A stretch of 48,684 bases of DNA, taken from positions 1 to 48,684 of the IMG/VR virus record IMGVR_UViG_3300020171_000017. One strand, written 5' to 3'. The position numbers were made by a program, and so were the translations under genes. The stretch's first letter is position 1, and each line of letters begins with the position of its first letter. The notes beneath the pieces were generated by a model, which was not told where the DNA came from, ran no database searches, and worked only from the letters and a program-made list of their open reading frames with translations. Below, piece by piece: positions 1 through 48,684 of this stretch. This stretch comes from a virus.

Positions 1-141
1 AATATCCTCCAATTCGGTAAAATTGAGTTCGAGAAACTAAATAAATCCAACAAAGTAGGCCGGGACACGGCCAAACTTAAACGCCCAGGAAGACTGCGTG
101 CTGTAAGACGGGTCGCTGAACTGGGAATCCACCGACTTTAG
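1..141 (+). CDS. C-terminal end of a TnpB-like protein, cut by the window edge
   Basis: The first reading frame is open from base 1 to a TAG at 139-141 and ends in the residues LGIHRL. The stop lies inside a perfect hairpin, which is the usual arrangement where a tnpB gene of the IS200/IS605 or IS1341 type runs into the element's right end. Only about 46 residues are visible, with no catalytic motif, so the assignment rests on the hairpin and on base composition: the stretch is visibly richer in GC than the genes to its right. It is a different element from the complete one at 21020-22510. It could instead be an unrelated host gene end. Confidence 0.5.
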   Translation, partial: NILQFGKIEFEKLNKSNKVGRDTAKLKRPGRLRAVRRVAELGIHRL

Positions 142-155
142 TCGGTGGAGCAGTC
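1..155 (+). mobile_element. right end of an IS200/IS605-type element
   Basis: Bases 128-136 and 141-149 form a perfect 9-bp stem with a TTTA loop, followed by GCAGTCAC and then by the open frame of a truncated gene. Subterminal hairpins rather than inverted repeats, with the hairpin overlapping the tnpB stop codon, are characteristic of the IS200/IS605 superfamily. The exact right end is not certain; base 155 is my estimate because the disrupted reading frame can be followed from about 156. In this family the 3' end of tnpB also encodes the guide (omega) RNA scaffold, so the end may be transcribed. Confidence 0.55.
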
Positions 156-713
156 ACGATTAATAGGGATGTTGATGTGAAAGTTAATAGCGATAAAGTA
201 AGTTATGAAGCGCAGTATTATGATGTGGTTGCTGATATAGCGGTAAATGATGTATTAACAATATCGCCTAAAGTAGGAATGACAAAAGCAAGAATTGAAG
301 ATGATATGAAAAAAATAGACAGTAAAACAGGTTCTAATTTTGGTGTTGATGTTAAAATAAAACTTTATGAAGGCGATGTAAATGCGGTGCTACTTTCTAA
401 GTATAGGTTTTCAAAAATAACTTTCAAAGATACTGTTTTATTAAAAACAAGCCTTCATGAATATGAAGTTGGACCTATTATATCTAAATCGTTTGGAAAA
501 GATGTAGTAGTGTCACCTTATGTCGGCTGTGTATATAGCGAAGTAAAAGGAAGGGTTATTGTTTCACCTGAAAAGGTCAATTTTGATGCTAAAGACAACA
601 TCGGTTTGCGTCTTGGTACAGCAGTAAAATTAGCGAATAACATCAACTTTTTTATTGATGGCGCATTGTTTGACAAACAAGGCATTTCAGCAAAAGTAAC
701 ATACACATTCTAA
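156..713 (+). pseudogene. 3' remnant of an outer-membrane beta-barrel gene interrupted by the IS end
   Basis: The frame is open from inside the IS end to TAA at 711-713. A GTG at 177 could start a 178-residue product, but the same frame continues upstream to the IS junction, there is no signal peptide and no good Shine-Dalgarno site, so I read this as the tail of a longer gene. The protein alternates polar and hydrophobic residues in strands of 8-12, with Tyr and Gly at turns, and ends VTYTF. A terminal Phe after an alternating strand is the recognition signal of the BAM outer-membrane insertion machinery. The family could be OmpW/OmpA-like or an autotransporter barrel; I cannot tell. It may mark the host side of a prophage border or be phage cargo. 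Confidence 0.6.
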
Positions 714-727
714 TTTAACAATTAAAT

Positions 728-769
728 ATATCGGTGCGGGAACTAACTATTTTTGCACCGATATTTTTT
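728..769 (+). terminator. intrinsic terminator after the barrel gene
   Basis: ATATCGGTGC (728-737) pairs perfectly with GCACCGATAT (755-764) around a 17-nt loop, followed by an unbroken T run to 769. It lies 15 bp after the barrel stop and 10 bp before the ATG of the next gene, so it separates the barrel remnant from the phage genes. Confidence 0.85.
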
Positions 770-779
770 AAAAAAATCT

Positions 780-1007
780 ATGCATTATGCCGAATTGTTA
801 GAATTTAATTATGTGCATGTGAGTATTCCGCGTAAAAAGATATTAAAAGATTTAGATCGGCGCATTATTAAAAGAAAGAATTTTTATGAATACCAGAAAT
901 TAGAAATAGAAATTGAAACAGCGTTGAATAAACTTAACCATGCGAAAAGCGTAGTTAATAAAGTATTGCAAAAACCTTGGGAATTTGAGATTGGAAAGGA
1001 AAAATGA
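780..1007 (+). CDS. small basic hypothetical protein
   Basis: A 75-residue protein starting at ATG 780. A TTG at 753 would lengthen it by nine codons, but that start lies in the 3' arm of the terminator, so I reject it. The product is rich in Lys, Arg and Glu and is mostly helical, with a coiled-coil-like stretch from about residue 35 to 65. No known family is recognised. Its stop overlaps the ATG of the next gene (ATGA at 1004-1007), so the two are translationally coupled and probably act together. Confidence 0.6.
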   Translation: MHYAELLEFNYVHVSIPRKKILKDLDRRIIKRKNFYEYQKLEIEIETALNKLNHAKSVVNKVLQKPWEFEIGKEK

Positions 1008-1264
1008 AAAAGATAATTGATACTTATGGTTCGGTTAGCAATATACCGTTATCAACAGTGATAAAACAACTTGATAAATTAACAGATATGGTTAATGCGA
1101 TTTCAGAGACAATAAACAATTTAGGTAACTTATCAGAATTAAATACAGTTAAAGAAGAAATAAAAGAATTAGAAAAAAAGGTTATCGCGCAAGGCGATGT
1201 AATAGCGAAAATAGTTGAATTGATCGATGATGTAAAAAGGAATATAGTTGATAAAATACAATAG
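1004..1264 (+). CDS. small coiled-coil protein
   Basis: An 86-residue protein whose start overlaps the stop of the upstream gene (ATGA). From about residue 20 to the end it shows heptad spacing of Leu, Ile and Val (for example LSELNTVKEEIKELEKKV), predicting one long coiled coil and an oligomeric product. There is no signal peptide and no membrane segment. Function unknown. The following promoter starts inside its last codons, so transcription of the next genes can be uncoupled from this pair. Confidence 0.65.
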   Translation: MKKIIDTYGSVSNIPLSTVIKQLDKLTDMVNAISETINNLGNLSELNTVKEEIKELEKKVIAQGDVIAKIVELIDDVKRNIVDKIQ

Positions 1265-1276
1265 TAATGATATACT
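1248..1276 (+). promoter_or_regulatory. sigma70-type promoter, TTGATA-17-TATACT
   Basis: TTGATA at 1248-1253 and TATACT at 1271-1276 are exactly 17 bp apart, with TGA just before the -10 box (an extended -10). The -35 lies in the end of the upstream gene. It should drive the small gene at 1306, the XRE-like gene and the terminase genes. The same design recurs at 4387, 17185, 38411 and 47749. Confidence 0.7.
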
Positions 1277-1305
1277 TAATATAAGAATAATAAATAATAA
1301 CTTTT

Positions 1306-1620
1306 ATGCCTGAAATCTATATTAAAAGTATAGTATTAGAAAAACAAATATACGATTCTTTTAAAAGTACTTTAAAAGAAAGGTACTCTAACTTAAAATC
1401 TCCAAGATGCACGTTTTCTAATTTTGAATCATGGTCGTTAATGGCGATGGTATTAGGTATTTTTACAAGTTACGGCGATATAACTTCATCGCCGTTGTTT
1501 TTAGAATGTTTAGAAAAAGAATATTTACCTGAATTAAAAAAAATAGATAGAGATAAATATGTTTATGTATGTATATGCATAAAATCAAATGACCGAAGTA
1601 AAACCAAACAGTATACCTAA
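1306..1620 (+). CDS. hypothetical protein upstream of the XRE-like regulator
   Basis: A 104-residue protein starting at ATG 1306, about 30 bp downstream of the promoter's -10 box, with only a weak Shine-Dalgarno site. It has a hydrophobic stretch at about residues 45-57 that is too short and too mixed for a confident membrane helix. The last 32 bases overlap the next gene in another frame. No family is recognised. Being the first gene after a promoter and next to a repressor-like gene, it may be regulatory, but nothing in the sequence shows this. Confidence 0.55.
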   Translation: MPEIYIKSIVLEKQIYDSFKSTLKERYSNLKSPRCTFSNFESWSLMAMVLGIFTSYGDITSSPLFLECLEKEYLPELKKIDRDKYVYVCICIKSNDRSKTKQYT

Positions 1621-1801
1621 AAACAAGTTGCGTGAATTTCGAGTGGTTCCTCACATCAGCCAATGGCAACTCGCATTACAAAGCGGTGTTAAACAATCCC
1701 GTATTTCTTTAATTGAAAATTTACTAGTTAAACCTAGTACACGTGAGAAGATTAAACTTTCTAATGCATTGAAACAATCTATTGAGGAGGTTTTTCCATA
1801 A
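1589..1801 (+). CDS. XRE/Cro-type helix-turn-helix DNA-binding protein
   Basis: A 70-residue protein that is almost entirely one HTH_XRE domain: the segment SQWQLALQSGVKQSRISLIE has the classical spacing of helix 2, turn and recognition helix 3, and the tail REKIKLSNALKQSIEEVFP is the usual closing helix pair (normally LGVSIEEIF). Such single-domain proteins act as Cro/C1-like regulators and bind short palindromes as dimers. It overlaps the preceding gene by 32 bp and lies five bases before the small-terminase candidate. It is the only recognisable transcription regulator in the window and so the best candidate for control of the shared promoters, although no operator was identified. Confidence 0.8.
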   Translation: MTEVKPNSIPKNKLREFRVVPHISQWQLALQSGVKQSRISLIENLLVKPSTREKIKLSNALKQSIEEVFP

Positions 1802-1806
1802 TTAAT

Positions 1807-2736
1807 ATGCCAGAAGATAAACCAGTAGATCCGTTAGAAGCAGCGTCAGAAGCCGAATATAACGAAAAGATAGTAAACGCTTTTAAGCCTGAACCAAAGG
1901 TTGTAGAAGAACCGATTAATGGTTTAACTCCCGCCGAAATTGAATCTAACCTAAAAAAACAGCATGATTTGAATGAATTGCCTGAAGAGTTTAATGTAAG
2001 GCATATTGGGGATTTAACTTATCTGCAAGAGATCTTTTGTGCTAAATATGATAAATTCAAATCTCTGGATTATTTAAATAAAATGCGAGAAACGATGGTT
2101 CTAGAAGGCCATCAAGAGAGTTCACAACTTAACGAATTTCTTTTTTGGGCGGCAATGAGCCGTAAGATGCAGATTATATACCAGCGCATGCATGCTAAGA
2201 TGACTCGGCAAAAAGGATCTACTGACGATACCGCCGAGAACATCGGTTTGCTGAAAGAGATGAGAGCTATATCTGAACAGCTAGCTAGTTTACAAAGGAA
2301 CATGAGTATTGATCTCGATAAACGCAAGAAAGTCAAAGACGTAGTAGACTTGCACGAAGAGACCATGCAGGCAGCGGAATCGTTTATAAAATCGCATTTA
2401 GGAGAATGCAGCTTTAGGTGCCAAAAATGCGGTACGATAGTGGATACAAAAGGGCTTCCGCATTTCGCGTTTATGACTGAAAAAGATAAGAATACAGGTG
2501 AGACTATATACTATGTTTTTTCACCTGAATTATGGTATTTATATCGTAAAAAGAAAATTGAATTACATCAAATGGCGTTTATTTTACGGACTTCACCTGA
2601 AGGTATACTTGTTACTGCCGATATGCGCGGTGAATATGGCACGAAAATATTGATTGAGAACGTGGCGATGTTAGAAAAAGAAGAGAAAGAACTTAAAGGT
2701 TTGATGAAAGGATTTAATAGTGGAATTGAAAGTTAG
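1807..2736 (+). CDS. putative small terminase subunit (position-based)
   Basis: A 309-residue protein directly upstream of and overlapping the large terminase by 17 bp. An acidic, Pro-rich N-terminus (1-60) is followed by a long helical region (about 95-195) with coiled-coil spacing. A CxxC pair (FRCQKCG, about residues 204-210) then begins a mixed alpha/beta C-terminal domain. Small terminase subunits bind the packaging site and are usually encoded just before terL; the long helical oligomerisation region fits, but the length is above the usual 140-200 residues and no DNA-binding motif is clear. The single CxxC could be half of a zinc site completed in a dimer. An AGGAGG lies about 15 bases before the ATG. 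The function is inferred from gene order. Confidence 0.6.
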   Translation: MPEDKPVDPLEAASEAEYNEKIVNAFKPEPKVVEEPINGLTPAEIESNLKKQHDLNELPEEFNVRHIGDLTYLQEIFCAKYDKFKSLDYLNKMRETMVLEGHQESSQLNEFLFWAAMSRKMQIIYQRMHAKMTRQKGSTDDTAENIGLLKEMRAISEQLASLQRNMSIDLDKRKKVKDVVDLHEETMQAAESFIKSHLGECSFRCQKCGTIVDTKGLPHFAFMTEKDKNTGETIYYVFSPELWYLYRKKKIELHQMAFILRTSPEGILVTADMRGEYGTKILIENVAMLEKEEKELKGLMKGFNSGIES

Positions 2737-4375
2737 CGATATAGAAAAGAAGTTGTGTTTATACTTCGTTTTTCACCATAAAATCGCGTTTCGGGATTTT
2801 TTCATACCGCAAGCTATGGGCAAGCCGTTTCGTATGCATTACTACCAAGTGCCGCCGGCGTTATGCGATGAGCTGGTCTGGGCGGGCGCGCGCGGTACAG
2901 GCAAGAGCTATGACCTTGAATTCTCGATTATGCAAAATCCGTTTCTATACCCTGGAGAAGAGACATTTTTAACGGCTTACCGTAGAACGCATATTAAAGA
3001 CAGGTTAGAAAAGGTAATTACATATTTAAGTTCTGTACCTTATTTACGCAGGTTTTTTAAAGGCGACAGTGAAACTTCGTTACGAGAATCGGTTACCAGG
3101 TCGCCGATCTATTCTATTCGGTTTAAGAACAAACATGAGATATGCGGCATCTCGACGGGCGACGATCCGCAGGCCGTGGCCGTTTCCGGGCACCACCCTT
3201 GCTTCAGATTTATAGAAGAATCCCAATTTTATACCACAGATGCCTGGATGCAGTACCAGAACACCCAATCGCCTAGCGGTTCTATAGACAGATACTATGG
3301 AGTATCTAACGGCAGGCTAGATTCTCCGTTCTATATAATCACGCATAAACTAAAGAAGTTCAAGAACAAACGGTTTCGTGTGCATCGCGCGATGGAGCCG
3401 AATTGGACTCAAGAGCTAAAGAGAGACAAATTATCTACCTTAAAAGGCCCAAATTCTAACGATTGGATACAACAAATTGAAGCGCAAGAGGGTGAACCTT
3501 CGTTTGGCGTGTGGAACGAAGCTGATATACGCAAGAACATAGATTTTATTGAATCAAAAGAAGTACCTGGTACGCTTGCTAATACAATAAAAACAATAGC
3601 GGTTTTAGCAAAAGACTATGTCGATATGGATGCTAATCAAGTACTGTGTAACTTACCGCAACTGCCTGAGAATGGTTTAGAAGTTATTTTAGGTATTGAC
3701 GCGGGATATTCGCAACCGACGATTATATTGCCTTTTTATTTTTATAAAAACAAATGGAACCTGAACTGTAAAATCTTATTATTAGACCGTATGATTTCAG
3801 ATGATCAAACAGAGTTAATAGATTATATAGCTTCATTTTACAAAAACTGTTATTTAGGCATTGATTGTTCTTCAGCAGATGGCAGAGATATAGCCACTAA
3901 ACTATGCAACCCTAAGAATGAAGAATACAATACAAAACAATACGATAAACGTATATTTTTCATAGATTTCAGAGAAGCATTAATTATTGGATATAAACGT
4001 GAAATGGAAAGTGGTAGAGTAGCACTTGTAGAAATAAAAGATCACATGAAGAATTTAACTACAAGAGTATTAAGAGACAAATTTTCTAAGGAAGAATTTT
4101 ATTTGGTTTACGATGAAGAAATGATACCAGAATTCATATCAGAAACACAAAAGACTGAAGGCGGCAGATTAACCATACACACGCCGCCTACGGTGCACAT
4201 ACCGGAAGCATACAGATGTTTCGCGGGTGCATGGTGGAAATTAAAGATAAAGGTAGAAAAACCGCCTTTAGAAGAAGACGCGGAGGAAGAGTATCAAATG
4301 GATTTTCCTACTTATGCGCCAAACGATTTAAATTTATTTGTAAGAAGGCCGGAAAAAGATACAATACCGCGTTAG
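2720..4375 (+). CDS. terL: terminase large subunit (DNA-packaging ATPase/nuclease)
   Basis: A 551-residue protein starting at GTG 2720 behind AAAGGA. The packaging ATPase is marked by a Walker A motif GARGTGKS (residues 56-63) and a Walker B with catalytic Glu in FRFIEESQ (about 162-169). The C-terminal RNase-H-like nuclease is marked by the Asp in LGIDAGYS and by a second acidic site in LGIDCSSADGRD. The enzyme translocates DNA into the prohead through the portal and cuts the concatemer. Length is normal for the family. It overlaps the putative small subunit, and a promoter follows within 12 bases of its stop. The first third (about 2810-3260) is visibly richer in GC than its flanks. Confidence 0.95.
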   Translation: MELKVSDIEKKLCLYFVFHHKIAFRDFFIPQAMGKPFRMHYYQVPPALCDELVWAGARGTGKSYDLEFSIMQNPFLYPGEETFLTAYRRTHIKDRLEKVITYLSSVPYLRRFFKGDSETSLRESVTRSPIYSIRFKNKHEICGISTGDDPQAVAVSGHHPCFRFIEESQFYTTDAWMQYQNTQSPSGSIDRYYGVSNGRLDSPFYIITHKLKKFKNKRFRVHRAMEPNWTQELKRDKLSTLKGPNSNDWIQQIEAQEGEPSFGVWNEADIRKNIDFIESKEVPGTLANTIKTIAVLAKDYVDMDANQVLCNLPQLPENGLEVILGIDAGYSQPTIILPFYFYKNKWNLNCKILLLDRMISDDQTELIDYIASFYKNCYLGIDCSSADGRDIATKLCNPKNEEYNTKQYDKRIFFIDFREALIIGYKREMESGRVALVEIKDHMKNLTTRVLRDKFSKEEFYLVYDEEMIPEFISETQKTEGGRLTIHTPPTVHIPEAYRCFAGAWWKLKIKVEKPPLEEDAEEEYQMDFPTYAPNDLNLFVRRPEKDTIPR

Positions 4376-4386
4376 GAATAATAAAC

Positions 4387-4415
4387 TTGACAAAAAGGAA
4401 TATATATTATATACT
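4387..4415 (+). promoter_or_regulatory. sigma70-type promoter, TTGACA-17-TATACT
   Basis: A consensus TTGACA (4387-4392) and TATACT (4410-4415) separated by 17 bp. It lies between terL and the small gene at 4461. Transcripts would pass through that gene and then meet the first copy of the box-plus-terminator leader at 4635-4700. Confidence 0.75.
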
Positions 4416-4460
4416 TATACAGAGCATAAGAATAATTTATAATTATGCTTGAATAGACTC

Positions 4461-4634
4461 ATGTCCGAAACTAAATTAGAAAAAGGCATTTGGCAAATAC
4501 TTGAAGAATATTGTGCTGATTTGAAATACGGTGAAATAAATATTACAATCACCGTGCTTCATGGCCGTGGTGTGGCATTTGAAGAGAATCATCCACCGAT
4601 AAGAAAATACAGAGAAATACGAAGCGATAAATAA
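4461..4634 (+). CDS. small protein resembling DUF2292
   Basis: A 57-residue protein from ATG 4461; an in-frame TTG at 4449 is a weaker start. The middle, LKYGEINITITVLHGRGVAF, follows the pattern of the short DUF2292 proteins (a helix, then two strands around a YG.v.i.v..G.v motif), which are common and of unknown function in bacteria. The resemblance is from memory of the family pattern and is moderate. It sits alone between a strong promoter and the first repeated leader, so it would be the only protein made from transcripts that terminate at 4700. Confidence 0.6.
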   Translation: MSETKLEKGIWQILEEYCADLKYGEINITITVLHGRGVAFEENHPPIRKYREIRSDK

Positions 4635-4700
4635 GTCCTACTCTTACACAAAGCTAGCGGGCTGAAATGTAATTATTATTACATATCAGCCCTTTTTTTT
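4635..4700 (+). promoter_or_regulatory. repeated leader element, copy 1 (29-nt box plus terminator)
   Basis: Bases 4635-4663 carry the box GTCCTACTCTTA-C-ACAAAGCTAGCGGGCT (29 nt), identical to copy 3 and with one change from copy 2. The last bases of the box form the 5' arm of an intrinsic terminator. AGTCC at the start of the box can pair with GGGCT at its end (one G-U pair), which would sequester the terminator arm, so two exclusive folds are possible. The portal gene's ATG follows the T run directly. Confidence 0.75.
4659..4700 (+). terminator. intrinsic terminator in leader copy 1
   Basis: GGGCTGA (4659-4665) pairs with TCAGCCC (4686-4692) and ATGTAAT (4667-4673) with ATTACAT (4678-4684). 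A single A-A mismatch interrupts the stem and the loop is 4 nt. Eight T residues follow (4693-4700). It ends immediately before the portal ATG. Confidence 0.85.
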
Positions 4701-6443
4701 ATGTCAAAAAAAGATAAAATCAAAACCGCGATTTTAAATAACGATATGCATGTCGGCGTTATTTCTTCAGCGCATCCGCGTGTGTTGTGGGGAAATAGTC
4801 CTAATGACGAAGATTTTCAAAAATCCAATAGATCAGATTACGGCCGTGTAGTTGATGTACGAGTGCCGCATGGTTACCATGAGCAATGCAAAAAATCATG
4901 GGAGATGTATGAAACCGACAGGTTATTCAGATACCTCGTAGATCGTTGCGGTGATTTTGCCGCTAATGGGTTTGAATGGGAAATACCTATCGCTAAGAAG
5001 ATAAACTTTACTGAATGGTTGAAGAACAAAGTTTTAAAACAACCTACAGCTGAAGAAAAAGAACATGCGGTATGGAGTAAATTCGCCGCGACATTAAACA
5101 AAACCGTAAAGAACGTAATGCCAGGTATAGATGAAGTTAACAACTGGATAGTAAAACATCTTCTGTTGGGTGCTATGGCGCCGTTAGAATGGGAATGGGG
5201 TAAAGTCAAAGTAGACGGCGTAGACTACGAAATGCCAGTGAAAATGGTAATACATAACTCTTTATCTATAGCATTAAATAGATCAACGCAGGCTTTTGCT
5301 GATGAAGAAATGTACTTGAAACTATCTTCTGGTATACAAAGTATAACCGAAGCGATTAAGATATCTCAAATCGGTATTGGCACACAAGTGATGAAAGATT
5401 CAAAAGATTGGCATGAAATAAACTTAATGGGTACAATAGGCAAGCCTAAACTTGAAGGTTTTGCGATAAAGTATAAATGGTCTCCTGGTGACAACACTGC
5501 GTTAGTATATGGTCGTAATGTTCACGTAGGCCAAGGTTTATATCCTACGCCGCCCTTTTCTGGTCTTTATGAAACATTGATTATGCGGCGCGCGTTAACT
5601 GCGGCTGATATAGCCATACTTGATGGTATTATAAACTTTATTTTAGACTGGGAAATAGGCGATAACACTACAATACAAGTAGCGCCGGGTAAAGAAGTGC
5701 TGCCGAACCAGCCATTAGCTGCTAAGTACGACGCTTCAGGCACGAAAATCTCTAAAAGTTCAATTGAAATGGCGAAAGAAATGATTACCTCTGATACTAG
5801 AGGCAACGTAATGCAGTTATTTCATCCGTATTATATGAAGTTAAATATTAAAATCCCGGACACTTCTGTGTTACTTAACAACATAAAATATGTACAATCT
5901 ACTGTAGAAGTATACCAAGCGTTCGGGATTTTACTTTCTCCTGCCGACAAAAGAATGGATTTTAGCGGTATTAATATACAGAATTTCGAACAATTTCTTG
6001 ATAATATAAGATTATGCCATATAAAAAGATTTTGGGAGGCATTAGCTTCTGAAATAGTAGATAGAAACAAAGATAAATTAACCGTAGTACCGAACATGAT
6101 CTTTAAACCGCTGAATACAAAGACTGAAGAGTTTAAACGCAGTTTATTAGAATTGATGAAGATAGGCAAACTTTCTACAGAAAGCCTACATTCAGGTTAT
6201 GGTTTAGATAATCGGGTAGAGATAAATCATATCGCTAGAGAAATAGCTAGTGGAGAGAAAGAACTGACAGATAGGCAAGTACCCGTATCGTTTGTGCAGG
6301 CGAATAAAGGTGTAGAAGGAACTGATGCTGGTAGAAACAAGAAACCAGAAGAAGAAGTTATTGAAGAAGAGGATAAATTAACACCATTACAACAGCAAGG
6401 CAGGCCTATAGGTACAGGTAAACCGAAGAAGGAGAAGAAGTAA
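4701..6443 (+). CDS. probable portal protein
   Basis: A 580-residue soluble protein at the portal position, right after terL. It has the mixed alpha/beta layout expected of the dodecameric vertex protein through which DNA is packaged: a region around FRYLVDRCGDFAANGFEW, a conserved-looking WNxW-like core (PLEWEWGKVKV), and a long helical segment (LIMRRALTAADIAILDGIIN) compatible with the stem and crown helices. The C-terminus (about 540-580) is Lys/Glu rich and probably disordered. No single motif proves the family, so the call rests on size, position and general pattern. The ATG directly follows the T run of a terminator and has no Shine-Dalgarno site, which is unlike the other structural genes. 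Confidence 0.65.
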   Translation: MSKKDKIKTAILNNDMHVGVISSAHPRVLWGNSPNDEDFQKSNRSDYGRVVDVRVPHGYHEQCKKSWEMYETDRLFRYLVDRCGDFAANGFEWEIPIAKKINFTEWLKNKVLKQPTAEEKEHAVWSKFAATLNKTVKNVMPGIDEVNNWIVKHLLLGAMAPLEWEWGKVKVDGVDYEMPVKMVIHNSLSIALNRSTQAFADEEMYLKLSSGIQSITEAIKISQIGIGTQVMKDSKDWHEINLMGTIGKPKLEGFAIKYKWSPGDNTALVYGRNVHVGQGLYPTPPFSGLYETLIMRRALTAADIAILDGIINFILDWEIGDNTTIQVAPGKEVLPNQPLAAKYDASGTKISKSSIEMAKEMITSDTRGNVMQLFHPYYMKLNIKIPDTSVLLNNIKYVQSTVEVYQAFGILLSPADKRMDFSGINIQNFEQFLDNIRLCHIKRFWEALASEIVDRNKDKLTVVPNMIFKPLNTKTEEFKRSLLELMKIGKLSTESLHSGYGLDNRVEINHIAREIASGEKELTDRQVPVSFVQANKGVEGTDAGRNKKPEEEVIEEEDKLTPLQQQGRPIGTGKPKKEKK

Positions 6444-6444
6444 A

Positions 6445-6798
6445 ATGTATTATATAGGTGATACTTTTTTACATCAAAATGCGATTGTAAGTGGTTCTTC
6501 TACTTTTCCTACAACTAAAAGCGGTATTGATTGCGGTTTGTACGATAGTCTAGCGCTTGAACTTAGTCTTGCCGGCACAGCTACTCCTACCTGGGGAATA
6601 ACACCAGGTTATTGGTCAGATTCATTAAATGCATATTGCGCAAGCAGCGCGTTGACAATAAACGCAGGTACTTCTGGTGGTGGGGTAGTTCTCGAAGTGG
6701 ATACTTTAGGTGCCTCAGATGTATACCTTTTATGTATAAATACAATAGGTACTAATCCAACAATAACAGTTTATGCTAAACAAATTAGGAAAGGGTAG
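6445..6798 (+). CDS. small beta-rich structural protein, paralogue 1
   Basis: A 117-residue protein, one base after the portal stop. It is Gly, Ser and Thr rich with strand-like alternation and ends TVYAKQIRKG. The next gene encodes a clear paralogue of the same length: both begin MYYIG-TFLH and share KSGIDCGLYDS, TPGYWSD and YAKQIRKG. Two Cys residues are conserved between them (DCGLYDS and the AYC/IYC position). The all-beta look and the position between portal and tailspike suggest a head-decoration or tail-attached protein, but I know no family for it. Confidence 0.75.
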   Translation: MYYIGDTFLHQNAIVSGSSTFPTTKSGIDCGLYDSLALELSLAGTATPTWGITPGYWSDSLNAYCASSALTINAGTSGGGVVLEVDTLGASDVYLLCINTIGTNPTITVYAKQIRKG

Positions 6799-6806
6799 GA
6801 GATAGC

Positions 6807-7160
6807 ATGTACTATATAGGTACAACTTTTTTACATCGTAATGCGGTTAGTAGCAATGATGCTGCTTTTCCTACAGTTAAAAGCGGTATTGATTGCGGTT
6901 TATATGATAGTATAGTACTCGAAATTTCTATTACAGGCACATCTACCCCTACCTGGACCGTAACACCTGGGTATTGGTCGGATTTGTTAGGTATATATTG
7001 TGCAGGGAGTGCGTTACAGGTTAGTTCAGGTACTTCTGGTGGATATTTGGTATATGAAATCGATACATTAGGCAACTCAGATATATATATTATGTGTTCA
7101 GCGTCTTCTGGTACGAGTCCTGTAATAACTATTTACGCGAAACAAATTAGAAAAGGATAA
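6807..7160 (+). CDS. small beta-rich structural protein, paralogue 2
   Basis: A 117-residue tandem duplicate of the preceding gene, eight bases after it, with its own GGAGA Shine-Dalgarno site. The two copies match at the start, the middle (TPTW.(I/V)TPGYWSD) and the end, and differ mostly in surface-like Ser/Thr/Asn positions, so both appear to be under selection. Equal lengths argue for two subunits of one assembly, or for a hetero-oligomer, rather than a decaying copy. The tailspike gene follows after eight bases. Function unknown; virion component inferred from context. Confidence 0.75.
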   Translation: MYYIGTTFLHRNAVSSNDAAFPTVKSGIDCGLYDSIVLEISITGTSTPTWTVTPGYWSDLLGIYCAGSALQVSSGTSGGYLVYEIDTLGNSDIYIMCSASSGTSPVITIYAKQIRKG

Positions 7161-7168
7161 TTAATGAA

Positions 7169-10100
7169 ATGATACCAACGATAGAAAAGCCTACATTAAA
7201 TAAAAAATATTTAGTGCGGCCTACTTTTCGTAATCCTTTGTATATGCAGCATAAAAATAAAGATACTGCCATAAGTTCAGCGCCTTATGGATTGACTTTT
7301 TATAAAGATTATACCAATGATAACGGTTTAAGTAGTGATTATTCTATAGGTAGCAGATTAGCCACCTTCACCGCTTCTCGTGGAGCAACCACTCCAGCAA
7401 CTTACGTTGATTCTAATGGAGTAATTCAGTTAGTTACAGCCTCAAATATTCCTAGATTTCAAGGTGGTTATTATGACGGAACTGGATTTCATGTAGGCAA
7501 TAATGGAATAATAATTGAATCTAGTACAACAAACAGAGCAACATATTCTAACATTCCTAATGATGCAAGTTGGACTAAAACTAATATAACTGCTAATAAT
7601 ACCGATGCCGGCTCATCTTCTCCCGATGGAACAACTACATCTCCTTCACTAACGGCATCCTCCGCTGATGGATCGTTCACTAAAACATATACTACATCTA
7701 CCGCTATTTATACCGCTTCTGTTTGGATAAAACGTAAGGTAGGAACAGGAGCGATTAACTTTAGAGCTAACGCTTCTGATAGTTATACTGATATTACTTC
7801 ATACGTTACTGACGGATGGACAAGAGTATTCGTTACTTCGTCTTCTTCTACCAATCCTACTTTTGATTTATCACTACATACCAATACTGATGCAGTTTAT
7901 ATTTGGGGTTGTCAATTAGAATCTGGGCCAAGAATGAAAAGTTTTATCCCAAGTGCCGCGGGAACGGTGCGGTCGAGAGGGGCAGAACTTCTAAGTTATG
8001 TTAATTCAGGGAGAAATGCAGTAAAAGAAACTATCGTTATACAATTTATACCATCGGGAGATTTTTCTGATGACGGAGTACAAAGAGTCTTAACTGCTAC
8101 TGATACGAAGGAAAGATTATTCAGAAAAAATAATTCTGCTGGTTCGGTTGCTGTGAATTTACTTCCCAACAAAACAGATAATTCAGGTGTTCAAGTATCG
8201 GGGACTACTGCTTGTGTGTCAAATACATCTTATATCGCAACTGCCACAATGGCACAAAATCCATCTTCTTATGCAGTTTATCTAAATGGTATTCAAGAAG
8301 GTTCTACTGGCTCAAGCACTTGGACAGCTCCAGTATGGGGAAATAATTTTTATATCGGTTCAGCCAATAATAATACAAATCATATTGGCGGTGTAATTCA
8401 GAAAGTTGCTTTCTTTAATCGTGTATTGACTTCTTCGGAGGTAAGTCAGGTTACTAATTTTTTTAATACAGTAACATCTCCTACTTGGTATGATTTTACC
8501 CTTGATTGGGCGAATATGGACGCAACTTCTCCTGCCAATATCGGTAGTATCGTCCTTGATGGTGATGTTGACCCTATTACAAGAACAACAACTGAATTTA
8601 CCAGAAATGCCGCAGCATATAAATTCTTCGGGACTAATCTTTCTTTTGACGCAAATATTCCAACTACTACAGACGCTGATTGGTGGGCTGATTATTTAGC
8701 TTTCTTTGGGTTTAATTGTATCAGATGGCATCATCTTGATAATTATTATCCTAATGGAATTTTAACAGATGATGGCACTACCCAGACAATGAACGATACA
8801 GCGTTTGACCGGATGGATTATCTTTTTTCAAAATTAAAAACTAAGGGTATCTATGCTAACTTGAATATGAATGTTTCAAGAGTGTTTCAAGAAGTTGGAG
8901 ATTCAGTAACAAGTGGAACAGCAGCTTATGCTATAAACCCATATTTAAAAGCTATTACTCAATATGATGCAAGGTTGATTGCTTTACAAAAAGACTACAT
9001 GAACAAACTTTTAGGGCATACCAACGCTTATACTTCTATTGCCTATAAAGATGACCCTGCTGTTGCCCTGATTGAAATGACTAATGAAAATAAACTAATG
9101 ATTGATTACTGGACATCAAGAAAACTTGACCCAGTAAATATACATACAACAGGAACGCCGTTTCCGGTATTTTATACAGATGAATTAACTACTCTCTGGA
9201 ATACTTGGCTTGACGTTACTTATGTCACTTATGCTGATGTAATAACTGCTTGGGGTTTGGCAGATTTGACTACGACACAAACCGCAAAATTTGACCATAC
9301 ATCAGAATTAAATAATCAGGTTATTTCTCCTGCGGAGGCGACTTTTGCTTTTGATGTCAACCATTGTGATATTATAGTTTCTACACCTTCAAATTATTAC
9401 GATGTCCAGTACAAATCTAATACTTCAATTACAAATGGTAAAGTTTATAGGTTTACTTTTGTGGCTTCTGCTACCGAAGCAAGGAATTTATACTTGGATT
9501 GTAAAGATCTTGGTACGGCTGTAAGTTATCATTCAACAACCCAAGCAATAACTACTACGCCCACAACTTATACTTGGGAGTTCTTAGCAACCCAAACCGC
9601 TAACGTACAAGTTAAATGGCAAATGGGTGATGTAGTAGGAACAGTAACAATCGGGACAGCAACATTTACAGAAGAAGATTTATATTACTACATAAAAGCT
9701 GAAAAAGACTTAACTGCTTTTACTTTCCATAGACCATATTATGAAAGACTTGCTCAGTATCCAGCAACACAGCAAGCCGATATAAATACGTTTATGGATG
9801 ATACTATTAAATCATTTTATGATGATATGCGGACTTATTTAACAACCACAATAGGAACAAATGCTTTAATTACTCCAGTAGGTGGTGGTAAAGGTTATTC
9901 TGCGGAAGCAGATATTACTCCTTATGCTGATTTCTTAGACGCTCACGTTTATTTTGATTCTCCTTCCACATTCAACGAAAACACTTTCATTATGACCAAT
10001 ACTCGAATGTTAAAAGATGCTAATTTAGGCATGGTTAATATACATAATACCAGAGAAGAAGCGGTAAAGACAATGCCATTTACAGTTACAGAATATAACC

Positions 10101-10756
10101 ATTGTTTCCCTAATTACTATACTTATGAAGGTAATTTGATGATGGCTATATATGGGTTGACTTATGATTGGGATGGATTATTTCAATATGGTTTTTCAGG
10201 GGATGCTACTTTTGGGAAGATTAATTTCTTTGATACAGCGAATAATCCCCAACAAATGCTTATATCAGGGTTGAGTTCTTATATCTTCCAAAAGGCTACT
10301 AATTATTCATATACAAATTTTGGTGATTATATAGTTTTTAAATCAGACCAAGTCTGTTGTGCTTTAGGTGCGATTGCAAACAGGGTAATTGATCTTAATG
10401 GTTATATAGTAGAGCCAAAAGTTGATGGAGTAGTTGCTATTTATTCTTCAACTAATACGACATTTGCGCTTTCAGATAAATTGGTAGTATTGACTATCGG
10501 CAGGGTAAGAAATACAAATGGATATTGGGACACTGGATATGAAGGTCAGGCAGGACATTATCACGGAGGAACAATTCCATCGCAATTACAATTAGCACAG
10601 ACAGATTTTATTATTCCTTATTCTGCAGGACAAAAAGTATACCAACTTAATAATAAAGGTTCAGTATCAACAGAAGTAACACAGACAGTAGATGGAATGT
10701 TAGCAACTTTTAGTAATACTGGAACAAATACACCTTGGTTTGTGATAGACAAATAA
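7169..10756 (+). CDS. tailspike-like protein with GH5/clan-A glycoside hydrolase domain
   Basis: A 1195-residue protein. Residues 1-280 resemble phage fibre N-terminal domains (YTASVWIKRK, QLESGPRMKSFIPSA). Residues about 285-435 look like a LamG/concanavalin-type lectin fold (YAVYLNGIQEG, NNFYIGSANN, VAFFNRVLTSSEV). From about 450 a TIM-barrel hydrolase starts, with FNCIRWHH typical of GH5. IEMTNENK carries the probable acid/base at E640, and VTEYNHC the probable nucleophile at E975. The 335-residue gap between the two is far longer than usual because a beta domain of roughly 150-200 residues is inserted between them. The likely role is binding and cutting a host surface polysaccharide. It is unusual to find it between portal and protease genes. 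Substrate unknown. Confidence 0.8.
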   Translation: MIPTIEKPTLNKKYLVRPTFRNPLYMQHKNKDTAISSAPYGLTFYKDYTNDNGLSSDYSIGSRLATFTASRGATTPATYVDSNGVIQLVTASNIPRFQGGYYDGTGFHVGNNGIIIESSTTNRATYSNIPNDASWTKTNITANNTDAGSSSPDGTTTSPSLTASSADGSFTKTYTTSTAIYTASVWIKRKVGTGAINFRANASDSYTDITSYVTDGWTRVFVTSSSSTNPTFDLSLHTNTDAVYIWGCQLESGPRMKSFIPSAAGTVRSRGAELLSYVNSGRNAVKETIVIQFIPSGDFSDDGVQRVLTATDTKERLFRKNNSAGSVAVNLLPNKTDNSGVQVSGTTACVSNTSYIATATMAQNPSSYAVYLNGIQEGSTGSSTWTAPVWGNNFYIGSANNNTNHIGGVIQKVAFFNRVLTSSEVSQVTNFFNTVTSPTWYDFTLDWANMDATSPANIGSIVLDGDVDPITRTTTEFTRNAAAYKFFGTNLSFDANIPTTTDADWWADYLAFFGFNCIRWHHLDNYYPNGILTDDGTTQTMNDTAFDRMDYLFSKLKTKGIYANLNMNVSRVFQEVGDSVTSGTAAYAINPYLKAITQYDARLIALQKDYMNKLLGHTNAYTSIAYKDDPAVALIEMTNENKLMIDYWTSRKLDPVNIHTTGTPFPVFYTDELTTLWNTWLDVTYVTYADVITAWGLADLTTTQTAKFDHTSELNNQVISPAEATFAFDVNHCDIIVSTPSNYYDVQYKSNTSITNGKVYRFTFVASATEARNLYLDCKDLGTAVSYHSTTQAITTTPTTYTWEFLATQTANVQVKWQMGDVVGTVTIGTATFTEEDLYYYIKAEKDLTAFTFHRPYYERLAQYPATQQADINTFMDDTIKSFYDDMRTYLTTTIGTNALITPVGGGKGYSAEADITPYADFLDAHVYFDSPSTFNENTFIMTNTRMLKDANLGMVNIHNTREEAVKTMPFTVTEYNHCFPNYYTYEGNLMMAIYGLTYDWDGLFQYGFSGDATFGKINFFDTANNPQQMLISGLSSYIFQKATNYSYTNFGDYIVFKSDQVCCALGAIANRVIDLNGYIVEPKVDGVVAIYSSTNTTFALSDKLVVLTIGRVRNTNGYWDTGYEGQAGHYHGGTIPSQLQLAQTDFIIPYSAGQKVYQLNNKGSVSTEVTQTVDGMLATFSNTGTNTPWFVIDK

Positions 10757-10806
10757 CACCTATGGACACCAAGAAAAATAATTTTAGATAAAATGGGAGG
10801 ATCAAT

Positions 10807-10983
10807 ATGGCTGGATTAGAAGAATTACAGGATGCAAGCAAAGCCCTTGCCAAAAAGCAGGAAGATTTAAGAGAGAAAGAATTGTCTTTAAATGAGCACG
10901 CTAAATTGATTGAAATAGAATCACGTAAGAATGATGAAAAAATTAAGATTATTCAGAAACTTCGAGAGGATTTTAAAAAATAA
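10807..10983 (+). CDS. 58-residue coiled-coil protein
   Basis: ATG 10807 follows GGGAGGATCAAT, a strong Shine-Dalgarno site. The frame runs to TAA at 10981-10983 and gives 58 residues of charged, heptad-patterned sequence (ASKALAKKQEDLREKELSL). The next gene starts within its stop (TAATG), so the two are coupled. There is no signal peptide and no known family. Its position after the tailspike suggests a small assembly factor or chaperone, which is only a guess. Confidence 0.7.
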   Translation: MAGLEELQDASKALAKKQEDLREKELSLNEHAKLIEIESRKNDEKIKIIQKLREDFKK

Positions 10984-11609
10984 TGGTTAAACTATTATTC
11001 TTGATTCTTCTTTTACTTCCGCGTTTATGTTTTGCAGACGTAGGAGGGTGGTTTGGCCAAAGTTTAAGGCAGCATAATGATGTTGATCAGACAACAGGCC
11101 CATCTAATAATCAAGTACTAAAATATAATTCTACTACTGAACAATGGGAATTTAATAGTTTAACTGATTTGTTTGTGCCTTATACCGGAGCTACGGGCAA
11201 TGTTGATTTAGGGAATTATGGTTTAACTGCTACAAATTGTACTCTTTCTGCCACTGGAACTTCAGAAATCCCTAGTTTAGAGGTTAGCACAACATTAAAT
11301 ATCCCACACTCTACATCTTTACCAGCAACGTGCGCGGTAGGAGAAATTTACCAGGATACCGACGCAATTAATCTAGGCGTTGATTTATCAGGCACCTTCA
11401 CCGACGACATAGACGGCGTAACCAGAACAGGCACTTGGGGGGTTACATTGACAGATGTTACCGATGATTACGACGGTAAGACGAGGCCGCAAGGCAAGGC
11501 GTGCGATATTGGCGCGTATGAAGCTGAAAAAAGTTTGATTGATAAAGTACGGATAAGAAAAAATACTATAAATATTAATCAATTTGATAACTGTTTTTTA
11601 ACAGTATGA
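10983..11609 (+). CDS. secreted fibre-like protein with signal peptide
   Basis: A 208-residue protein whose first 19 residues form a typical signal peptide: a Lys, then a run of Leu/Ile/Phe, then a cut site after CFA. The mature part contains the fibre-like motif VPYTGATGNVDLGNYGL, seen in many phage tail-fibre proteins. Towards the end is DDYDGKTRPQGKACDIGAYE, which matches the choice-of-anchor Q style tail of secreted beta-helix proteins in diderm bacteria. A Sec signal on a phage structural-type protein is odd. It may be exported to the host surface, or the gene may be a mosaic of host and phage parts. It is coupled at both ends (TAATG and ATGA). Confidence 0.65.
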   Translation: MVKLLFLILLLLPRLCFADVGGWFGQSLRQHNDVDQTTGPSNNQVLKYNSTTEQWEFNSLTDLFVPYTGATGNVDLGNYGLTATNCTLSATGTSEIPSLEVSTTLNIPHSTSLPATCAVGEIYQDTDAINLGVDLSGTFTDDIDGVTRTGTWGVTLTDVTDDYDGKTRPQGKACDIGAYEAEKSLIDKVRIRKNTININQFDNCFLTV

Positions 11610-11965
11610 AAATCTTAATTATAGATGATGATAAGAATTATGCTGATACCATAAAAGATATCCTAGATGAATATGGGTATAAATGTATATGCCTATTAGA
11701 TGCGAGTAATGCGCATGAAACTAGCAAGACGTTTCAGCCAAATATAATTTTATGTGACCTTAAAATGCCGATGAGCGGGTTTAGTGTAGCGTATCATTTA
11801 GGCGAGAATGACAAAAAGATTATTATTTTAGGCGTAACGTCATATTACCATATTGAAAATGAACATTGGTTGGTTAAGTTATGTAACTTTAAAAAGATAT
11901 TCGATAAATCCAACACGCAAGAGCTAATAGATTACTTAAAGGAGTTGCAATGCCAGATGAGTTAG
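11606..11965 (+). CDS. stand-alone response-regulator receiver domain
   Basis: A 119-residue CheY-like protein with the full active site: acidic cluster D7-D8-D9, phosphoacceptor D51 in LCDLKMP, the Thr/Ser switch at T78/S79 in LGVTSYY, and a Lys near the end (FKKIF, about 96-97). There is no output domain, so it would act by protein contact after phosphorylation by a host histidine kinase, or by mimicking a host receiver. It is coupled upstream by ATGA and overlaps the membrane protein gene downstream by 16 bp. No kinase gene is present in the window. A receiver inside a virion gene block is unusual. Confidence 0.85.
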   Translation: MKILIIDDDKNYADTIKDILDEYGYKCICLLDASNAHETSKTFQPNIILCDLKMPMSGFSVAYHLGENDKKIIILGVTSYYHIENEHWLVKLCNFKKIFDKSNTQELIDYLKELQCQMS

Positions 11966-12306
11966 ACAGGGAGCTACTTATTGACTTAGGCAAAGATTTA
12001 CAAGAATTGAATAAAATTGTTTCTGCTATTGATGCTAAAATAGAAGAGCGAGATAAGAATGCTAAAGAGTTTCGGGATTCGGTGTGTAAAAAGATAGATG
12101 CGGTATGGGGAAATATTGAGGCTATGAGGAAAAATTATTTAGATCAACAAAAAGATAAAAATAAAATGTGGGTAGCGATATTTTGTACGTTTCTTGTGCC
12201 TATTATTCTTTATATCACGGTTTCGGCTAGAGTAGAAAAACAAGTTAGTATGAATACAGAAAGATTAACTCTTATTGAAAATCAATATAGAGTTTGGATA
12301 AAATAA
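11950..12306 (+). CDS. coiled-coil membrane protein, possible holin-like or anchor protein
   Basis: A 118-residue protein with a coiled-coil N-terminus (about 10-70), one clear membrane helix at about 73-93 (MWVAIFCTFLVPIILYITVSA) and a 25-residue hydrophilic tail with a second heptad stretch. A good GGAG site precedes the ATG. The layout recalls XhlA-type proteins that sit at the inner membrane with holins, but the tail after the helix is longer than in that family. It is tightly linked with the receiver upstream and the AAA+ ATPase downstream, so a membrane-tethered complex of the three is another possibility. Confidence 0.6.
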   Translation: MPDELDRELLIDLGKDLQELNKIVSAIDAKIEERDKNAKEFRDSVCKKIDAVWGNIEAMRKNYLDQQKDKNKMWVAIFCTFLVPIILYITVSARVEKQVSMNTERLTLIENQYRVWIK

Positions 12307-12314
12307 GGAGCGGA

Positions 12315-14153
12315 ATGATAAAAATAAATCAGTTTTTTAATCAGATACATACATATGAAAAATCGTTAAAGCAGACTGATTTTATTTTATCGAAATTCGC
12401 AAAGAAAGATTTTCCTTTATATGTGAGTATGCATAAAATTGGTTTATCGTGCCAAATACATAAAGATTTAGGTAATGTTTTAATCTATTCTGATAAAGGC
12501 GCTAATATTACTAGGTACTTACCTAATATAATTAAATCTATACAAAATCTTAAATGTGAAAAGGCAGTGCTATATGCGGCACTGACATTAGGTGATACAA
12601 ATAAAGATGGTAAAGATGTATTAGGATATTTAAAAACTATTAATAAAGATAATAACATTTTCTGCCATATTGAGGATATTTTATACTTTAATGAAGATAT
12701 ATCAGATTTTAATTTTAGTGTGCGTAAAGAAAAACTTGATGCAATAGGCATGAAACAATCGTCTTTTGCAATAACAGATAAAAAAGACTGCCTTAACTTA
12801 TCACCGCAGATTATTTGTAAAAATACCGTGGAATTAGAAAGAGCGATAAACAGATTAAGTTTATTTAAAAATTTCAATGGTATTAAGATTCAAATGGATG
12901 TGCCATATGAGATAGAAGAAGATGAGTGTGGCAGTTATGTTTATAGTAAAACAATACCTGATGTTATAAAAAGTTTTTCAAAAGGTTGTTCGCAACAACT
13001 TGATGAAATATCGATATATTGTGATTTTTTGAATTGTGAAATAAAAGATATTTATATTTTAAAAACTGATATATCGAATGTGCGTGCGGGAAATGTATTC
13101 AACGCCATAGAAAAGATGACCGAGAAGTTTACGTTGGTAGAGACTAGAAACTTTTCCGGCCGAGAAATACCGCCAATGTATAGAGAAATACAGTTAAAGA
13201 AAAACTTAGCGAAAACATTTTTAGTAGAAGGCACTAAATTTTATTATGATAACAGTAAAAGTTTGCCGTTAATATTGCAGTTATATCCCACTTGGGGTGG
13301 GTATCAGGCTAATTTTATTACACATATTAAGGCAAATGAATTTAATAACGAGTTAAGTAAACAAATTAATATTTACGCGAGAGAGAATAACTTTTTAAAA
13401 GGCGAAAAATTTTCTGTGGCTGGCGAGTTTTTAGATGAACAGAATATTACAATAGAAGATTTAAAACTTACTGCGCCGATTAAAGATAAAATAAAAAAGT
13501 TATTATCGTTAATCGCCAAAAATGACGTTACTTTAGATTCGCGCGGCTTGATTTTTATCGGTCCGCCTGGCTGCGGCAAGACGTTAACAGGCAAGTTACT
13601 TTCGAAAATGGCATCCACCTTTATTTGGGTAACCGCGAAAGATTTTTCTAACATGGGTACGTCTTACGCCATGACCACGGCATTTAATTTAGCGCGTGAT
13701 TTACGGCCTTCGATCTTGTTTATGGAAGATATCGATTCGTATATCGAATACGGTATGATAGATTTATTAAAAACAGAGTTAGACGGCATGAAGTTGAATA
13801 ACGGCGTGTTTACTATTTTGACTTCGAACTTTCCAGAGAATTTACCTGAAGCAATCATTGATCGGCCTGGCAGGTTTCATGATATTATATACTTTACTTT
13901 ACCTAATAAAGATATAAGAAAAGAGATGTTGCTGCATTTCTTAAAAGAAGAAGTTGATGCGCAGACATTAGAGACGGTATTAAAACAAACAGAAGGTTTT
14001 TCAGGCGCGCATATCAGAGAAGTATGTAGGTTCGCTGAGATAATTAAAAAGGAAGATAATTTAACTTTATCGCAATCGTTAATACAATCTTTAGAAAAAC
14101 TTATTGAACAGCGTAAATTAATAAACGAATTTAAGAATAAAAAGAATTTGTAA
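12315..14153 (+). CDS. AAA+ ATPase with a large unknown N-terminal domain
   Basis: A 612-residue protein from ATG 12315, behind AAGGAG; an upstream TTG at 12294 overlaps the previous gene and is rejected. Residues 1-400 match nothing I know. The AAA+ core has Walker A GPPGCGKT (416-423), Walker B ILFMEDID, a sensor-1-like ILTSNFPEN, and a second region of homology with DRPGRF, the arginine-finger position of classic AAA proteins. A helical lid (GFSGAHIREVCRFAE) follows. This is the FtsH/Cdc48/spastin branch, which forms hexamers that unfold or remodel proteins. Its place just before protease, scaffold and capsid genes suggests a role in capsid maturation or in host takeover. Confidence 0.8.
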   Translation: MIKINQFFNQIHTYEKSLKQTDFILSKFAKKDFPLYVSMHKIGLSCQIHKDLGNVLIYSDKGANITRYLPNIIKSIQNLKCEKAVLYAALTLGDTNKDGKDVLGYLKTINKDNNIFCHIEDILYFNEDISDFNFSVRKEKLDAIGMKQSSFAITDKKDCLNLSPQIICKNTVELERAINRLSLFKNFNGIKIQMDVPYEIEEDECGSYVYSKTIPDVIKSFSKGCSQQLDEISIYCDFLNCEIKDIYILKTDISNVRAGNVFNAIEKMTEKFTLVETRNFSGREIPPMYREIQLKKNLAKTFLVEGTKFYYDNSKSLPLILQLYPTWGGYQANFITHIKANEFNNELSKQINIYARENNFLKGEKFSVAGEFLDEQNITIEDLKLTAPIKDKIKKLLSLIAKNDVTLDSRGLIFIGPPGCGKTLTGKLLSKMASTFIWVTAKDFSNMGTSYAMTTAFNLARDLRPSILFMEDIDSYIEYGMIDLLKTELDGMKLNNGVFTILTSNFPENLPEAIIDRPGRFHDIIYFTLPNKDIRKEMLLHFLKEEVDAQTLETVLKQTEGFSGAHIREVCRFAEIIKKEDNLTLSQSLIQSLEKLIEQRKLINEFKNKKNL

Positions 14154-14170
14154 GGGGGTGAGACTATATT

Positions 14171-15748
14171 ATGGCAAAATGGACTACTGAGTATATTAAT
14201 AACCTAAGCGATTTGGCTTTCGCTTATATTGAAGATGGCGGTACTAAAGATGCTGATGGTAAAACCGTACCGAGATCGTTACGGCATTTACCGTATAAAG
14301 ATGAGGCAGGTAACGTTGATGCCGAGCATGTACGAAACGCTTTAGCGAGGTTACCGCAAACAGATATTTCAGATGCGGCAAAAGCGGCGGCACGCAAAAA
14401 ACTAGTCGCGGCGGCAAAAAAGGTTGGTGTTACCGTTGCTGATGAATCGAAAAAAGTGTTAGCGATACCTTTTGAATATCCGTTTAGTATTACGAAAACA
14501 TATGTAGATGGTGAGAAATGGTTTATAGAAGGTTACGCCGGTAGTACTGAATTGGATTTAGTCGGCGATATAATTACAGAAGAAGCCTTTAAATTAGCTG
14601 AAAATGATTTAGTAGGTAATTCGACTGTGCTTTATAACCATGATCCAGAACAATCAATTGGTAAAATCGAAGAAGTAAAAGCTATGCCAGAAGGATTATG
14701 GATAAAAGCGTTGATTAGCCAGACTGAACCTGATATTTGGCAGAAGATCAAAGAAGGTGTATTGAATAAGTTCAGTATCAGAGGCAGGGTTGTTGACGCG
14801 GTAAAGAAATTCATCAAAGATATTGGTAAAGTAGTAAATGTGATTAATGAGATATACCTAATCGAAGCGTCTTTAGTGGCATTGCCTGCTAATCCAGAGG
14901 CGAAGGCACTTTGTTGGTATGTTTCTAAATCGTTAACCGAGTTTGAATCGAAGGGGGGTGAAATTCCAATAGAACATGCTGATAATAACATGTTGAATGG
15001 AGGTACTATGACTATATCAGAACTAATGAAACAAATCAATGATCGTTTGGTCGCTGATGAAGACAAGGCTCTTTTAGCTACATTGCAATCTGAAGTTGAA
15101 AAATCTATCGCGACAATCATTAAAAAGAAATCAGGCGAGGCAATGACTCAATCTGATATCGACGTGCTAGAGAAATCAATTACGGATTTACAGGCAGCAC
15201 TTGACCTTGAAAAACAAAAAAAACCTAAAAAACCGATAGCAGATGAAATGCAAGATGATGAGATGAAAGAAATTATTGCGTTAGCAGATGAAATTCGCAA
15301 GAAATTTCCTGAAAAGTTTCCTAAAAAACCAGAAGATGAAGTAAAACCGAAAGAAGGTGTTAAAAAATCTACTGGCGAAGAATATACACAAATAGAGGTA
15401 GACACAATAGCTAAAGAATTAAGCGATACAAAAGCTAAAGTTGAGACTTTATTGAAAGAGTTAAACGATCTTAAAGCTGATACAGAAGTTGCTAAAAGAT
15501 GGGATAACTTAAAAAATGAATATGACAATAACGATGCTACTCTGGTAAAATCGATTTTAAAGAAATCGGTTACAGGTATTGCTTTAACTGTAGATGAGAC
15601 TGAACAACTGGTAACTAAAAAGTTGAGTTCTAGCCAGTTACGCGTTGCAGGTGGTAAAAATGAAACTGAAATTAAAAATTTAGACGCTCAAAGGCGTGAA
15701 GATTTGATTAAAAAAGGCGGGATTAGAGTTCGTTTAAAAAGTTCTTAA
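14171..15748 (+). CDS. prohead protease fused to a scaffold-like domain
   Basis: A 525-residue protein behind a GGGGGTGAG site. Residues 1-90 are a small helical domain (DLAFAYIEDGGTK to KKVGV). Residues about 100-260 match HK97/U35-type prohead protease: catalytic His in LYNHDPE, catalytic Ser in KFSIRGRV, and the closing motif YLIEASLVALPANPEA. From about 280 the chain is charged and coiled-coil-like with Lys/Pro-rich links, as expected of a scaffolding (delta) domain. The protease trims scaffold and capsid proteins during maturation. Strong internal ribosome-binding sites between the two halves suggest that the scaffold is also made separately. Cement and capsid genes follow. Confidence 0.85.
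   Translation: MAKWTTEYINNLSDLAFAYIEDGGTKDADGKTVPRSLRHLPYKDEAGNVDAEHVRNALARLPQTDISDAAKAAARKKLVAAAKKVGVTVADESKKVLAIPFEYPFSITKTYVDGEKWFIEGYAGSTELDLVGDIITEEAFKLAENDLVGNSTVLYNHDPEQSIGKIEEVKAMPEGLWIKALISQTEPDIWQKIKEGVLNKFSIRGRVVDAVKKFIKDIGKVVNVINEIYLIEASLVALPANPEAKALCWYVSKSLTEFESKGGEIPIEHADNNMLNGGTMTISELMKQINDRLVADEDKALLATLQSEVEKSIATIIKKKSGEAMTQSDIDVLEKSITDLQAALDLEKQKKPKKPIADEMQDDEMKEIIALADEIRKKFPEKFPKKPEDEVKPKEGVKKSTGEEYTQIEVDTIAKELSDTKAKVETLLKELNDLKADTEVAKRWDNLKNEYDNNDATLVKSILKKSVTGIALTVDETEQLVTKKLSSSQLRVAGGKNETEIKNLDAQRREDLIKKGGIRVRLKSS
15008..15748 (+). CDS. candidate internal-start scaffold protein, in frame with the protease gene
   Basis: Within the protease gene, GGAGGT (14999-15004) lies four bases before an in-frame ATG at 15008, which would give a 246-residue product starting MTISELMKQ. 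This is just where the protease domain ends and the coiled-coil domain begins. Nested scaffold genes are well known in tailed phages; lambda Nu3 inside C is the classic case. A second site of the kind used by neighbouring genes (GGGGGGTGA, 14951-14959) lies a little upstream but has no well-placed in-frame ATG. The call is inferred from the site and the domain boundary. Confidence 0.45.
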   Translation: MTISELMKQINDRLVADEDKALLATLQSEVEKSIATIIKKKSGEAMTQSDIDVLEKSITDLQAALDLEKQKKPKKPIADEMQDDEMKEIIALADEIRKKFPEKFPKKPEDEVKPKEGVKKSTGEEYTQIEVDTIAKELSDTKAKVETLLKELNDLKADTEVAKRWDNLKNEYDNNDATLVKSILKKSVTGIALTVDETEQLVTKKLSSSQLRVAGGKNETEIKNLDAQRREDLIKKGGIRVRLKSS

Positions 15749-15765
15749 GGAGGTGACAATAAAAC

Positions 15766-16155
15766 ATGGATGTTAATTTATTAGATACACATATTGGCGT
15801 GCAATTAGCAGCTGGTGTGGCGGTAGGTCCTGGTACATTGATTAATTTGTATTCAGGTTCTGGCGTAGCAAGCGGTTCGTTAACTGCGAAACTAGCTGAT
15901 CACAGTTCTAGTATTTGGGCTCATGGTTTTGCTTTAACTAGTGGTGCCGGTACAAAAACAGCAGGTGTTGCTCAAAAAGTAAGAATGGATAGAGTTGGTA
16001 GGGTTACTAACGTTACATACTTAACATTAAGTCCTGGTCAATCTGTTTATTTAGGTGAAGACGGTAAATACGCAAAATCAGGAACCCAAAAAGTAGGGTT
16101 CGCTGTTGGTGCGAATGACGTATTTGTTGACTTAGATATGCAGCTAGGTGCTTAA
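15766..16155 (+). CDS. capsid cement/decoration-like protein
   Basis: A 129-residue beta-rich protein behind AAGGAGGTGA, placed between protease/scaffold and major capsid. It is Gly, Ala, Ser and Val rich, with strands such as VAVGPGTLINLY and LSPGQSVYLGEDGKY. The latter resembles the turn found in DUF2190-type and other capsid-stabilising proteins. Such proteins bind the outside of the expanded shell. Length and position fit well, but there is no unique motif, so the family is inferred. Confidence 0.6.
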   Translation: MDVNLLDTHIGVQLAAGVAVGPGTLINLYSGSGVASGSLTAKLADHSSSIWAHGFALTSGAGTKTAGVAQKVRMDRVGRVTNVTYLTLSPGQSVYLGEDGKYAKSGTQKVGFAVGANDVFVDLDMQLGA

Positions 16156-16184
16156 AATTTAACTTAAAGGGGGTGAAATACAAG

Positions 16185-17198
16185 ATGGCTGATTTAACAC
16201 GTGGTTTTACGACAACTGATGGTATTGACTTAAACGAAGTGTTGTATGGTACAGTGCTTCCTATTGTTGATTTATATAATCAAGAAGAAGTACTCGATTT
16301 ACGTGCGTTACTTTGTTCTGACTGGGACGAAAGCTATATAAAGTTCGATTCTAGCGGGCAATGGAAGTTCCAGAAGTTAGGTGAATCTGAAAAACCTACT
16401 TCAAAGAAAAAAGCTTGGGGTAAAATGCAAAAAGACTGTGCGAAGTACGGTCTTGACATTGGCTATACATACGACTGGCTGATGAGCGAAGCTTCAAGTG
16501 CGGCAGAAATTACTGCTATGGCGCGTAAAGCTGTTGAAAGAGACAGAGCTTTACAGACTGCTGTAATTTTAAGTGAGTTATTGACATCTGGTGGTTTTTT
16601 CAACGGTAGTTTCGAAGCTGGCGAGAATATGGCAACTCCTCCGACATTCGGGGCGAATACATTTTTAGCTGGTCATAGTCACTATGTTGCTTCTGGTTCA
16701 GCGACATTAACACTCGCGACAATCACAGCGATGAAATTGCATGCTAAAGAACATGGCTTCAAAGGTAATCTTTGGGGATTCATGAACGCTGACATGACAA
16801 GAAACATCGAAGATTTAGCAGGGTGGTACCAAGCTAGTACAGTGTTAATACCTAATAAAGTTACAGAAAATGTAGCGATTGAAGGTTTTGCAGGCAGGTT
16901 GTTAGGTGTTGATTGGAAAGAAACTGAATGGATGCCTACTGATTATCTTATTATTATCGGTACGCAAGCCGCTGGTGGTGAGAAACCTGTTCGTTATATA
17001 CAGAAGAAAAATCCTTCTGCTAAAGGGTTACTCTTAACACCTGGTAGTTACGATCCGAAATATCCGATCATCGATGCTGATTACCTACATTGGTTAGAAG
17101 CGAAGATCATCGTTAGAGGCGCAGGTGTTGTGTATCAATTAACAACAGATGCTTACGCTGATCCTGACATAACAACAAATGTAGTTGAACAAGATTAA
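16185..17198 (+). CDS. major capsid protein (HK97-fold)
   Basis: A 337-residue protein from ATG 16185. A GTG at 16173 would add four residues but overlaps the Shine-Dalgarno site AAGGGGGTGA. The N-terminus resembles long-arm HK97-type capsid proteins (DLNEVLYGTVLPIVDLYNQEEVLDLRALL). The sequence continues as an alpha/beta shell protein with an extended Gly-rich region (GGFFNGSFEAGENMATPP) and a C-terminal segment LEAKIIVRGAGVVYQLTTDAYADP. Length, gene order (protease/scaffold, cement, then this) and strong ribosome-binding signals all fit. A promoter sits in its last codons, so genes after the capsid can be driven separately. Confidence 0.8.
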   Translation: MADLTRGFTTTDGIDLNEVLYGTVLPIVDLYNQEEVLDLRALLCSDWDESYIKFDSSGQWKFQKLGESEKPTSKKKAWGKMQKDCAKYGLDIGYTYDWLMSEASSAAEITAMARKAVERDRALQTAVILSELLTSGGFFNGSFEAGENMATPPTFGANTFLAGHSHYVASGSATLTLATITAMKLHAKEHGFKGNLWGFMNADMTRNIEDLAGWYQASTVLIPNKVTENVAIEGFAGRLLGVDWKETEWMPTDYLIIIGTQAAGGEKPVRYIQKKNPSAKGLLLTPGSYDPKYPIIDADYLHWLEAKIIVRGAGVVYQLTTDAYADPDITTNVVEQD

Positions 17199-17213
17199 TA
17201 TTTGTGGTATAGT
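17185..17213 (+). promoter_or_regulatory. sigma70-type promoter, TTGAAC-17-TATAGT
   Basis: TTGAAC (17185-17190) and TATAGT (17208-17213) with a 17-bp spacer and TGG before the -10 box. It begins inside the capsid gene. It is followed by a leader of about 60 bp, a long hairpin and then the gene at 17341. It would drive the first part of the glycan block. Confidence 0.6.
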
Positions 17214-17270
17214 GTAAAATATTAATCCTTTAAAATGTATATGAAATTAAATTTAAATATGAAAAATACA

Positions 17271-17323
17271 CAGGGCAATGTGAATTTGAATAACTCAAAT
17301 TTCTCATTGCCCTGTTTCTGTTT
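17271..17323 (+). terminator. long hairpin leader, terminator- or attenuator-like
   Basis: CAGGGCAATG (17271-17280) and CATTGCCCTG (17305-17314) are perfect complements. The inner arms GAATTTGA and TCAAATTTC extend the stem, with one mismatch and one bulge, to a 5-nt loop. TTTCTGTTT follows, a weaker T tract than in the other terminators. It lies between a promoter and its first gene, so partial termination or attenuation is likely. Confidence 0.6.
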
Positions 17324-17340
17324 AAAACGGAGGAATGTAG

Positions 17341-17718
17341 ATGTCTAAGAAATATCGTATTATACAAGGTTTTTTTTACAAAGGTAAAGATGGCAAAGCA
17401 AAACAAGCTGTGCGTATAGGGCCTGGTGAAGAATGCCCTGAATTAGATTCTAATGAACGTGATCGGTTGTTAAGAGAAGAAAGAATTTGTGAAATAAGTG
17501 AGAATGGCGAGAATATCAGGTACAGAAAATTACTTAATTTAGGTGAAGAGCAGATTGATAATCTTTTGCGTAAACCTAATAATTTTATTGTTAATGAAAT
17601 AAAAAACGTGATGTATTCAAAAGATACATTATCTAAAATTTACGCGAAAGCCGAGCAGCTTAAACTTGGTAAAGCGTTATTAGAGGTAGTTGAATTACGC
17701 ATCGACGGCGAACTTTAG
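17341..17718 (+). CDS. small post-capsid protein of unknown function
   Basis: A 125-residue soluble protein behind CGGAGG. The N-terminal half is beta-like (YRIIQGFFYKGKDGKAKQAVRIGPGEE). The C-terminal half (about 70-125) is helical and may be a small three-helix DNA- or protein-binding module (SKIYAKAEQLKLGKALLEVVELR). Many tailed phages carry a short gene directly after the capsid that encodes a head-completion or accessory head protein; that is plausible here but not shown by a motif. It is the first gene after the hairpin leader and lies 32 bp before the first glycosyltransferase. Confidence 0.6.
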   Translation: MSKKYRIIQGFFYKGKDGKAKQAVRIGPGEECPELDSNERDRLLREERICEISENGENIRYRKLLNLGEEQIDNLLRKPNNFIVNEIKNVMYSKDTLSKIYAKAEQLKLGKALLEVVELRIDGEL

Positions 17719-17749
17719 AATTTAATTAGGTCGATTGATAGGAGAATAG

Positions 17750-20050
17750 ATGAAGAAACTGCTAATTCATACCGATTCGCCGATGCTGCAGTCTGGCTTC
17801 GCGAGATGCGGTAGAGAACTTGCCAAACGATTTTACGAAAAAAAACATATAGATACACAGGGGAAAGAAGAGCGTGATTTTGAGATATCTTATGCCGCAT
17901 GGCATTATTTCAATAAACGTTACGATTTCCCCTATTTTTTATACCCGTTAAGTAAGGCTGATGGTGATGAACCGAAACAATTTAAAGTTATTCTTGGCGA
18001 CAGCCAGCCTGACTTAATCTTTTCGATTGGTGATCTTTGGAATTTCCAATCAATCTATGAAGTGGTCAGAGAGTATAAAGAAACTAAACCAGATGCCAAG
18101 TGGATTTTATGGCTGACGGTTGATGGTGAGCATCTACATCCTTCTTGGAAACAGGTACTTGATTATGCTGATGATGTGAATGTGTTTTCAAATTTCGCTA
18201 AAAATGAAATAAATTTATATTCCGGTATACAGGCTAATATTGTTTATCCTGGAGTGGATAGAGAAGTGTTTCATCCTATTAAAACAAATATTAAAGACAA
18301 TTCGTTGCCTTTTAATATAGGCCAAACGTTTTTAGTATTGAATGTAAATCAGAATACTGATCGTAAAAACATACCATTGACATTAGAAGGATTTAGAGAT
18401 TTCGCTAAAGACAAAGAAGATGTATTTATGATGTTAGTGACAGATCCTGAAGATCCGCATGGTTATGATTTATGGGATTTTATAAAATCTATGGGGTTGA
18501 ATAAAAAAGTAGCGATTACTCGCGAGGCAGGCCCTTTAAATGGCATGTCAGATGCTAAATTGAATTTGATGTATAACTTGGCTTCTGTAAGTATCAATAC
18601 AAGCATAGGTGAAGGGTTGTCGCTGCCTACATTAGAGGCTATGGCTGTCGGTACGCCTGTTCTCGCCACTGATTATGCCGCAGTACCTGAATTGATTAAT
18701 CAAGGCGGTGGTATAAAATTAAAAATCGTTGGGCATATGTATGGCTTTAATGGTATCAGGCGCGCGTTAGTCTCGAAAGAAGACGTTACCGCGCAATTAA
18801 ATATAATGTATCAGGATTATAAAACTGATAAGAAGTTGAAAAATTGGATATCAGAGAAATCACAGAAATTCGCCAGTATGTTGACCTGGGATAGAACTGC
18901 TAATATATTTTTTAAACGCATAGATAAAGTGTTAGAGAAAAAACAATTTAATTTTGTGCGTAATAGAGTAAAGATTAAAGAAATAAATCCTTTAATAGTT
19001 ATTCCAAGTTGGGGCACGCATTGCGGTATTGCGGAATATACTAAATCATTATTTGATGCAATTAGAGTAAGAGGCCAGCATGTAGTTACATTAGGCACGA
19101 ATGATTATGAAACGATAATTAAAATTGTTGAAGAAGGTAAATATAATGTTGTGAATATTGAACATGAATTTTCATTTTTTAAAGACAAAGAAGCGTTAAG
19201 TAAGATCCTTAAAAAACTTAACGAAATGAAGGTTAAGACAATTTTGACCATGCACTCATTAGTACCTGGTTTGGTGTCGCATAATGAATCGATTCTTACT
19301 AATGTCGATGAATTAATAGTGCATGCTGATTTTTTTAAACAAACATTAATGAAAAGGTTTGATGATAAAATTGGTAAATTTATTCCTGAAACTTGTAATA
19401 TTGAAGTTATACCTATGGGATGTGGTGATTTACACGAATATAATGTAGAAAAGATAAATGAAACAAAAAAACAATTGGGAATTGCAGAAAAAGCGCCTAT
19501 TATCGGTTCCTTCGGTTTTTTAAGAGATCAAAAAGGTTATCAAAACTTGCTTTTAGCAATTAAATTGTTGAAAGAAGAAGGTTTTAAAGATGTTTTAGCG
19601 TTATTGGTGTGTCCGCCGCACGAATTTGGATCGAAAACATATGATGAATCGTTTTTTAACTTTATTGAACGGCAAGGAATGAAAGATAATGTGCTGATTA
19701 TTAGAGAGTATCTTAAAGAAGAGAAATTACTCGATGTTTTACAGTGCGCCGATGTGTTTGTGCTGAATTATCAAGATCAACCGTCTGGCGGCGGTATATC
19801 TGCCGCTGTGAAGACGTTATTCCGCACGCAAAGACCGATTATTGTGAACGATGGGATCGCTTTTGCCGATTTAACGAATGAAGTGCTGAAGATTAAGAGT
19901 GTGTCGCCTTTGTCGTTGATCGAACCGATAAAAAATGTACTGGAAAATAAAGAATTAGCCGAGCAATTGGTTAAAAACGCGAATAAATATATTGAAAACA
20001 ATAATTGGGAGTGCGTGGCACAGAAACATTTAGATTTGTATGCGAAATAG
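17750..20050 (+). CDS. tandem double GT-B glycosyltransferase (GT4-like)
   Basis: A 766-residue protein with two GT-B units. The N-terminal unit (about 1-390) begins MKKLLIHTDSPMLQSGF and has the GT4 donor-site E-x7-E motif in GEGLSLPTLEAMAVGTPV, followed by ATDYAAVPE. The C-terminal unit (about 405-766) begins PLIVIPSWGTHCGIAEYT and has a retained phosphate/sugar-loop region (LNYQDQPSGGGISAAV), but the E-x7-E pair is not conserved there, so that half may use a variant site. GT4 enzymes are retaining and use nucleotide sugars. Being twice the usual length, one polypeptide may add two sugars. Good AGGAG site. It is the first gene of the glycan cassette. Confidence 0.85.
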   Translation: MKKLLIHTDSPMLQSGFARCGRELAKRFYEKKHIDTQGKEERDFEISYAAWHYFNKRYDFPYFLYPLSKADGDEPKQFKVILGDSQPDLIFSIGDLWNFQSIYEVVREYKETKPDAKWILWLTVDGEHLHPSWKQVLDYADDVNVFSNFAKNEINLYSGIQANIVYPGVDREVFHPIKTNIKDNSLPFNIGQTFLVLNVNQNTDRKNIPLTLEGFRDFAKDKEDVFMMLVTDPEDPHGYDLWDFIKSMGLNKKVAITREAGPLNGMSDAKLNLMYNLASVSINTSIGEGLSLPTLEAMAVGTPVLATDYAAVPELINQGGGIKLKIVGHMYGFNGIRRALVSKEDVTAQLNIMYQDYKTDKKLKNWISEKSQKFASMLTWDRTANIFFKRIDKVLEKKQFNFVRNRVKIKEINPLIVIPSWGTHCGIAEYTKSLFDAIRVRGQHVVTLGTNDYETIIKIVEEGKYNVVNIEHEFSFFKDKEALSKILKKLNEMKVKTILTMHSLVPGLVSHNESILTNVDELIVHADFFKQTLMKRFDDKIGKFIPETCNIEVIPMGCGDLHEYNVEKINETKKQLGIAEKAPIIGSFGFLRDQKGYQNLLLAIKLLKEEGFKDVLALLVCPPHEFGSKTYDESFFNFIERQGMKDNVLIIREYLKEEKLLDVLQCADVFVLNYQDQPSGGGISAAVKTLFRTQRPIIVNDGIAFADLTNEVLKIKSVSPLSLIEPIKNVLENKELAEQLVKNANKYIENNNWECVAQKHLDLYAK

Positions 20051-20059
20051 GAGATGAAA

Positions 20060-21019
20060 ATGGCTGAAAAATGTAAAATAGGTATTGGAGCACCAACCTA
20101 TAACTCGGTAAAACGGTTAGAGATGTTACTTTCTTCGCTGGAACTTTATGGGGTAGATAGTTATGACGCACGAGTTGTGATCTTGGATGATGGTTCGCCT
20201 GATCCAGAGATGAGAAAAGGTGTTGAAGAACTCGCACTTCGGTTTGGTGCAGATTTTATTCAGCATGAAACTAATAAAGGTATACCTGCGGCGTGGAATT
20301 CGTTGACGGATCACTGTGATTGTCAATATATGATTTTACTAAATGACGATATTGCGGTTTCTCAAAATTGGCTGAGAAACTTTGTTTATTTTATGGATAA
20401 TAATCCACAAATCGGCAATGTTGGGTTTTCTATTGTGCATGTTGATCCCGTTACGATGTTGCCTGACAAAAGATTTACGCCACCTGATGAAAATTCTCCA
20501 CCTGGTCGTTGTGGCTCACCCAATGGCTGTAGCTTTGGCTTCCGTAAAGAATTATGGAAAAAGATAATTAATCATGACAATAGCCGGGGGTTTTGGGAAA
20601 ATCTGATCAGTTTTTATGAGGAATTATCGTTTTCTTTTGAGATAGCGAAGATGGGTTTCCATTCTTTTCAGTTACCTACACCACTTTTAGAGCATTTAGG
20701 TAGTCGTACTTTTGGTGAAAATAAAGAACTATCTACAAGACAAATAGGTTCCTATATTACAAAAGAAGAATATTTGCGTAGAATGAAAGAAAATAAAAAT
20801 TTATGGATACCGTTTGAACAACACGAGGAATTAGCCTTAAAACAAAATTTAGCCTTACGGATGGATTATTCAAGAATGATGTTTTCGAAACATTGGGGTG
20901 CGGATGATTATCTTTCTTCTCCACAAGTATTTGTACATTCTAAATATGTAGATATATTGCCAAAAATAGAGGTTAAATGGTTGGATAAAGATGGGAATGA
21001 GAGAAAGCAGCTGATATGA
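20060..21019 (+). CDS. GT2-family (GT-A) glycosyltransferase
   Basis: A 319-residue protein. AGGAG (20049-20053) is spaced correctly for ATG 20060, so I prefer this to ATG 20054. The N-terminus has the GT-A nucleotide-binding core GIGAPTYNSVKRLEMLL, VVILDDGSPDPE, and the metal-site DxD-like LLNDDIAVSQNW. A later acidic segment (FYEELSFSFEIAK) is in the place of the catalytic base. The enzyme transfers a sugar from a nucleotide-diphosphate donor. No membrane segment is seen, so it is cytoplasmic. The gene ends with TGA exactly at the left end of the inserted IS element, and its protein appears complete. Confidence 0.85.
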   Translation: MAEKCKIGIGAPTYNSVKRLEMLLSSLELYGVDSYDARVVILDDGSPDPEMRKGVEELALRFGADFIQHETNKGIPAAWNSLTDHCDCQYMILLNDDIAVSQNWLRNFVYFMDNNPQIGNVGFSIVHVDPVTMLPDKRFTPPDENSPPGRCGSPNGCSFGFRKELWKKIINHDNSRGFWENLISFYEELSFSFEIAKMGFHSFQLPTPLLEHLGSRTFGENKELSTRQIGSYITKEEYLRRMKENKNLWIPFEQHEELALKQNLALRMDYSRMMFSKHWGADDYLSSPQVFVHSKYVDILPKIEVKWLDKDGNERKQLI

Positions 21020-21029
21020 ACAAGAAATC

Positions 21030-21052
21030 GCACCGCAATCTATGAGCGGTGC
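21030..21052 (+). repeat. left-end hairpin of the IS element
   Basis: GCACCGC (21030-21036) and GCGGTGC (21046-21052) form a perfect 7-bp stem with a 9-nt loop. Y1 transposases recognise hairpins of this kind on one strand. It lies between the glycosyltransferase stop and the end of tnpA. Confidence 0.75.
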
Positions 21053-21058
21053 TCATAG

Positions 21059-21463
21059 TTAGGTGCGTTGATTCTGTATATATTTCTTAACAATATCTAA
21101 AGGAGCACCGCCAGTGGAAACAGCGAAATATCCAGATGACCAAAGTGTGTGTAAATGTCTTCCGAAATATGGGAAGGCGTACTTATGTTTTAGATATGAT
21201 GATGATTTTGCTTTTAATGCACCTATAACATTTCCAAGTGTATCTTGTGGAGTTAATTCTAGAAGAAAATGCACATGGTCTGTATCTCCGTTTATTTCAG
21301 TAATTTTTACTAACATTTTTTCTGCCATATTCGGCAGTACAGCGATCAAATCTTTAAGAATATCGTGAGAAAGACAGTGATACCTAAATTTAGTGACCCA
21401 GACAACGTGGTAAGTAAGAAAGAACTTACAATGTGCCTTACTTTTAAGGTCGTCATATCTCAT
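21059..21463 (-). CDS. tnpA: IS200/IS605 Y1 transposase TnpA
   Basis: A 134-residue HUH single-strand transposase. The HUH motif is HVH (H63, H65 in DTDHVHFLLEL) and the catalytic Tyr is Y128 in VKKYIQNQ. The opening SKAHCKFFLTYHVVWVTKFR and the segment LWSSGYFAVSTGG are signatures of the family. The enzyme cuts and rejoins single-stranded ends at the subterminal hairpins and works as a dimer. Length is normal and there is no frameshift, so it may be active. Its 5' end overlaps that of tnpB on the other strand. It is the only clear minus-strand gene in the window. Confidence 0.95.
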   Translation of the reverse strand: MRYDDLKSKAHCKFFLTYHVVWVTKFRYHCLSHDILKDLIAVLPNMAEKMLVKITEINGDTDHVHFLLELTPQDTLGNVIGALKAKSSSYLKHKYAFPYFGRHLHTLWSSGYFAVSTGGAPLDIVKKYIQNQRT

Positions 21464-22510
21464 AAATTAACTCCTATTTTGGATTTGTTATACCAGAAAG
21501 CAAATGTATGTGTTAAAGAAATGTTAACGCATAGAGAACTTTCTTCTTCAAAATATTATAAAAGTATTCCGTGCGTACTTGCGAAATCTCTTATTACAAA
21601 ATATCAGAAAAATAAAAAGATTAAGATGGTTAGTAAGTTAGTATTACCTATATGTGGAGATAAAGGGAAACAAGTAAAACTTGTTAATGATGGAGTTCGT
21701 ATTCCTGCTATTTTTAAAAAAATAATAATACCAATAATTTTTCCTAAACCGATTGTTGGACATATTAGACAAGTTGAGTTCTTCAAAAGAAACAAAAAAT
21801 GGTTTATGTCCTACTCATATAATACTCTTATTATAGCACAACAAACAGTATTAAGTTATCTTGGAGTTGATAGAAATGCTGTAGGTAATGTTGCTACGAT
21901 TGCAGACTCTGCTACTGGCAAAGTTATGGTACTCGGATGCGATGTATCAAAAATAACAGAAAATTTTCGTAACCGCAGAAAGAATTTACAAAGGAAAGGA
22001 GCAAATCATGCATTAATAAAACTCAAAAGAAAACAAAGTAATAAGATTAAAGATATTAACCACAAAGTTTCCCGTACCATTGTTGACTATGCCAAAGTAC
22101 ATCGTTCCGCTATTGTGTTAGAAGATTTAGGGAATATTTCTAAAAAAGGTAAAGCCAAGAGATATGTACAGAGATCTCAGTGGTCTTTTTATCAATTAGA
22201 AATGTTTCTAAAATACAAAGCGGCTTTGCTTGGCATACCACTTTACTATATTAATCCTAGGTACACTAGTCGGATATGCAGTAGATGTGGCAGCCTCAAC
22301 TTACCAAATGGTAAGTGCTATAAATGCACATCATGTGGACACTTTGACCATAGAGATGCCAACGCTGCTTTCAATATATCAGCACAGGCAGATTTTCTCT
22401 GTAGGAGAACAGCAGTAGACAGAGTTGCTGCTGTGGGGCATATTGGTATTCCCCTAAACCAGAGAGTTGAGGAAGCAATGCAACTGGAATCGTTGGGCGG
22501 TGCCCGATGA
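21431..22510 (+). CDS. tnpB: RNA-guided nuclease TnpB
   Basis: A 359-residue protein from ATG 21431 (MCLTFKVVISH, the usual TnpB opening); an earlier in-frame ATG at 21365 is inside the antisense tnpA and is rejected. The RuvC site is complete: D147 in GVDRNAVGN, E231 in VLEDLGN and D309 in DHRDANAAFNI. A zinc ribbon (CSRCG...CTSCG) is present in full. TnpB uses an RNA made from the 3' end of the element to cut target-site DNA, which helps the element persist. It reads in the same direction as the surrounding operon and its TGA overlaps the next gene's ATG, so it can be translated within the operon transcript. Confidence 0.93.
   Translation: MCLTFKVVISHKLTPILDLLYQKANVCVKEMLTHRELSSSKYYKSIPCVLAKSLITKYQKNKKIKMVSKLVLPICGDKGKQVKLVNDGVRIPAIFKKIIIPIIFPKPIVGHIRQVEFFKRNKKWFMSYSYNTLIIAQQTVLSYLGVDRNAVGNVATIADSATGKVMVLGCDVSKITENFRNRRKNLQRKGANHALIKLKRKQSNKIKDINHKVSRTIVDYAKVHRSAIVLEDLGNISKKGKAKRYVQRSQWSFYQLEMFLKYKAALLGIPLYYINPRYTSRICSRCGSLNLPNGKCYKCTSCGHFDHRDANAAFNISAQADFLCRRTAVDRVAAVGHIGIPLNQRVEEAMQLESLGGAR
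22493..22507 (+). repeat. right-end hairpin of the IS element
   Basis: TTGGGC (22493-22498) pairs with GCCCGA (22502-22507), with one G-U pair and a 3-nt loop. It overlaps the last codons of tnpB. The 3' end of tnpB plus this region is where the guide-RNA scaffold is expected. Confidence 0.55.
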
Positions 22511-23130
22511 GTATCAAAATTGACCTGCATTTAAGAGAAGATATATTAGAGCATTTCCAAAATTTTGAATATTTCAACTGCAAAAATCCTGAAAGGCTAG
22601 ATTTTTCAAGAGTAGACAATATCACTGGCATCCAACAGGAGGCGTTCCTATTATATTGGATTTTAAAACAAATGCAAGAGCATGGTTGGGGGGTGGGGCT
22701 TGACATTGGTTGCGGCCAAGGTGCGCATTTCGGTTGTATCGGTTTAGATAAATATTACGGCAAGTCCCACCCCCAATACGGCGGTGAATATTTACCACAT
22801 ATTACATCCTTAGCAGAAAATATTACTTGTTTTAATGAAGGTACCTTCGGCTGGATCCTTGCGTCACATATTCTCGAACATGTTAATAATCCAGTAATTA
22901 CATTTCGTAGCTGGTTAAAACTGCTTCGTAAAAATGGCATTATAATTCTTTTGCAACCAGATGCAAATTTTGAGATTCCATGTCCGTGGGACCCAAGCCA
23001 TAAAAATTTTTACACACCAGAAGATTTCAGAAACAATTGCATATTGCCGAATCAAGATTTAATTCAAGAATTAGAATTTAATTCACTAAATAATAATTTC
23101 TCAATGAATTTTATCGGCAGGAGGATCTAA
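22507..23130 (+). CDS. class I SAM-dependent methyltransferase
   Basis: A 207-residue protein whose ATG overlaps the tnpB stop (ATGA). SAM motif I is GLDIGCGQGAHFG (about 58-70), an acidic loop follows (GLDKYYG), and motif IV/post-I is GTFGWILASHILEHVNNP, the type-11 methyltransferase pattern. The later LLRKNGIIILLQPD is the usual beta-5 strand region. The acceptor is unknown; in this setting a sugar hydroxyl or carboxyl is likely. The first residues (MSIKIDLHLRED) look native, so the IS insertion did not remove coding sequence. It ends three bases before the next gene. Confidence 0.85.
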   Translation: MSIKIDLHLREDILEHFQNFEYFNCKNPERLDFSRVDNITGIQQEAFLLYWILKQMQEHGWGVGLDIGCGQGAHFGCIGLDKYYGKSHPQYGGEYLPHITSLAENITCFNEGTFGWILASHILEHVNNPVITFRSWLKLLRKNGIIILLQPDANFEIPCPWDPSHKNFYTPEDFRNNCILPNQDLIQELEFNSLNNNFSMNFIGRRI

Positions 23131-23133
23131 AAC

Positions 23134-24153
23134 ATGAAGGTACTTATGCTAACTCACCCCGAACAAGATTACGGAGAATTTTTTCTCTTTTCTGGGCTAA
23201 TCAATTTATTAGGTGAAGATAATCTTATTGTATATCCACAAAAGTTATCATATATGGGTTTTGCGGATACTTCTTATTTATTGCATAATGAAAACAAACG
23301 GGGCATGACTTGTCCTGCTAGTTATGTAGTGCTAAAAAAGCTGCGTATATATCCGTTTGAAGAAATAGTAGATGAGATGTCTAGTATAGATTTAATTGTA
23401 TTAGCATCGCCGAGACATTATGCGATACATGCATTACAGTTTATAAAACAGATTTATGGCAATATACCGAAGCCATTAGCTTTTGTTGATGGCGAAGACG
23501 GCGACAATATACGAGAAGATTTAATTGAAGAATTTAAACCGCAATTTATATTTAAACGTGAATTGCGATACCCGATACCTAATATACATCCTTTACCATT
23601 TTCATCTTGTCTGCCTTATTTGCCTTATTTTGAAGAATTAAAATCTATGCCAAAGACACTTGATGTTTTCGCTTTATTCGGCAATACGCATCAAATACGA
23701 GTGGATGTAATACAGTTTTTATTAGAACAAAATCTGCCTAATTCATATATAGGCATAGATACAAACGCTTTACCTTGGCAAAATGAGAACAGATTTAAAA
23801 TACCGCCGTTAGTAGGGTATGAAGTATACTTAAGAAAGATGGCTTCGGCGAAGATAAACATAGTCTTGCGTGGTCATGGCCGAGATACAGTAAGATATTG
23901 GGAAGCGGCCAATGTAAATTCTCTTATGTTGATAAAAGATCCAGGGATTATTATCCCGCATCCGTATATCGATAAAGTGCATTGTGTTTATTTTGATGAA
24001 TTAAATGATTTACGAGAAAAGATAGATTATTACTTATCGCATGAAGATGAAAGGCTGGCGATAGCTAATAACTGCTTTGAACATACTATGAAATATCATA
24101 CAAATGAAAAAAGAGCCGAACAATTTTTAGAAACAATAAAAAATAACCTATAA
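23134..24153 (+). CDS. CgeB-like GT-B glycosyltransferase
   Basis: A 339-residue protein behind AGGAGG. The C-terminal third (RYWEAANVNSLMLIKD...HCVYFDELNDLREKIDYYLSHEDERLAIANN) has the pattern of the CgeB/Glyco_trans_1_2 family: an E-A-(A/C) donor-site helix, then a tail of D-E-R repeats and a final helix with H. The N-terminal half is a Rossmann-like acceptor domain (MKVLMLTHPEQDYGEFF). The following gene encodes a related enzyme with the same tail design. The family is cytoplasmic; members glycosylate spore coat, flagellin or lipopolysaccharide. Acceptor unknown. Confidence 0.7.
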   Translation: MKVLMLTHPEQDYGEFFLFSGLINLLGEDNLIVYPQKLSYMGFADTSYLLHNENKRGMTCPASYVVLKKLRIYPFEEIVDEMSSIDLIVLASPRHYAIHALQFIKQIYGNIPKPLAFVDGEDGDNIREDLIEEFKPQFIFKRELRYPIPNIHPLPFSSCLPYLPYFEELKSMPKTLDVFALFGNTHQIRVDVIQFLLEQNLPNSYIGIDTNALPWQNENRFKIPPLVGYEVYLRKMASAKINIVLRGHGRDTVRYWEAANVNSLMLIKDPGIIIPHPYIDKVHCVYFDELNDLREKIDYYLSHEDERLAIANNCFEHTMKYHTNEKRAEQFLETIKNNL

Positions 24154-24154
24154 A

Positions 24155-25264
24155 ATGCGAATTTTGATAGCTAATACAGAGTTTGAAGACAGAGAATATT
24201 CATCAAGTGACAGTTTAATTCAGGCTTTTAAAGATCTTGGGCATGAAGTTATTACGTGTGGCGCGAAACTCGGTAATTTTGAAGGTGAAATGTTGAGTAA
24301 AAGAGATGTTAAAGTATACGATAGCAGGGTGCATCCTGAAATTTATTCTTATGATCATATTTTACAGCAATGTGATAAAGCGCCTGATCTGATTTTACAG
24401 GTAGATCCGCATTTTTATTTTATAGGAGAAAAACCTAAAGGCATAAAATGCGCATATTATATTGTTGATGTGCATCGTGGCGCCGAAGTATTTAGAAAAA
24501 TGGCTATAACAGGCAAGTTTGATTATGTGTTTATAGCGCAAAAATATTTTATGCCGCATTTTAAAAGAATAGGATTAAACTGTTATTGGTTACCGCGCGC
24601 GTATGATGACATATATATAAAAGAATATGAAGATGTTAATATTGAATGTGATATTTCGTTTTGCGGCGAAACAGGATTGCACAGCACTTTAAATACATTT
24701 AATGACATAGATGAGCAATTACAATTAACATATCATAAAGATGCGTATGAACTAATTTCGTCAGATTTACGTTATCGCAGTTGGGAAAATCATACTATGG
24801 AATATGCTGAACGCGCAGAAATATTTACTAGATTATCAAGAGATTTTAATTTAAGAATATATGCTAAATCTTATGGGTCAAAATACGCGCAAGCGATATG
24901 TCGAGGCAAAATAACTGTAAACCATAGTTTATGGAAAGATTCGGCCTTACGTAATTTTGAAGTATTAGCGTGCAATAGATTTTTAATTTCTGATTATATA
25001 CCTTTTCAAGAAAAGTTATTATTAGATAAAGTGCATTATAGGTCATATAATCAATCTTTTAGGCCTTTTTTACAGAATTTTGATTTAGAATATGAAGAAA
25101 TAAAAATGCTGGTTGATTATTATTTAAATAATGATGATGAACGAAATAAGATTATTCAGCAAGGTAATGAATTTGTAAAGAAGTATCATACTTTTAAACA
25201 TAGAGCACAAACTATTATCGATACTGTTAATGGAAAATGCGATGGATATATTAAACCCTATTGA
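24155..25264 (+). CDS. CgeB-like GT-B glycosyltransferase
   Basis: A 369-residue protein starting one base after the previous stop. The start MRILIANTEFEDREYSSSDS and the segment CDISFCGETG match the domain join seen in CgeB-type enzymes. The end is LRNFEVLACNRFLISDYIPF, then LVDYYLNNDDERNKIIQQGN and a final KHRAQTIID, the family's donor-site helix and closing helices. It shares this ending with the preceding protein, suggesting an old duplication with different acceptor halves. The last 35 bases overlap the radical SAM gene in another frame. Confidence 0.8.
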   Translation: MRILIANTEFEDREYSSSDSLIQAFKDLGHEVITCGAKLGNFEGEMLSKRDVKVYDSRVHPEIYSYDHILQQCDKAPDLILQVDPHFYFIGEKPKGIKCAYYIVDVHRGAEVFRKMAITGKFDYVFIAQKYFMPHFKRIGLNCYWLPRAYDDIYIKEYEDVNIECDISFCGETGLHSTLNTFNDIDEQLQLTYHKDAYELISSDLRYRSWENHTMEYAERAEIFTRLSRDFNLRIYAKSYGSKYAQAICRGKITVNHSLWKDSALRNFEVLACNRFLISDYIPFQEKLLLDKVHYRSYNQSFRPFLQNFDLEYEEIKMLVDYYLNNDDERNKIIQQGNEFVKKYHTFKHRAQTIIDTVNGKCDGYIKPY

Positions 25265-26258
25265 TCCAATAAAAATAATTATGCATAAAGATAAAATTAT
25301 GCAGATTATTAACAACGAATTGCCGTTGCCTATTACCGTAGGTTTAGATATTTCTAATTATTGCAATAATGATTGTGTTTGGTGTTTATTTAAAGAGTAT
25401 CGTAAAAATCATTTATGCAATATGCCGAAAGATTTGATTTTTAAAACCCTTCTTGATTTAAAAAATGCGGGTGTTTTTGCGGTATGCCTTTCAGGCGGCG
25501 GTGAACCGACGATGGATGTGGTATGTAATGATACAATATTATACGCAAAAGAGGTAGGATTAGATATTTCTCTTAATACAAATGGCGTGTTACTTGATAC
25601 CATTAGTGATGATGCTATTAAGGCATTAACCTATCTTCGAGTAAGCCTTGATGCAGGTTCTAATGAAACGCATAATTTATTACATCAACCAAAAGAAAAA
25701 GATAGTTTCAATAAAATCATCTCTGTATTAAAAACCATTTGCGCTAAAAAATTAACGACTGTTGGTGTAGGATTTTTAGTACATCAATTAAATTGCCATG
25801 AAATTTTAGCTTTAACTAAAATTCTTGATGATATTGGCTGTGATTATTTGCAGGTTAGGCCGCTTAAAAATATTGTTTTAGATAAAGATAGTGAAGAAAA
25901 GTTTTTAGAACAACTTGTTTTGATTAAGCAGCAACTAAAGATAAAAGTTTTTGAAACTTTCACTAAAATGGAAGATACAATAAATAAGAAAGTTTGTTTT
26001 TCTAATTGTTATGTAAAATATCTTGTTTCTAATATAGGTCCTGATGGATATGTATATCCATGTTGTGAATTGCGCGGTGTTAAACCGATAGGCAATATAA
26101 AATATGACAGTTTTTTTGAAATATGGCATTCATCTAATCATAAAAATATTTTAAAGAATATTGATATAGTTAATTGTCCACCTTGTAAATATGCTAAAAC
26201 TAATGAAATAATAGAGAAATATATAGTAAATGATCCAATCCACAGAAATTTCATATAG
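25230..26258 (+). CDS. radical SAM/SPASM enzyme
   Basis: A 342-residue protein. The radical SAM cluster is CNNDCVWC (CxxxCxxC, about residues 46-53), followed by the SAM-binding SGGGEPTMD. The C-terminus is a SPASM-type auxiliary-cluster domain (CFSNCYVKYLVSNIGPDGYVYPCCE...GNI...IW, then CPPCK). Such enzymes do radical chemistry on peptides or sugars, for example dehydrogenation, epimerisation or carbon-carbon bond formation. The start at 25230 overlaps the previous gene by 35 bp; an internal ATG at 25242 is possible. In this block it may remodel a sugar or aminosugar precursor. Substrate unknown. Confidence 0.88.
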   Translation: MENAMDILNPIDPIKIIMHKDKIMQIINNELPLPITVGLDISNYCNNDCVWCLFKEYRKNHLCNMPKDLIFKTLLDLKNAGVFAVCLSGGGEPTMDVVCNDTILYAKEVGLDISLNTNGVLLDTISDDAIKALTYLRVSLDAGSNETHNLLHQPKEKDSFNKIISVLKTICAKKLTTVGVGFLVHQLNCHEILALTKILDDIGCDYLQVRPLKNIVLDKDSEEKFLEQLVLIKQQLKIKVFETFTKMEDTINKKVCFSNCYVKYLVSNIGPDGYVYPCCELRGVKPIGNIKYDSFFEIWHSSNHKNILKNIDIVNCPPCKYAKTNEIIEKYIVNDPIHRNFI

Positions 26259-26849
26259 ATGGAAGAAATAACTGAAATTCTTAAAGGTACACTTCTTGAT
26301 TATTCAAATCTCGTGCGGCATTCTGATGATATGTATAAAATAGAACGCATGCAGCATAGGCTTCAGTGGTTAAAAGAAAATAGTTGCGGCAGAATCATTG
26401 AAGTAGGTTGTGCTACAGGTTATGTTTTGAATTATGTGAATGGTCATGTCGGCATTGACACAGATAGAGAAAGGTTAAAAGTTGCGAAAACACGTTGCCC
26501 TAATTTAGAATTTTATTTATGTGATGCACAGAAGATAGATTTTCCCGATAAATTTTTTGATACAGTATTGTTGCCGGAAATCCTTGAACATATGCCGTTT
26601 GATAAAAGCATTAAAGTATTCGAAGAAGCGGTTAGGTTAGGGAATTGTGTTATATTCACAGTTCCGAAAGCTGGTGGAGAAGAAGATAGAAATAAGAATC
26701 CCGAACATTTTTGGTTGGCTACTGATTATGAAGTAAAACAATTAATGAAAGAGAGAAAAATTACCGCGAAATTTGAATCTGATGATTTCTTTTTCATAAA
26801 AATAAATAGTTCTATCCACAAAAATTTCGTGTACGGAGAACAGAATTGA
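26259..26849 (+). CDS. class I SAM-dependent methyltransferase
   Basis: A 196-residue protein starting directly after the radical SAM stop. Motif I is IIEVGCATGYVLNYV (about 45-59), the acidic residue after strand 2 is in GIDTDRERLKVA, and DTVLLPEILEHMP is the type-11 motif IV. It is a compact single-domain enzyme. Its stop overlaps the TTG start of the ATP-grasp gene (TTGA), so the radical SAM, methyltransferase, ATP-grasp and epimerase genes form a tightly coupled series. The substrate is probably a sugar-linked intermediate. Confidence 0.85.
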   Translation: MEEITEILKGTLLDYSNLVRHSDDMYKIERMQHRLQWLKENSCGRIIEVGCATGYVLNYVNGHVGIDTDRERLKVAKTRCPNLEFYLCDAQKIDFPDKFFDTVLLPEILEHMPFDKSIKVFEEAVRLGNCVIFTVPKAGGEEDRNKNPEHFWLATDYEVKQLMKERKITAKFESDDFFFIKINSSIHKNFVYGEQN

Positions 26850-27877
26850 AAAATATACTCGTTTTAAGCGCGGGTGGTTCAGCAAGCACTAATTTTATCA
26901 GATCATTAAGGTTATCAAGTGAAGAATTTAATATTGTCGGCACTGATTCAAATAAATATTATATACAAAGATCAGAAGCAGCAAAAAGTTACTTAATACC
27001 TTTATGCATAGATCAAGGTTATATACCTGCATTAAAACAGATTGTTAAAAAAGAGAAGATAGATTTTATGCATTTACAAAATGACAGGGAAATATCGGTT
27101 ATTTCAGAAAATAGAAAAGAATTTAAAAATAAATTGTTTTTGCCTGATAAAGAAACAATTAGAATTTGCCTTGATAAATATAAATCATATTTAAAATGGA
27201 AAAATATAGTGCCACAGCCAAAAAAGTTTCTTATAAAAACAAAGGCTAATTTAAAAACCGCGTTTAGTTTATTAAAAGATGAAAAATGGTTAAGAGAAAT
27301 TACAGGCGCAGGCGGCAGAGGGTCATTAAAAACAACTGATTTTGATGAAGCTTTTTATTGGATTAATAAACATAATGGTTGGGGTAAATATGAAGCAGCT
27401 GAATTCTTATCTGATCAATCAATTACCTGGTCATCTATATGGCAAGATGGTAAATTAATTGTTGCCCAAGGCAGAAAGAGGCTGTTCTGGGAGTTAGCTG
27501 CAAATACATTATCAGGTGTAACTGGTTCTACAGGCGGCGCGGTAACAATTTCAGATAAAGCGTTAGATGAAATAGCAGAAGCAAGCATTCTTGCGATCGA
27601 TAAAAAACCACATGGAATATTCTCGGTAGATCTGACCTATGATAGAAATGGTGTGCCAAATGTTACGGAAATTAACATCGCCAGGTTCTTCACTACTATT
27701 CTTTTTTTTACAGAAGCAGGCTTAAACATGCCTTTGATATATACAAAACTTTTTTTTAATGAAGAAATTAAAATTGATAAAAAATACAATCCATTATCGG
27801 ATAATTATGCATGGATTCGCGGCATGGATTTTTTGCCTAAATTATTAACCCCAGAAAAATTTGAAAATTTAAAATGA
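26846..27877 (+). CDS. ATP-grasp carboxylate ligase (carbamoyl-phosphate-synthase-like)
   Basis: A 343-residue protein with a TTG start (26846) behind CGGAGAA. The N-terminal pre-ATP-grasp domain starts MKNILVLSAGGSASTNFIRSL, with GTDSNKYY. The central part has the ATP-binding REITGAGGRGS loop. The C-terminal metal site is FSVDLTYDRNGVPNVTEINIARF, with acidic and Asn residues at the expected places. ATP-grasp enzymes join a carboxylate to an amine or thiol through an acyl phosphate. In a glycan block it could add an amino acid to a uronic-acid or amino sugar. Normal length, no truncation. Confidence 0.85.
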   Translation: MKNILVLSAGGSASTNFIRSLRLSSEEFNIVGTDSNKYYIQRSEAAKSYLIPLCIDQGYIPALKQIVKKEKIDFMHLQNDREISVISENRKEFKNKLFLPDKETIRICLDKYKSYLKWKNIVPQPKKFLIKTKANLKTAFSLLKDEKWLREITGAGGRGSLKTTDFDEAFYWINKHNGWGKYEAAEFLSDQSITWSSIWQDGKLIVAQGRKRLFWELAANTLSGVTGSTGGAVTISDKALDEIAEASILAIDKKPHGIFSVDLTYDRNGVPNVTEINIARFFTTILFFTEAGLNMPLIYTKLFFNEEIKIDKKYNPLSDNYAWIRGMDFLPKLLTPEKFENLK

Positions 27878-28815
27878 AAAATATTATTGTTGGTGGCGCG
27901 GGTTTTATAGGCAGTTATTTAGCCGATTCTTTAATTTTAAGAGGCAATGAAGTTGTTGTGATTGACAATCTTTTTTCTGGTAATTTAAAAAATCTAGATT
28001 TTATTAAAGGCAGTAAAAAGCTTAAGATTTATAAAGAAGATTTTATTGATATAAAAAAAATGCGGTCTATTTTTAAAAAAGAAAAACCTGATATGCTGTT
28101 TAATTTAGCTACGGCAGGTTTAATCAGGGCTCTTGAAAATCCAATATGGTGTTTTGATCAAGAAATTAGATTAGCAGAAACAGCATGCCAACTATTAAAA
28201 GAAGGATTAGTTAAACAAATGGTGCATTTTTCTACTTCTGAGGTATATGGCAATGTTGGTATGCCGGTAATAGATCCAGAATATTCAAGGACAGAGCCGA
28301 CTACAACTTATGCCGCAGGCAAATTAGCCGCCGATCATCTTATATCGGCAATGGTTGATTTAAATGCTGTTATTATACGATCATTTAATAATTTTGGCAG
28401 CAGGCAGCATAATTTAAAGTATCAAGGCATTATACCAAAGACTATAAATTTATTAAGGCAGAATAAACATGTAACAATTTATGGCGATGGCAGTCAAACA
28501 AGGGATTTTATTTATGTAGGCGATACAATTAACCGATTATTTATAATTTTAAGGCATCATTTTGCTTTGTCTAAAGAAAATCGCAGAAAAATCTATCATA
28601 TTTGTTCAGAACAAGAAGTATCTATATTGAAATTAGTTGAGATGATTGCTGGAATCGGGAATTTTGATTTAAAAATTGATTTTGTTGAAGAAAGAAAAGG
28701 TGAAATAAATCGATTAACAGGTAAGCAAACCTTGATAGAAGGAGAAGTATTGCCGAAAGCAGCTCTTTTAGAAGATGTAATAAGAAATTTAATTAACCAA
28801 AGGGGATTTTCATGA
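27874..28815 (+). CDS. NAD-dependent sugar-nucleotide epimerase/dehydratase
   Basis: A 313-residue extended short-chain dehydrogenase. The NAD-binding GGAGFIGSYLAD starts at residue 7, the acidic residue VVIDNLFSG ends strand 2, FSTSEVYG is the active-site Ser/Thr region, and Y-AAG-K (TTYAAGKLAADH) is the catalytic Tyr/Lys pair. RSFNNFGSRQ and GDGSQTRDFIYVGD are the substrate-binding motifs of UDP- or dTDP-sugar enzymes. It acts as an epimerase, dehydratase or decarboxylase on a nucleotide sugar; which one cannot be read from the motifs. It overlaps both neighbours by ATGA. Confidence 0.9.
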   Translation: MKNIIVGGAGFIGSYLADSLILRGNEVVVIDNLFSGNLKNLDFIKGSKKLKIYKEDFIDIKKMRSIFKKEKPDMLFNLATAGLIRALENPIWCFDQEIRLAETACQLLKEGLVKQMVHFSTSEVYGNVGMPVIDPEYSRTEPTTTYAAGKLAADHLISAMVDLNAVIIRSFNNFGSRQHNLKYQGIIPKTINLLRQNKHVTIYGDGSQTRDFIYVGDTINRLFIILRHHFALSKENRRKIYHICSEQEVSILKLVEMIAGIGNFDLKIDFVEERKGEINRLTGKQTLIEGEVLPKAALLEDVIRNLINQRGFS

Positions 28816-29765
28816 AAGTCGCAATTTTAGGTGCATCAGGTTTTACAGGCAGAAATTTATTGTTAAATTTACCTAAAGATTGGCAGATTTATGCATTTTT
28901 CAATACTGACAAAACATTTCAAGATTGGGTAATTAAGAAAAATATAAAAGTAATACCGATTAAAGTTAATTTATCTGATACCTTTATTATATTAGGTAAA
29001 GATATTCCTAACCATTTTGATTTAGTAATATCGCTTATAGGCAATACACAAAGAGTGGCAATAGAAGAACAACCGTTATATGATTTTAATGCCGATACAT
29101 TTGCCATAAGTAATTTTTTTAGTAACTTTACTTGTGATAAGTGCATTTATTTTTCAAGCGGCGCGGTTTATGAAAATCATGTAGGCCTTGTTTCAGTAGA
29201 TAAAACAAAAGGCCTGAAACCAACGATGTCGTATCCAATAGCTAAATTAACTAGTGAATATATCATTTCTCATTTTCATTGGCGTAATCGGATAAATCAA
29301 TATTTGATAGTCAGATTTTTTGGTGCGTATGGCCCGTATCAAAAGAATAATAAGATAGTTCTTTCTACGATTAAAAAATTATTTATTGATAAAGAAAAAG
29401 AATTAAATTTTACAGGTACAGGCAAAAATTTGTTTGACGCCATGTATGTGCAAGATGCTATAGATTGGATATTATTAGCTGTGCAGAAAGAATTTAAAAA
29501 TCAAACTATAGATTTTGGATTGGCAAAACCTATAACAATTAAACAACTGATTAAATCAATTGCAAAAGCCTGTGATAGAAAAGATGTAGTTATTAATTTT
29601 GATGGTTTGCCGCCAAAAGAAGATTATTATTTTAGGTTAGGTGATGAAAATTTTACTGTATTACCGCCATTTGGTTATAAATTTAAAGTTAGTTTAGAAA
29701 AAGGGCTGGTATTAACAAGAGATTGGATATTGAAAAATGTAGATATTTTATGGCCGAAGAATTAG
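28812..29765 (+). CDS. NAD-dependent epimerase/reductase
   Basis: A 317-residue SDR-fold enzyme with GASGFTGRN near the N-terminus, the active-site strand IYFSSGAVYE and the catalytic pair in SYPIAKLTSE (Y-x3-K). The domain 2 motifs are RFFGAYGPYQ and FDAMYVQDAIDW. It is more divergent than the epimerase just upstream and resembles reductase- or synthase-type members that finish deoxysugar pathways. The two may act in sequence on one nucleotide sugar. A later ATG at 29774 starts the next methyltransferase after a strong AGGAGG. Confidence 0.85.
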   Translation: MKVAILGASGFTGRNLLLNLPKDWQIYAFFNTDKTFQDWVIKKNIKVIPIKVNLSDTFIILGKDIPNHFDLVISLIGNTQRVAIEEQPLYDFNADTFAISNFFSNFTCDKCIYFSSGAVYENHVGLVSVDKTKGLKPTMSYPIAKLTSEYIISHFHWRNRINQYLIVRFFGAYGPYQKNNKIVLSTIKKLFIDKEKELNFTGTGKNLFDAMYVQDAIDWILLAVQKEFKNQTIDFGLAKPITIKQLIKSIAKACDRKDVVINFDGLPPKEDYYFRLGDENFTVLPPFGYKFKVSLEKGLVLTRDWILKNVDILWPKN

Positions 29766-29773
29766 GAGGAATA

Positions 29774-30727
29774 ATGCAAAGAGATTATCTTAGCGAAAAA
29801 GCGATTAGAGAATTAGAAGAACGTTGGCAGGCTGATTACCGTTGGATTGATGAATATGATCGTTATATGAAAGGTGATTTAGATCCAGTTATCAATAGAT
29901 ATTATGAAACGACCAAAGATTATAATATTGATATTTACGCTATTAATTTTGATCACGCAGGCATAGGTATGGAAGATTCGTTTTTTAGAGATAATATTTA
30001 TCCAATGCCTAAAAATAAAAATATCTTAGATATCGGCTATGGTTATGGGGCTTTTTTAAGAAAAGTAGAGCCTAATAATAAATTTGTGGCAGGTATAGAT
30101 ATTGGCATGAACGGATTTAAAATGTGCAAAGATTTAGTGGATAAAAGAGTGGCTTTATTGTATTTAGATATTTCCCGCGAGAGAATGCCGTTTTGTGATA
30201 ATACTTTTGATATAGCAAATATTACTGAGACTATTGAACATGTTGATAATCCTTTTTGGGTTTTTTCTGAAATTAAACGAGTAATGAAAGATAACGGCCA
30301 TTTGATTGTTACATTTCCAGAACAAGAAGATCAAGCAGGTGCCTGGGGCGGTGAACATTTACATTTATATCCAGGATTATTTAGAAGGTGTGATTTTAGA
30401 AGGTTTATGATGCAGTTGTTTTTTAAATTAATTTCATATAGTGAAAATGGCGGTACAGGTAAATTTATTTTTAAAAATATTAAAGAAAGGTATGTCAACG
30501 CTTATTGTGTCGCAAAAGGCGATTTTAAAGCTAATTTAGTATATGAACGAATCCGTAATTGGGATGAAGATTTAGAACAACCTATTCCTGCGCATCCACA
30601 TAATAAAGAATTGCAGCCAGGCCAACAAAAACCTCGGCTTGTTATAGATGAAAGAGTTGATATACAAAAAGAAATGGCATGGGTATTTGATGCTAATACG
30701 ACAGAACCGCCAAAAATGGAGTTTTAA
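29774..30727 (+). CDS. class I SAM-dependent methyltransferase
   Basis: A 317-residue protein. An ATG at 29723 lies inside the previous gene, but AGGAGG at 29764-29769 fits ATG 29774, so I use that start. Motif I is ILDIGYGYGAFLRKV, with Tyr in place of a more usual Cys or Ala. The acidic GIDIGMNGFKM and the type-11 DIANITETIEHVDNPFWV follow. An extra N-terminal region of about 85 charged residues and a C-terminal extension of about 70 residues (Pro-rich, HPHNKELQPGQQKPR) distinguish it from the compact enzymes nearby. The substrate is not evident. Confidence 0.85.
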   Translation: MQRDYLSEKAIRELEERWQADYRWIDEYDRYMKGDLDPVINRYYETTKDYNIDIYAINFDHAGIGMEDSFFRDNIYPMPKNKNILDIGYGYGAFLRKVEPNNKFVAGIDIGMNGFKMCKDLVDKRVALLYLDISRERMPFCDNTFDIANITETIEHVDNPFWVFSEIKRVMKDNGHLIVTFPEQEDQAGAWGGEHLHLYPGLFRRCDFRRFMMQLFFKLISYSENGGTGKFIFKNIKERYVNAYCVAKGDFKANLVYERIRNWDEDLEQPIPAHPHNKELQPGQQKPRLVIDERVDIQKEMAWVFDANTTEPPKMEF

Positions 30728-30730
30728 AAA

Positions 30731-31507
30731 ATGTTAAATATTTCGATTATTATTCCTATTGGTTCACGCAATGCAATGTTAAAATGGTGTGTAAAAACAA
30801 TTCGTGAAAATTCTGTCAATTCTAATCATGAGATTATTGTAGGTTTTGATAGGATTCGTGTCGTAAAAGATATGTCAAAACCAATAGAGAATCAGCCTGA
30901 ATCTATAATCAAATGGCACGAACTGCCGTCTAAAGAGTTATTAGATTTTTTAGAAAGGTATAACTGTAAATGCTACAATTTAGGTGAATTAGGCGATCAT
31001 TACCGCGATACTAATGCTTGTGTAAGGTATTGTTCAAATGAATGGATGAACTTCATGCATAACGATATTTATTGCGCTAAAAATTGGGATTTAGGCGTAA
31101 TGAACGCTATAGAAAGTGGTTTCGCAGTTAATCATGATATTATTATTCCTAATAGCTTGCCTGATCATGCGCAGCCTGCTGGCATAGCGCATCAAACTGT
31201 GATTGACGTATTTAAAAGTGATTTTATAAGTTCTCAAGAAAAAGAGATTTATACTTTTAATGATGCTAAAGTAGAAGCTTTTATTAAACTATTTTCTAAA
31301 CCAGGCCAATATTTTAAAGAGTTGGAAAGAAATTTGTCATGGGTGTGTCCTATTACTATCAAAAAAGATAGTTTTATTAAAGCTGGAATGTATCCTGTAA
31401 AAGAGCCGTTTCCATTTGGCAATGATTTAGCGTTAGATAGAGCTATAACTGATAAACTACGTGGTAATAAAATTGTGCCGTTAGATAGTTTCATTTGGCA
31501 TCTATAG
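30731..31507 (+). CDS. GT2-like glycosyltransferase
   Basis: A 258-residue GT-A-fold protein. The opening LNISIIIPIGSRNAMLKWCVKTI is a typical GT2 start. The DxD position is replaced by MHNDIYCAKNWD, and LDRAITDKL lies near the end where the catalytic base helix is expected. It is short but ends properly before the next gene. The next gene encodes another GT2 protein with a similar opening (NFSIILPTRYRSKMMEY), so the pair may be distant paralogues. Cytoplasmic; donor and acceptor unknown. Confidence 0.8.
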   Translation: MLNISIIIPIGSRNAMLKWCVKTIRENSVNSNHEIIVGFDRIRVVKDMSKPIENQPESIIKWHELPSKELLDFLERYNCKCYNLGELGDHYRDTNACVRYCSNEWMNFMHNDIYCAKNWDLGVMNAIESGFAVNHDIIIPNSLPDHAQPAGIAHQTVIDVFKSDFISSQEKEIYTFNDAKVEAFIKLFSKPGQYFKELERNLSWVCPITIKKDSFIKAGMYPVKEPFPFGNDLALDRAITDKLRGNKIVPLDSFIWHL

Positions 31508-31515
31508 GAAAATTT

Positions 31516-32331
31516 ATGAACTTTTCAATTATTTTACCGACAAGATACCGTTCAAAAATGATGGAATATTTTTTGTATTCATTAAAAAGAAACAGCGTTT
31601 TTGAGCATGAAGTTATTGTTATATGCGATATATTTACTAGTTGGCAGACATATAAGTATTTACAAGAACATAATATATTTTATTACCAAGTTGATTATTG
31701 CAACTGGTATAAAATGTTAAATTTCGGCGCAGATAAAGCAAAGAATGAATACCTCGCTTTATGTCAAGATGATGTTTTGTTTGGCTATCATTGGGATGAG
31801 CTGTTACAAAGATATTTACATAAATTAAATATGATAGCGCCTACTTTTTTAGAACATGTGAATGGCCATTATTTTGGGTCATATGACAAAGACAATGTAA
31901 GGCATTTAGAAGATTTTAATTTTGATGAGTTTGATTCATATTGTAAAGCACATAGTAACGCGCCTTTACACGGTGACGTAAAACATCCTATGATCATACA
32001 TAAAGAAACTTTTAATCAGTTAGGTAAATTTACATGTTTTACAGGCCAAGAAAGAGTGCATTTGCATCATGAATCTGGTTTTAAGTTTAGGTTACAGCAA
32101 ATTGGTGGACAAGCATTTGGTGTAGGCAATTCTTTTATATACCATATACCTAATGTTGGATATGATCAAAACATACCGAGATATGGTTATGATTTTTATC
32201 AGGGTCCAACTCATATACCTTTAGAATGCAAGAAATGTGGTTTTAAACAGGCAGGCAGTGAACTGACTAGTAAAGAGTTAGATGATGCTATTAATAGAGG
32301 ATATTGGATATGTCAAACATGCAGGAAGTGA
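31516..32331 (+). CDS. GT2-like glycosyltransferase with a C-terminal zinc ribbon
   Basis: A 271-residue protein from ATG 31516, behind AGGAAAA; an upstream TTG at 31495 overlaps the previous gene and is rejected. The GT-A core is SIILPTRYRSKMMEYFL, with the metal site in LALCQDDVLFGYHWD. An unusual tail (about 232-271) carries CKKCG and CQTC, two CxxC pairs that make a zinc ribbon, a feature rarely seen on glycosyltransferases. The ribbon could contact nucleic acid or a partner protein. His-rich segments (VHLHHESG) occur before it. Confidence 0.8.
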   Translation: MNFSIILPTRYRSKMMEYFLYSLKRNSVFEHEVIVICDIFTSWQTYKYLQEHNIFYYQVDYCNWYKMLNFGADKAKNEYLALCQDDVLFGYHWDELLQRYLHKLNMIAPTFLEHVNGHYFGSYDKDNVRHLEDFNFDEFDSYCKAHSNAPLHGDVKHPMIIHKETFNQLGKFTCFTGQERVHLHHESGFKFRLQQIGGQAFGVGNSFIYHIPNVGYDQNIPRYGYDFYQGPTHIPLECKKCGFKQAGSELTSKELDDAINRGYWICQTCRK

Positions 32332-33137
32332 TGTCCAGAAATTTTGATGATGATCTTTATGAGTTTACAGGGAAAAGACAATCTGATTATCAAGAGATAC
32401 GCGATAAATTTGAGCAGCAATACGGCATTAATGGGTTAGATCCATATTGTTTGACAGATGTTGATTTAACTTCGCCTACGCATAAAGGTTTAATTGATGC
32501 TTATAATGATCCAATATTCAATGCGTATGTTTATAGTTATAACGGTATTTTCCCTAAAACATTGCCGATAGATTATCCTAATTTAGAATCAGAACCTGTT
32601 ATTGGAAAATTTTTAAATCGGCCAAATGAAATTCTTAAAGGCAATCGGTTATTAGAATACGGCTGTGGCGGTTGTAATACGGCATTTATGTTTTGGTTGG
32701 CTGGTTTTGATCTTACTTTATGTGATTTGCCTTTAGATTGGCTGAAATTTTTAGAATGGAGAATAAAAAAATATGAAGTACCGAGAATAAAATTTATATA
32801 CATAGAAGATAATGCGTCATTTTTGCCTGATAATGAAATGTTTGATTGTTTTTATACGCATGATGTTTTTGAGCATGTAGTTAATCCTGCCTGGGCTTTA
32901 TTTCATATTTCACAACATATAAAACCTGGTGCGTTAATTTATATAGAATTAAAGTTTCATTCTGGCGGTTTTCATTTAGCAGTTGACTATAATAAATTTA
33001 ATTTAGAAAAAGATAAAATAAGCAATGAAGACGGCAATCAGTTATGGCGCGATGTTATTAATATGTGCGATATCGTGCCTGTACCTCTTAATTGGCAATA
33101 TCCACCATATTTTTTTAGAAAGTTATGGAAAAATTAA
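32331..33137 (+). CDS. class I SAM-dependent methyltransferase
   Basis: A 268-residue protein. ATG 32331 shares its A with the previous TGA and has AGGAAG just upstream; a TTG at 32304 is less likely. Motif I is LLEYGCGGCNTAFMFWLAGF, the acidic LCDLPLDWLKF follows, and the type-11 motif is DCFYTHDVFEHVVNPAWAL. The tail GALIYIELKFHSGGFHLAVD is typical of O-methyltransferases with a His near the active site. It is coupled to the genes on both sides. The acceptor is probably a sugar. Confidence 0.85.
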   Translation: MSRNFDDDLYEFTGKRQSDYQEIRDKFEQQYGINGLDPYCLTDVDLTSPTHKGLIDAYNDPIFNAYVYSYNGIFPKTLPIDYPNLESEPVIGKFLNRPNEILKGNRLLEYGCGGCNTAFMFWLAGFDLTLCDLPLDWLKFLEWRIKKYEVPRIKFIYIEDNASFLPDNEMFDCFYTHDVFEHVVNPAWALFHISQHIKPGALIYIELKFHSGGFHLAVDYNKFNLEKDKISNEDGNQLWRDVINMCDIVPVPLNWQYPPYFFRKLWKN

Positions 33138-34174
33138 TGTTGACTAACGAAAAAATTAATCAATGTTTTATTGAGCATCCAGATTTTGAATTTATGTATA
33201 AATATATGATTTCATTGCAGCAGCATCAGACATACGCGATATGCGATTGGCGGTGTCAAGACGGCCTTTTTGGTGTTGCGTTAGCGGCTAATAAATTTAA
33301 TAATGTTACTTTAATTGATGAACCGCCAAATTATTATGAGTTATATGAAAATTATAAAGGTAAAAATATAACTATCCATAATCTTAATGATAAATTACAA
33401 CCACAAGATATATTTGATGTCATTATTTGCAGGGATTTTGATTGGATTATTGAAAATAAAGATTGGCGGAAAGAACTGGATTTTTTAATTGAACATTTGC
33501 GTGTTGAAGGTTTGATGTATATTTTAAGTAAAAATGAAAAAGTATTGCATCAAATTGATGAAGATAATTGCATTTATCTGCAAAGAAGAGGATATGATAG
33601 ACATGGCTGGCCGACTATTTTTGAAAAAATAGTTGATTTTGAGTATGGTTTACAAAGGTTTAATTATCTTAACCGCCAGATAGTAGGAGAAGCGCAAAAA
33701 GAAGTGTTACGCAACTGCGTATTTAATTTTGCCGAAGAAAAACAGCCTATTTTAGTTATTGGCGGTCCAGCAGGCGAGATGCCGTTCCCAGTAAAAGTAA
33801 TAACATTAAATATCCAAGGGCAGAGTGATTTTGGCAATATTAGAGCTGATCGGCCATTGCCGATTGCTGATAATTCTATAGGACTGATTGAATCTAGCCA
33901 CGTTTTAGAACATTGTGAAGATACTTTAGCCACTTTAAAAGAATGGATGCGTATACTTAAACCTGGTGGTATAATGCTGCATATAGTGCCAGATAAACGG
34001 TATCATCAACATCTTATGGATGAAAATTTTAAAATAGGTGACCGTTGCTTTGTGCAATTTACAGCTGATGAATTATTCGATATTGTGAAACAAATACCGA
34101 ACGCAGAGATAATACAATTTAATACTAAACAAAATAAGTTTGATATCGATTTAATTATAAGGAAAAAAAAGTGA
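33125..34174 (+). CDS. two-domain methyltransferase with a degenerate first domain
   Basis: A 349-residue protein with two Rossmann-like halves. The N-terminal half (about 1-185) has a methyltransferase-like rhythm (TYAICDWRCQDGLFGVALA, LIDEPPNYYELY, DVIICRDFDW) but lacks the GxGxG loop. The C-terminal half has the type-11 features SIGLIESSHVLEHCEDTLATL and LKPGGIMLHIVPD; its motif I is reduced to VIGGPAGEMPF. Neither half has a canonical SAM loop, so activity is uncertain. It overlaps the previous gene by 13 bp and is coupled to the mutase gene by GTGA. Confidence 0.65.
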   Translation: MEKLMLTNEKINQCFIEHPDFEFMYKYMISLQQHQTYAICDWRCQDGLFGVALAANKFNNVTLIDEPPNYYELYENYKGKNITIHNLNDKLQPQDIFDVIICRDFDWIIENKDWRKELDFLIEHLRVEGLMYILSKNEKVLHQIDEDNCIYLQRRGYDRHGWPTIFEKIVDFEYGLQRFNYLNRQIVGEAQKEVLRNCVFNFAEEKQPILVIGGPAGEMPFPVKVITLNIQGQSDFGNIRADRPLPIADNSIGLIESSHVLEHCEDTLATLKEWMRILKPGGIMLHIVPDKRYHQHLMDENFKIGDRCFVQFTADELFDIVKQIPNAEIIQFNTKQNKFDIDLIIRKKK

Positions 34175-35346
34175 AAATAATAGGTTTAGGCGCTGGTTTA
34201 GCAAATTGTATGTTAGGTTATTGGTTAATAAAACAAGGGCATGAAGTTGTTTTAATAGATAAAAATTCTTCACCTGGCGGGATGTGCAGAACATTTTATT
34301 ATGAAGATTTAACTTATGAATATGGACCTCATATTTTATATACAAATGAAAAAGAGGTTTTAGATTTTTTTAGTTCTTTTGTTGGTTTTGTGCCAAACGA
34401 ATTTTATTTATCGACACAGGTAGAAAATACAATTTTAACATATCCGCCGTATTTAGATGAAATATCTCAATTGCCTTCTGGTAATATTATTATGCAAGAA
34501 TTAAAAAACTTGCCGCAAGATGTTGACGAGACTAATTTTGAAACTTTTTTAATATCTTGTGTAGGTAAAAAAGCGTATACTTTATTTTTTGAAGATTTTA
34601 CCAAGAAGTTTTGGAATGTGCATCCGTCACAACTATCCGCAAATTGGGCGAAAACAAGAGAATTGAGATTAAAAACAAATGCTGATAAAAAAGCGTTTTC
34701 TGCTAAGTATCAAGGATATCCAGCTGCCAATTACACAGAATTGATTAAAGTATTAGTTGAAAAGATATCTATTATACGAGGCAATATTATCGGTTTTGAT
34801 AATGGCGTTATTTTAGATACAAATAAAAAGATACAAGGTGATTTTTATATTAACAGTATACCGATAGATGAATTGTTTAATAAAGAGTTCGGCGAATTAG
34901 AGTTCGCTGGATTTAATTTACAACTTGATGTTTATAATAAAAATTATGAATTGCCTACGCATCAAACAGGCAATAAAACAGCTTGGATGTATTTTCCATC
35001 TCAAGATGTGCCGTATACAAGAAAATGCGAATATAAAACTATTACGCAAAAGAAGAATGAAAGAACACTTATCGGTACTGAAATACCGATGCGTGGGATT
35101 AAATTATATCCATTTTATGACAATGTAAATGAATTAAGGTTTAATCAATATTTAAATAAAACGTGTAATCTAGATAATTTTATTACTTTAGGTAGGTTAG
35201 GCCTGTTTATTTATACTACTATGGGAAATACTTATATGATGGTGAAAGAAGTACTACAACTAATTGATAAATGGCAGATGTATACAAATGTAGAAAGGCG
35301 TAATACTTTATTAGATATAAGAAAATTAGCGGCTAAAGGTGCATAA
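34171..35346 (+). CDS. UDP-galactopyranose-mutase-like flavoprotein
   Basis: A 391-residue protein with a GTG start inside the previous stop. The FAD site is IIGLGAGLANCMLGYWLI, with the acidic VLIDKNSSPGG. GLF-family features follow: YEYGPHILYTNEKEV, then KYQGYPAANYTELIKVL, and GRLGLFIYTTMGNTYMMVKEVL at the end. UDP-galactopyranose mutase converts UDP-galactopyranose to the furanose form, the donor for galactofuranose polymers. The match is to the family; protoporphyrinogen-oxidase-like amine oxidases share the FAD fold but not the later motifs. It suggests a furanose sugar in the phage-made glycan. Confidence 0.75.
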   Translation: MKIIGLGAGLANCMLGYWLIKQGHEVVLIDKNSSPGGMCRTFYYEDLTYEYGPHILYTNEKEVLDFFSSFVGFVPNEFYLSTQVENTILTYPPYLDEISQLPSGNIIMQELKNLPQDVDETNFETFLISCVGKKAYTLFFEDFTKKFWNVHPSQLSANWAKTRELRLKTNADKKAFSAKYQGYPAANYTELIKVLVEKISIIRGNIIGFDNGVILDTNKKIQGDFYINSIPIDELFNKEFGELEFAGFNLQLDVYNKNYELPTHQTGNKTAWMYFPSQDVPYTRKCEYKTITQKKNERTLIGTEIPMRGIKLYPFYDNVNELRFNQYLNKTCNLDNFITLGRLGLFIYTTMGNTYMMVKEVLQLIDKWQMYTNVERRNTLLDIRKLAAKGA

Positions 35347-35360
35347 AAAGGAGAATAAAA

Positions 35361-36350
35361 ATGGCAAAAATTTTAATTTCGGGTTCGGCGGGCATGATGG
35401 GCTCTTGGATTGCCGATGAATTAAGTAGGCAAGGACATATAACCTGGGGCGTAGATAATCTTTCAGGGGGATTTTTAAGGAATACATTAGATCATCTATG
35501 CTTCTTTTTAGATTTAAAAGATAGGCACGCTGCTGAACGCTTAATCGCACAAACTCGCCCGGAGATCTTATTTTTTCTAGCCGCAAATGCTCGGGAGTGC
35601 GCTTCTTTTTTTCAACCAAGAGAAGTGGTAGAAAATAATTTACTTGCATATATTAATACATTAGAGCCTTGCATTAAATACGGACTAAAAAAAGTTATAT
35701 TATTTTCAAGTATGTCCAGATTTGGCGATCAAAAACCACCTTTCAATGAAGATATGCCGACAAAACCGATAGATATTTATGCTTCTTGTAAAGTAGCGAT
35801 GGAGGAAATCACAAAACAACTCGCAGAAGCACATGGTTTTGATTGGACAATAATCGTGCCTAGAAACGTTTTTGGTGAAAGACAGAGTTTACAAGATCGA
35901 TTCAGAAATTTTATTGGCATAACCATAAATCATATTTTAAGAAACGAGGATATAATAATTTATGGTGATGGTGAACAAGTCCGTTCGTTCTCCTATATTA
36001 AAAATAGCCTTGATTGTTATATAAAATGTTTAGACAAATCAACTAATGGTCAAATTATTAATATAGGTGGTCTATTGCCAAAGACTATCAATGAAGTTGC
36101 TAAAATTATATTGTCTAATTTTCCTAACTACAAAGGGGAAATTACTTACTTGCCTGCAAGGCATGGGGAAGTAAAATATGCTTGGGGAACGTTTGATAAA
36201 TCAGTTGAGTTGTTAGGGTATAAAGAAACCTATTCTTTAGAACAAGGTATAAAAGCTATGTGTGATTGGAGTGTAGTTTTAGGACCGCAAGAATGGTCTA
36301 AGGATAAGTTATCTTTAATTAATGAGAAGGTACCGATAACTTGGAGATGA
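35361..36350 (+). CDS. NAD-dependent sugar-nucleotide epimerase
   Basis: A 329-residue extended SDR enzyme behind AAGGAG. NAD site GSAGMMGSWIAD, acidic WGVDNLSGGF, active-site LFSSMSRFGD and catalytic Y-x3-K in IYASCKVAMEEI. The substrate motifs are VPRNVFGERQ and GDGEQVRSFSYIKN. This pattern is shared by UDP-glucose 4-epimerase and UDP-glucuronate-type enzymes. The gene's stop is followed after 13 bases by the HNH endonuclease gene, which separates it from the GDP-mannose dehydratase. It could supply UDP-galactose for the mutase upstream. Confidence 0.9.
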   Translation: MAKILISGSAGMMGSWIADELSRQGHITWGVDNLSGGFLRNTLDHLCFFLDLKDRHAAERLIAQTRPEILFFLAANARECASFFQPREVVENNLLAYINTLEPCIKYGLKKVILFSSMSRFGDQKPPFNEDMPTKPIDIYASCKVAMEEITKQLAEAHGFDWTIIVPRNVFGERQSLQDRFRNFIGITINHILRNEDIIIYGDGEQVRSFSYIKNSLDCYIKCLDKSTNGQIINIGGLLPKTINEVAKIILSNFPNYKGEITYLPARHGEVKYAWGTFDKSVELLGYKETYSLEQGIKAMCDWSVVLGPQEWSKDKLSLINEKVPITWR

Positions 36351-36363
36351 ATTTTTAATATTT

Positions 36364-37452
36364 ATGAAAGTAAAAACTATATGTAATCAATGTAAGAAAA
36401 TTATATATAAATCTATTTCTTCTTTTAAAAGAAGTAAGACTCATTTTTGTGGTGTTAAATGTTATATTGAATTTCAAAAAACAAGTAAAAAAGTTAAATG
36501 TTGTTTTTGCAATAAAACTTTATTACGTGTTCCTTGGCGTATTAAAAATTATATTAATAGTTTTTGCAATATGAAGTGTTTTGGTAAATTTGTACATTTA
36601 ACTAAAACAAAAAAATCAAAATGCCCTAATTGTAAAAAAATAATTGCGAGGTCATTATATCATTTAAAAAATCATAATCATTTATTTTGTAATAAAGAAT
36701 GTCAATTTCAATTTGTTAGGAAGAAAAATTTAAAATTAAGAAAAACTATTGAATGTGCTTTTTGTCATAAAAAATTTAAAAGAAAAAAATCTCATATTGC
36801 GAATAATAAGCATAATTTTTGTTCAAGGAAGTGTAACTATAGATGGCAATCAGTTAAAATGAAACATAAAAGAGCAGGTAGATATATTAAATGCCCTACA
36901 TGTAGTAAAAAATTCTATGTACCAATAGGCAGATTTAAAAAATATAAACAATGTTTTTGCAGTCCAGAATGTAACAATAAATCTAAAAATAATGGTAGAT
37001 ATTTAGAATGTTCTTATTGTAAAAAAGAAATTTATGTTAGACAACGAAGATTCAAAAAGAGTAAATATAAAAAATATTTTTGTAGTAAAAAATGTTACTC
37101 TAAATATTATGTTAATGAGAATCATTACCTTTATTTAGGCAAAAAGAACAAATATCCTGCAGAATTTCGTCATATAAAAGAAGATATTAGATTTAGAGAT
37201 AAACACCAATGTCAGAATATTGATTGTGGTGTGCCAGAAAAAGAATGTATTCATAAATTATCAATTCATCATATAGATTATAACCGTAAGAATAACGATC
37301 CAATTAATCTTATTACATTATGTGTTAGTTGCCATACAAAAACTAATTTTAATCGTAGATATTGGAAAAAGTATTATGAAGATATACAAATTGGAAGAAA
37401 AGTACATTTGTTAAAGATATTAGATATATTTTATAATGGAGAAAAAATATGA
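36364..37452 (+). CDS. HNH endonuclease with six tandem zinc fingers
   Basis: A 362-residue, very Lys-rich protein. Six repeats of about 36-40 residues each have the plan CxxC, about 18 residues, then FCxxxC (first CNQC...FCGVKC, last CSYC...FCSKKC), spanning about 8-255. The C-terminal HNH nuclease follows: HQCQNIDCGVPEKEC, LSIHHIDYNRKNN and LITLCVSCH. The fingers would give long, sequence-specific DNA contact, as in free-standing homing endonucleases. It is tucked between two sugar genes with an ATGA overlap at its end. Its base composition is even lower in GC than its flanks, which suggests recent entry. Confidence 0.9.
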   Translation: MKVKTICNQCKKIIYKSISSFKRSKTHFCGVKCYIEFQKTSKKVKCCFCNKTLLRVPWRIKNYINSFCNMKCFGKFVHLTKTKKSKCPNCKKIIARSLYHLKNHNHLFCNKECQFQFVRKKNLKLRKTIECAFCHKKFKRKKSHIANNKHNFCSRKCNYRWQSVKMKHKRAGRYIKCPTCSKKFYVPIGRFKKYKQCFCSPECNNKSKNNGRYLECSYCKKEIYVRQRRFKKSKYKKYFCSKKCYSKYYVNENHYLYLGKKNKYPAEFRHIKEDIRFRDKHQCQNIDCGVPEKECIHKLSIHHIDYNRKNNDPINLITLCVSCHTKTNFNRRYWKKYYEDIQIGRKVHLLKILDIFYNGEKI

Positions 37453-38414
37453 AGACGGCTTTAATTACTGGAATTAATGGGCAAGTAGCTTCTTATCTTG
37501 CTGAATTATTATTAGAGAAAGAATATAGAGTTTTTGGAATTATGCGTAGACAAAGTAACGAAAATTTAATTAATATTAAACATTTAATAAATAAAATATC
37601 TATTATACATGGAGACTTAACAGATGAGACATCATTATTAGAAGCCATAAATTTATGCCTACCTGATGAGGTATATAATACTGCTGCCCAAAGCCATGTA
37701 CATGTTTCTTGGATGCAACCTATTTTGACAACAGATATTAATTTAAATGGTTGTTTAAAGTTATTAGAAATAATTAGAAAAGCTGATAAAAAAATAAAAT
37801 TATTACAATGTTCATCTAGTGAGCAATTTGGAAATGTTTTAGAGGTGCCGCAGACAGAAAAAACTCCTTTTAATCCAGTGTCCCCTTATGCAGTAGCTAA
37901 AACTGCGGCGTATTATATGATGCGCACTTATAGATTCAGCTACAACATGTTTTGTTCCAATGCTATAAATTTTAACACAGAATCAGCACGTAGAGGCGTA
38001 GAATTCGTCACCCGTAAGATATCTCAAGGCGTAGCTAAAATACACTACGATCGCACGCAACGCATCACTCTCGGGAACCTTTCCTCCCAGCGCGACTGGT
38101 CTCACGCAAAAGATATCGTAAAAGGCATGTACCTTATTATGCAACATAATGAACCAGATGATTTCGTACTTTGTTCAGGTGAAACACACTCAATACGAGA
38201 ATTTTTAACTGAAGCATTTAGCGTTATTGGTATCACTGATTGGACGCCGTATGTTGAAATAGATCAGAAATTCATGCGTCCAGCAGAGGTGAACTTGCTT
38301 CAAGGAGACTACACTAAAGCTAAAACAGTTTTAGGGTGGCAACCTACAGTTAGTTTTAAAGAATTAGTAAAAGAAATGGTCGAAAATGATATTAAACTTT
38401 TAAAAGTGCCTTGA
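37449..38414 (+). CDS. gmd: GDP-mannose 4,6-dehydratase
   Basis: A 321-residue SDR enzyme with strong family signatures: ALITGINGQVASYLAELL with the double-loop opening, GIMRRQS, GDLTDETSL, YNTAAQSHVHVSW, CSSSEQFG, Y-x3-K in SPYAVAKTAAYYMM, and FNTESARRGVEFVTRKI. The last matches the FNHESPRRGETFVTRKI segment of known GMDs. It makes GDP-4-keto-6-deoxymannose, the precursor of fucose, rhamnose, perosamine and colitose. It follows the HNH gene by ATGA overlap. Around 37980-38110 the sequence is noticeably richer in GC than the rest of the gene, which may reflect a recombined segment. Its stop overlaps the next promoter's -35. Confidence 0.93.
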   Translation: MKTALITGINGQVASYLAELLLEKEYRVFGIMRRQSNENLINIKHLINKISIIHGDLTDETSLLEAINLCLPDEVYNTAAQSHVHVSWMQPILTTDINLNGCLKLLEIIRKADKKIKLLQCSSSEQFGNVLEVPQTEKTPFNPVSPYAVAKTAAYYMMRTYRFSYNMFCSNAINFNTESARRGVEFVTRKISQGVAKIHYDRTQRITLGNLSSQRDWSHAKDIVKGMYLIMQHNEPDDFVLCSGETHSIREFLTEAFSVIGITDWTPYVEIDQKFMRPAEVNLLQGDYTKAKTVLGWQPTVSFKELVKEMVENDIKLLKVP

Positions 38415-38439
38415 TACTTTCCTTTTTATATGGTATACT
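38411..38439 (+). promoter_or_regulatory. sigma70-type promoter, TTGATA-17-TATACT
   Basis: TTGATA (38411-38416) overlaps the TGA stop of gmd, and TATACT (38434-38439) lies 17 bp downstream with TGG before it (extended -10). The first box begins about 54 bp after the -10. It drives leader copy 2 and the second half of the glycan block. Confidence 0.8.
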
Positions 38440-38492
38440 TTTAATATCTAAAGTTGTAATTATAACTATGTGGAACTATATCTGAAAGTGTA

Positions 38493-38553
38493 GTCCTACT
38501 CTTAAACAAAGCTAGCGGGCTAAATTATATAAACCATAATTTAGCCTTTTTTT
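38493..38553 (+). promoter_or_regulatory. repeated leader element, copy 2 (29-nt box plus terminator)
   Basis: The box at 38493-38521 matches copies 1 and 3 at 28 of 29 positions, differing only at A for C in the middle (CTTAAACAAA). AGTCC at its start can pair with GGGCT at its end. The terminator follows without a gap and an ATG comes directly after the T run. The region between promoter and box (38440-38492) shows no obvious gene. Confidence 0.8.
38518..38553 (+). terminator. intrinsic terminator in leader copy 2
   Basis: GGCTAAATTAT (38518-38528) pairs perfectly over 11 bp with ATAATTTAGCC (38536-38546), with a 7-nt loop and seven T residues (38547-38553). The loop and stem differ in sequence from the other two copies while the pairing is kept, which is covariation-like evidence for the fold. 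Confidence 0.9.
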
Positions 38554-38574
38554 ATGTCTAAAATTGAATGTTAA
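38554..38574 (+). CDS. six-codon leader ORF overlapping the next start
   Basis: ATG follows the terminator's T run and encodes MSKIEC, ending TAA at 38572-38574. It overlaps ATG 38568 of the glycosyltransferase, which has no Shine-Dalgarno site of its own, so the gene may depend on reinitiation after this mini-ORF. The portal gene after copy 1 also opens MSK. Expression is inferred. Confidence 0.35.
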   Translation: MSKIEC

Positions 38575-39536
38575 GTGCGATTTTACCAGCTAGAAACGAG
38601 CCTTATTTACAAAAGACAATCGACTCACTTTTGATTTCAGCCGAAGGCGAGCTAGAGGTCATCGTCATACTTGACGGCTATTGGCCAGAGCCGCCTTTAA
38701 AAGATGATAAGCGGGTAATAATCATACATCGCAGCGAAGCCAAAGGCATGCAGAACGGCGTAAATTCTGCTGTTCAAATCGCAAAAGGCAAGTACATAAT
38801 GAAATGCGACGCGCATTGCCTGTTTGCTAAAGGATTTGATACTATATTAAAAAAAGATTGTGAAGAGAATTGGTTAGCTGTACCGCCACGGTATAGTTTA
38901 GATGTAGAGAAATGGCTGCCTAAAACCGAGAAACGCCTGCCTGTATGCTATGATTTTATTACCTTTCCTTACGGCAACGATGATATTTATGGTTCAGGCA
39001 TTCATGGCCGTAAATGGACTGGCAACAATATGGGGTTTAATAGCTATTATGAGAAAGAAATAGCGCGTAAAGATATCTTAATTGATGATGTAATATCTAT
39101 CCAAGGCTCTTGTTGGTTTATGCATAAACAGCATTTTTTAAATATAGATGGGCAAGATGAAGTACACAGTAGCTTTTACCAAGAACCGCAAGAGATGGTA
39201 TTCAAGACATGGCTTTCTGGCGGCAGGTGCGTAGTCAATAAAAATACGTGGTACGCGCATTGGCATAAGAATAAAGGCAGCCAATATGGCTTTAGTATAA
39301 ATCAGAAGAAAGATACAGAAAAGTTTTCTTCTTGGTGTTGGATGACGAATCAATGGCCAAAAAGAATTAGAGATATAAAATGGCTGATAGATAAATTCAT
39401 GCCGATGCCTGGCTGGTCTAATAATTGGGAAGAAGAAATTATTCAATATTATAAAGATCATATAGAATTAGTGGCTAACTTCAGAATATTCGATAAAGAT
39501 GGAAAGGATGGTTTTAAATTAAATGGATGCAATTAA
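38568..39536 (+). CDS. GT2-family glycosyltransferase
   Basis: A 322-residue GT-A enzyme. The opening LSAILPARNEPYLQKTID is the nucleotide-binding strand. VIVILDGYWPEP and the metal-site region KCDAHCLFAKGFD are almost the same as in the N-terminal half of the protein at 43019 (DGYWPKP and KCDAHCAFAKGFD), so the two are paralogues. GSCWFMHKQHF and YQEPQEMVFKTWLSGGR are the acceptor-side motifs, typical of polypeptide GalNAc-transferase-like GT2/GT27 proteins. There is no Shine-Dalgarno site; start by coupling with the mini-ORF is likely. The next gene overlaps its end. Confidence 0.85.
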   Translation: MLSAILPARNEPYLQKTIDSLLISAEGELEVIVILDGYWPEPPLKDDKRVIIIHRSEAKGMQNGVNSAVQIAKGKYIMKCDAHCLFAKGFDTILKKDCEENWLAVPPRYSLDVEKWLPKTEKRLPVCYDFITFPYGNDDIYGSGIHGRKWTGNNMGFNSYYEKEIARKDILIDDVISIQGSCWFMHKQHFLNIDGQDEVHSSFYQEPQEMVFKTWLSGGRCVVNKNTWYAHWHKNKGSQYGFSINQKKDTEKFSSWCWMTNQWPKRIRDIKWLIDKFMPMPGWSNNWEEEIIQYYKDHIELVANFRIFDKDGKDGFKLNGCN

Positions 39537-40131
39537 CAAAGCGATTTGGGCAAAGTTTCATGTGCATTACAACGATGTTGTACCATACCAAGGCTGGGTA
39601 GGGACGCGATTGCAGTTAGCTGAATTGTTTAGTGAATTAGGCTATAAAAACGGCGCTGAAGTAGGCGTAGATAAAGGTAAATACTCGGAAATATTATTAC
39701 AATGCAATTCAAATTTAAAATTAAAATTAGTAGACCCTTGGAAAGCATATGGGCACCATAAAGATTCAGATATAGAAGCTTGTTATCAGTATGCTTTACA
39801 ACGTATTAATAAATTTAAAGACAGAGTAGAGTTTGTACGTGAATATAGCGTTGAAGCAGCCAAAAAGATACCTAATAATTCATTGGATTTTGTGTATATA
39901 GATGCAATGCATGATTTTGACAGTGTAATACAAGATATCATAGCTTGGGTGCCGAAAGTCAGAGTTGGCGGCATTGTTGCCGGCCATGATTATTACAAGG
40001 TCTATCAATACGGCGTTATACCTGCGGTAGATGCGTATACACGTGTACATGGCATAAACTTATGGTATATCACAAGAGAAGAAGGGCGCAGGATTGAGGG
40101 GGTACCTTCTTGGTTTTGGGTGAAATTTTGA
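39523..40131 (+). CDS. class I methyltransferase (Methyltransf_24-like)
   Basis: A 202-residue protein overlapping the previous gene by 14 bp. Motif I is NGAEVGVDKGKYSEILL, the acidic strand-2 residue is in LVDPWKAYG, and the central DFVYIDAMHDFDSVIQDI carries the D-x-x-H motif of the Methyltransf_24 class. VRVGGIVAGHDYY is the later strand. Members methylate sugars, including hydroxyls in O-antigen and macrocin-type pathways. A metal-dependent mechanism is typical of some relatives. It ends on a TTGA overlap with the next gene. Confidence 0.85.
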   Translation: MDAINKAIWAKFHVHYNDVVPYQGWVGTRLQLAELFSELGYKNGAEVGVDKGKYSEILLQCNSNLKLKLVDPWKAYGHHKDSDIEACYQYALQRINKFKDRVEFVREYSVEAAKKIPNNSLDFVYIDAMHDFDSVIQDIIAWVPKVRVGGIVAGHDYYKVYQYGVIPAVDAYTRVHGINLWYITREEGRRIEGVPSWFWVKF

Positions 40132-40862
40132 AAGTCTCAATTGTGGCCGCTATTTACAACAGCCATAAGGTTGTGATACGCCAGATCAGGCATTTTAAAC
40201 ATATGCGATTGCCTGATGATGTAGAGATAATATTTATGGATGACGGCAGTAATCCGCCGATTACATATAATACTTGGACTAAAAATTTTAATATTTACCG
40301 CATAGAAGAGAAACGCGCATGGACGCAAGGTTTAGCCAGAAATAAAGGCGCCGCGATAGCGAAAGGTGAGTTCTTATTATTTACCGATATCGATCATATT
40401 ATAACCAGAGAAGCGATAGAAGCGGTACGTAATTTTAGGTTTGATAAAATGGTGTTTCGAAGAAAGTTTGGCATATTTGATAGAAGAGGAAATATCTTAA
40501 GTGATAAAGCAAAATTAGATGTCTTTGGTGTTAGTCCTAAATATAAACGCAGAGGATATCAAGCAGGTGTGCATGGCAACACTTACGCGATACGCAGAAC
40601 GGTTTTTTTTGAGTTAGGCGGTTATAACCCAAAATACTGCGAAAATGAATTTCATGTTGGCGGCAAGTATATGTCAGAAGAAAGAAATTTTAATATCAGG
40701 TGGCAGAATAGAGTTGAAAGAAAAGAAAGTAAACCTGCCGCAGGCGGGCCTGATATTTATGTATATCCAATCGGCAGGTTTCATAGTTTAGGTGATGAAA
40801 ATCCAGGCGGTTTGTTTCATAATTTAAGCAGAGAGCAGGTGCCGCAGCCATGCAAGATTTGA
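40128..40862 (+). CDS. GT2-family glycosyltransferase
   Basis: A 244-residue GT-A enzyme with a TTG start at 40128 that overlaps the previous TGA and is preceded by GGGTGA; an upstream TTG at 40110 is less likely. The core is LKVSIVAAIYNSHKVVIRQI, then IIFMDDGSNPP, and the DxD-like FTDIDHIITREAI. GNTYAIRRTVFFELGGYNP is the acceptor-loop motif common to GT2 and GalNAc-transferase-like enzymes. The Pro/Gly-rich tail (ESKPAAGGPDIYVYP) is a possible linker. It overlaps the next gene by 13 bp. Confidence 0.85.
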   Translation: MKVSIVAAIYNSHKVVIRQIRHFKHMRLPDDVEIIFMDDGSNPPITYNTWTKNFNIYRIEEKRAWTQGLARNKGAAIAKGEFLLFTDIDHIITREAIEAVRNFRFDKMVFRRKFGIFDRRGNILSDKAKLDVFGVSPKYKRRGYQAGVHGNTYAIRRTVFFELGGYNPKYCENEFHVGGKYMSEERNFNIRWQNRVERKESKPAAGGPDIYVYPIGRFHSLGDENPGGLFHNLSREQVPQPCKI

Positions 40863-41548
40863 GCGTGATTTTTTATACTTCAAACTATATCACAGATTTT
40901 TTCGCTGAAAACGTAAGAAAGAATTTGTTGTGGTGTATTGGCGATATGCCATTAATAAGCGTATCGCAAAAACCGATGGATTTCGGCAGAAATATTTGTG
41001 TTGGCGATATAGGCAGGTCGCATTTGAATATATACCGCCAGATATTAATCGGCGCGAAAGCCGCTGAGACTGAATATGTGGCTTTAGCTGAAGATGATAT
41101 TTTTTATACGCCTGGGCATTTCACTTTCAGGCCTACGTCTAAAGAAGTATTTGCTTATAACTACAATAAATGGGGCCTTTATACTTGGACTTCACCGCCG
41201 ATCTATTCTTATTTAGGCAATCTTGTGGTTAATCAATTAATAGCATCTAGAAACTATCTTGTTGATGCATTAGAAGAAAGGTTTAATAAATATCCCGACG
41301 AAAGTAAAATCGATTTAAGCTGTTGGAAAGACCCAGGCAGGCGAGAGAATAGGTTAGGCGTTACTGAAAGAAAAACAGAACGGTTTGATTCGCCTGAACC
41401 AAGTATTGTGTTTTCACATGAAGACGCTTTTGGTTATGCTAATTTAGGCAAAAATAAAGCGCACGGCGCGGTTAGAAAAGATTATTTAGAACCTTGGGGC
41501 TACGCTTCTAATATGATGAAGTTATATAAAGGCAGAAATGCATCTTAA
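40850..41548 (+). CDS. glycosyltransferase-like protein, paralogue of the second half of the 43019 protein
   Basis: A 232-residue protein. The part from LSVIFYTSNYITDFF through SVSQKPMDFGRNI to LAEDDIFYTPGHFTFRP lines up with the C-terminal domain of the protein at 43019 (LVYYTDNN, SVSLQPINFGENI, LVEHDVLYSKEHFDFMP). The E-D-D or E-H-D element would be the metal site of a GT-A-like fold. Here the domain stands alone; there it is fused to a GT2 domain. The function is probably sugar transfer, but no characterised family is recognised. It is coupled on both sides by overlaps. Confidence 0.7.
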   Translation: MQDLSVIFYTSNYITDFFAENVRKNLLWCIGDMPLISVSQKPMDFGRNICVGDIGRSHLNIYRQILIGAKAAETEYVALAEDDIFYTPGHFTFRPTSKEVFAYNYNKWGLYTWTSPPIYSYLGNLVVNQLIASRNYLVDALEERFNKYPDESKIDLSCWKDPGRRENRLGVTERKTERFDSPEPSIVFSHEDAFGYANLGKNKAHGAVRKDYLEPWGYASNMMKLYKGRNAS

Positions 41549-42014
41549 AATACAGCCATTACCTATCACACACATGTCTGTTCTTATTGATATAGTAAGA
41601 AGGACCAACGGCGATGTTCTTGAGATGGGGATTGGAATAGGCAGTACGCCTGTATTGCATGAACTTTGCCGAGGAAGAAAGTTAGTATCTTATGACAGTT
41701 CTAAAGAATATGTCGATGCTTTTATGAGTTTAGCGAGTGATTGGCATGAATTAAGTTTTGTTGAAGATTGGGCTAAAATAGCTATCGAAAAACCTTGGAG
41801 TATCGCATTTATCGATCATGCACCTTGTGGCCGTAGAAGGTATGATATAGCCAGGCTTAAAGATTTTGCTGATTACGTTATTGTTCACGATACTGAACAA
41901 GATGTAGATAGGTTTTATCGTTATAAAGGCGCGTTTTCTTTATATAGATACCGCCGTGATTATACATTTGCTAAACCTTTTACAACTGTCTTAAGTAATC
42001 GCCATGCCTTATAA
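41538..42014 (+). CDS. small methyltransferase-like protein
   Basis: A 158-residue protein. Motif I is VLEMGIGIGSTPVLHEL, the strand-2 acidic residue is in LVSYDSSKEYVD, and IAFIDHAPCGRRRYDIARL holds the D-H-x-P core, followed by VIVHDTEQD. It is smaller than most class I enzymes and resembles the core domain only, with a shortened C-terminus. The acceptor is unknown. It overlaps both neighbours in other frames (11 bp each side), as is usual in this block. Confidence 0.75.
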   Translation: MHLKIQPLPITHMSVLIDIVRRTNGDVLEMGIGIGSTPVLHELCRGRKLVSYDSSKEYVDAFMSLASDWHELSFVEDWAKIAIEKPWSIAFIDHAPCGRRRYDIARLKDFADYVIVHDTEQDVDRFYRYKGAFSLYRYRRDYTFAKPFTTVLSNRHAL

Positions 42015-42243
42015 AAACCGTGAGCCTGTTTCTGAAAAAATTATGGATATTAAAGATTACGAAGGGCATCATTCTATTTGCCAATTTTTAAGAGATATTT
42101 ACCATAAAACCAATGATGAAGAGATAAAACTAAAATGCCGTGTGGCGGTAGCAATGGCAAAAGCGATGAACGAAAAGCTAAAATGGTATAAAGCAAAAGA
42201 TTTGGGGATACCTGTTAGCACTATGCCTGATTTAGAAGAATGA
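42004..42243 (+). CDS. small helical hypothetical protein
   Basis: A 79-residue protein overlapping the methyltransferase by 11 bp and the GT17 gene by ATGA. The sequence is mostly helical and charged (EIKLKCRVAVAMAKAMNEKLKWYKA) with no known family. The tight coupling on both sides suggests a small partner protein for one of these enzymes. No signal peptide or membrane helix is present. Confidence 0.65.
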   Translation: MPYKNREPVSEKIMDIKDYEGHHSICQFLRDIYHKTNDEEIKLKCRVAVAMAKAMNEKLKWYKAKDLGIPVSTMPDLEE

Positions 42244-43028
42244 TTGTGGATTGTTTTCCATTTTTCAATGAGTTGGATGTTTTAGAAATTAGATTAAATA
42301 GTTTAGCGCCTTATGTCGATAGATTTGTTTTAACAGAATGCAATGTTACTCATAGCGGTAACCAAAAACCATTGTTCTTTGCGGAAAATAAAGAAAGGTT
42401 TAAAAATTTTAATATCATGCATTTAATCTGTCCGCCACCTGAAACAGATATGAAATCTATACCTGGCACATTAAACAATAACGCTTGGCGGTTAGAGCAT
42501 CGTGATAGAGAGTTTTTAATGAATGGCATAAAAGATTTAGATCAAGACGATATAATTTTATTATCTGATGCTGATGAAATACCTGATTTAACACAATATA
42601 AAAAAGGTACGGAAGGTGCATTTAAACAAAAGATTTATTATTATTACCTTAACTGTTATGCAGGCATAAAGAATTGGAAAGGTACTATCGCTATAAAGAA
42701 GAAGAATATAAAAACTATGAACCATACAAGAAACCATAGAGCGATGTATCAGACTATCGTGGTTGGTGGCTGGCATTTTTCAACTATGGGAAATGTAGAA
42801 CAGATTAAATACAAAATTGAATCGGTCGCACATCAAGAATTGAATACAGATGCGTTTAAAGATAACATTGAAATGAATAGAAAAGACTTAATAGATCCTT
42901 ATGGTGGCTGGAGACCAGGTCGTCCGCCAAATTGGCAAGGTAGAAATGTAAAGTTATCGATTGAAATGCCTGATGGTCCAAAATGGTTATTAGAAAATAA
43001 AGAAAGGTATCCAAAATTATGGATTTGA
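42240..43028 (+). CDS. GT17-family glycosyltransferase
   Basis: A 262-residue protein. The opening MIVDCFPFFNELDVLEIRLNSL, then VDRFVLTECNVTHSGNQKP, and the metal site LLSDADEIPDL are diagnostic of glycosyltransferase family 17, whose known member is the beta-1,4-mannosyl-glycoprotein N-acetylglucosaminyltransferase. VVGGWHFSTMG is the family's second conserved block. Bacterial and phage relatives are common in capsule or lipopolysaccharide loci; the donor here is not known. It overlaps the gene at 43019 by 10 bp. Confidence 0.9.
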   Translation: MIVDCFPFFNELDVLEIRLNSLAPYVDRFVLTECNVTHSGNQKPLFFAENKERFKNFNIMHLICPPPETDMKSIPGTLNNNAWRLEHRDREFLMNGIKDLDQDDIILLSDADEIPDLTQYKKGTEGAFKQKIYYYYLNCYAGIKNWKGTIAIKKKNIKTMNHTRNHRAMYQTIVVGGWHFSTMGNVEQIKYKIESVAHQELNTDAFKDNIEMNRKDLIDPYGGWRPGRPPNWQGRNVKLSIEMPDGPKWLLENKERYPKLWI

Positions 43029-44743
43029 GTATCTTAATTCCAGCACGAAACGAGATTTTCTTGGCTAAAACTATAGAAAATATCCTTGAAAATATTCAAG
43101 GCGATACTGAAGTGATCGCTGTATGCGATGGTTATTGGCCAAAACCTGAAATTAAAGACCATAAAAGAGTGACGCTCGTGCATTATACCGAATCTATCGG
43201 CCAACGTGCAGCGACTAATGTTGCGGCTAAAATATCACGAGCTAAATATTTACTGAAATGCGATGCGCACTGTGCTTTTGCTAAAGGCTTTGATGTGCAG
43301 ATGCTGGCCGATATGCAAGATGATTTTACAATGGTGCCAATTATGCGTAATCTGCACGCTTTCGATTGGGTTTGTGCTGATGGACATAGAAGATATCAAG
43401 GGCCTAGCGGTGTATGCAAAGAATGTGGTAAAGAAACGAAAATGGATGTAGTCTGGATTGCAAAGAATAATCCACAGAGCACTTCTTATTGTTTTGATCC
43501 AGAACCCCATTTCCAGTATTTCAATGAATTTAAAAATAGACCGGAATCTAAAGGAGACCTGACCGAGACAATGTCTTTACAAGGCTCTTGTTTTATGTGT
43601 ACCCGCAATAAATATTTTGAATTGGGATTATGCAGTGAAGAATTCGGTAGCTGGGGGTCTCAAGGGATTGAAGTGGCATGTCGTACATGGCTTTCTGGGG
43701 GAAGAGTAATAGTTAATCATAAAACATTTTATGCTCATATGTTTAGAACGCAAGGACAGGATTTTGGTTTTCCATATGTTTTATCTGGTAAACAAGTAGT
43801 ACATGCTAAAAAATCAGCAAAAGATTTATTTTTTAATAATAAATGGGAAAAGCAAGTAAAACCTTTATCGTGGTTAATTGAAAAATTCTGGCCGATACCA
43901 GGGTGGAATCAAGAAGATTTAGATGTGATTAGAAAGATAGATTTGCCTTTTAAATCTGTTCTTCAAGATCAAATTGATATGAATTATAATAAAGAAATTA
44001 TTATGCCTAACGAAATGCCTTCTTTTGCAGTAAATATTTCTACTTCTATAAAAGGGCTAGTTTATTACACCGACAACAATTGTGAAGAAAAAATTTTATC
44101 CGCTTGCCAAAATCAATTAAAAGTTTGCTGTAATGGCAATCAGTTAGTATCTGTATCTTTGCAACCGATAAATTTTGGAGAGAATATAGTGTTGAATGAA
44201 AAAAGAAGTGCATTGACTATGTTTAAACAAATTTTGGCAGGTCTTGAGAAGATAAAATCAGAAGTTGTATTCCTAGTTGAGCATGATGTTTTATATTCAA
44301 AAGAACATTTTGATTTTATGCCTTTTAGAAAAGATATTATTTATTATAATGAAAATATCTGGTTTTTAAGGATAAGCGACGGACATGCCATGCATTATGA
44401 CTGTAAACAAACATCAGGTTTATGCGCGTATCGCGATATTTTAATAAAACATTATAAAGAAAGGGTAAATTTAGTAGAAAAAGAAGGTTACAGTAACAGA
44501 ATAGGTTATGAACCGATGACGCATAACAGAATTAAATGGAATAATATTTATAAAGCTGAAGGTTGGAAATCTTTAGTGCCTAATATAGATATTCGGCATG
44601 GTAAAAATCTTTCTGGTGCTAGGTGGAGAAAAGATCAATATAGAAATCAGCATTTATTGATAAATTGGACTGAAAGTGATAATGGAGTGCCTGGATGGGG
44701 AAATAATAAAAATATTTTTATTGAATTGACAAAGGAAATATAA
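43019..44743 (+). CDS. bifunctional glycosyltransferase: GT2 domain fused to a second GT-A-like domain
   Basis: A 574-residue fusion. Residues 1-330 form a GT2 domain paralogous to the protein at 38568, sharing PARNE, DGYWP, KCDAHCxFAKGFD and RTWLSGGR; it also holds a small zinc-type insert (CADGHRRYQGPSGVCKECG). Residues about 345-574 match the stand-alone protein at 40850, with the metal-site-like VEHDVLY. Having one parent domain on each side of the cassette in separate genes suggests duplication and fusion within this locus. It would add two sugars or work on one acceptor in two steps. It ends one base before the Ser/Pro-repeat gene. Confidence 0.85.
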   Translation: MDLSILIPARNEIFLAKTIENILENIQGDTEVIAVCDGYWPKPEIKDHKRVTLVHYTESIGQRAATNVAAKISRAKYLLKCDAHCAFAKGFDVQMLADMQDDFTMVPIMRNLHAFDWVCADGHRRYQGPSGVCKECGKETKMDVVWIAKNNPQSTSYCFDPEPHFQYFNEFKNRPESKGDLTETMSLQGSCFMCTRNKYFELGLCSEEFGSWGSQGIEVACRTWLSGGRVIVNHKTFYAHMFRTQGQDFGFPYVLSGKQVVHAKKSAKDLFFNNKWEKQVKPLSWLIEKFWPIPGWNQEDLDVIRKIDLPFKSVLQDQIDMNYNKEIIMPNEMPSFAVNISTSIKGLVYYTDNNCEEKILSACQNQLKVCCNGNQLVSVSLQPINFGENIVLNEKRSALTMFKQILAGLEKIKSEVVFLVEHDVLYSKEHFDFMPFRKDIIYYNENIWFLRISDGHAMHYDCKQTSGLCAYRDILIKHYKERVNLVEKEGYSNRIGYEPMTHNRIKWNNIYKAEGWKSLVPNIDIRHGKNLSGARWRKDQYRNQHLLINWTESDNGVPGWGNNKNIFIELTKEI

Positions 44744-47700
44744 ATGGCAATAACCAAAGATACAGACAAACAATTATATCGGGATAAGCTCGGCGAAGAT
44801 GAAGTTATTATTGGCGATGAAGTAGACTCTACGAAGTTTAAGAATAAAATTAAATTTACAAAGTGGAACAAAGAAGAAAGTCTTACTATTGACTGCTCTT
44901 CTATTCCAGGCGAGCCAATCCTTGATGTAGACAAACTAAAGAGCAAAGATTTAACCAACGCCGAAAACTTTTATTATCAGAAGTTCGACGAGAACACCTA
45001 TAAGTTCGGGTTAATACTAAAAGAAAAACCATCTGCTGACAAGTTAGTTACCATCGACGGAGTTGAATATTATCAGTGGCAGTTTCAGTTAGAGGGGTGG
45101 GGGAATTTTGATTTCTTTTATCAAGAACCTTGGGTAAATGTAGAAGAATTCATACAAGACGGTGAAATTTGGGTAAAAAATTTAGATGTTGTTGACCATG
45201 CGCAAGTACGTCCTTTAAAAGTACAGGGTAGTTATGCTATTTATAGTAAGATAAGAAAAGAAGGTAAAACAAATAAATTTGGTCAGTTTTATGGTGTAAA
45301 AGTATTAGATTCTAATAATAAATTGTTGTGTCAAATTAATCTTCAAATAATAGATGGTATTTATATAATTAATATTCCACAATCTATATTTAATTATGAT
45401 ACACAATATCCATTACGATTTAATGACGAGTTTGGCAGAACAAGTCAAGGTAGTGGTAGCGATGGTTGGAGCGCAAATCGTATTGCAGGAAGTATTTATA
45501 ATTTATCAGTAGATGGAAGTGTATCAGCAATTCATTATTACGGTGGAATGACGGTAGGAGCGGGTAATGTTAAGGGAATTATATATGATGATAATGCAGG
45601 AACTCCTAATAATTTAAAAGGAGTTACAGATATTCTGAATTTACCTGATACCACTAAAGGATGGTACGCTTTAACATTCGCATCTCCTATTTCTCTTTCT
45701 GCTGGTGATTATTGGTTGATGTTAGTAACTGATACTAATAACAACAGTATTTCGGCAGATTATTCAGGAAGTCCTGCATCCCATTGTAGATATACGGCAA
45801 GTACTGCGGGGAATTATACTTCACCTCCTAACCCTTGTCCTAGTACTACCCAAATAAATGGTTATGAATTATCAGTCCACGCCACCTACACCCCAAGCGG
45901 GGGTTCAGCATCTGAAAGCCCAAGTTTATCACCGTCAATTTCGCCGAGTATTAGTATAAGTCCAAGTTTGTCGCCATCAGTATCACCTAGTATTAGTATA
46001 AGTCCAAGTTTGTCGCCATCAGTATCACCTAGTATTAGTATAAGTCCAAGTGCGTCGCCATCAATTTCGCCAAGTATTAGTATAAGTCCAAGTTTGTCGC
46101 CATCAGCATCACTGAGTATTTCGCCAAGCGCGTCACCGTCGATATCACCTAGTATTTCACCTTCGATAAGTCCAAGTATCAGTATAAGTCCAAGTTTGTC
46201 GCCTTCGGCATCACCAAGTATTTCACCAAGCGCGTCGCCGTCGATATCACCTAGTATTTCGCCTTCAATAAGTCCTAGTATCAGTATAAGTCCAAGTTTG
46301 TCGCCTTCGGCATCACCAAGTATTTCACCAAGTGCGTCGCCCTCAGTAAGTCCAAGTATATCACCAAGTGTATCGCCTTCGATAAGTCCGAGTATCAGTA
46401 TAAGTCCAAGTTTGTCGCCTTCGGCATCACCAAGTATTTCACCAAGTGCGTCGCCCTCAGTAAGTCCAAGTATATCACCAAGTGTATCGCCTTCGATAAG
46501 TCCGAGTATCAGTATAAGTCCGAGTTTGTCGCCTTCAGTATCACCGAGTATTTCACCGAGCTTAAGCCCTTCGGCATCACCAAGTATATCTATAAGTCCG
46601 AGCTTATCGCCAAGTGCATCGCCGTCAATATCACCAAGCATTTCACCTAGCATAAGCCCATCGATTTCACCTAGTATATCCATAAGCCCAAGCTTATCAC
46701 CATCGGTATCACCAAGTATTTCGCCAAGTGCGTCGCCGTCAGTAAGTCCGAGCATTTCGCCTAGCGCGTCACCTTCGATATCGCCTAGTATATCCATAAG
46801 TCCAAGCTTGTCGCCATCCATATCGCCAAGCATTTCGCCTAGCGCGTCACCTTCAGTACCAATTGGATCACTAAGTTTATCGCCTTCAATTAGTCCAAGT
46901 TTATCGCCAAGCATATCACCGAGTGTGTCGCCATCAATATCACCTAGTATTAGCATAAGCTCTAGTTTATCACCATCAATATCGCCTAGCGCATCACCTT
47001 CAATTTCACCAAGCATATCGCCAAGCGTATCGCCTAGTATATCCATAAGTCCGAGCTTATCGCCATCAATATCACCAAGTATTTCACCTAGCGCGTCGCC
47101 GTCGGTATCGCCAAGCATTTCACCGAGTATAAGTCCATCGATTTCACCTAGTATATCTATAAGCCCAAGTATTTCACCTAGCACATCACCATCGATTTCA
47201 CCGAGTATTTCGCCTAGCATAAGCCCATCGATTTCACCTAGTATATCCATAAGTCCAAGCTTATCACCATCAATTTCGCCAAGCATTTCACCTAGTATAA
47301 GTCCTTCAGCATCACCAAGTATATCCATAAGCCCAAGTTTATCACCATCAATATCTCCGAGTATTTCGCCAAGTAAATCGCCATCAATATCACCTAGCAT
47401 TTCGCCAAGTATAAGTCAGTCACTTTCACCGTCACTTTCACCTAGCATTTCGCCTAGCGCATCGCCATCCATTTCGCCTAGCATATCGCCTAGCATTTCA
47501 CCTAGTATATCCATAAGTCCAAGCTTATCACCATCAGTATCACCTAGCATATCACCAAGTGCATCGCCTTCGATATCACCTAGTATTAGTATAAGCCCGA
47601 GTTTATCACCTAGTGTATCGCCAAGTATAAGTCCATCTGTTTCTCCTAGTGCGGTTTATTTAGTGCGATTAAAATCAGCGACCGAACAAACAAGGTTATT

Positions 47701-47752
47701 ATCAGCGACCGAACAAACAAGGTTATTAAATTCTAATATGTTAGATAGTTGA
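44744..47752 (+). CDS. Ser-Pro-Ser-X repeat (mucin-like) protein, putative virion or glycan-acceptor protein
   Basis: A 1002-residue protein starting directly after the last glycosyltransferase stop. Residues 1-230 have mixed alpha/beta sequence of unknown family. Residues about 235-385 are a beta-sandwich-like domain (GGMTVGAGNVKGIIYDDNAG, LSAGDYWLMLVTD). From about 388 to 968 the chain is almost only SPSI, SPSL, SPSA and SPSV units. The tail (VYLVRLKSATEQTRLL twice) ends the protein. The Ser-rich, Pro-spaced stretch is extended and unfolded, well suited to O-glycosylation, and lies next to the glycosyltransferases. It could be a virion fibre or a phage surface mucin. A promoter overlaps its stop. 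Confidence 0.8.
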   Translation: MAITKDTDKQLYRDKLGEDEVIIGDEVDSTKFKNKIKFTKWNKEESLTIDCSSIPGEPILDVDKLKSKDLTNAENFYYQKFDENTYKFGLILKEKPSADKLVTIDGVEYYQWQFQLEGWGNFDFFYQEPWVNVEEFIQDGEIWVKNLDVVDHAQVRPLKVQGSYAIYSKIRKEGKTNKFGQFYGVKVLDSNNKLLCQINLQIIDGIYIINIPQSIFNYDTQYPLRFNDEFGRTSQGSGSDGWSANRIAGSIYNLSVDGSVSAIHYYGGMTVGAGNVKGIIYDDNAGTPNNLKGVTDILNLPDTTKGWYALTFASPISLSAGDYWLMLVTDTNNNSISADYSGSPASHCRYTASTAGNYTSPPNPCPSTTQINGYELSVHATYTPSGGSASESPSLSPSISPSISISPSLSPSVSPSISISPSLSPSVSPSISISPSASPSISPSISISPSLSPSASLSISPSASPSISPSISPSISPSISISPSLSPSASPSISPSASPSISPSISPSISPSISISPSLSPSASPSISPSASPSVSPSISPSVSPSISPSISISPSLSPSASPSISPSASPSVSPSISPSVSPSISPSISISPSLSPSVSPSISPSLSPSASPSISISPSLSPSASPSISPSISPSISPSISPSISISPSLSPSVSPSISPSASPSVSPSISPSASPSISPSISISPSLSPSISPSISPSASPSVPIGSLSLSPSISPSLSPSISPSVSPSISPSISISSSLSPSISPSASPSISPSISPSVSPSISISPSLSPSISPSISPSASPSVSPSISPSISPSISPSISISPSISPSTSPSISPSISPSISPSISPSISISPSLSPSISPSISPSISPSASPSISISPSLSPSISPSISPSKSPSISPSISPSISQSLSPSLSPSISPSASPSISPSISPSISPSISISPSLSPSVSPSISPSASPSISPSISISPSLSPSVSPSISPSVSPSAVYLVRLKSATEQTRLLSATEQTRLLNSNMLDS
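45905..47650 (+). repeat. 12-bp-unit coding repeat, Ser-Pro-Ser-X
   Basis: About 1.75 kb coding for SPSX units, where X is mainly Ile, Leu, Ala or Val. Ser codons switch between AGY and TCN and Pro codons vary, so the DNA is much less uniform than the protein, which implies selection on the residues. There are interruptions, such as PIGSLSLSPS near 46860. An exact 114-bp tandem copy occurs at 46277-46390 and 46391-46504. Confidence 0.95.
46277..46504 (+). repeat. exact 114-bp tandem duplication inside the Ser/Pro repeat
   Basis: Bases 46277-46390 and 46391-46504 are identical over 114 bp (38 codons), and identity runs on to 46407/46521. The first difference upstream is at 46276/46390, and downstream at 46408/46522. 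It shows recent expansion of the repeat tract. Confidence 0.9.
47675..47728 (+). repeat. 27-bp tandem repeat at the end of the Ser/Pro-repeat gene
   Basis: Two exact 27-bp copies (47675-47701, 47702-47728), each coding SATEQTRLL, close the repeat protein's C-terminus. They are unlike the Ser-Pro-Ser-X units and may form a small end module. Confidence 0.9.
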
Positions 47753-47777
47753 TTTTTCCTTATTTATATGATATACT
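47749..47777 (+). promoter_or_regulatory. sigma70-type promoter, TTGATT-17-TATACT
   Basis: TTGATT (47749-47754) overlaps the TGA stop of the repeat-protein gene, as at 38411. TATACT (47772-47777) follows after 17 bp with TGA before it. It leads into leader copy 3 and the connector gene. Confidence 0.8.
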
Positions 47778-47809
47778 TTTATCAACCAAAGATTTGTTTA
47801 AATAGAATT

Positions 47810-47873
47810 GTCCTACTCTTACACAAAGCTAGCGGGCTAAAATTGTATCTTCATGCAATTTAGCCTGTTTTTT
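47810..47873 (+). promoter_or_regulatory. repeated leader element, copy 3 (29-nt box plus terminator)
   Basis: The box at 47810-47838 is identical to copy 1 over 29 nt. The base before it is T, not A, so only GTCC/GGGC can pair in the alternative fold. A terminator follows and the T run ends at an ATG. The spacing from the -10 to the box is about 32 bp, shorter than in copy 2. Confidence 0.8.
47835..47873 (+). terminator. intrinsic terminator in leader copy 3
   Basis: GGCTAAAATTG (47835-47845) pairs with CAATTTAGCC (47856-47865), with one bulged A, and the stem extends through TAT/ATG (one G-U pair) to a CTTC loop. TGTTTTTT follows (47866-47873). Confidence 0.85.
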
Positions 47874-47903
47874 ATGTGTAGAACTATGTTTATTAGGAGG
47901 TGA
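47874..47903 (+). CDS. nine-residue leader ORF whose AGG AGG codons form the next ribosome-binding site
   Basis: ATG 47874 right after the terminator encodes MCRTMFIRR and ends with TGA at 47901-47903. Its last two sense codons are AGG AGG, which are also the Shine-Dalgarno site (47895-47900) of the gene at 47906. Tandem AGG codons are slow in many bacteria, so ribosome position here could control access to that site. Inferred only. Confidence 0.35.
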   Translation: MCRTMFIRR

Positions 47904-47905
47904 AT

Positions 47906-48415
47906 ATGGCTATTACCGAAATTTCATTAATTCCCCAGTTGGCCCGCGAAATGGGCGATACTGATAGTTCGAATTTATATTATACTCCAAGCCAACTTTT
48001 CTCGGGAATTAACGACGGAATTTCAGAATTTTCATTAAATTCTCCCGATCAACAATACACTGTAATCGGCAGTGAAGATCTCGCATACATCTCCCCTGAA
48101 CCTAGTAAAGACGACCAGCGCCTTATCGTACTTTATGCCGCGCTTTGCCTTACGAATGGCGAAATTCAAAAGTCGGCACGCACTGCGTATACTCATAGTA
48201 ATCCAGCAGGAAGTACTAATTTAACTAGGATAACCGAATATTTAATAAAACAAGCTGAACGAATTCAGGACAAGATAGATAATGCGTTTACTTCTAGGAC
48301 CAGGACATTAGTGGAAGCAGAATTAGACGAATCAGGAGTTGAGCTAAAAGGACGGTCAAATTCTAGTGATGGTACTGAAGGGATAGGGATTACGACTATC
48401 GAGACAACAAATTAA
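47906..48415 (+). CDS. probable head-tail connector/adaptor protein
   Basis: A 169-residue protein from ATG 47906, five bases after AGGAGG; an in-frame GTG at 47900 overlaps that site and is rejected. The sequence is helical (LAREMGDTDSSNLYYTPSQLFSGINDGISEF, then LIVLYAALCLTNGEIQKSA and LIKQAERIQDKID) with a flexible Ser/Gly/Thr-rich tail. It has the look of small phage adaptor (gp6-like) proteins that bind under the portal. The family match is by pattern and location, not by a motif. A further structural gene follows. Confidence 0.55.
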   Translation: MAITEISLIPQLAREMGDTDSSNLYYTPSQLFSGINDGISEFSLNSPDQQYTVIGSEDLAYISPEPSKDDQRLIVLYAALCLTNGEIQKSARTAYTHSNPAGSTNLTRITEYLIKQAERIQDKIDNAFTSRTRTLVEAELDESGVELKGRSNSSDGTEGIGITTIETTN

Positions 48416-48418
48416 AAT

Positions 48419-48684
48419 ATGCCGCTAAATCAATATCAAAAATCAATACTTAAAACTGTTCGGGAAGATGAAAACGAAGTTTATGGCTTGAAATTTATTT
48501 CTTTGACAACTGGTGCTAGTTATTTTTCTGGATATGATGCTTACAGAAAGCAGACATGGGTAGAGACAGATACTTTTTTCTCGGGTTCTGTGCTATGGAC
48601 CCCATATTCATCAAAAAACAGTTCAGAAGGCGGTTTTTATAAATTAAGTAATATTGTAATAACTTGCAGCCGAGATAACCGCAC
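48419..48684 (+). CDS. hypothetical virion gene, cut by the window end
   Basis: ATG 48419 is three bases after the previous stop and the frame is open to the last base. The 88 visible residues (MPLNQYQKSILKTVRED, then TGASYFSGYDAYRKQTW) are beta-rich and match no family I know. It is in the place of a tail or connector gene. No Shine-Dalgarno site is obvious, so it may be coupled to the previous gene. Confidence 0.55.
   Translation, partial: MPLNQYQKSILKTVREDENEVYGLKFISLTTGASYFSGYDAYRKQTWVETDTFFSGSVLWTPYSSKNSSEGGFYKLSNIVITCSRDNR

Follow-up and report, generated by a model that had tools for sequence, protein, structure and literature searches.

In the pR'-tR'/Q system of phage lambda a late promoter is attenuated by a terminator placed just downstream, with the late genes after it, and the layout of lambda pR-nutR-tR1 runs from promoter through boxA and a hairpin to the terminator. 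In the RAT elements of the BglG/SacY/LicT systems, a conserved short leader element overlaps the foot of an intrinsic terminator of varying sequence, and the RAT and terminator structures are mutually exclusive (PMC9981650, PMC3369936). The SAS/ESAS elements of cluster K mycobacteriophages comprise 11-19 copies of the 13-bp repeat GGGATAGGAGCCC, about half of them with an inverted repeat, just ahead of the start codons of some of the genes (PMC3203893). Here we describe a repeated 29-nt box of an uncultured phage that resembles each of these systems in part.

The window, i.e. the whole stretch of 48,684 nucleotides that was analysed, is part of a 135,529-base virus record in which open reading frames point rightward over roughly the first 69 kb and leftward over the remainder. 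Because the right-facing arm encodes a terminase-like protein with a Walker motif (2720-4375), a head protease, a major head protein, glycosyltransferases and proteins with tape measure and baseplate matches, we regard it as the late arm. Matches in the early arm (alignment A6) include a Thoeris anti-defence 2-like domain, RlaP, a Mom family protein and DNA methyltransferases. A repeat of more than 100 bases, carrying a strong promoter (TTGACA-17-TAGAAT) and the apparent tail of a transposon-type gene, occurs twice, at record positions 131643 and 135295 (the record's end), with window positions 1-177 also listed. The late arm holds all copies of the box, found by sequence search and segment comparison:

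4635..4663, + strand, 29-nt box, copy 1
38493..38521, + strand, 29-nt box, copy 2, with a C to A change
47810..47838, + strand, 29-nt box, copy 3, identical to copy 1

The box reads GTCCTACTCTTA(C/A)ACAAAGCTAGCGGGCT. The initial annotation had reported three copies, two identical and one with a single change, and this is confirmed for the entire record, where a fourth copy is found neither at up to 3 nor at up to 10 mismatches; shuffling gave 0 occurrences in 100 trials. Segment-wise comparison with shuffles shows 28-29 of 29 positions identical between any two copies (z 10.6 to 12.3), while the leaders, variable stems and downstream segments are similar only at the level of shuffles (z -0.7 to 1.0). 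As the copies cannot be aligned outside the box, selection has probably kept it, to judge from these comparisons. Apart from the box, the only strongly conserved part is a sigma70-type promoter, which the initial annotation had overlooked and which lies upstream of every copy. Every unit begins with the promoter (TTGAYN-17-TATACT) and continues through a leader of 26-213 nt, the box and the intrinsic terminator to an AUG at the end of the U-tract:

4387..4415, + strand, sigma70-type promoter of unit 1, TTGACA-17-TATACT (consensus scan)
4461..4634, + strand, 57-codon open reading frame between promoter 1 and box 1, its stop codon touching the box (sequence)
4659..4692, + strand, intrinsic terminator hairpin of unit 1, its first 5 nt being the last 5 of the box (MFE -20.1, z -4.8)
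4693..4700, + strand, U-tract of unit 1, running directly into the ATG of the next gene (sequence)
38411..38439, + strand, sigma70-type promoter of unit 2, TTGATA-17-TATACT with extended -10 (consensus scan, 16-mer)
38517..38547, + strand, intrinsic terminator hairpin of unit 2, U-tract to 38553 (folding, terminator scan)
38554..38574, + strand, 6-codon mini-ORF from the U-tract end, overlapping the start of the glycosyltransferase gene (sequence)
47749..47777, + strand, sigma70-type promoter of unit 3, TTGATT-17-TATACT with extended -10 (consensus scan, 16-mer)
47832..47868, + strand, intrinsic terminator hairpin of unit 3, U-tract to 47873 (folding, terminator scan)
47874..47903, + strand, 9-codon mini-ORF from the U-tract end, stopping just before the Shine-Dalgarno-led ATG at 47906 (sequence)

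The promoters of units 2 and 3 match at 26 of 28 positions, and the record contains the 16-mer around the -10 element, ATAT[TG][AG]TATACTT[AT]TA, at exactly three places, one in each unit. A further late promoter, at 1248, has no box downstream. The 57-codon frame of unit 1 has no Pfam match; the same small gene stands at the same place in the relative G4. No leader open reading frame is common to the three copies, and a leader-peptide attenuator was therefore rejected.

Each terminator consists of a G+C-footed hairpin with the U-tract directly after it, the classical form of an intrinsic terminator. Ranked by strength of hairpin plus U-tract within the record, unit 1 comes first, unit 3 fourth and unit 2 eleventh. 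The box had been described as joined to the terminator without a gap; the terminator does follow, but rather than abutting, the two overlap by 5 nt (GGGCT) in all three copies. The 5' arm GGGCU does not vary, even where the strand that it pairs with on the 3' side differs, being AGCCU in copies 2 and 3. This arm is hence constrained beyond pairing, and the foot of the terminator belongs to the box itself. The distance from the predicted transcription start to the box varies (213, 47 and 26 nt in units 1, 2 and 3). Fixed spacing to the terminator together with variable spacing to the promoter fits an RNA element and not a promoter-linked DNA site.

These spacings bear on the idea that the box is a DNA element, for instance a junction for recombination, a site of roadblock or a promoter specific to the phage. 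In its favour, the box copies are direct repeats that bound a glycan/adhesin block absent from G4, and one of the proteins of the record belongs to the tyrosine integrase family. We nevertheless hold this to be very improbable, since the box always ends inside the terminator arm, no conserved -10 follows it and its spacing to the sigma70-type promoter varies. No T7-type polymerase was seen in the phage either, in a search whose positive control also gave no signal and is thus uninformative. Window positions 44744-47752 encode a long protein with many short repeats, whose counterpart in G4 is different and similar at the two ends only.

Each unit immediately precedes a block of late genes, the first genes being:

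4701..6443, + strand, 580-codon gene, probable portal, after the terminase and before the protease and major head protein (gene order)
38568..39536, + strand, family-2 glycosyltransferase opening the second glycan block (PF00535, 5.7e-14)
47906..48415, + strand, first gene of the tail-side block, ATG at 47906 or alternatively GTG at 47900 (sequence)

The initial annotation had named the blocks as portal, glycan sub-block and connector/tail genes. The second of them opens with the family-2 glycosyltransferase. The portal assignment is probable from gene order; comparison with PHROG, Pfam and PDB matched nothing to the candidate, and its predicted structure is of low confidence (pLDDT 31). The gene at 47906 has no family match and a predicted fold without significant PDB match. 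Between terminator and gene there is no room for another promoter, so that downstream expression from the promoter of each unit needs read-through of the terminator.

In the reading that we propose, every unit couples a late promoter to a conditional intrinsic terminator (an attenuator) behind it, with a lineage-specific RNA box bound by a putative antitermination factor; we give this a probability of roughly 0.55. Host RNA polymerase would start at the sigma70-type promoter of each unit and, by default, would stop at the terminator after a short leader (in unit 1 after the 57-codon gene). A putative trans-acting factor, phage-encoded or host-derived, would recognise the 29-nt box in the nascent RNA and let the polymerase pass, either by keeping GGGCU from forming the foot of the terminator, as in the RAT logic, or, alternatively or in addition, by modifying the polymerase through a boxA-like core, as in the nut logic. 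The three late blocks would thereby be switched on together. The sequences themselves establish the three copies and the conservation of the box, the promoters and terminators, the 5-nt overlap, the AUG after each U-tract and the layout kept at the portal junction; conditional termination, action of the box at the RNA level and binding of a factor are inferred from them. Attenuation combined with a lineage-specific box explains why the geometry of box and terminator is fixed while the promoter distance varies, why the arm does not change and why the layout is found throughout the family.

The arrangement resembles lambda pR'-tR'/Q in having a late promoter, a terminator just downstream and then late genes. 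It differs in that qut is DNA at a fixed position relative to the promoter, whereas here 26 to 213 nt separate promoter and box. With the SAS/ESAS elements it shares a phage-wide repeat just upstream of the start codons of some genes, but the sequence of the box is unrelated, and the units of this phage also comprise a promoter and a terminator. HK022 put is a two-hairpin RNA that acts directly on RNA polymerase; the box is mostly unpaired in predicted folds. Unlike RfaH/LoaP antitermination, which depends on a NusG paralogue, no NusG domain (PF02357) was matched in the phage by a search in which the positive controls matched. A domain search found no sigma70 region 2 encoded by the phage, and no antitermination protein was recognised in it. 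That no known riboswitch carries this sequence, as had been stated, agrees with the comparison with Rfam covariance models, which gave no credible match at the sites of this phage or its relatives, also at a relaxed E-value.

As in RAT, the box overlaps the terminator foot, by 5 nt in all three copies, and in three relatives (G4, L118 and L119) a hairpin does so by 7-8 nt. In contrast to RAT, the box of this phage folds poorly and stands before late phage genes and not sugar genes. The CAT RNA-binding domain (PF03123) has no match in the record or in G4, with control genomes matched; such a protein may come from the host. The initial annotation had suggested that AGTCC at the start of the box may pair with GGGCT at its end as a switch between antiterminator and terminator. 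In this phage the AGUCC/GGGCU pairing is weak, with -2.4 to -3.1 kcal/mol against -12.8 to -20.1 kcal/mol for the terminator, and the fold equivalent to that of the relatives (AGUCC/GGGCU with CUU/AAG inside) reaches -3.3 to -3.7 kcal/mol, as shuffled sequences also do. In copy 3, AGTCC has T in place of its first A. If an antiterminator fold forms here, it needs a partner. The proposed switch is better matched in the three relatives, where a stronger equivalent hairpin of 28-29 nt before the portal overlaps the 5' arm of the terminator. Their hairpins (loci L112, L118 and L119) are unrelated in sequence and share a shape of 5-6 bp, a 2x1 internal loop with A on the 3' side, 4-5 bp and a loop of 4-5 nt, whereas RAT has two asymmetric loops. 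These pair counts leave out the automatic alignment, which did not respect the structure. As the shape was noticed before it was counted, the following fractions are descriptive: 0.00025 (G4) and 0.006 and 0.0026 (the other two lineages) of trials with shuffled leaders yield it, and it occurs in 6 of 111 terminators tested, i.e. at four portal junctions (G4 and G2 having the same sequence) and in two weak ones elsewhere. No obvious antiterminator precedes the portal terminator of L113 or L115.

The largely unpaired state of the box in the minimum free energy folds of the first two copies is also what an interaction with other RNAs might call for. Units 2 and 3 could produce sibling small RNAs of about 110 and 90 nt, with the box as a seed for phage or host targets and the next genes expressed by leakage. 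A terminator with a U-tail of 6-8 nt is part of the usual plan of small RNAs, and conservation of the seed but not of the terminator sequence would be in keeping with it. This explanation appears improbable to us: no complementary site in the phage rises above background, unit 1 contains a gene, and GGGCU in the terminator arm is conserved as well. For the same lack of complementarity above background, a trans-acting phage RNA pairing with the box was rejected.

The AUG at the end of each U-tract is the start of the next gene itself in unit 1 and of the mini-ORFs in units 2 and 3. Two closely similar copies of an RRXRR (IscB-type) gene (about 1.2 kb; L006:1920-2936 and L007:3342-4358, - strand) likewise have a hairpin, U7 and AUG right at the gene start and resemble the box units in this respect. 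Hairpin and U-tract could thus be translation elements, with the U-rich stretch binding S1 before the AUG and the box aiding ribosome loading. This would account for the AUG that follows the U-tract in each of the three units as well as in L115 and L119, mostly with no Shine-Dalgarno sequence between, and for the leaders of the RRXRR genes. We hold such a role to be very improbable, however, given that the AUG of copies 2 and 3 opens a mini-ORF of 6 or 9 codons, that a hairpin before a U-tract is the classical layout of a terminator and that the perfect promoter just upstream would be superfluous.

The sequence of the box contains the decamer CTCTTACACA, identical to 10 nt of lambda nutR boxA, so that the earlier statement that no nut site has such a sequence needs changing. 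NutR reads CGCTCTTACACATTCC, and box copy 2 has A where nutR has C. Against the boxA consensus GYTCTTTAANA (PMC5725501), which is gammaproteobacterial and may not be that of the host, the box scores 8 of 11 and 9 of 11. The chance of meeting the decamer within the box is about 2e-5, a figure uncorrected for the many other motifs that might have caught the eye, and we treat the resemblance as a lead and not as membership. A boxA-like sequence, TGTTCTTTGAATA, directly precedes the tmRNA gene of the phage (L005:2556-2957, - strand, about 71.06-71.46 kb of the record; 142.5 bits to RF00023), which sits among about 18 tRNA genes in the early arm and has an unusual predicted tag peptide.

A true nut-type site would be a narrower form of the attenuator reading, in which CUCUUACACA is a boxA bound by NusB-S10 and, together with a small N-like phage protein, brings about processive antitermination past the adjoining terminator. 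The order of promoter, boxA-like decamer, hairpin and terminator recalls lambda pR-nutR-tR1, and the C to A change falls where boxA varies, A being the base of the gammaproteobacterial consensus (PMC5725501). Yet the box has A in place of the G that opens the consensus, and the only hairpin is the terminator, with loops that differ between copies, in the place where a boxB with a conserved loop would stand; no conserved boxB hairpin is recognisable. The sites precede late structural genes, unlike those of lambda, and the homologous junction of the relatives has no boxA. No N protein was recognised, arginine-rich N-like proteins being too short and diverse for the family searches that were run. 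On balance we judge a nut-type site to be unlikely.

Evidence from related phages separates the layout from the box. In searches from which near-identical records may have been missing, the box is absent from IMG/VR contigs, annotated phages and the genomes of 85,000 prokaryote species (one per species), and no relative that was found carries it. Both exact and partial patterns of the box gave no hit among viral and genome contigs; on inspection by eye, 53 weaker matches lay in unrelated context with no hairpin plus U-tract and were rejected. The box at homologous junctions of related phages, which the initial annotation had looked to, is thus not a family-wide feature. At the terminase-portal junction, by contrast, seven of seven lineages (this phage included) have a promoter, a leader, a terminator and the portal start, in unrelated sequences. 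In the relative G4 (record G004, 175 kb), many of whose proteins are 60-80% identical and in syntenic order, the small gene of unit 1 recurs between a promoter and a terminator ahead of the portal, with a different sequence before the terminator. A TTGACA promoter, a leader and a terminator also lie right before the portal start in L113, L115 (records G009 and G011), L118 (record G010), L117 and L119/L120, with portal identities of 65%, 51%, 49-51%, 49% and 47%, respectively; the -10 element of L117 is TAGGAT. The far relative G012 (34% identical) has no such terminator at this junction. Promoter, leader, terminator and start are present again at junction 2 of G4, while junction 3 in G4 and G10 has almost no intergenic space and no unit. 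The portal leader of L117 (L117:3522-4001) carries an apparent IS200/IS605-like right end between promoter and terminator, and the terminase-like gene of G4 is split by about 1.1 kb (L014:11667-12821), possibly an intron or homing gene.

Confinement of the box to one lineage would also be compatible with ordinary leaky terminators that lower late gene dosage by a fixed fraction, the box being kept by an unrelated cause or a recent conversion. The differing strengths of the terminators, from -12 to -19 kcal/mol, agree with this. We consider it rather unlikely, as a conversion of exactly 29 nt at three places with flanks that cannot be aligned is hard to envisage, and a strong promoter right before a strong terminator in every lineage would be wasteful if unregulated.

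For the conditional terminator, the points against are the missing box in all relatives, the lack of an obvious antiterminator in L113 and L115 and the weak fold in this phage. Since the relatives keep promoter and stop with different RNA sequences, this phage probably uses the box as a key of its own for terminator read-through. The earlier interpretation is supported in part: attenuation of the late gene blocks finds support in the three units and the portal-junction layout.

The units are short, defined RNAs suited to tests, and the repeated box could serve as bait for a new antitermination factor. A wider and more doubtful proposal, which we put forward tentatively, is that this uncultured phage family controls its capsid operon by an attenuated promoter before the portal, each lineage with its own fast-changing antitermination RNA, here the 29-nt box at three late blocks, with a putative factor that would join boxA-like and RAT-like logic. 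How late genes are timed in large phages without their own polymerase or a recognisable sigma factor is mostly unknown. Promoter, terminator and start at one junction in seven lineages, with RNA sequences that are interchangeable, point to a general late-gene switch.

Follow-up and report, generated by a model that had tools for sequence, protein, structure and literature searches.

Gene content of the locus

The window analyzed here comprises 48,684 bases and corresponds to bases 1-48684 of the IMG/VR virus record IMGVR_UViG_3300020171_000017, which has a total size of 135,529 bases. Three genes follow one another on the plus strand and encode a stand-alone CheY-like receiver of 119 aa (positions 11606-11965; Pfam Response_reg, 1.1e-10), a 118-aa coiled-coil protein with one transmembrane (TM) helix at residues ~73-93 (11950-12306; hydropathy peak 2.36), and an AAA+ ATPase of 612 aa (12315-14153; Pfam AAA, about 8.4e-17). 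An earlier note on this DNA had described the three genes as consecutive and overlapping. Their existence and order were confirmed by the Pfam matches and the hydropathy profile, while the overlap did not hold for the ATPase. An alternative TTG start at 12294 would give a protein of 619 aa; judged from the sequence, however, translation most likely starts at the ATG at 12315, which is located behind an AAGGAG ribosome-binding site. As the coiled-coil gene stops at 12306, the two genes would then not overlap. Of the 46 gene junctions in the window, 22 are overlaps and 37 are spaced by no more than 30 bp. Tight or overlapping genes are thus the norm, and a complex cannot be deduced from close spacing by itself.

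The ATPase gene is followed on the same strand by head genes. The first of these (14171-15748) encodes a prohead serine protease of the S78/HK97 type with a long, scaffold-like coiled-coil tail at its C-terminus (Pfam Peptidase_S78, 4.7e-9; PHROG head maturation protease, 1.8e-20; catalytic residues H157, S202, and E232). It is separated from the major capsid protein gene (16173-17198; PHROG major head protein, 1.3e-38) by a gene for a 129-aa protein (15766-16155), a putative decoration or head protein according to its position. The nearest relatives, L004, L006, L011, and L012, share this order of ATPase, protease, 129-aa protein, and capsid protein, which also occurs in L067, where the ATPase gene encodes 1814 aa. 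The closely related ATPase of L004, a 175-kb contig, is 60-61% identical to that of the window. A putative portal protein is encoded at 4701-6443 on the plus strand and is 70% identical to the product of the gene at the same place in L004. The assignment is by position only, as the gene lies after the putative terminase and before the protease, and profile comparison with Pfam-confirmed portals yielded no match. Between this gene and the ATPase, the window carries an inserted tail-like protein and other genes including the receiver.

Elsewhere in the 135-kb record, 18 tRNAs follow one another and a tmRNA is present, suggesting that the host is a bacterium. No close relatives of the window ATPase or capsid protein were obtained in two scans of 84,980 prokaryote genomes, and therefore neither a provirus nor a named host can be given.

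A receiver beside the ATPase was found only in the window record

Inspection of the receiver sequence revealed the acidic pair D7/D8, D51, and K101. The claim of a full active site is thereby supported for these residues, while the Thr/Ser position is ambiguous, since phmmer aligns G76 there and T78/S79 lie nearby. The earlier note had further suggested that the three genes could form a signal-gated complex and had named their co-occurrence in other phages as a check. A search of five records of close relatives, the 175-kb contig among them, revealed no PF00072 domain. Among 40 further family records a single one contained this domain, within a 520-aa frame approximately 14 kb from the ATPase locus. 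Hence, the receiver is absent beside the ATPase or its head genes in all 45 other records, and we rejected it as part of a conserved three-gene module; for the three-gene unit, this is the outcome that the earlier note had given as refuting. A scan of viral contigs yielded no relative, and no HATPase_c kinase domain was found in the 135-kb record. The receiver looks like an accessory gene acquired by the window phage alone, incidental to and dispensable for a machine of ATPase and protease.

A small TM/coiled-coil gene is positioned directly upstream of the ATPase gene in 8 members of the ATPase family described below, among them L004, L012, L067, L059, L060, L066, and L104, with the TM segment at the N- or C-terminus. 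Such a gene is absent from this position in most members, and the TM protein of the window aligns with that of L004 at only 21% identity. Its recurrence makes a membrane-proximal partner for the ATPase possible. The window protein gave no significant profile match to XhlA/holin-type coiled-coil TM proteins; a PHROG hemolysin E match (0.0082) was unconvincing.

Domain architecture of the ATPase

The window ATPase consists of a pseudo-DNA-ligase adenylation domain (residues ~46-180), a conserved domain (~228-392), and an AAA module (~412-528) followed by a lid. The N-terminal 400 residues, previously regarded as unknown, therefore include a recognizable part, and the description remains valid for the second domain. 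The first domain (12438-12854, plus strand) matches Pfam PF01068 (DNA_ligase_A_M) at 2.9e-5, the match covering 12450-12854, and archaeal-type DNA ligases in the PDB matched the same residues at 3.6e-4 with the single sequence and at 4.5e-6 with a profile of four sequences. The match was also obtained in three other records. Of 21 members scanned, only 4 carry the domain, all four from the clade of the window. Motif I (KxDG) reads H40-K41-I42-G43 in the window, with the catalytic Lys replaced by His; in L004 (NSFG) and L011 (NING) it is replaced by Asn. The window protein thus lacks the nucleotidyl-accepting Lys that characterizes motif I of ATP-dependent DNA ligases. The relative L067 possesses a much clearer ligase domain (1.7e-13) and is the only one with motif I intact (KRDG), and its tail displays a weak LigD phosphoesterase-like match (0.055). 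For this reason, the window copy looks like a decayed enzyme that has been retained and that probably serves as a binding module for DNA or protein. The second domain, of ~165 aa (12996-13490, plus strand), directly precedes the AAA module and is present in all 17 members aligned. No Pfam, PDB, or PHROG identity was obtained for this domain, with one of the 17 members giving a weak PHROG match.

The AAA module displays the motifs expected of the AAA family (PF00004), namely Walker A (GPPGCGKT), Walker B (EDID), the sensor-1 Asn, and the arginine fingers of the SRH (DRPGRF). In the 21 members aligned, the residues K422 and T423, E471 and D472, N505, and R517 and R520 (window numbering) are invariant; the conserved set thus comprises Walker A K/T, Walker B ED.D, the sensor-1 Asn, and the arginine fingers, along with a sensor-2 SGA. 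Walker B reads ED instead of the usual DE. The protein scored far below the cut-offs of the NCBIfam models for PAN (74.5 of 500 bits), CDC48 (67 of 803), and FtsH (57.5 of 600). Pore loop 1, at which AAA+ unfoldases typically carry an aromatic-hydrophobic-Gly motif, reads N-M-G in the window and Y-I-G, Y-M-G, or H-I-G in other members. Many members retain x-hydrophobic-Gly, an aromatic residue occurs in some only, and the Gly is lacking in others. As the canonical aromatic residue is missing from the window protein, threading of a substrate through its pore is uncertain.

The ATPase core is linked to an S78 prohead protease

We retrieved loci from IMG/VR using the ATPase core alone. The core profile yielded 33 loci; with a wider profile, at least 244 matches were obtained, the best 80 of which were taken. 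Dereplication resulted in 90 members. The family is defined by similarity of the AAA core, and linkage was counted on the 80 of 90 members with a start inside the contig. Among the matches listed, an S78 prohead protease was linked to the ATPase in all 80. In 64 of these, again among the matches listed, the protease is fused to the N-terminus of the ATPase within one open reading frame that comprises, in this order, the S78 protease, the conserved domain, the AAA module, and a tail. In fused members, the C-terminal tail displays a recurring GRVLSxKN-type motif (28 of 67). Pfam alone detected S78 in 10 of 21 members scanned, and an S78 profile trained on the family identified the domain in the remaining fused ones.

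In 14 of the 80 members listed, the protease is encoded by a separate gene on the same strand within the locus. Eleven of these genes directly adjoin the ATPase gene (-8 to +41 bp), two are located about 1 kb downstream, and in L084 the protease occurs as an overlapping upstream piece, perhaps because of a frameshift. In the window, the protease gene starts 17 bp downstream of the ATPase gene, so that the window itself belongs to the S78-linked loci. The other two members, L116 and L122, encode single polyproteins of AAA, S78, and major capsid protein; in both, Pfam identified AAA, Peptidase_S78, and Phage_capsid within one protein. In the phylogenetic tree, the window groups with L004, L006, L011, L067, and L068, all of them split members, and the tree indicated at least nine changes of fusion state, with fusions in both domain orders. 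In the protease, 87 of 87 sequences retain the catalytic His, Ser, and Glu without exception, and portal genes were detected within 4 kb upstream of the ATPase in 46 of 80 members.

AAA genes outside the family differed in context. In four annotated phages their neighbors are replication genes or genes that carry no annotation, and none of the nearby genes is annotated as a head gene; a fifth, Xanthomonas phage phiXF1, was uninformative owing to its unannotated neighbors. The huge phage LR756500 encodes a distant AAA relative (78 bits) beside pieces of an NAD-type DNA ligase, and no S78 match was found near it. Conversely, L013 shares capsid protein and protease with the window but lacks an AAA gene in the interval from portal to protease, and none was found across its 43.5-kb record. 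Such proteases can thus do without the ATPase in some lineages. A tblastn search of 50,697 phage records revealed no AAA-S78 fusion, as matches to the AAA part and to the protease/capsid part fell in different records. Our literature search, which covered open-access papers, identified no description of a fusion between AAA and prohead protease. The AAA-S78 family of viral proteins is widespread and apparently undescribed.

A putative AAA+ partner of the head maturation protease

The domain identities, the gene order, the obligate S78 linkage in the members examined, and the intact motifs of ATPase and protease are established. Repeated fusion in two orders and adjacency in the split members constitute strong evidence that the ATPase works together with the head maturation protease, and it probably powers head maturation. 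With somewhat better than even confidence, we propose that it is a dedicated, ATP-driven AAA+ partner of the S78 prohead protease that acts in or on the prohead and for which the receiver is dispensable. The earlier suggestion of remodelling during assembly is supported in part, given that the ATPase gene precedes the protease gene and that the two form a fusion in most relatives, while the signal gating is not supported.

By analogy with AAA+ partners of other proteases, the ATPase may unfold scaffold or capsid parts and feed them to the protease, or it may clear the products. We infer a hexamer as the most likely form and, likewise, its location, substrate, and direction of action. The hexamer would be joined to the protease-scaffold, by a covalent link in most relatives but a non-covalent one in the window phage, and would reside inside or on the prohead. 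ATP would be spent on pulling apart scaffold, delta-like regions, or other head proteins and feeding them to the protease or, alternatively, on clearing cleaved scaffold; in either case maturation would be energy-driven. The pseudo-ligase domain would probably bind DNA or protein instead of acting as an enzyme, and the adjacent membrane coiled-coil protein may tether the assembly to the membrane.

Four other explanations were weighed against a dedicated partner of the protease. Together with the small TM coiled-coil protein, the ATPase might instead form a membrane-proximal platform that recruits or remodels the portal or prohead, in which case its link to the protease would stem from co-assembly instead of substrate feeding. 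We regard this as rather unlikely. The TM gene directly upstream in eight members, the portal gene upstream in 46 of 80, and the ED-type Walker B, which is presumably common to BCS1 as well, are consistent with such a platform. Most members, however, have no TM gene at this position, the window and L004 TM proteins align at only 21%, and the fusions involve the protease, with none to a TM segment seen. A precedent is provided by the BCS1-like AAA proteins of jumbo phages, for which membrane-proximal virion assembly has been proposed (Iyer et al. 2021, PMC7824862). It appears still less probable that the ATPase is chiefly a structural protein of the prohead core, with an ATP cycle that acts as a switch or no longer matters. 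The position of the AAA module between protease and C-terminal tail in fused members and the GRVLSxKN-type motif of that tail would fit a scaffold role, but the nucleotide-handling motifs are all invariant across very divergent members.

We similarly give little credence to a polyvalent protein that, together with DNA-ligase, nucleotidyltransferase-like, and phosphoesterase-like neighbors, is packaged into the virion with the protease core and enters the cell by injection, where it would protect or repair the incoming DNA, the window copy having decayed. The clean ligase domain and phosphoesterase-like tail of the close relative L067 point in this direction, and polyvalent phage proteins have been described in virion gene contexts (PMC5512222). 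On the other hand, the ligase domain is confined to 4 of 21 members scanned, its Lys is lost in the window, L004, and L011, and the constant partner of the ATPase is S78. Least probable is a complex in which a host kinase phosphorylates the receiver and thereby controls the membrane protein and the ATPase, timing assembly or lysis. The three genes are consecutive and closely spaced, the receiver has D7/D8, D51, and K101, and the tmRNA and 18 tRNAs suggest a bacterial host, in which kinases exist. With no receiver beside the ATPase in 45 of 45 other records, none found by the scan of viral contigs, no HATPase_c domain in the record, and close spacing as a general property of the window, the idea of such a complex as a conserved module is largely refuted.

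According to the general view, assembly triggers prohead proteolysis in HK97-like and T4-like phages, and packaging and expansion supply the energy. A family whose maturation protease always works with an AAA+ motor would imply that some viruses pay ATP for scaffold clearing or shell remodelling. A further-reaching proposal, which we put forward tentatively and at somewhat less than even confidence, is that head maturation is ATP-driven in a large group of uncultivated tailed viruses, using an AAA+ motor within or docked on the protease-scaffold and, in some cases, the capsid polyprotein. This would constitute a new class of AAA+ protease that operates within or on a viral shell. Known kinds of parts are joined here in a combination that was not found described, and it would count as a new class of machine if maturation proves to be ATP-dependent. 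Dedicated coupling to the protease would give a concrete function to AAA genes currently annotated as FtsH, CDC48, or unknown, and the fusion proteins together with Walker mutants offer a handle on energy use in capsid maturation.

Comparison with known systems

The window receiver shares the fold, the acidic pocket, D51, and the Lys with stand-alone receivers such as CheY, Spo0F, and DivK; it differs in having no kinase in its record, an ambiguous Thr/Ser position, and an occurrence unique to the window record. Residues ~46-180 of the ATPase resemble the adenylation domain of ATP-dependent DNA ligases (PF01068), but the Lys is replaced by His or Asn and the domain is fused to an ATPase within a head-gene cluster. 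Phage BCS1-like AAA proteins and MoxR-vWA pairs are likewise AAA+ systems proposed to function in virion assembly, some of them near membranes; they are not described as linked or fused to S78 (PMC7824862), which is the constant partner in the window family.

Among classical AAA proteins (CDC48/p97, PAN, FtsH, and BCS1), the best profile matches were to CDC48/p97 and PAN/CDC48/FtsH, and the arginine fingers of the SRH are alike. The window family is distinguished by its own N-domain without known match and by ED instead of DE in Walker B, and its partner is a viral capsid protease in place of a zinc protease or the proteasome. The AAA+ proteases FtsH, Lon, and ClpXP similarly combine an AAA+ motor with a protease, whether in a single chain or in two and in either order. 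The S78 enzyme, in contrast, is a maturation protease similar to herpes assemblin and not a closed chamber, and unfolding is putative here. The protease itself belongs to the same family as the HK97-type prohead protease (Peptidase S78, PF04586/TIGR01543), with the His, Ser, and Glu invariant, and L116 is ~41% identical over its last ~670 residues to the protein of Pseudomonas phage PAJU2, which typifies the known protease-capsid fusions (NF045541). Those S78 proteases and protease-capsid fusions have no ATPase, whereas every member of the window family that was examined has an AAA+ module either fused with the protease or adjacent to it.

Gene composition of ATPase relatives and their surroundings

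In L067, a locus closely related to the window, the relative of the AAA+ ATPase is a protein of 1814 aa (L067:361-5802), in which the AAA module is flanked on both sides by zinc-ribbon-like, nucleotidyltransferase-like (TNDIDILI), ligase and LigD phosphoesterase-like stretches, the ligase motif being intact. In two family members, the AAA ATPase, the S78 protease and the HK97-type major capsid protein form one polyprotein (L116:5881-9159 and L122:4226-7357). A distant AAA ATPase was observed after the NAD-dependent DNA ligase in a phage record (L151; LR756500.1, 348541-361626), and this ligase appears to be divided between two frames flanking an inserted gene.

The putative terminase of L004, another close relative, comprises 939 aa (L004:1565-4384) compared to 551 aa for its window counterpart, and the additional stretch resembles an intein that includes a homing-endonuclease-like portion. 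At L058:1113-3926, a portal gene carries two further domains in fusion, one MuF and one of the HINT/intein type.

In the window, the putative portal gene (4701-6443) is directly followed by two tandem 117-aa paralogues (6445-6798 and 6807-7160), for which no family match was obtained. A gene encoding a tail-like protein of 1195 aa with a lectin-type Laminin_G_3 domain (7169-10756) forms an insertion separating the putative portal from the ATPase cluster. Sugar-related genes occupy a long stretch (17750-44743); among the subset scanned, the majority encode glycosyltransferases or methyltransferases.

Beyond the window, 18 tRNA genes are clustered at about 70041-79106 of the virus record (G000:C1; L070:2042-11106). 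A tmRNA is also predicted in this cluster (L070:3058-3457); its tag, ADENQRLLASAEDIVAPIFAGDPVFA, is unusually long.

Follow-up and report, generated by a model that had tools for sequence, protein, structure and literature searches.

The window analysed here, bases 1-48684 of the 135529-base record of an uncultured phage (48,684 nucleotides), carries a sugar-building gene island of about 27 kb (17750-44743) between the capsid gene on its left and a neck-region gene on its right, and the probable product of this island is an unusual sugar bearing an amide, destined for a phage protein. The six genes at 25230-30727, which a preliminary description had singled out as a coupled series, are an arbitrary slice of this larger island. 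They split in two: a core consisting of an ATP-grasp ligase (ATPg), two extended SDRs (EpiA and EpiB) and a methyltransferase (MTc), and an add-on consisting of a radical SAM/SPASM enzyme (rSAM) and another methyltransferase (MTb). The explanation that we prefer, and to which we give roughly an even chance in its entirety, is that of an exchangeable glycan island in which the core makes an amide sugar, rSAM and MTb are an add-on, and the finished glycan goes onto a soluble phage protein. The substrate, the product and the acceptor in this explanation are what we infer.

The island and its place in the genome

All features described here lie on the plus strand. The major capsid protein gene forms the left flank (16173-17198, phrog_3990), and the island opens with a conserved glycosyltransferase of 766 amino acids (GT4x2; 17750-20050, phrog_2170) that is present in six relatives. 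It is followed by the glycosyltransferase GT2a (20054-21019; phrog match, 46% identity to the sister phage, G531) and, 5' of the six genes, by a methyltransferase and two CgeB-type glycosyltransferases (22507-25264; Pfam), the first two with sister identities of 62% and 70%. Downstream of the six genes come the glycosyltransferase-like GT2b and GT2c and the methyltransferases MTd and MTe (30731-34174), assigned by Pfam except for GT2b, which had no Pfam match, with sister identities of 45% for GT2c and 33% for MTd. UDP-galactopyranose mutase, EpiC, an HNH-like ORF and GDP-mannose 4,6-dehydratase (34171-38414; Pfam; sister 57% for EpiC and 71% for the dehydratase) precede a last group of glycosyltransferases and methyltransferases (GT2, GT17, Methyltransf_24 and others; 38568-44743), assigned by Pfam and in part by eye. 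A serine-rich protein with Ser-Pro repeats, the candidate acceptor, is encoded at 44744-47752, and the gene to the right of it (47900-48415), conserved in relatives, is called neck-region by position and had no phrog match. From 17750 through this neck-type gene, 24 of the 28 junctions are within 45 nt; the edges of the six-gene slice are equally tight (-35 nt and +3 nt to the outside neighbours), and its borders are nothing special within the island.

The island is situated inside the virion gene block, with glycosyltransferase genes beside virion genes as in phage virion glycosylation, the glycan itself being predicted here. A membrane helix or hydrophobic segment was found in 0 of 25 island proteins, and no membrane transferase, flippase or polymerase is among them; the island thus lacks the membrane flippase and polymerase of a Wzx/Wzy O-antigen or capsule locus. 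In relatives, islands of very different sizes and contents occupy the same position. The sister has about 31 kb from capsid to neck-type gene; in the relative G534 the interval is about 4 kb and contains just EpiC and the first glycosyltransferase. In our reading the island is exchangeable within a tailed-phage lineage, in a slot that runs from the capsid to the neck region. Several of the relatives' sequences stop short of the neck-type gene and are uninformative on the acceptor.

A conserved core and an add-on

The preliminary description was right about the gene order and the domains. All six ORFs were found, and all five junctions abut or overlap (in order 0, -4 [TTGA], -4 [ATGA], -4 [ATGA] and -43 nt), the last overlap depending on a TTG start for MTc, for which a later start is possible. 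Pfam assigned radical SAM and SPASM domains to rSAM (25230-26258), a class I methyltransferase to MTb (26259-26849), a PylC-like N domain to ATPg (26846-27877), NAD epimerase/dehydratase domains to EpiA (27874-28815, which also has the motifs) and EpiB (28812-29765, also found in L237 and phage L238), and a class I methyltransferase to MTc (29723-30727, start uncertain); NCBIfam and AlphaFold2 added to the ATP-grasp assignment. The proposal that all six act on one intermediate is not supported. By blastp, the sister keeps ATPg, EpiA, EpiB and MTc in the same island at 41-50% identity (EpiA 50%, EpiB 46%, MTc 45%), as a single run with a HAD phosphatase adjoining the ATP-grasp gene, and no homologue of rSAM or MTb was found in that island; the sole rSAM match in the sister record (41 bits) is about 80 kb distant. 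The linkage is likewise missing in cells, where radical SAM above 25 bits was found near ATP-grasp in 0 of 72 loci and radical SAM at E<=1e-15 in 4 of the 50 ATP-grasp-bearing genomes examined (of 72). Separation of the genes in relatives, which had been named as evidence against coupling, is therefore seen for rSAM and ATPg, whereas ATPg, EpiA, EpiB and MTc stay linked.

ATPg is a PylC/CPS-like protein. The ATP-grasp domain proper had no Pfam match, and the NCBIfam CPS-like matches were under cut-off (PRK12767, 69 bits versus the curated 218). Its AlphaFold2 model (pLDDT 93.3) shows the ATP-grasp fold along its whole chain, with 2pn1, a CPS-like ATP-grasp protein, as the best solved match (Z 28.2, rmsd 2.3, 284 aligned); PylC gave Z 26.5, and the predicted fold lies near amino-acid ligases. 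Matches in a viral structure library were distant only, and no record in an annotated phage collection matched ATPg. An alignment-based search recovered seven viral ATP-grasp loci, three of them in records already picked up by the capsid gene; single-protein scans of viral contigs missed these seven and are to be read as blind rather than negative. The neighbours of the 71 cellular homologues are a HAD phosphatase, the commonest partner (54/70 loci), an SDR (immediately downstream in 47/70) and often a DegT aminotransferase (34/70), after 2 of 72 loci were dropped because the ORF was not intact. One archaeal SDR is a fusion with HAD, and a polytopic protein is encoded in 37 of the 49 cellular loci longer than 15 kb.

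By the mechanism that we propose, EpiA and EpiB would remodel a nucleotide sugar, and ATPg would couple a small carboxylic acid to a sugar amine to give an amide. In phage L238, a DegT gene (Pfam), an N-acyltransferase-like ORF (by eye), an EpiA-type SDR and EpiB lie back to back, which suggests by analogy that ATPg may stand in for such an N-acyltransferase. A precedent is found in Neisseria, where PglB2 (ATP-grasp/phosphoglycosyltransferase) leads to a glyceramido sugar and PglB (acetyltransferase) to an acetamido sugar (PMC11130364). The PglB2 route to GATDH resembles the one proposed here in that an ATP-grasp enzyme replaces an acyltransferase to form a sugar amide; PglB2 differs in being fused to a phosphoglycosyltransferase domain (PMC11130364). 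The amine would have to come from the host or another enzyme, since a profile search found no DegT homologue in this record. The same search gave no homologue of HAD, FdtA, GFO or RmlA; by Pfam, DegT was missing from this record and the sister, with 14 of 14 positive controls detected. The lack of DegT in both phages and of HAD, FdtA and RmlA in this record counts against our preferred explanation, and so does the observation that the SDRs of cellular ATP-grasp loci are not close kin of EpiA and EpiB. Orthology between EpiA/EpiB and the SDR that follows cellular ATP-grasp was unsupported: 42 of 43 cellular SDRs formed a clade without phage SDRs, on a tree with long phage branches whose members were kept by length (43/44 and 24/27 of the clusters).

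rSAM may alter the sugar ring, probably while the sugar is nucleotide-linked, with methylation by MTb as a further add-on step. The enzyme scored 57 bits for radical SAM and 37.9 bits for SPASM (Pfam, above cut-off), and it has the CxxxCxxC motif, its cysteines being invariant across 46 alignment rows. A C-terminal HxNF motif from the first radical SAM alignment, written as a pattern, fitted only 9 of 76 sequences and is not claimed. The radical SAM equivalogs of NCBIfam, among them the peptide maturases, gave a best score of 85.6 bits for a cut-off of 380, and no listed family reached its cut-off. The solved structures closest to the predicted model are DesII (Z 27.3, rmsd 3.7, 329 aligned), BlsE (25.4) and SkfB (25.2), with SuiB also among the neighbours. 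DesII and BlsE are enzymes acting on sugars; they share the fold over almost the entire model but only 15-19% identity, and the reaction of rSAM is predicted only. SkfB, a peptide maturase, ties BlsE and scores little under DesII, which counts against the sugar reading of rSAM. Glycan genes often neighbour radical SAM homologues in phages and cells (viral scan of 18 of 78 loci, higher-scoring and dereplicated, with four same-strand neighbours); a single-protein scan of viral contigs with rSAM gave no match. The earlier suggestion of an unusual sugar is supported by the glycosyltransferases, UDP-galactopyranose mutase and GDP-mannose dehydratase of the island, by the nucleotide-sugar loci in which cellular ATP-grasp homologues lie, and by the position of DesII and BlsE nearest the rSAM model.

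The acceptor and competing explanations

In the preferred explanation, soluble island glycosyltransferases would assemble the glycan in the cytoplasm and transfer it to a soluble phage protein. We consider the serine-rich protein the best single acceptor candidate and the capsid protein the second. A serine-rich gene adjoins the glycosyltransferases, as in serine-rich repeat glycoprotein loci, its glycosylation being predicted; such an ORF was found in 4 of 20 loci of the lineage, 0 of 78 other viral loci and 0 of 92 cellular loci, and in three lineage records it is directly upstream of the neck-type gene. At this site beside the island the serine content is conserved and the repeat itself is not. 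The serine-rich gene of G534 is placed elsewhere, between the portal and protease genes, and the tracts may be linkers only. A reading in which the core makes the proposed sugar, with the tract serving only as a flexible spacer and with the capsid or some other virion protein receiving the glycan, is possible, though well short of an even chance; it is favoured by the tracts of the sister and G534 proteins, which part what look like binding domains, and by the different location in G534, while the serine content kept next to the island speaks against it. Equally tentative is our most novel proposal, a phage "serotype locus" in which the content of the island changes while its site stays fixed, rSAM being one swappable module; the varied and complex glycans of such islands, amide-bearing and methylated, would be built in the cytoplasm and coat a mucin-like serine-rich virion protein.

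Since no peptide gene adjoins the enzymes and none of the 25 proteins has a membrane helix, we favour a sugar made in the cytoplasm for a soluble acceptor over a modified peptide and over an exported polysaccharide. Remodelling of the host surface during infection (e.g., of the O-antigen), excluding other phages, is unlikely: it has been suggested for pelagimyophage glycosyltransferases (PMC7029224), and related enzymes are found in bacterial glycan loci, but membrane transfer, flipping and polymerising proteins are lacking and the island is embedded among virion genes. The preference of the authors of that study for host O-chain modification by similar genes counts against our explanation (PMC7029224). 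Modification of a peptide or protein residue by rSAM and ATPg, as in peptide natural products, is improbable, and the peptide linked to the glycan that had been offered as an alternative is disfavoured. The SPASM-type radical SAM, the SkfB and SuiB neighbours and a fold near amino-acid ligases would suit it; the intergenic space is nil, however, and leaves no room for a precursor gene beside the maturase, the small listed ORFs show no evident precursor by eye, and rSAM and ATPg are unlinked in relatives, with glycan genes as neighbours. Attachment to phage DNA is just as improbable: phage glycosyltransferases can act on DNA (PMC12619734), but a thymidylate-synthase family protein was not found in the record and the island is set among virion genes. 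Scarcely credible is a pyrrolysine-like pathway, in which radical SAM, PylC-like ATP-grasp and an NAD enzyme would make an unusual amino acid; the N domain and the PylC match of ATPg point that way, but rSAM carries a SPASM domain and its model falls close to enzymes of sugars and peptides, and the ATP-grasp and radical SAM genes are not linked in relatives.

Known systems and significance

Bacterial O-antigen and capsule loci are alike in having exchangeable glycan genes between fixed flanks and a related ATP-grasp enzyme, whereas the present island is phage-borne and without membrane export or polymerisation proteins. In Gram-positive serine-rich repeat adhesin loci, a serine-rich protein lies beside glycosyltransferases; the gene arrangement is the same here, with glycosylation predicted. 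Mycobacteriophages with virion glycosylation (PMC12619734) share phage glycosyltransferase genes and a distantly related capsid protein, while the present system gathers about 25 sugar genes, those for radical SAM, ATP-grasp and SDR enzymes among them, into a single island whose glycan is predicted. The hypervariable region of pelagimyophages likewise has glycosyltransferase/radical SAM cassettes that differ among close relatives; it accompanies tail fibre genes instead of sitting between capsid and neck-region genes, and the ATP-grasp/EpiA/EpiB module was not found in the part of that study consulted (PMC7029224). Phage glycan islands are already known; the novelty lies in the module of ATP-grasp, EpiA and EpiB, in the exchange of that module within a single lineage and in the serine-rich neighbour. 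No description of this system was found in the literature on ATP-grasp together with Qui3N or PglB2, on radical SAM and ATP-grasp combined in phages, or on phage virion proteins that are rich in serine or resemble mucins.

If our explanation is true, some phages make and vary their own elaborate sugar coat, like bacterial capsules, which would have a bearing on virion recognition, and such islands would supply small sets of soluble enzymes for the making of rare sugars. A widespread family of ATP-grasp proteins, so far poorly characterised, is also linked to a reaction that can be tested, and the analysis yields a pair of phages with islands that differ in defined modules.

The sugar-gene island and its variation among relatives

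The window forms the first 48.7 kb of a virus record of 135.5 kb in total. Protease and capsid genes (phrogs) lie left of 17.2 kb, and between this flank and the gene starting at 47900 there are about 25 sugar genes, a few of them assigned by eye, encoding glycosyltransferases, methyltransferases, SDR enzymes, a UDP-galactopyranose mutase and a GDP-mannose dehydratase (GMD). The right-flank gene had no phrog match, is kept at the same place in relatives and is called neck-type by position only. The preliminary description of the radical SAM, MTb (methyltransferase), ATP-grasp, EpiA, EpiB (SDR enzymes) and MTc (methyltransferase) genes (25230-30727) as a tightly joined series was borne out, and all six genes are real; nearly all of the genes around them are packed as tightly, with 24 of 28 junctions at most 45 nt. 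The island also holds a TnpB-like gene (21365-22510; Cas12f1-like TNB domain, phrog transposase) after a 345-nt gap, and a cysteine-rich ORF (36364-37452) that is HNH-like by eye and had no Pfam match. Similar ORFs occur elsewhere in the virus record and in locus L227.

A scan with the capsid gene gave nine viral loci at 63-79% identity. Six share the genes that come after the capsid gene, a small one and one for a two-domain glycosyltransferase. The remaining three are cut short, two soon past the capsid gene and L215 slightly past the small gene. Beyond the two-domain glycosyltransferase, gene content diverges among the relatives. The sister phage G531 (175 kb) has about 31 kb ahead of its neck-type gene and a gene list identical to those of L210 and L213; G534 has about 4 kb, holding only the first glycosyltransferase and the SDR enzyme EpiC. 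The EpiC of this smallest-island relative (L217:13756-15837) carries, by eye, a long intein-like insertion near the active-site serine.

Shared core and add-on

The sister encodes ATP-grasp (41%), EpiA (50%), EpiB (46%) and MTc (45%) by blastp, without a match to radical SAM, MTb or the UDP-galactopyranose mutase; the six genes thus divide into a core common to both phages and an add-on. Further sister matches include the glycosyltransferase-like GT2c (45%), the CgeB-type glycosyltransferase CgeB1 (70%), EpiC (57%) and GMD (71%), among others, and the sister island holds a different radical SAM protein of 262 residues.

The ATP-grasp is 41-55% identical to 71 cellular homologues and retains 83 of the 90 positions at which 90% or more of these agree. 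In a tree, the two phage ATP-grasps group with one archaeal and one Wildermuthbacteria sequence (96/94), with long branches. The predicted model takes the carboxylate-amine ligase and carboxylase fold, with 2pn1 at Z 28.2 and with PylC and the amino-acid ligases at about 26. In terms of reaction, the closest precedent that we found is Neisseria PglB2, described in PMC11130364 as an ATP-grasp variant giving a glyceramido rather than an acetamido sugar. Of 70 intact cellular loci, 47 have an SDR directly after the ATP-grasp, 54 encode a HAD phosphatase within 3.5 kb and 34 a DegT aminotransferase within 7 kb, and 36 have FdtA anywhere in the locus. An archaeal (Woesearchaeota) genome has an SDR-HAD fusion directly 3' of the ATP-grasp (L094:10291-11772), and HAD adjoins the ATP-grasp in the sister too; no HAD, FdtA, DegT or RmlA was found in the 135.5-kb record. 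On three short viral contigs (L232:4104-5701, L233:36-1566 and L234:1631-3192), an ATP-grasp of the same family, 29-30% identical, precedes a methyltransferase-like ORF; by eye, ORFs around them resemble genes for terminase, portal or capsid.

Both EpiA and EpiB retain GxxGxxG and YxxxK. The two are neighbours in the window phage and in the sister, and so are their less similar counterparts in viral contigs L237 and L238. The SDR adjoining the cellular ATP-grasp was rejected as close kin of either. In L238, head-tail-like ORFs are followed by DegT, an N-acyltransferase-like ORF, an EpiA-type SDR, EpiB and a glycosyltransferase-like ORF, with mostly short overlaps and only DegT checked against Pfam; L229 has DegT pieces, an SDR, ATP-grasp and a second SDR together. 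These gene sets suggest that ATP-grasp and N-acyltransferase may be alternatives.

Relatives of the radical SAM protein were found in seven annotated phage records, in 75 viral contigs and, at E<=1e-30, in two phyla (7 of 245 genomes and 13 of 237), often in glycan loci. Among the 72 neighbours in 18 viral loci, ten match family 2 glycosyltransferases, six one methyltransferase family and four epimerases, with single matches to UDP-galactopyranose mutase, NeuB and a carbamoyltransferase; in one podovirus the gene lies two genes past the capsid gene. The AlphaFold2 model (pLDDT 89.5) is nearest to DesII, with BlsE and SkfB tied next; DesII and BlsE act on sugars. One viral neighbour (L014:166-1707) combines a glycosyltransferase match, an intein and an HNH domain, and two genomes of one phylum encode radical SAM, SDR and radical SAM consecutively (L190:8640-11703 and L191:8397-11459).

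The acceptor and the serine-rich protein

A simple hydropathy scan found a strong hydrophobic segment in none of the 25 island proteins and in one of 27 in the sister island. Of the 49 cellular ATP-grasp loci above 15 kb in length, 37 encode a polytopic protein by the same scan. The island lacking strong hydrophobic segments and the cellular loci mostly having a polytopic protein, a soluble acceptor for the sugar is likely. As a single target we prefer the product of the serine-rich gene at 44744-47752, whose Ser-Pro repeats span 640 residues, 298 of them serine; this tract, densely O-glycosylated, would be the putative site. Serine-rich tracts also exist as linkers. In the sister, the protein encoded at this position is related at the N-terminus (28%, no composition correction) and at the C-terminus but has a different serine-rich repeat. 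L227 encodes a third such protein upstream of its neck-type gene, with one HNH-like ORF intervening, and G534 another at a different position; the same threshold of 40% serine was reached by none of the ORFs in 78 further viral and 92 cellular loci. The antisense ORF of 504 residues (45886-47400, minus strand) mirrors the Ser-Pro repeat and is most likely an artefact of it. Two similar adjoining 117-residue proteins (6445-6798 and 6807-7160) and the 1195-residue protein with a concanavalin-like domain encoded next are possible other surface proteins.

Islands of glycosyltransferase genes in phages and glycosylated virions are already known, and PMC7029224 reports a hypervariable phage region with radical SAM cassettes. 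In the open-access literature we found no description of the ATP-grasp/EpiA/EpiB module or of its serine-rich neighbour.
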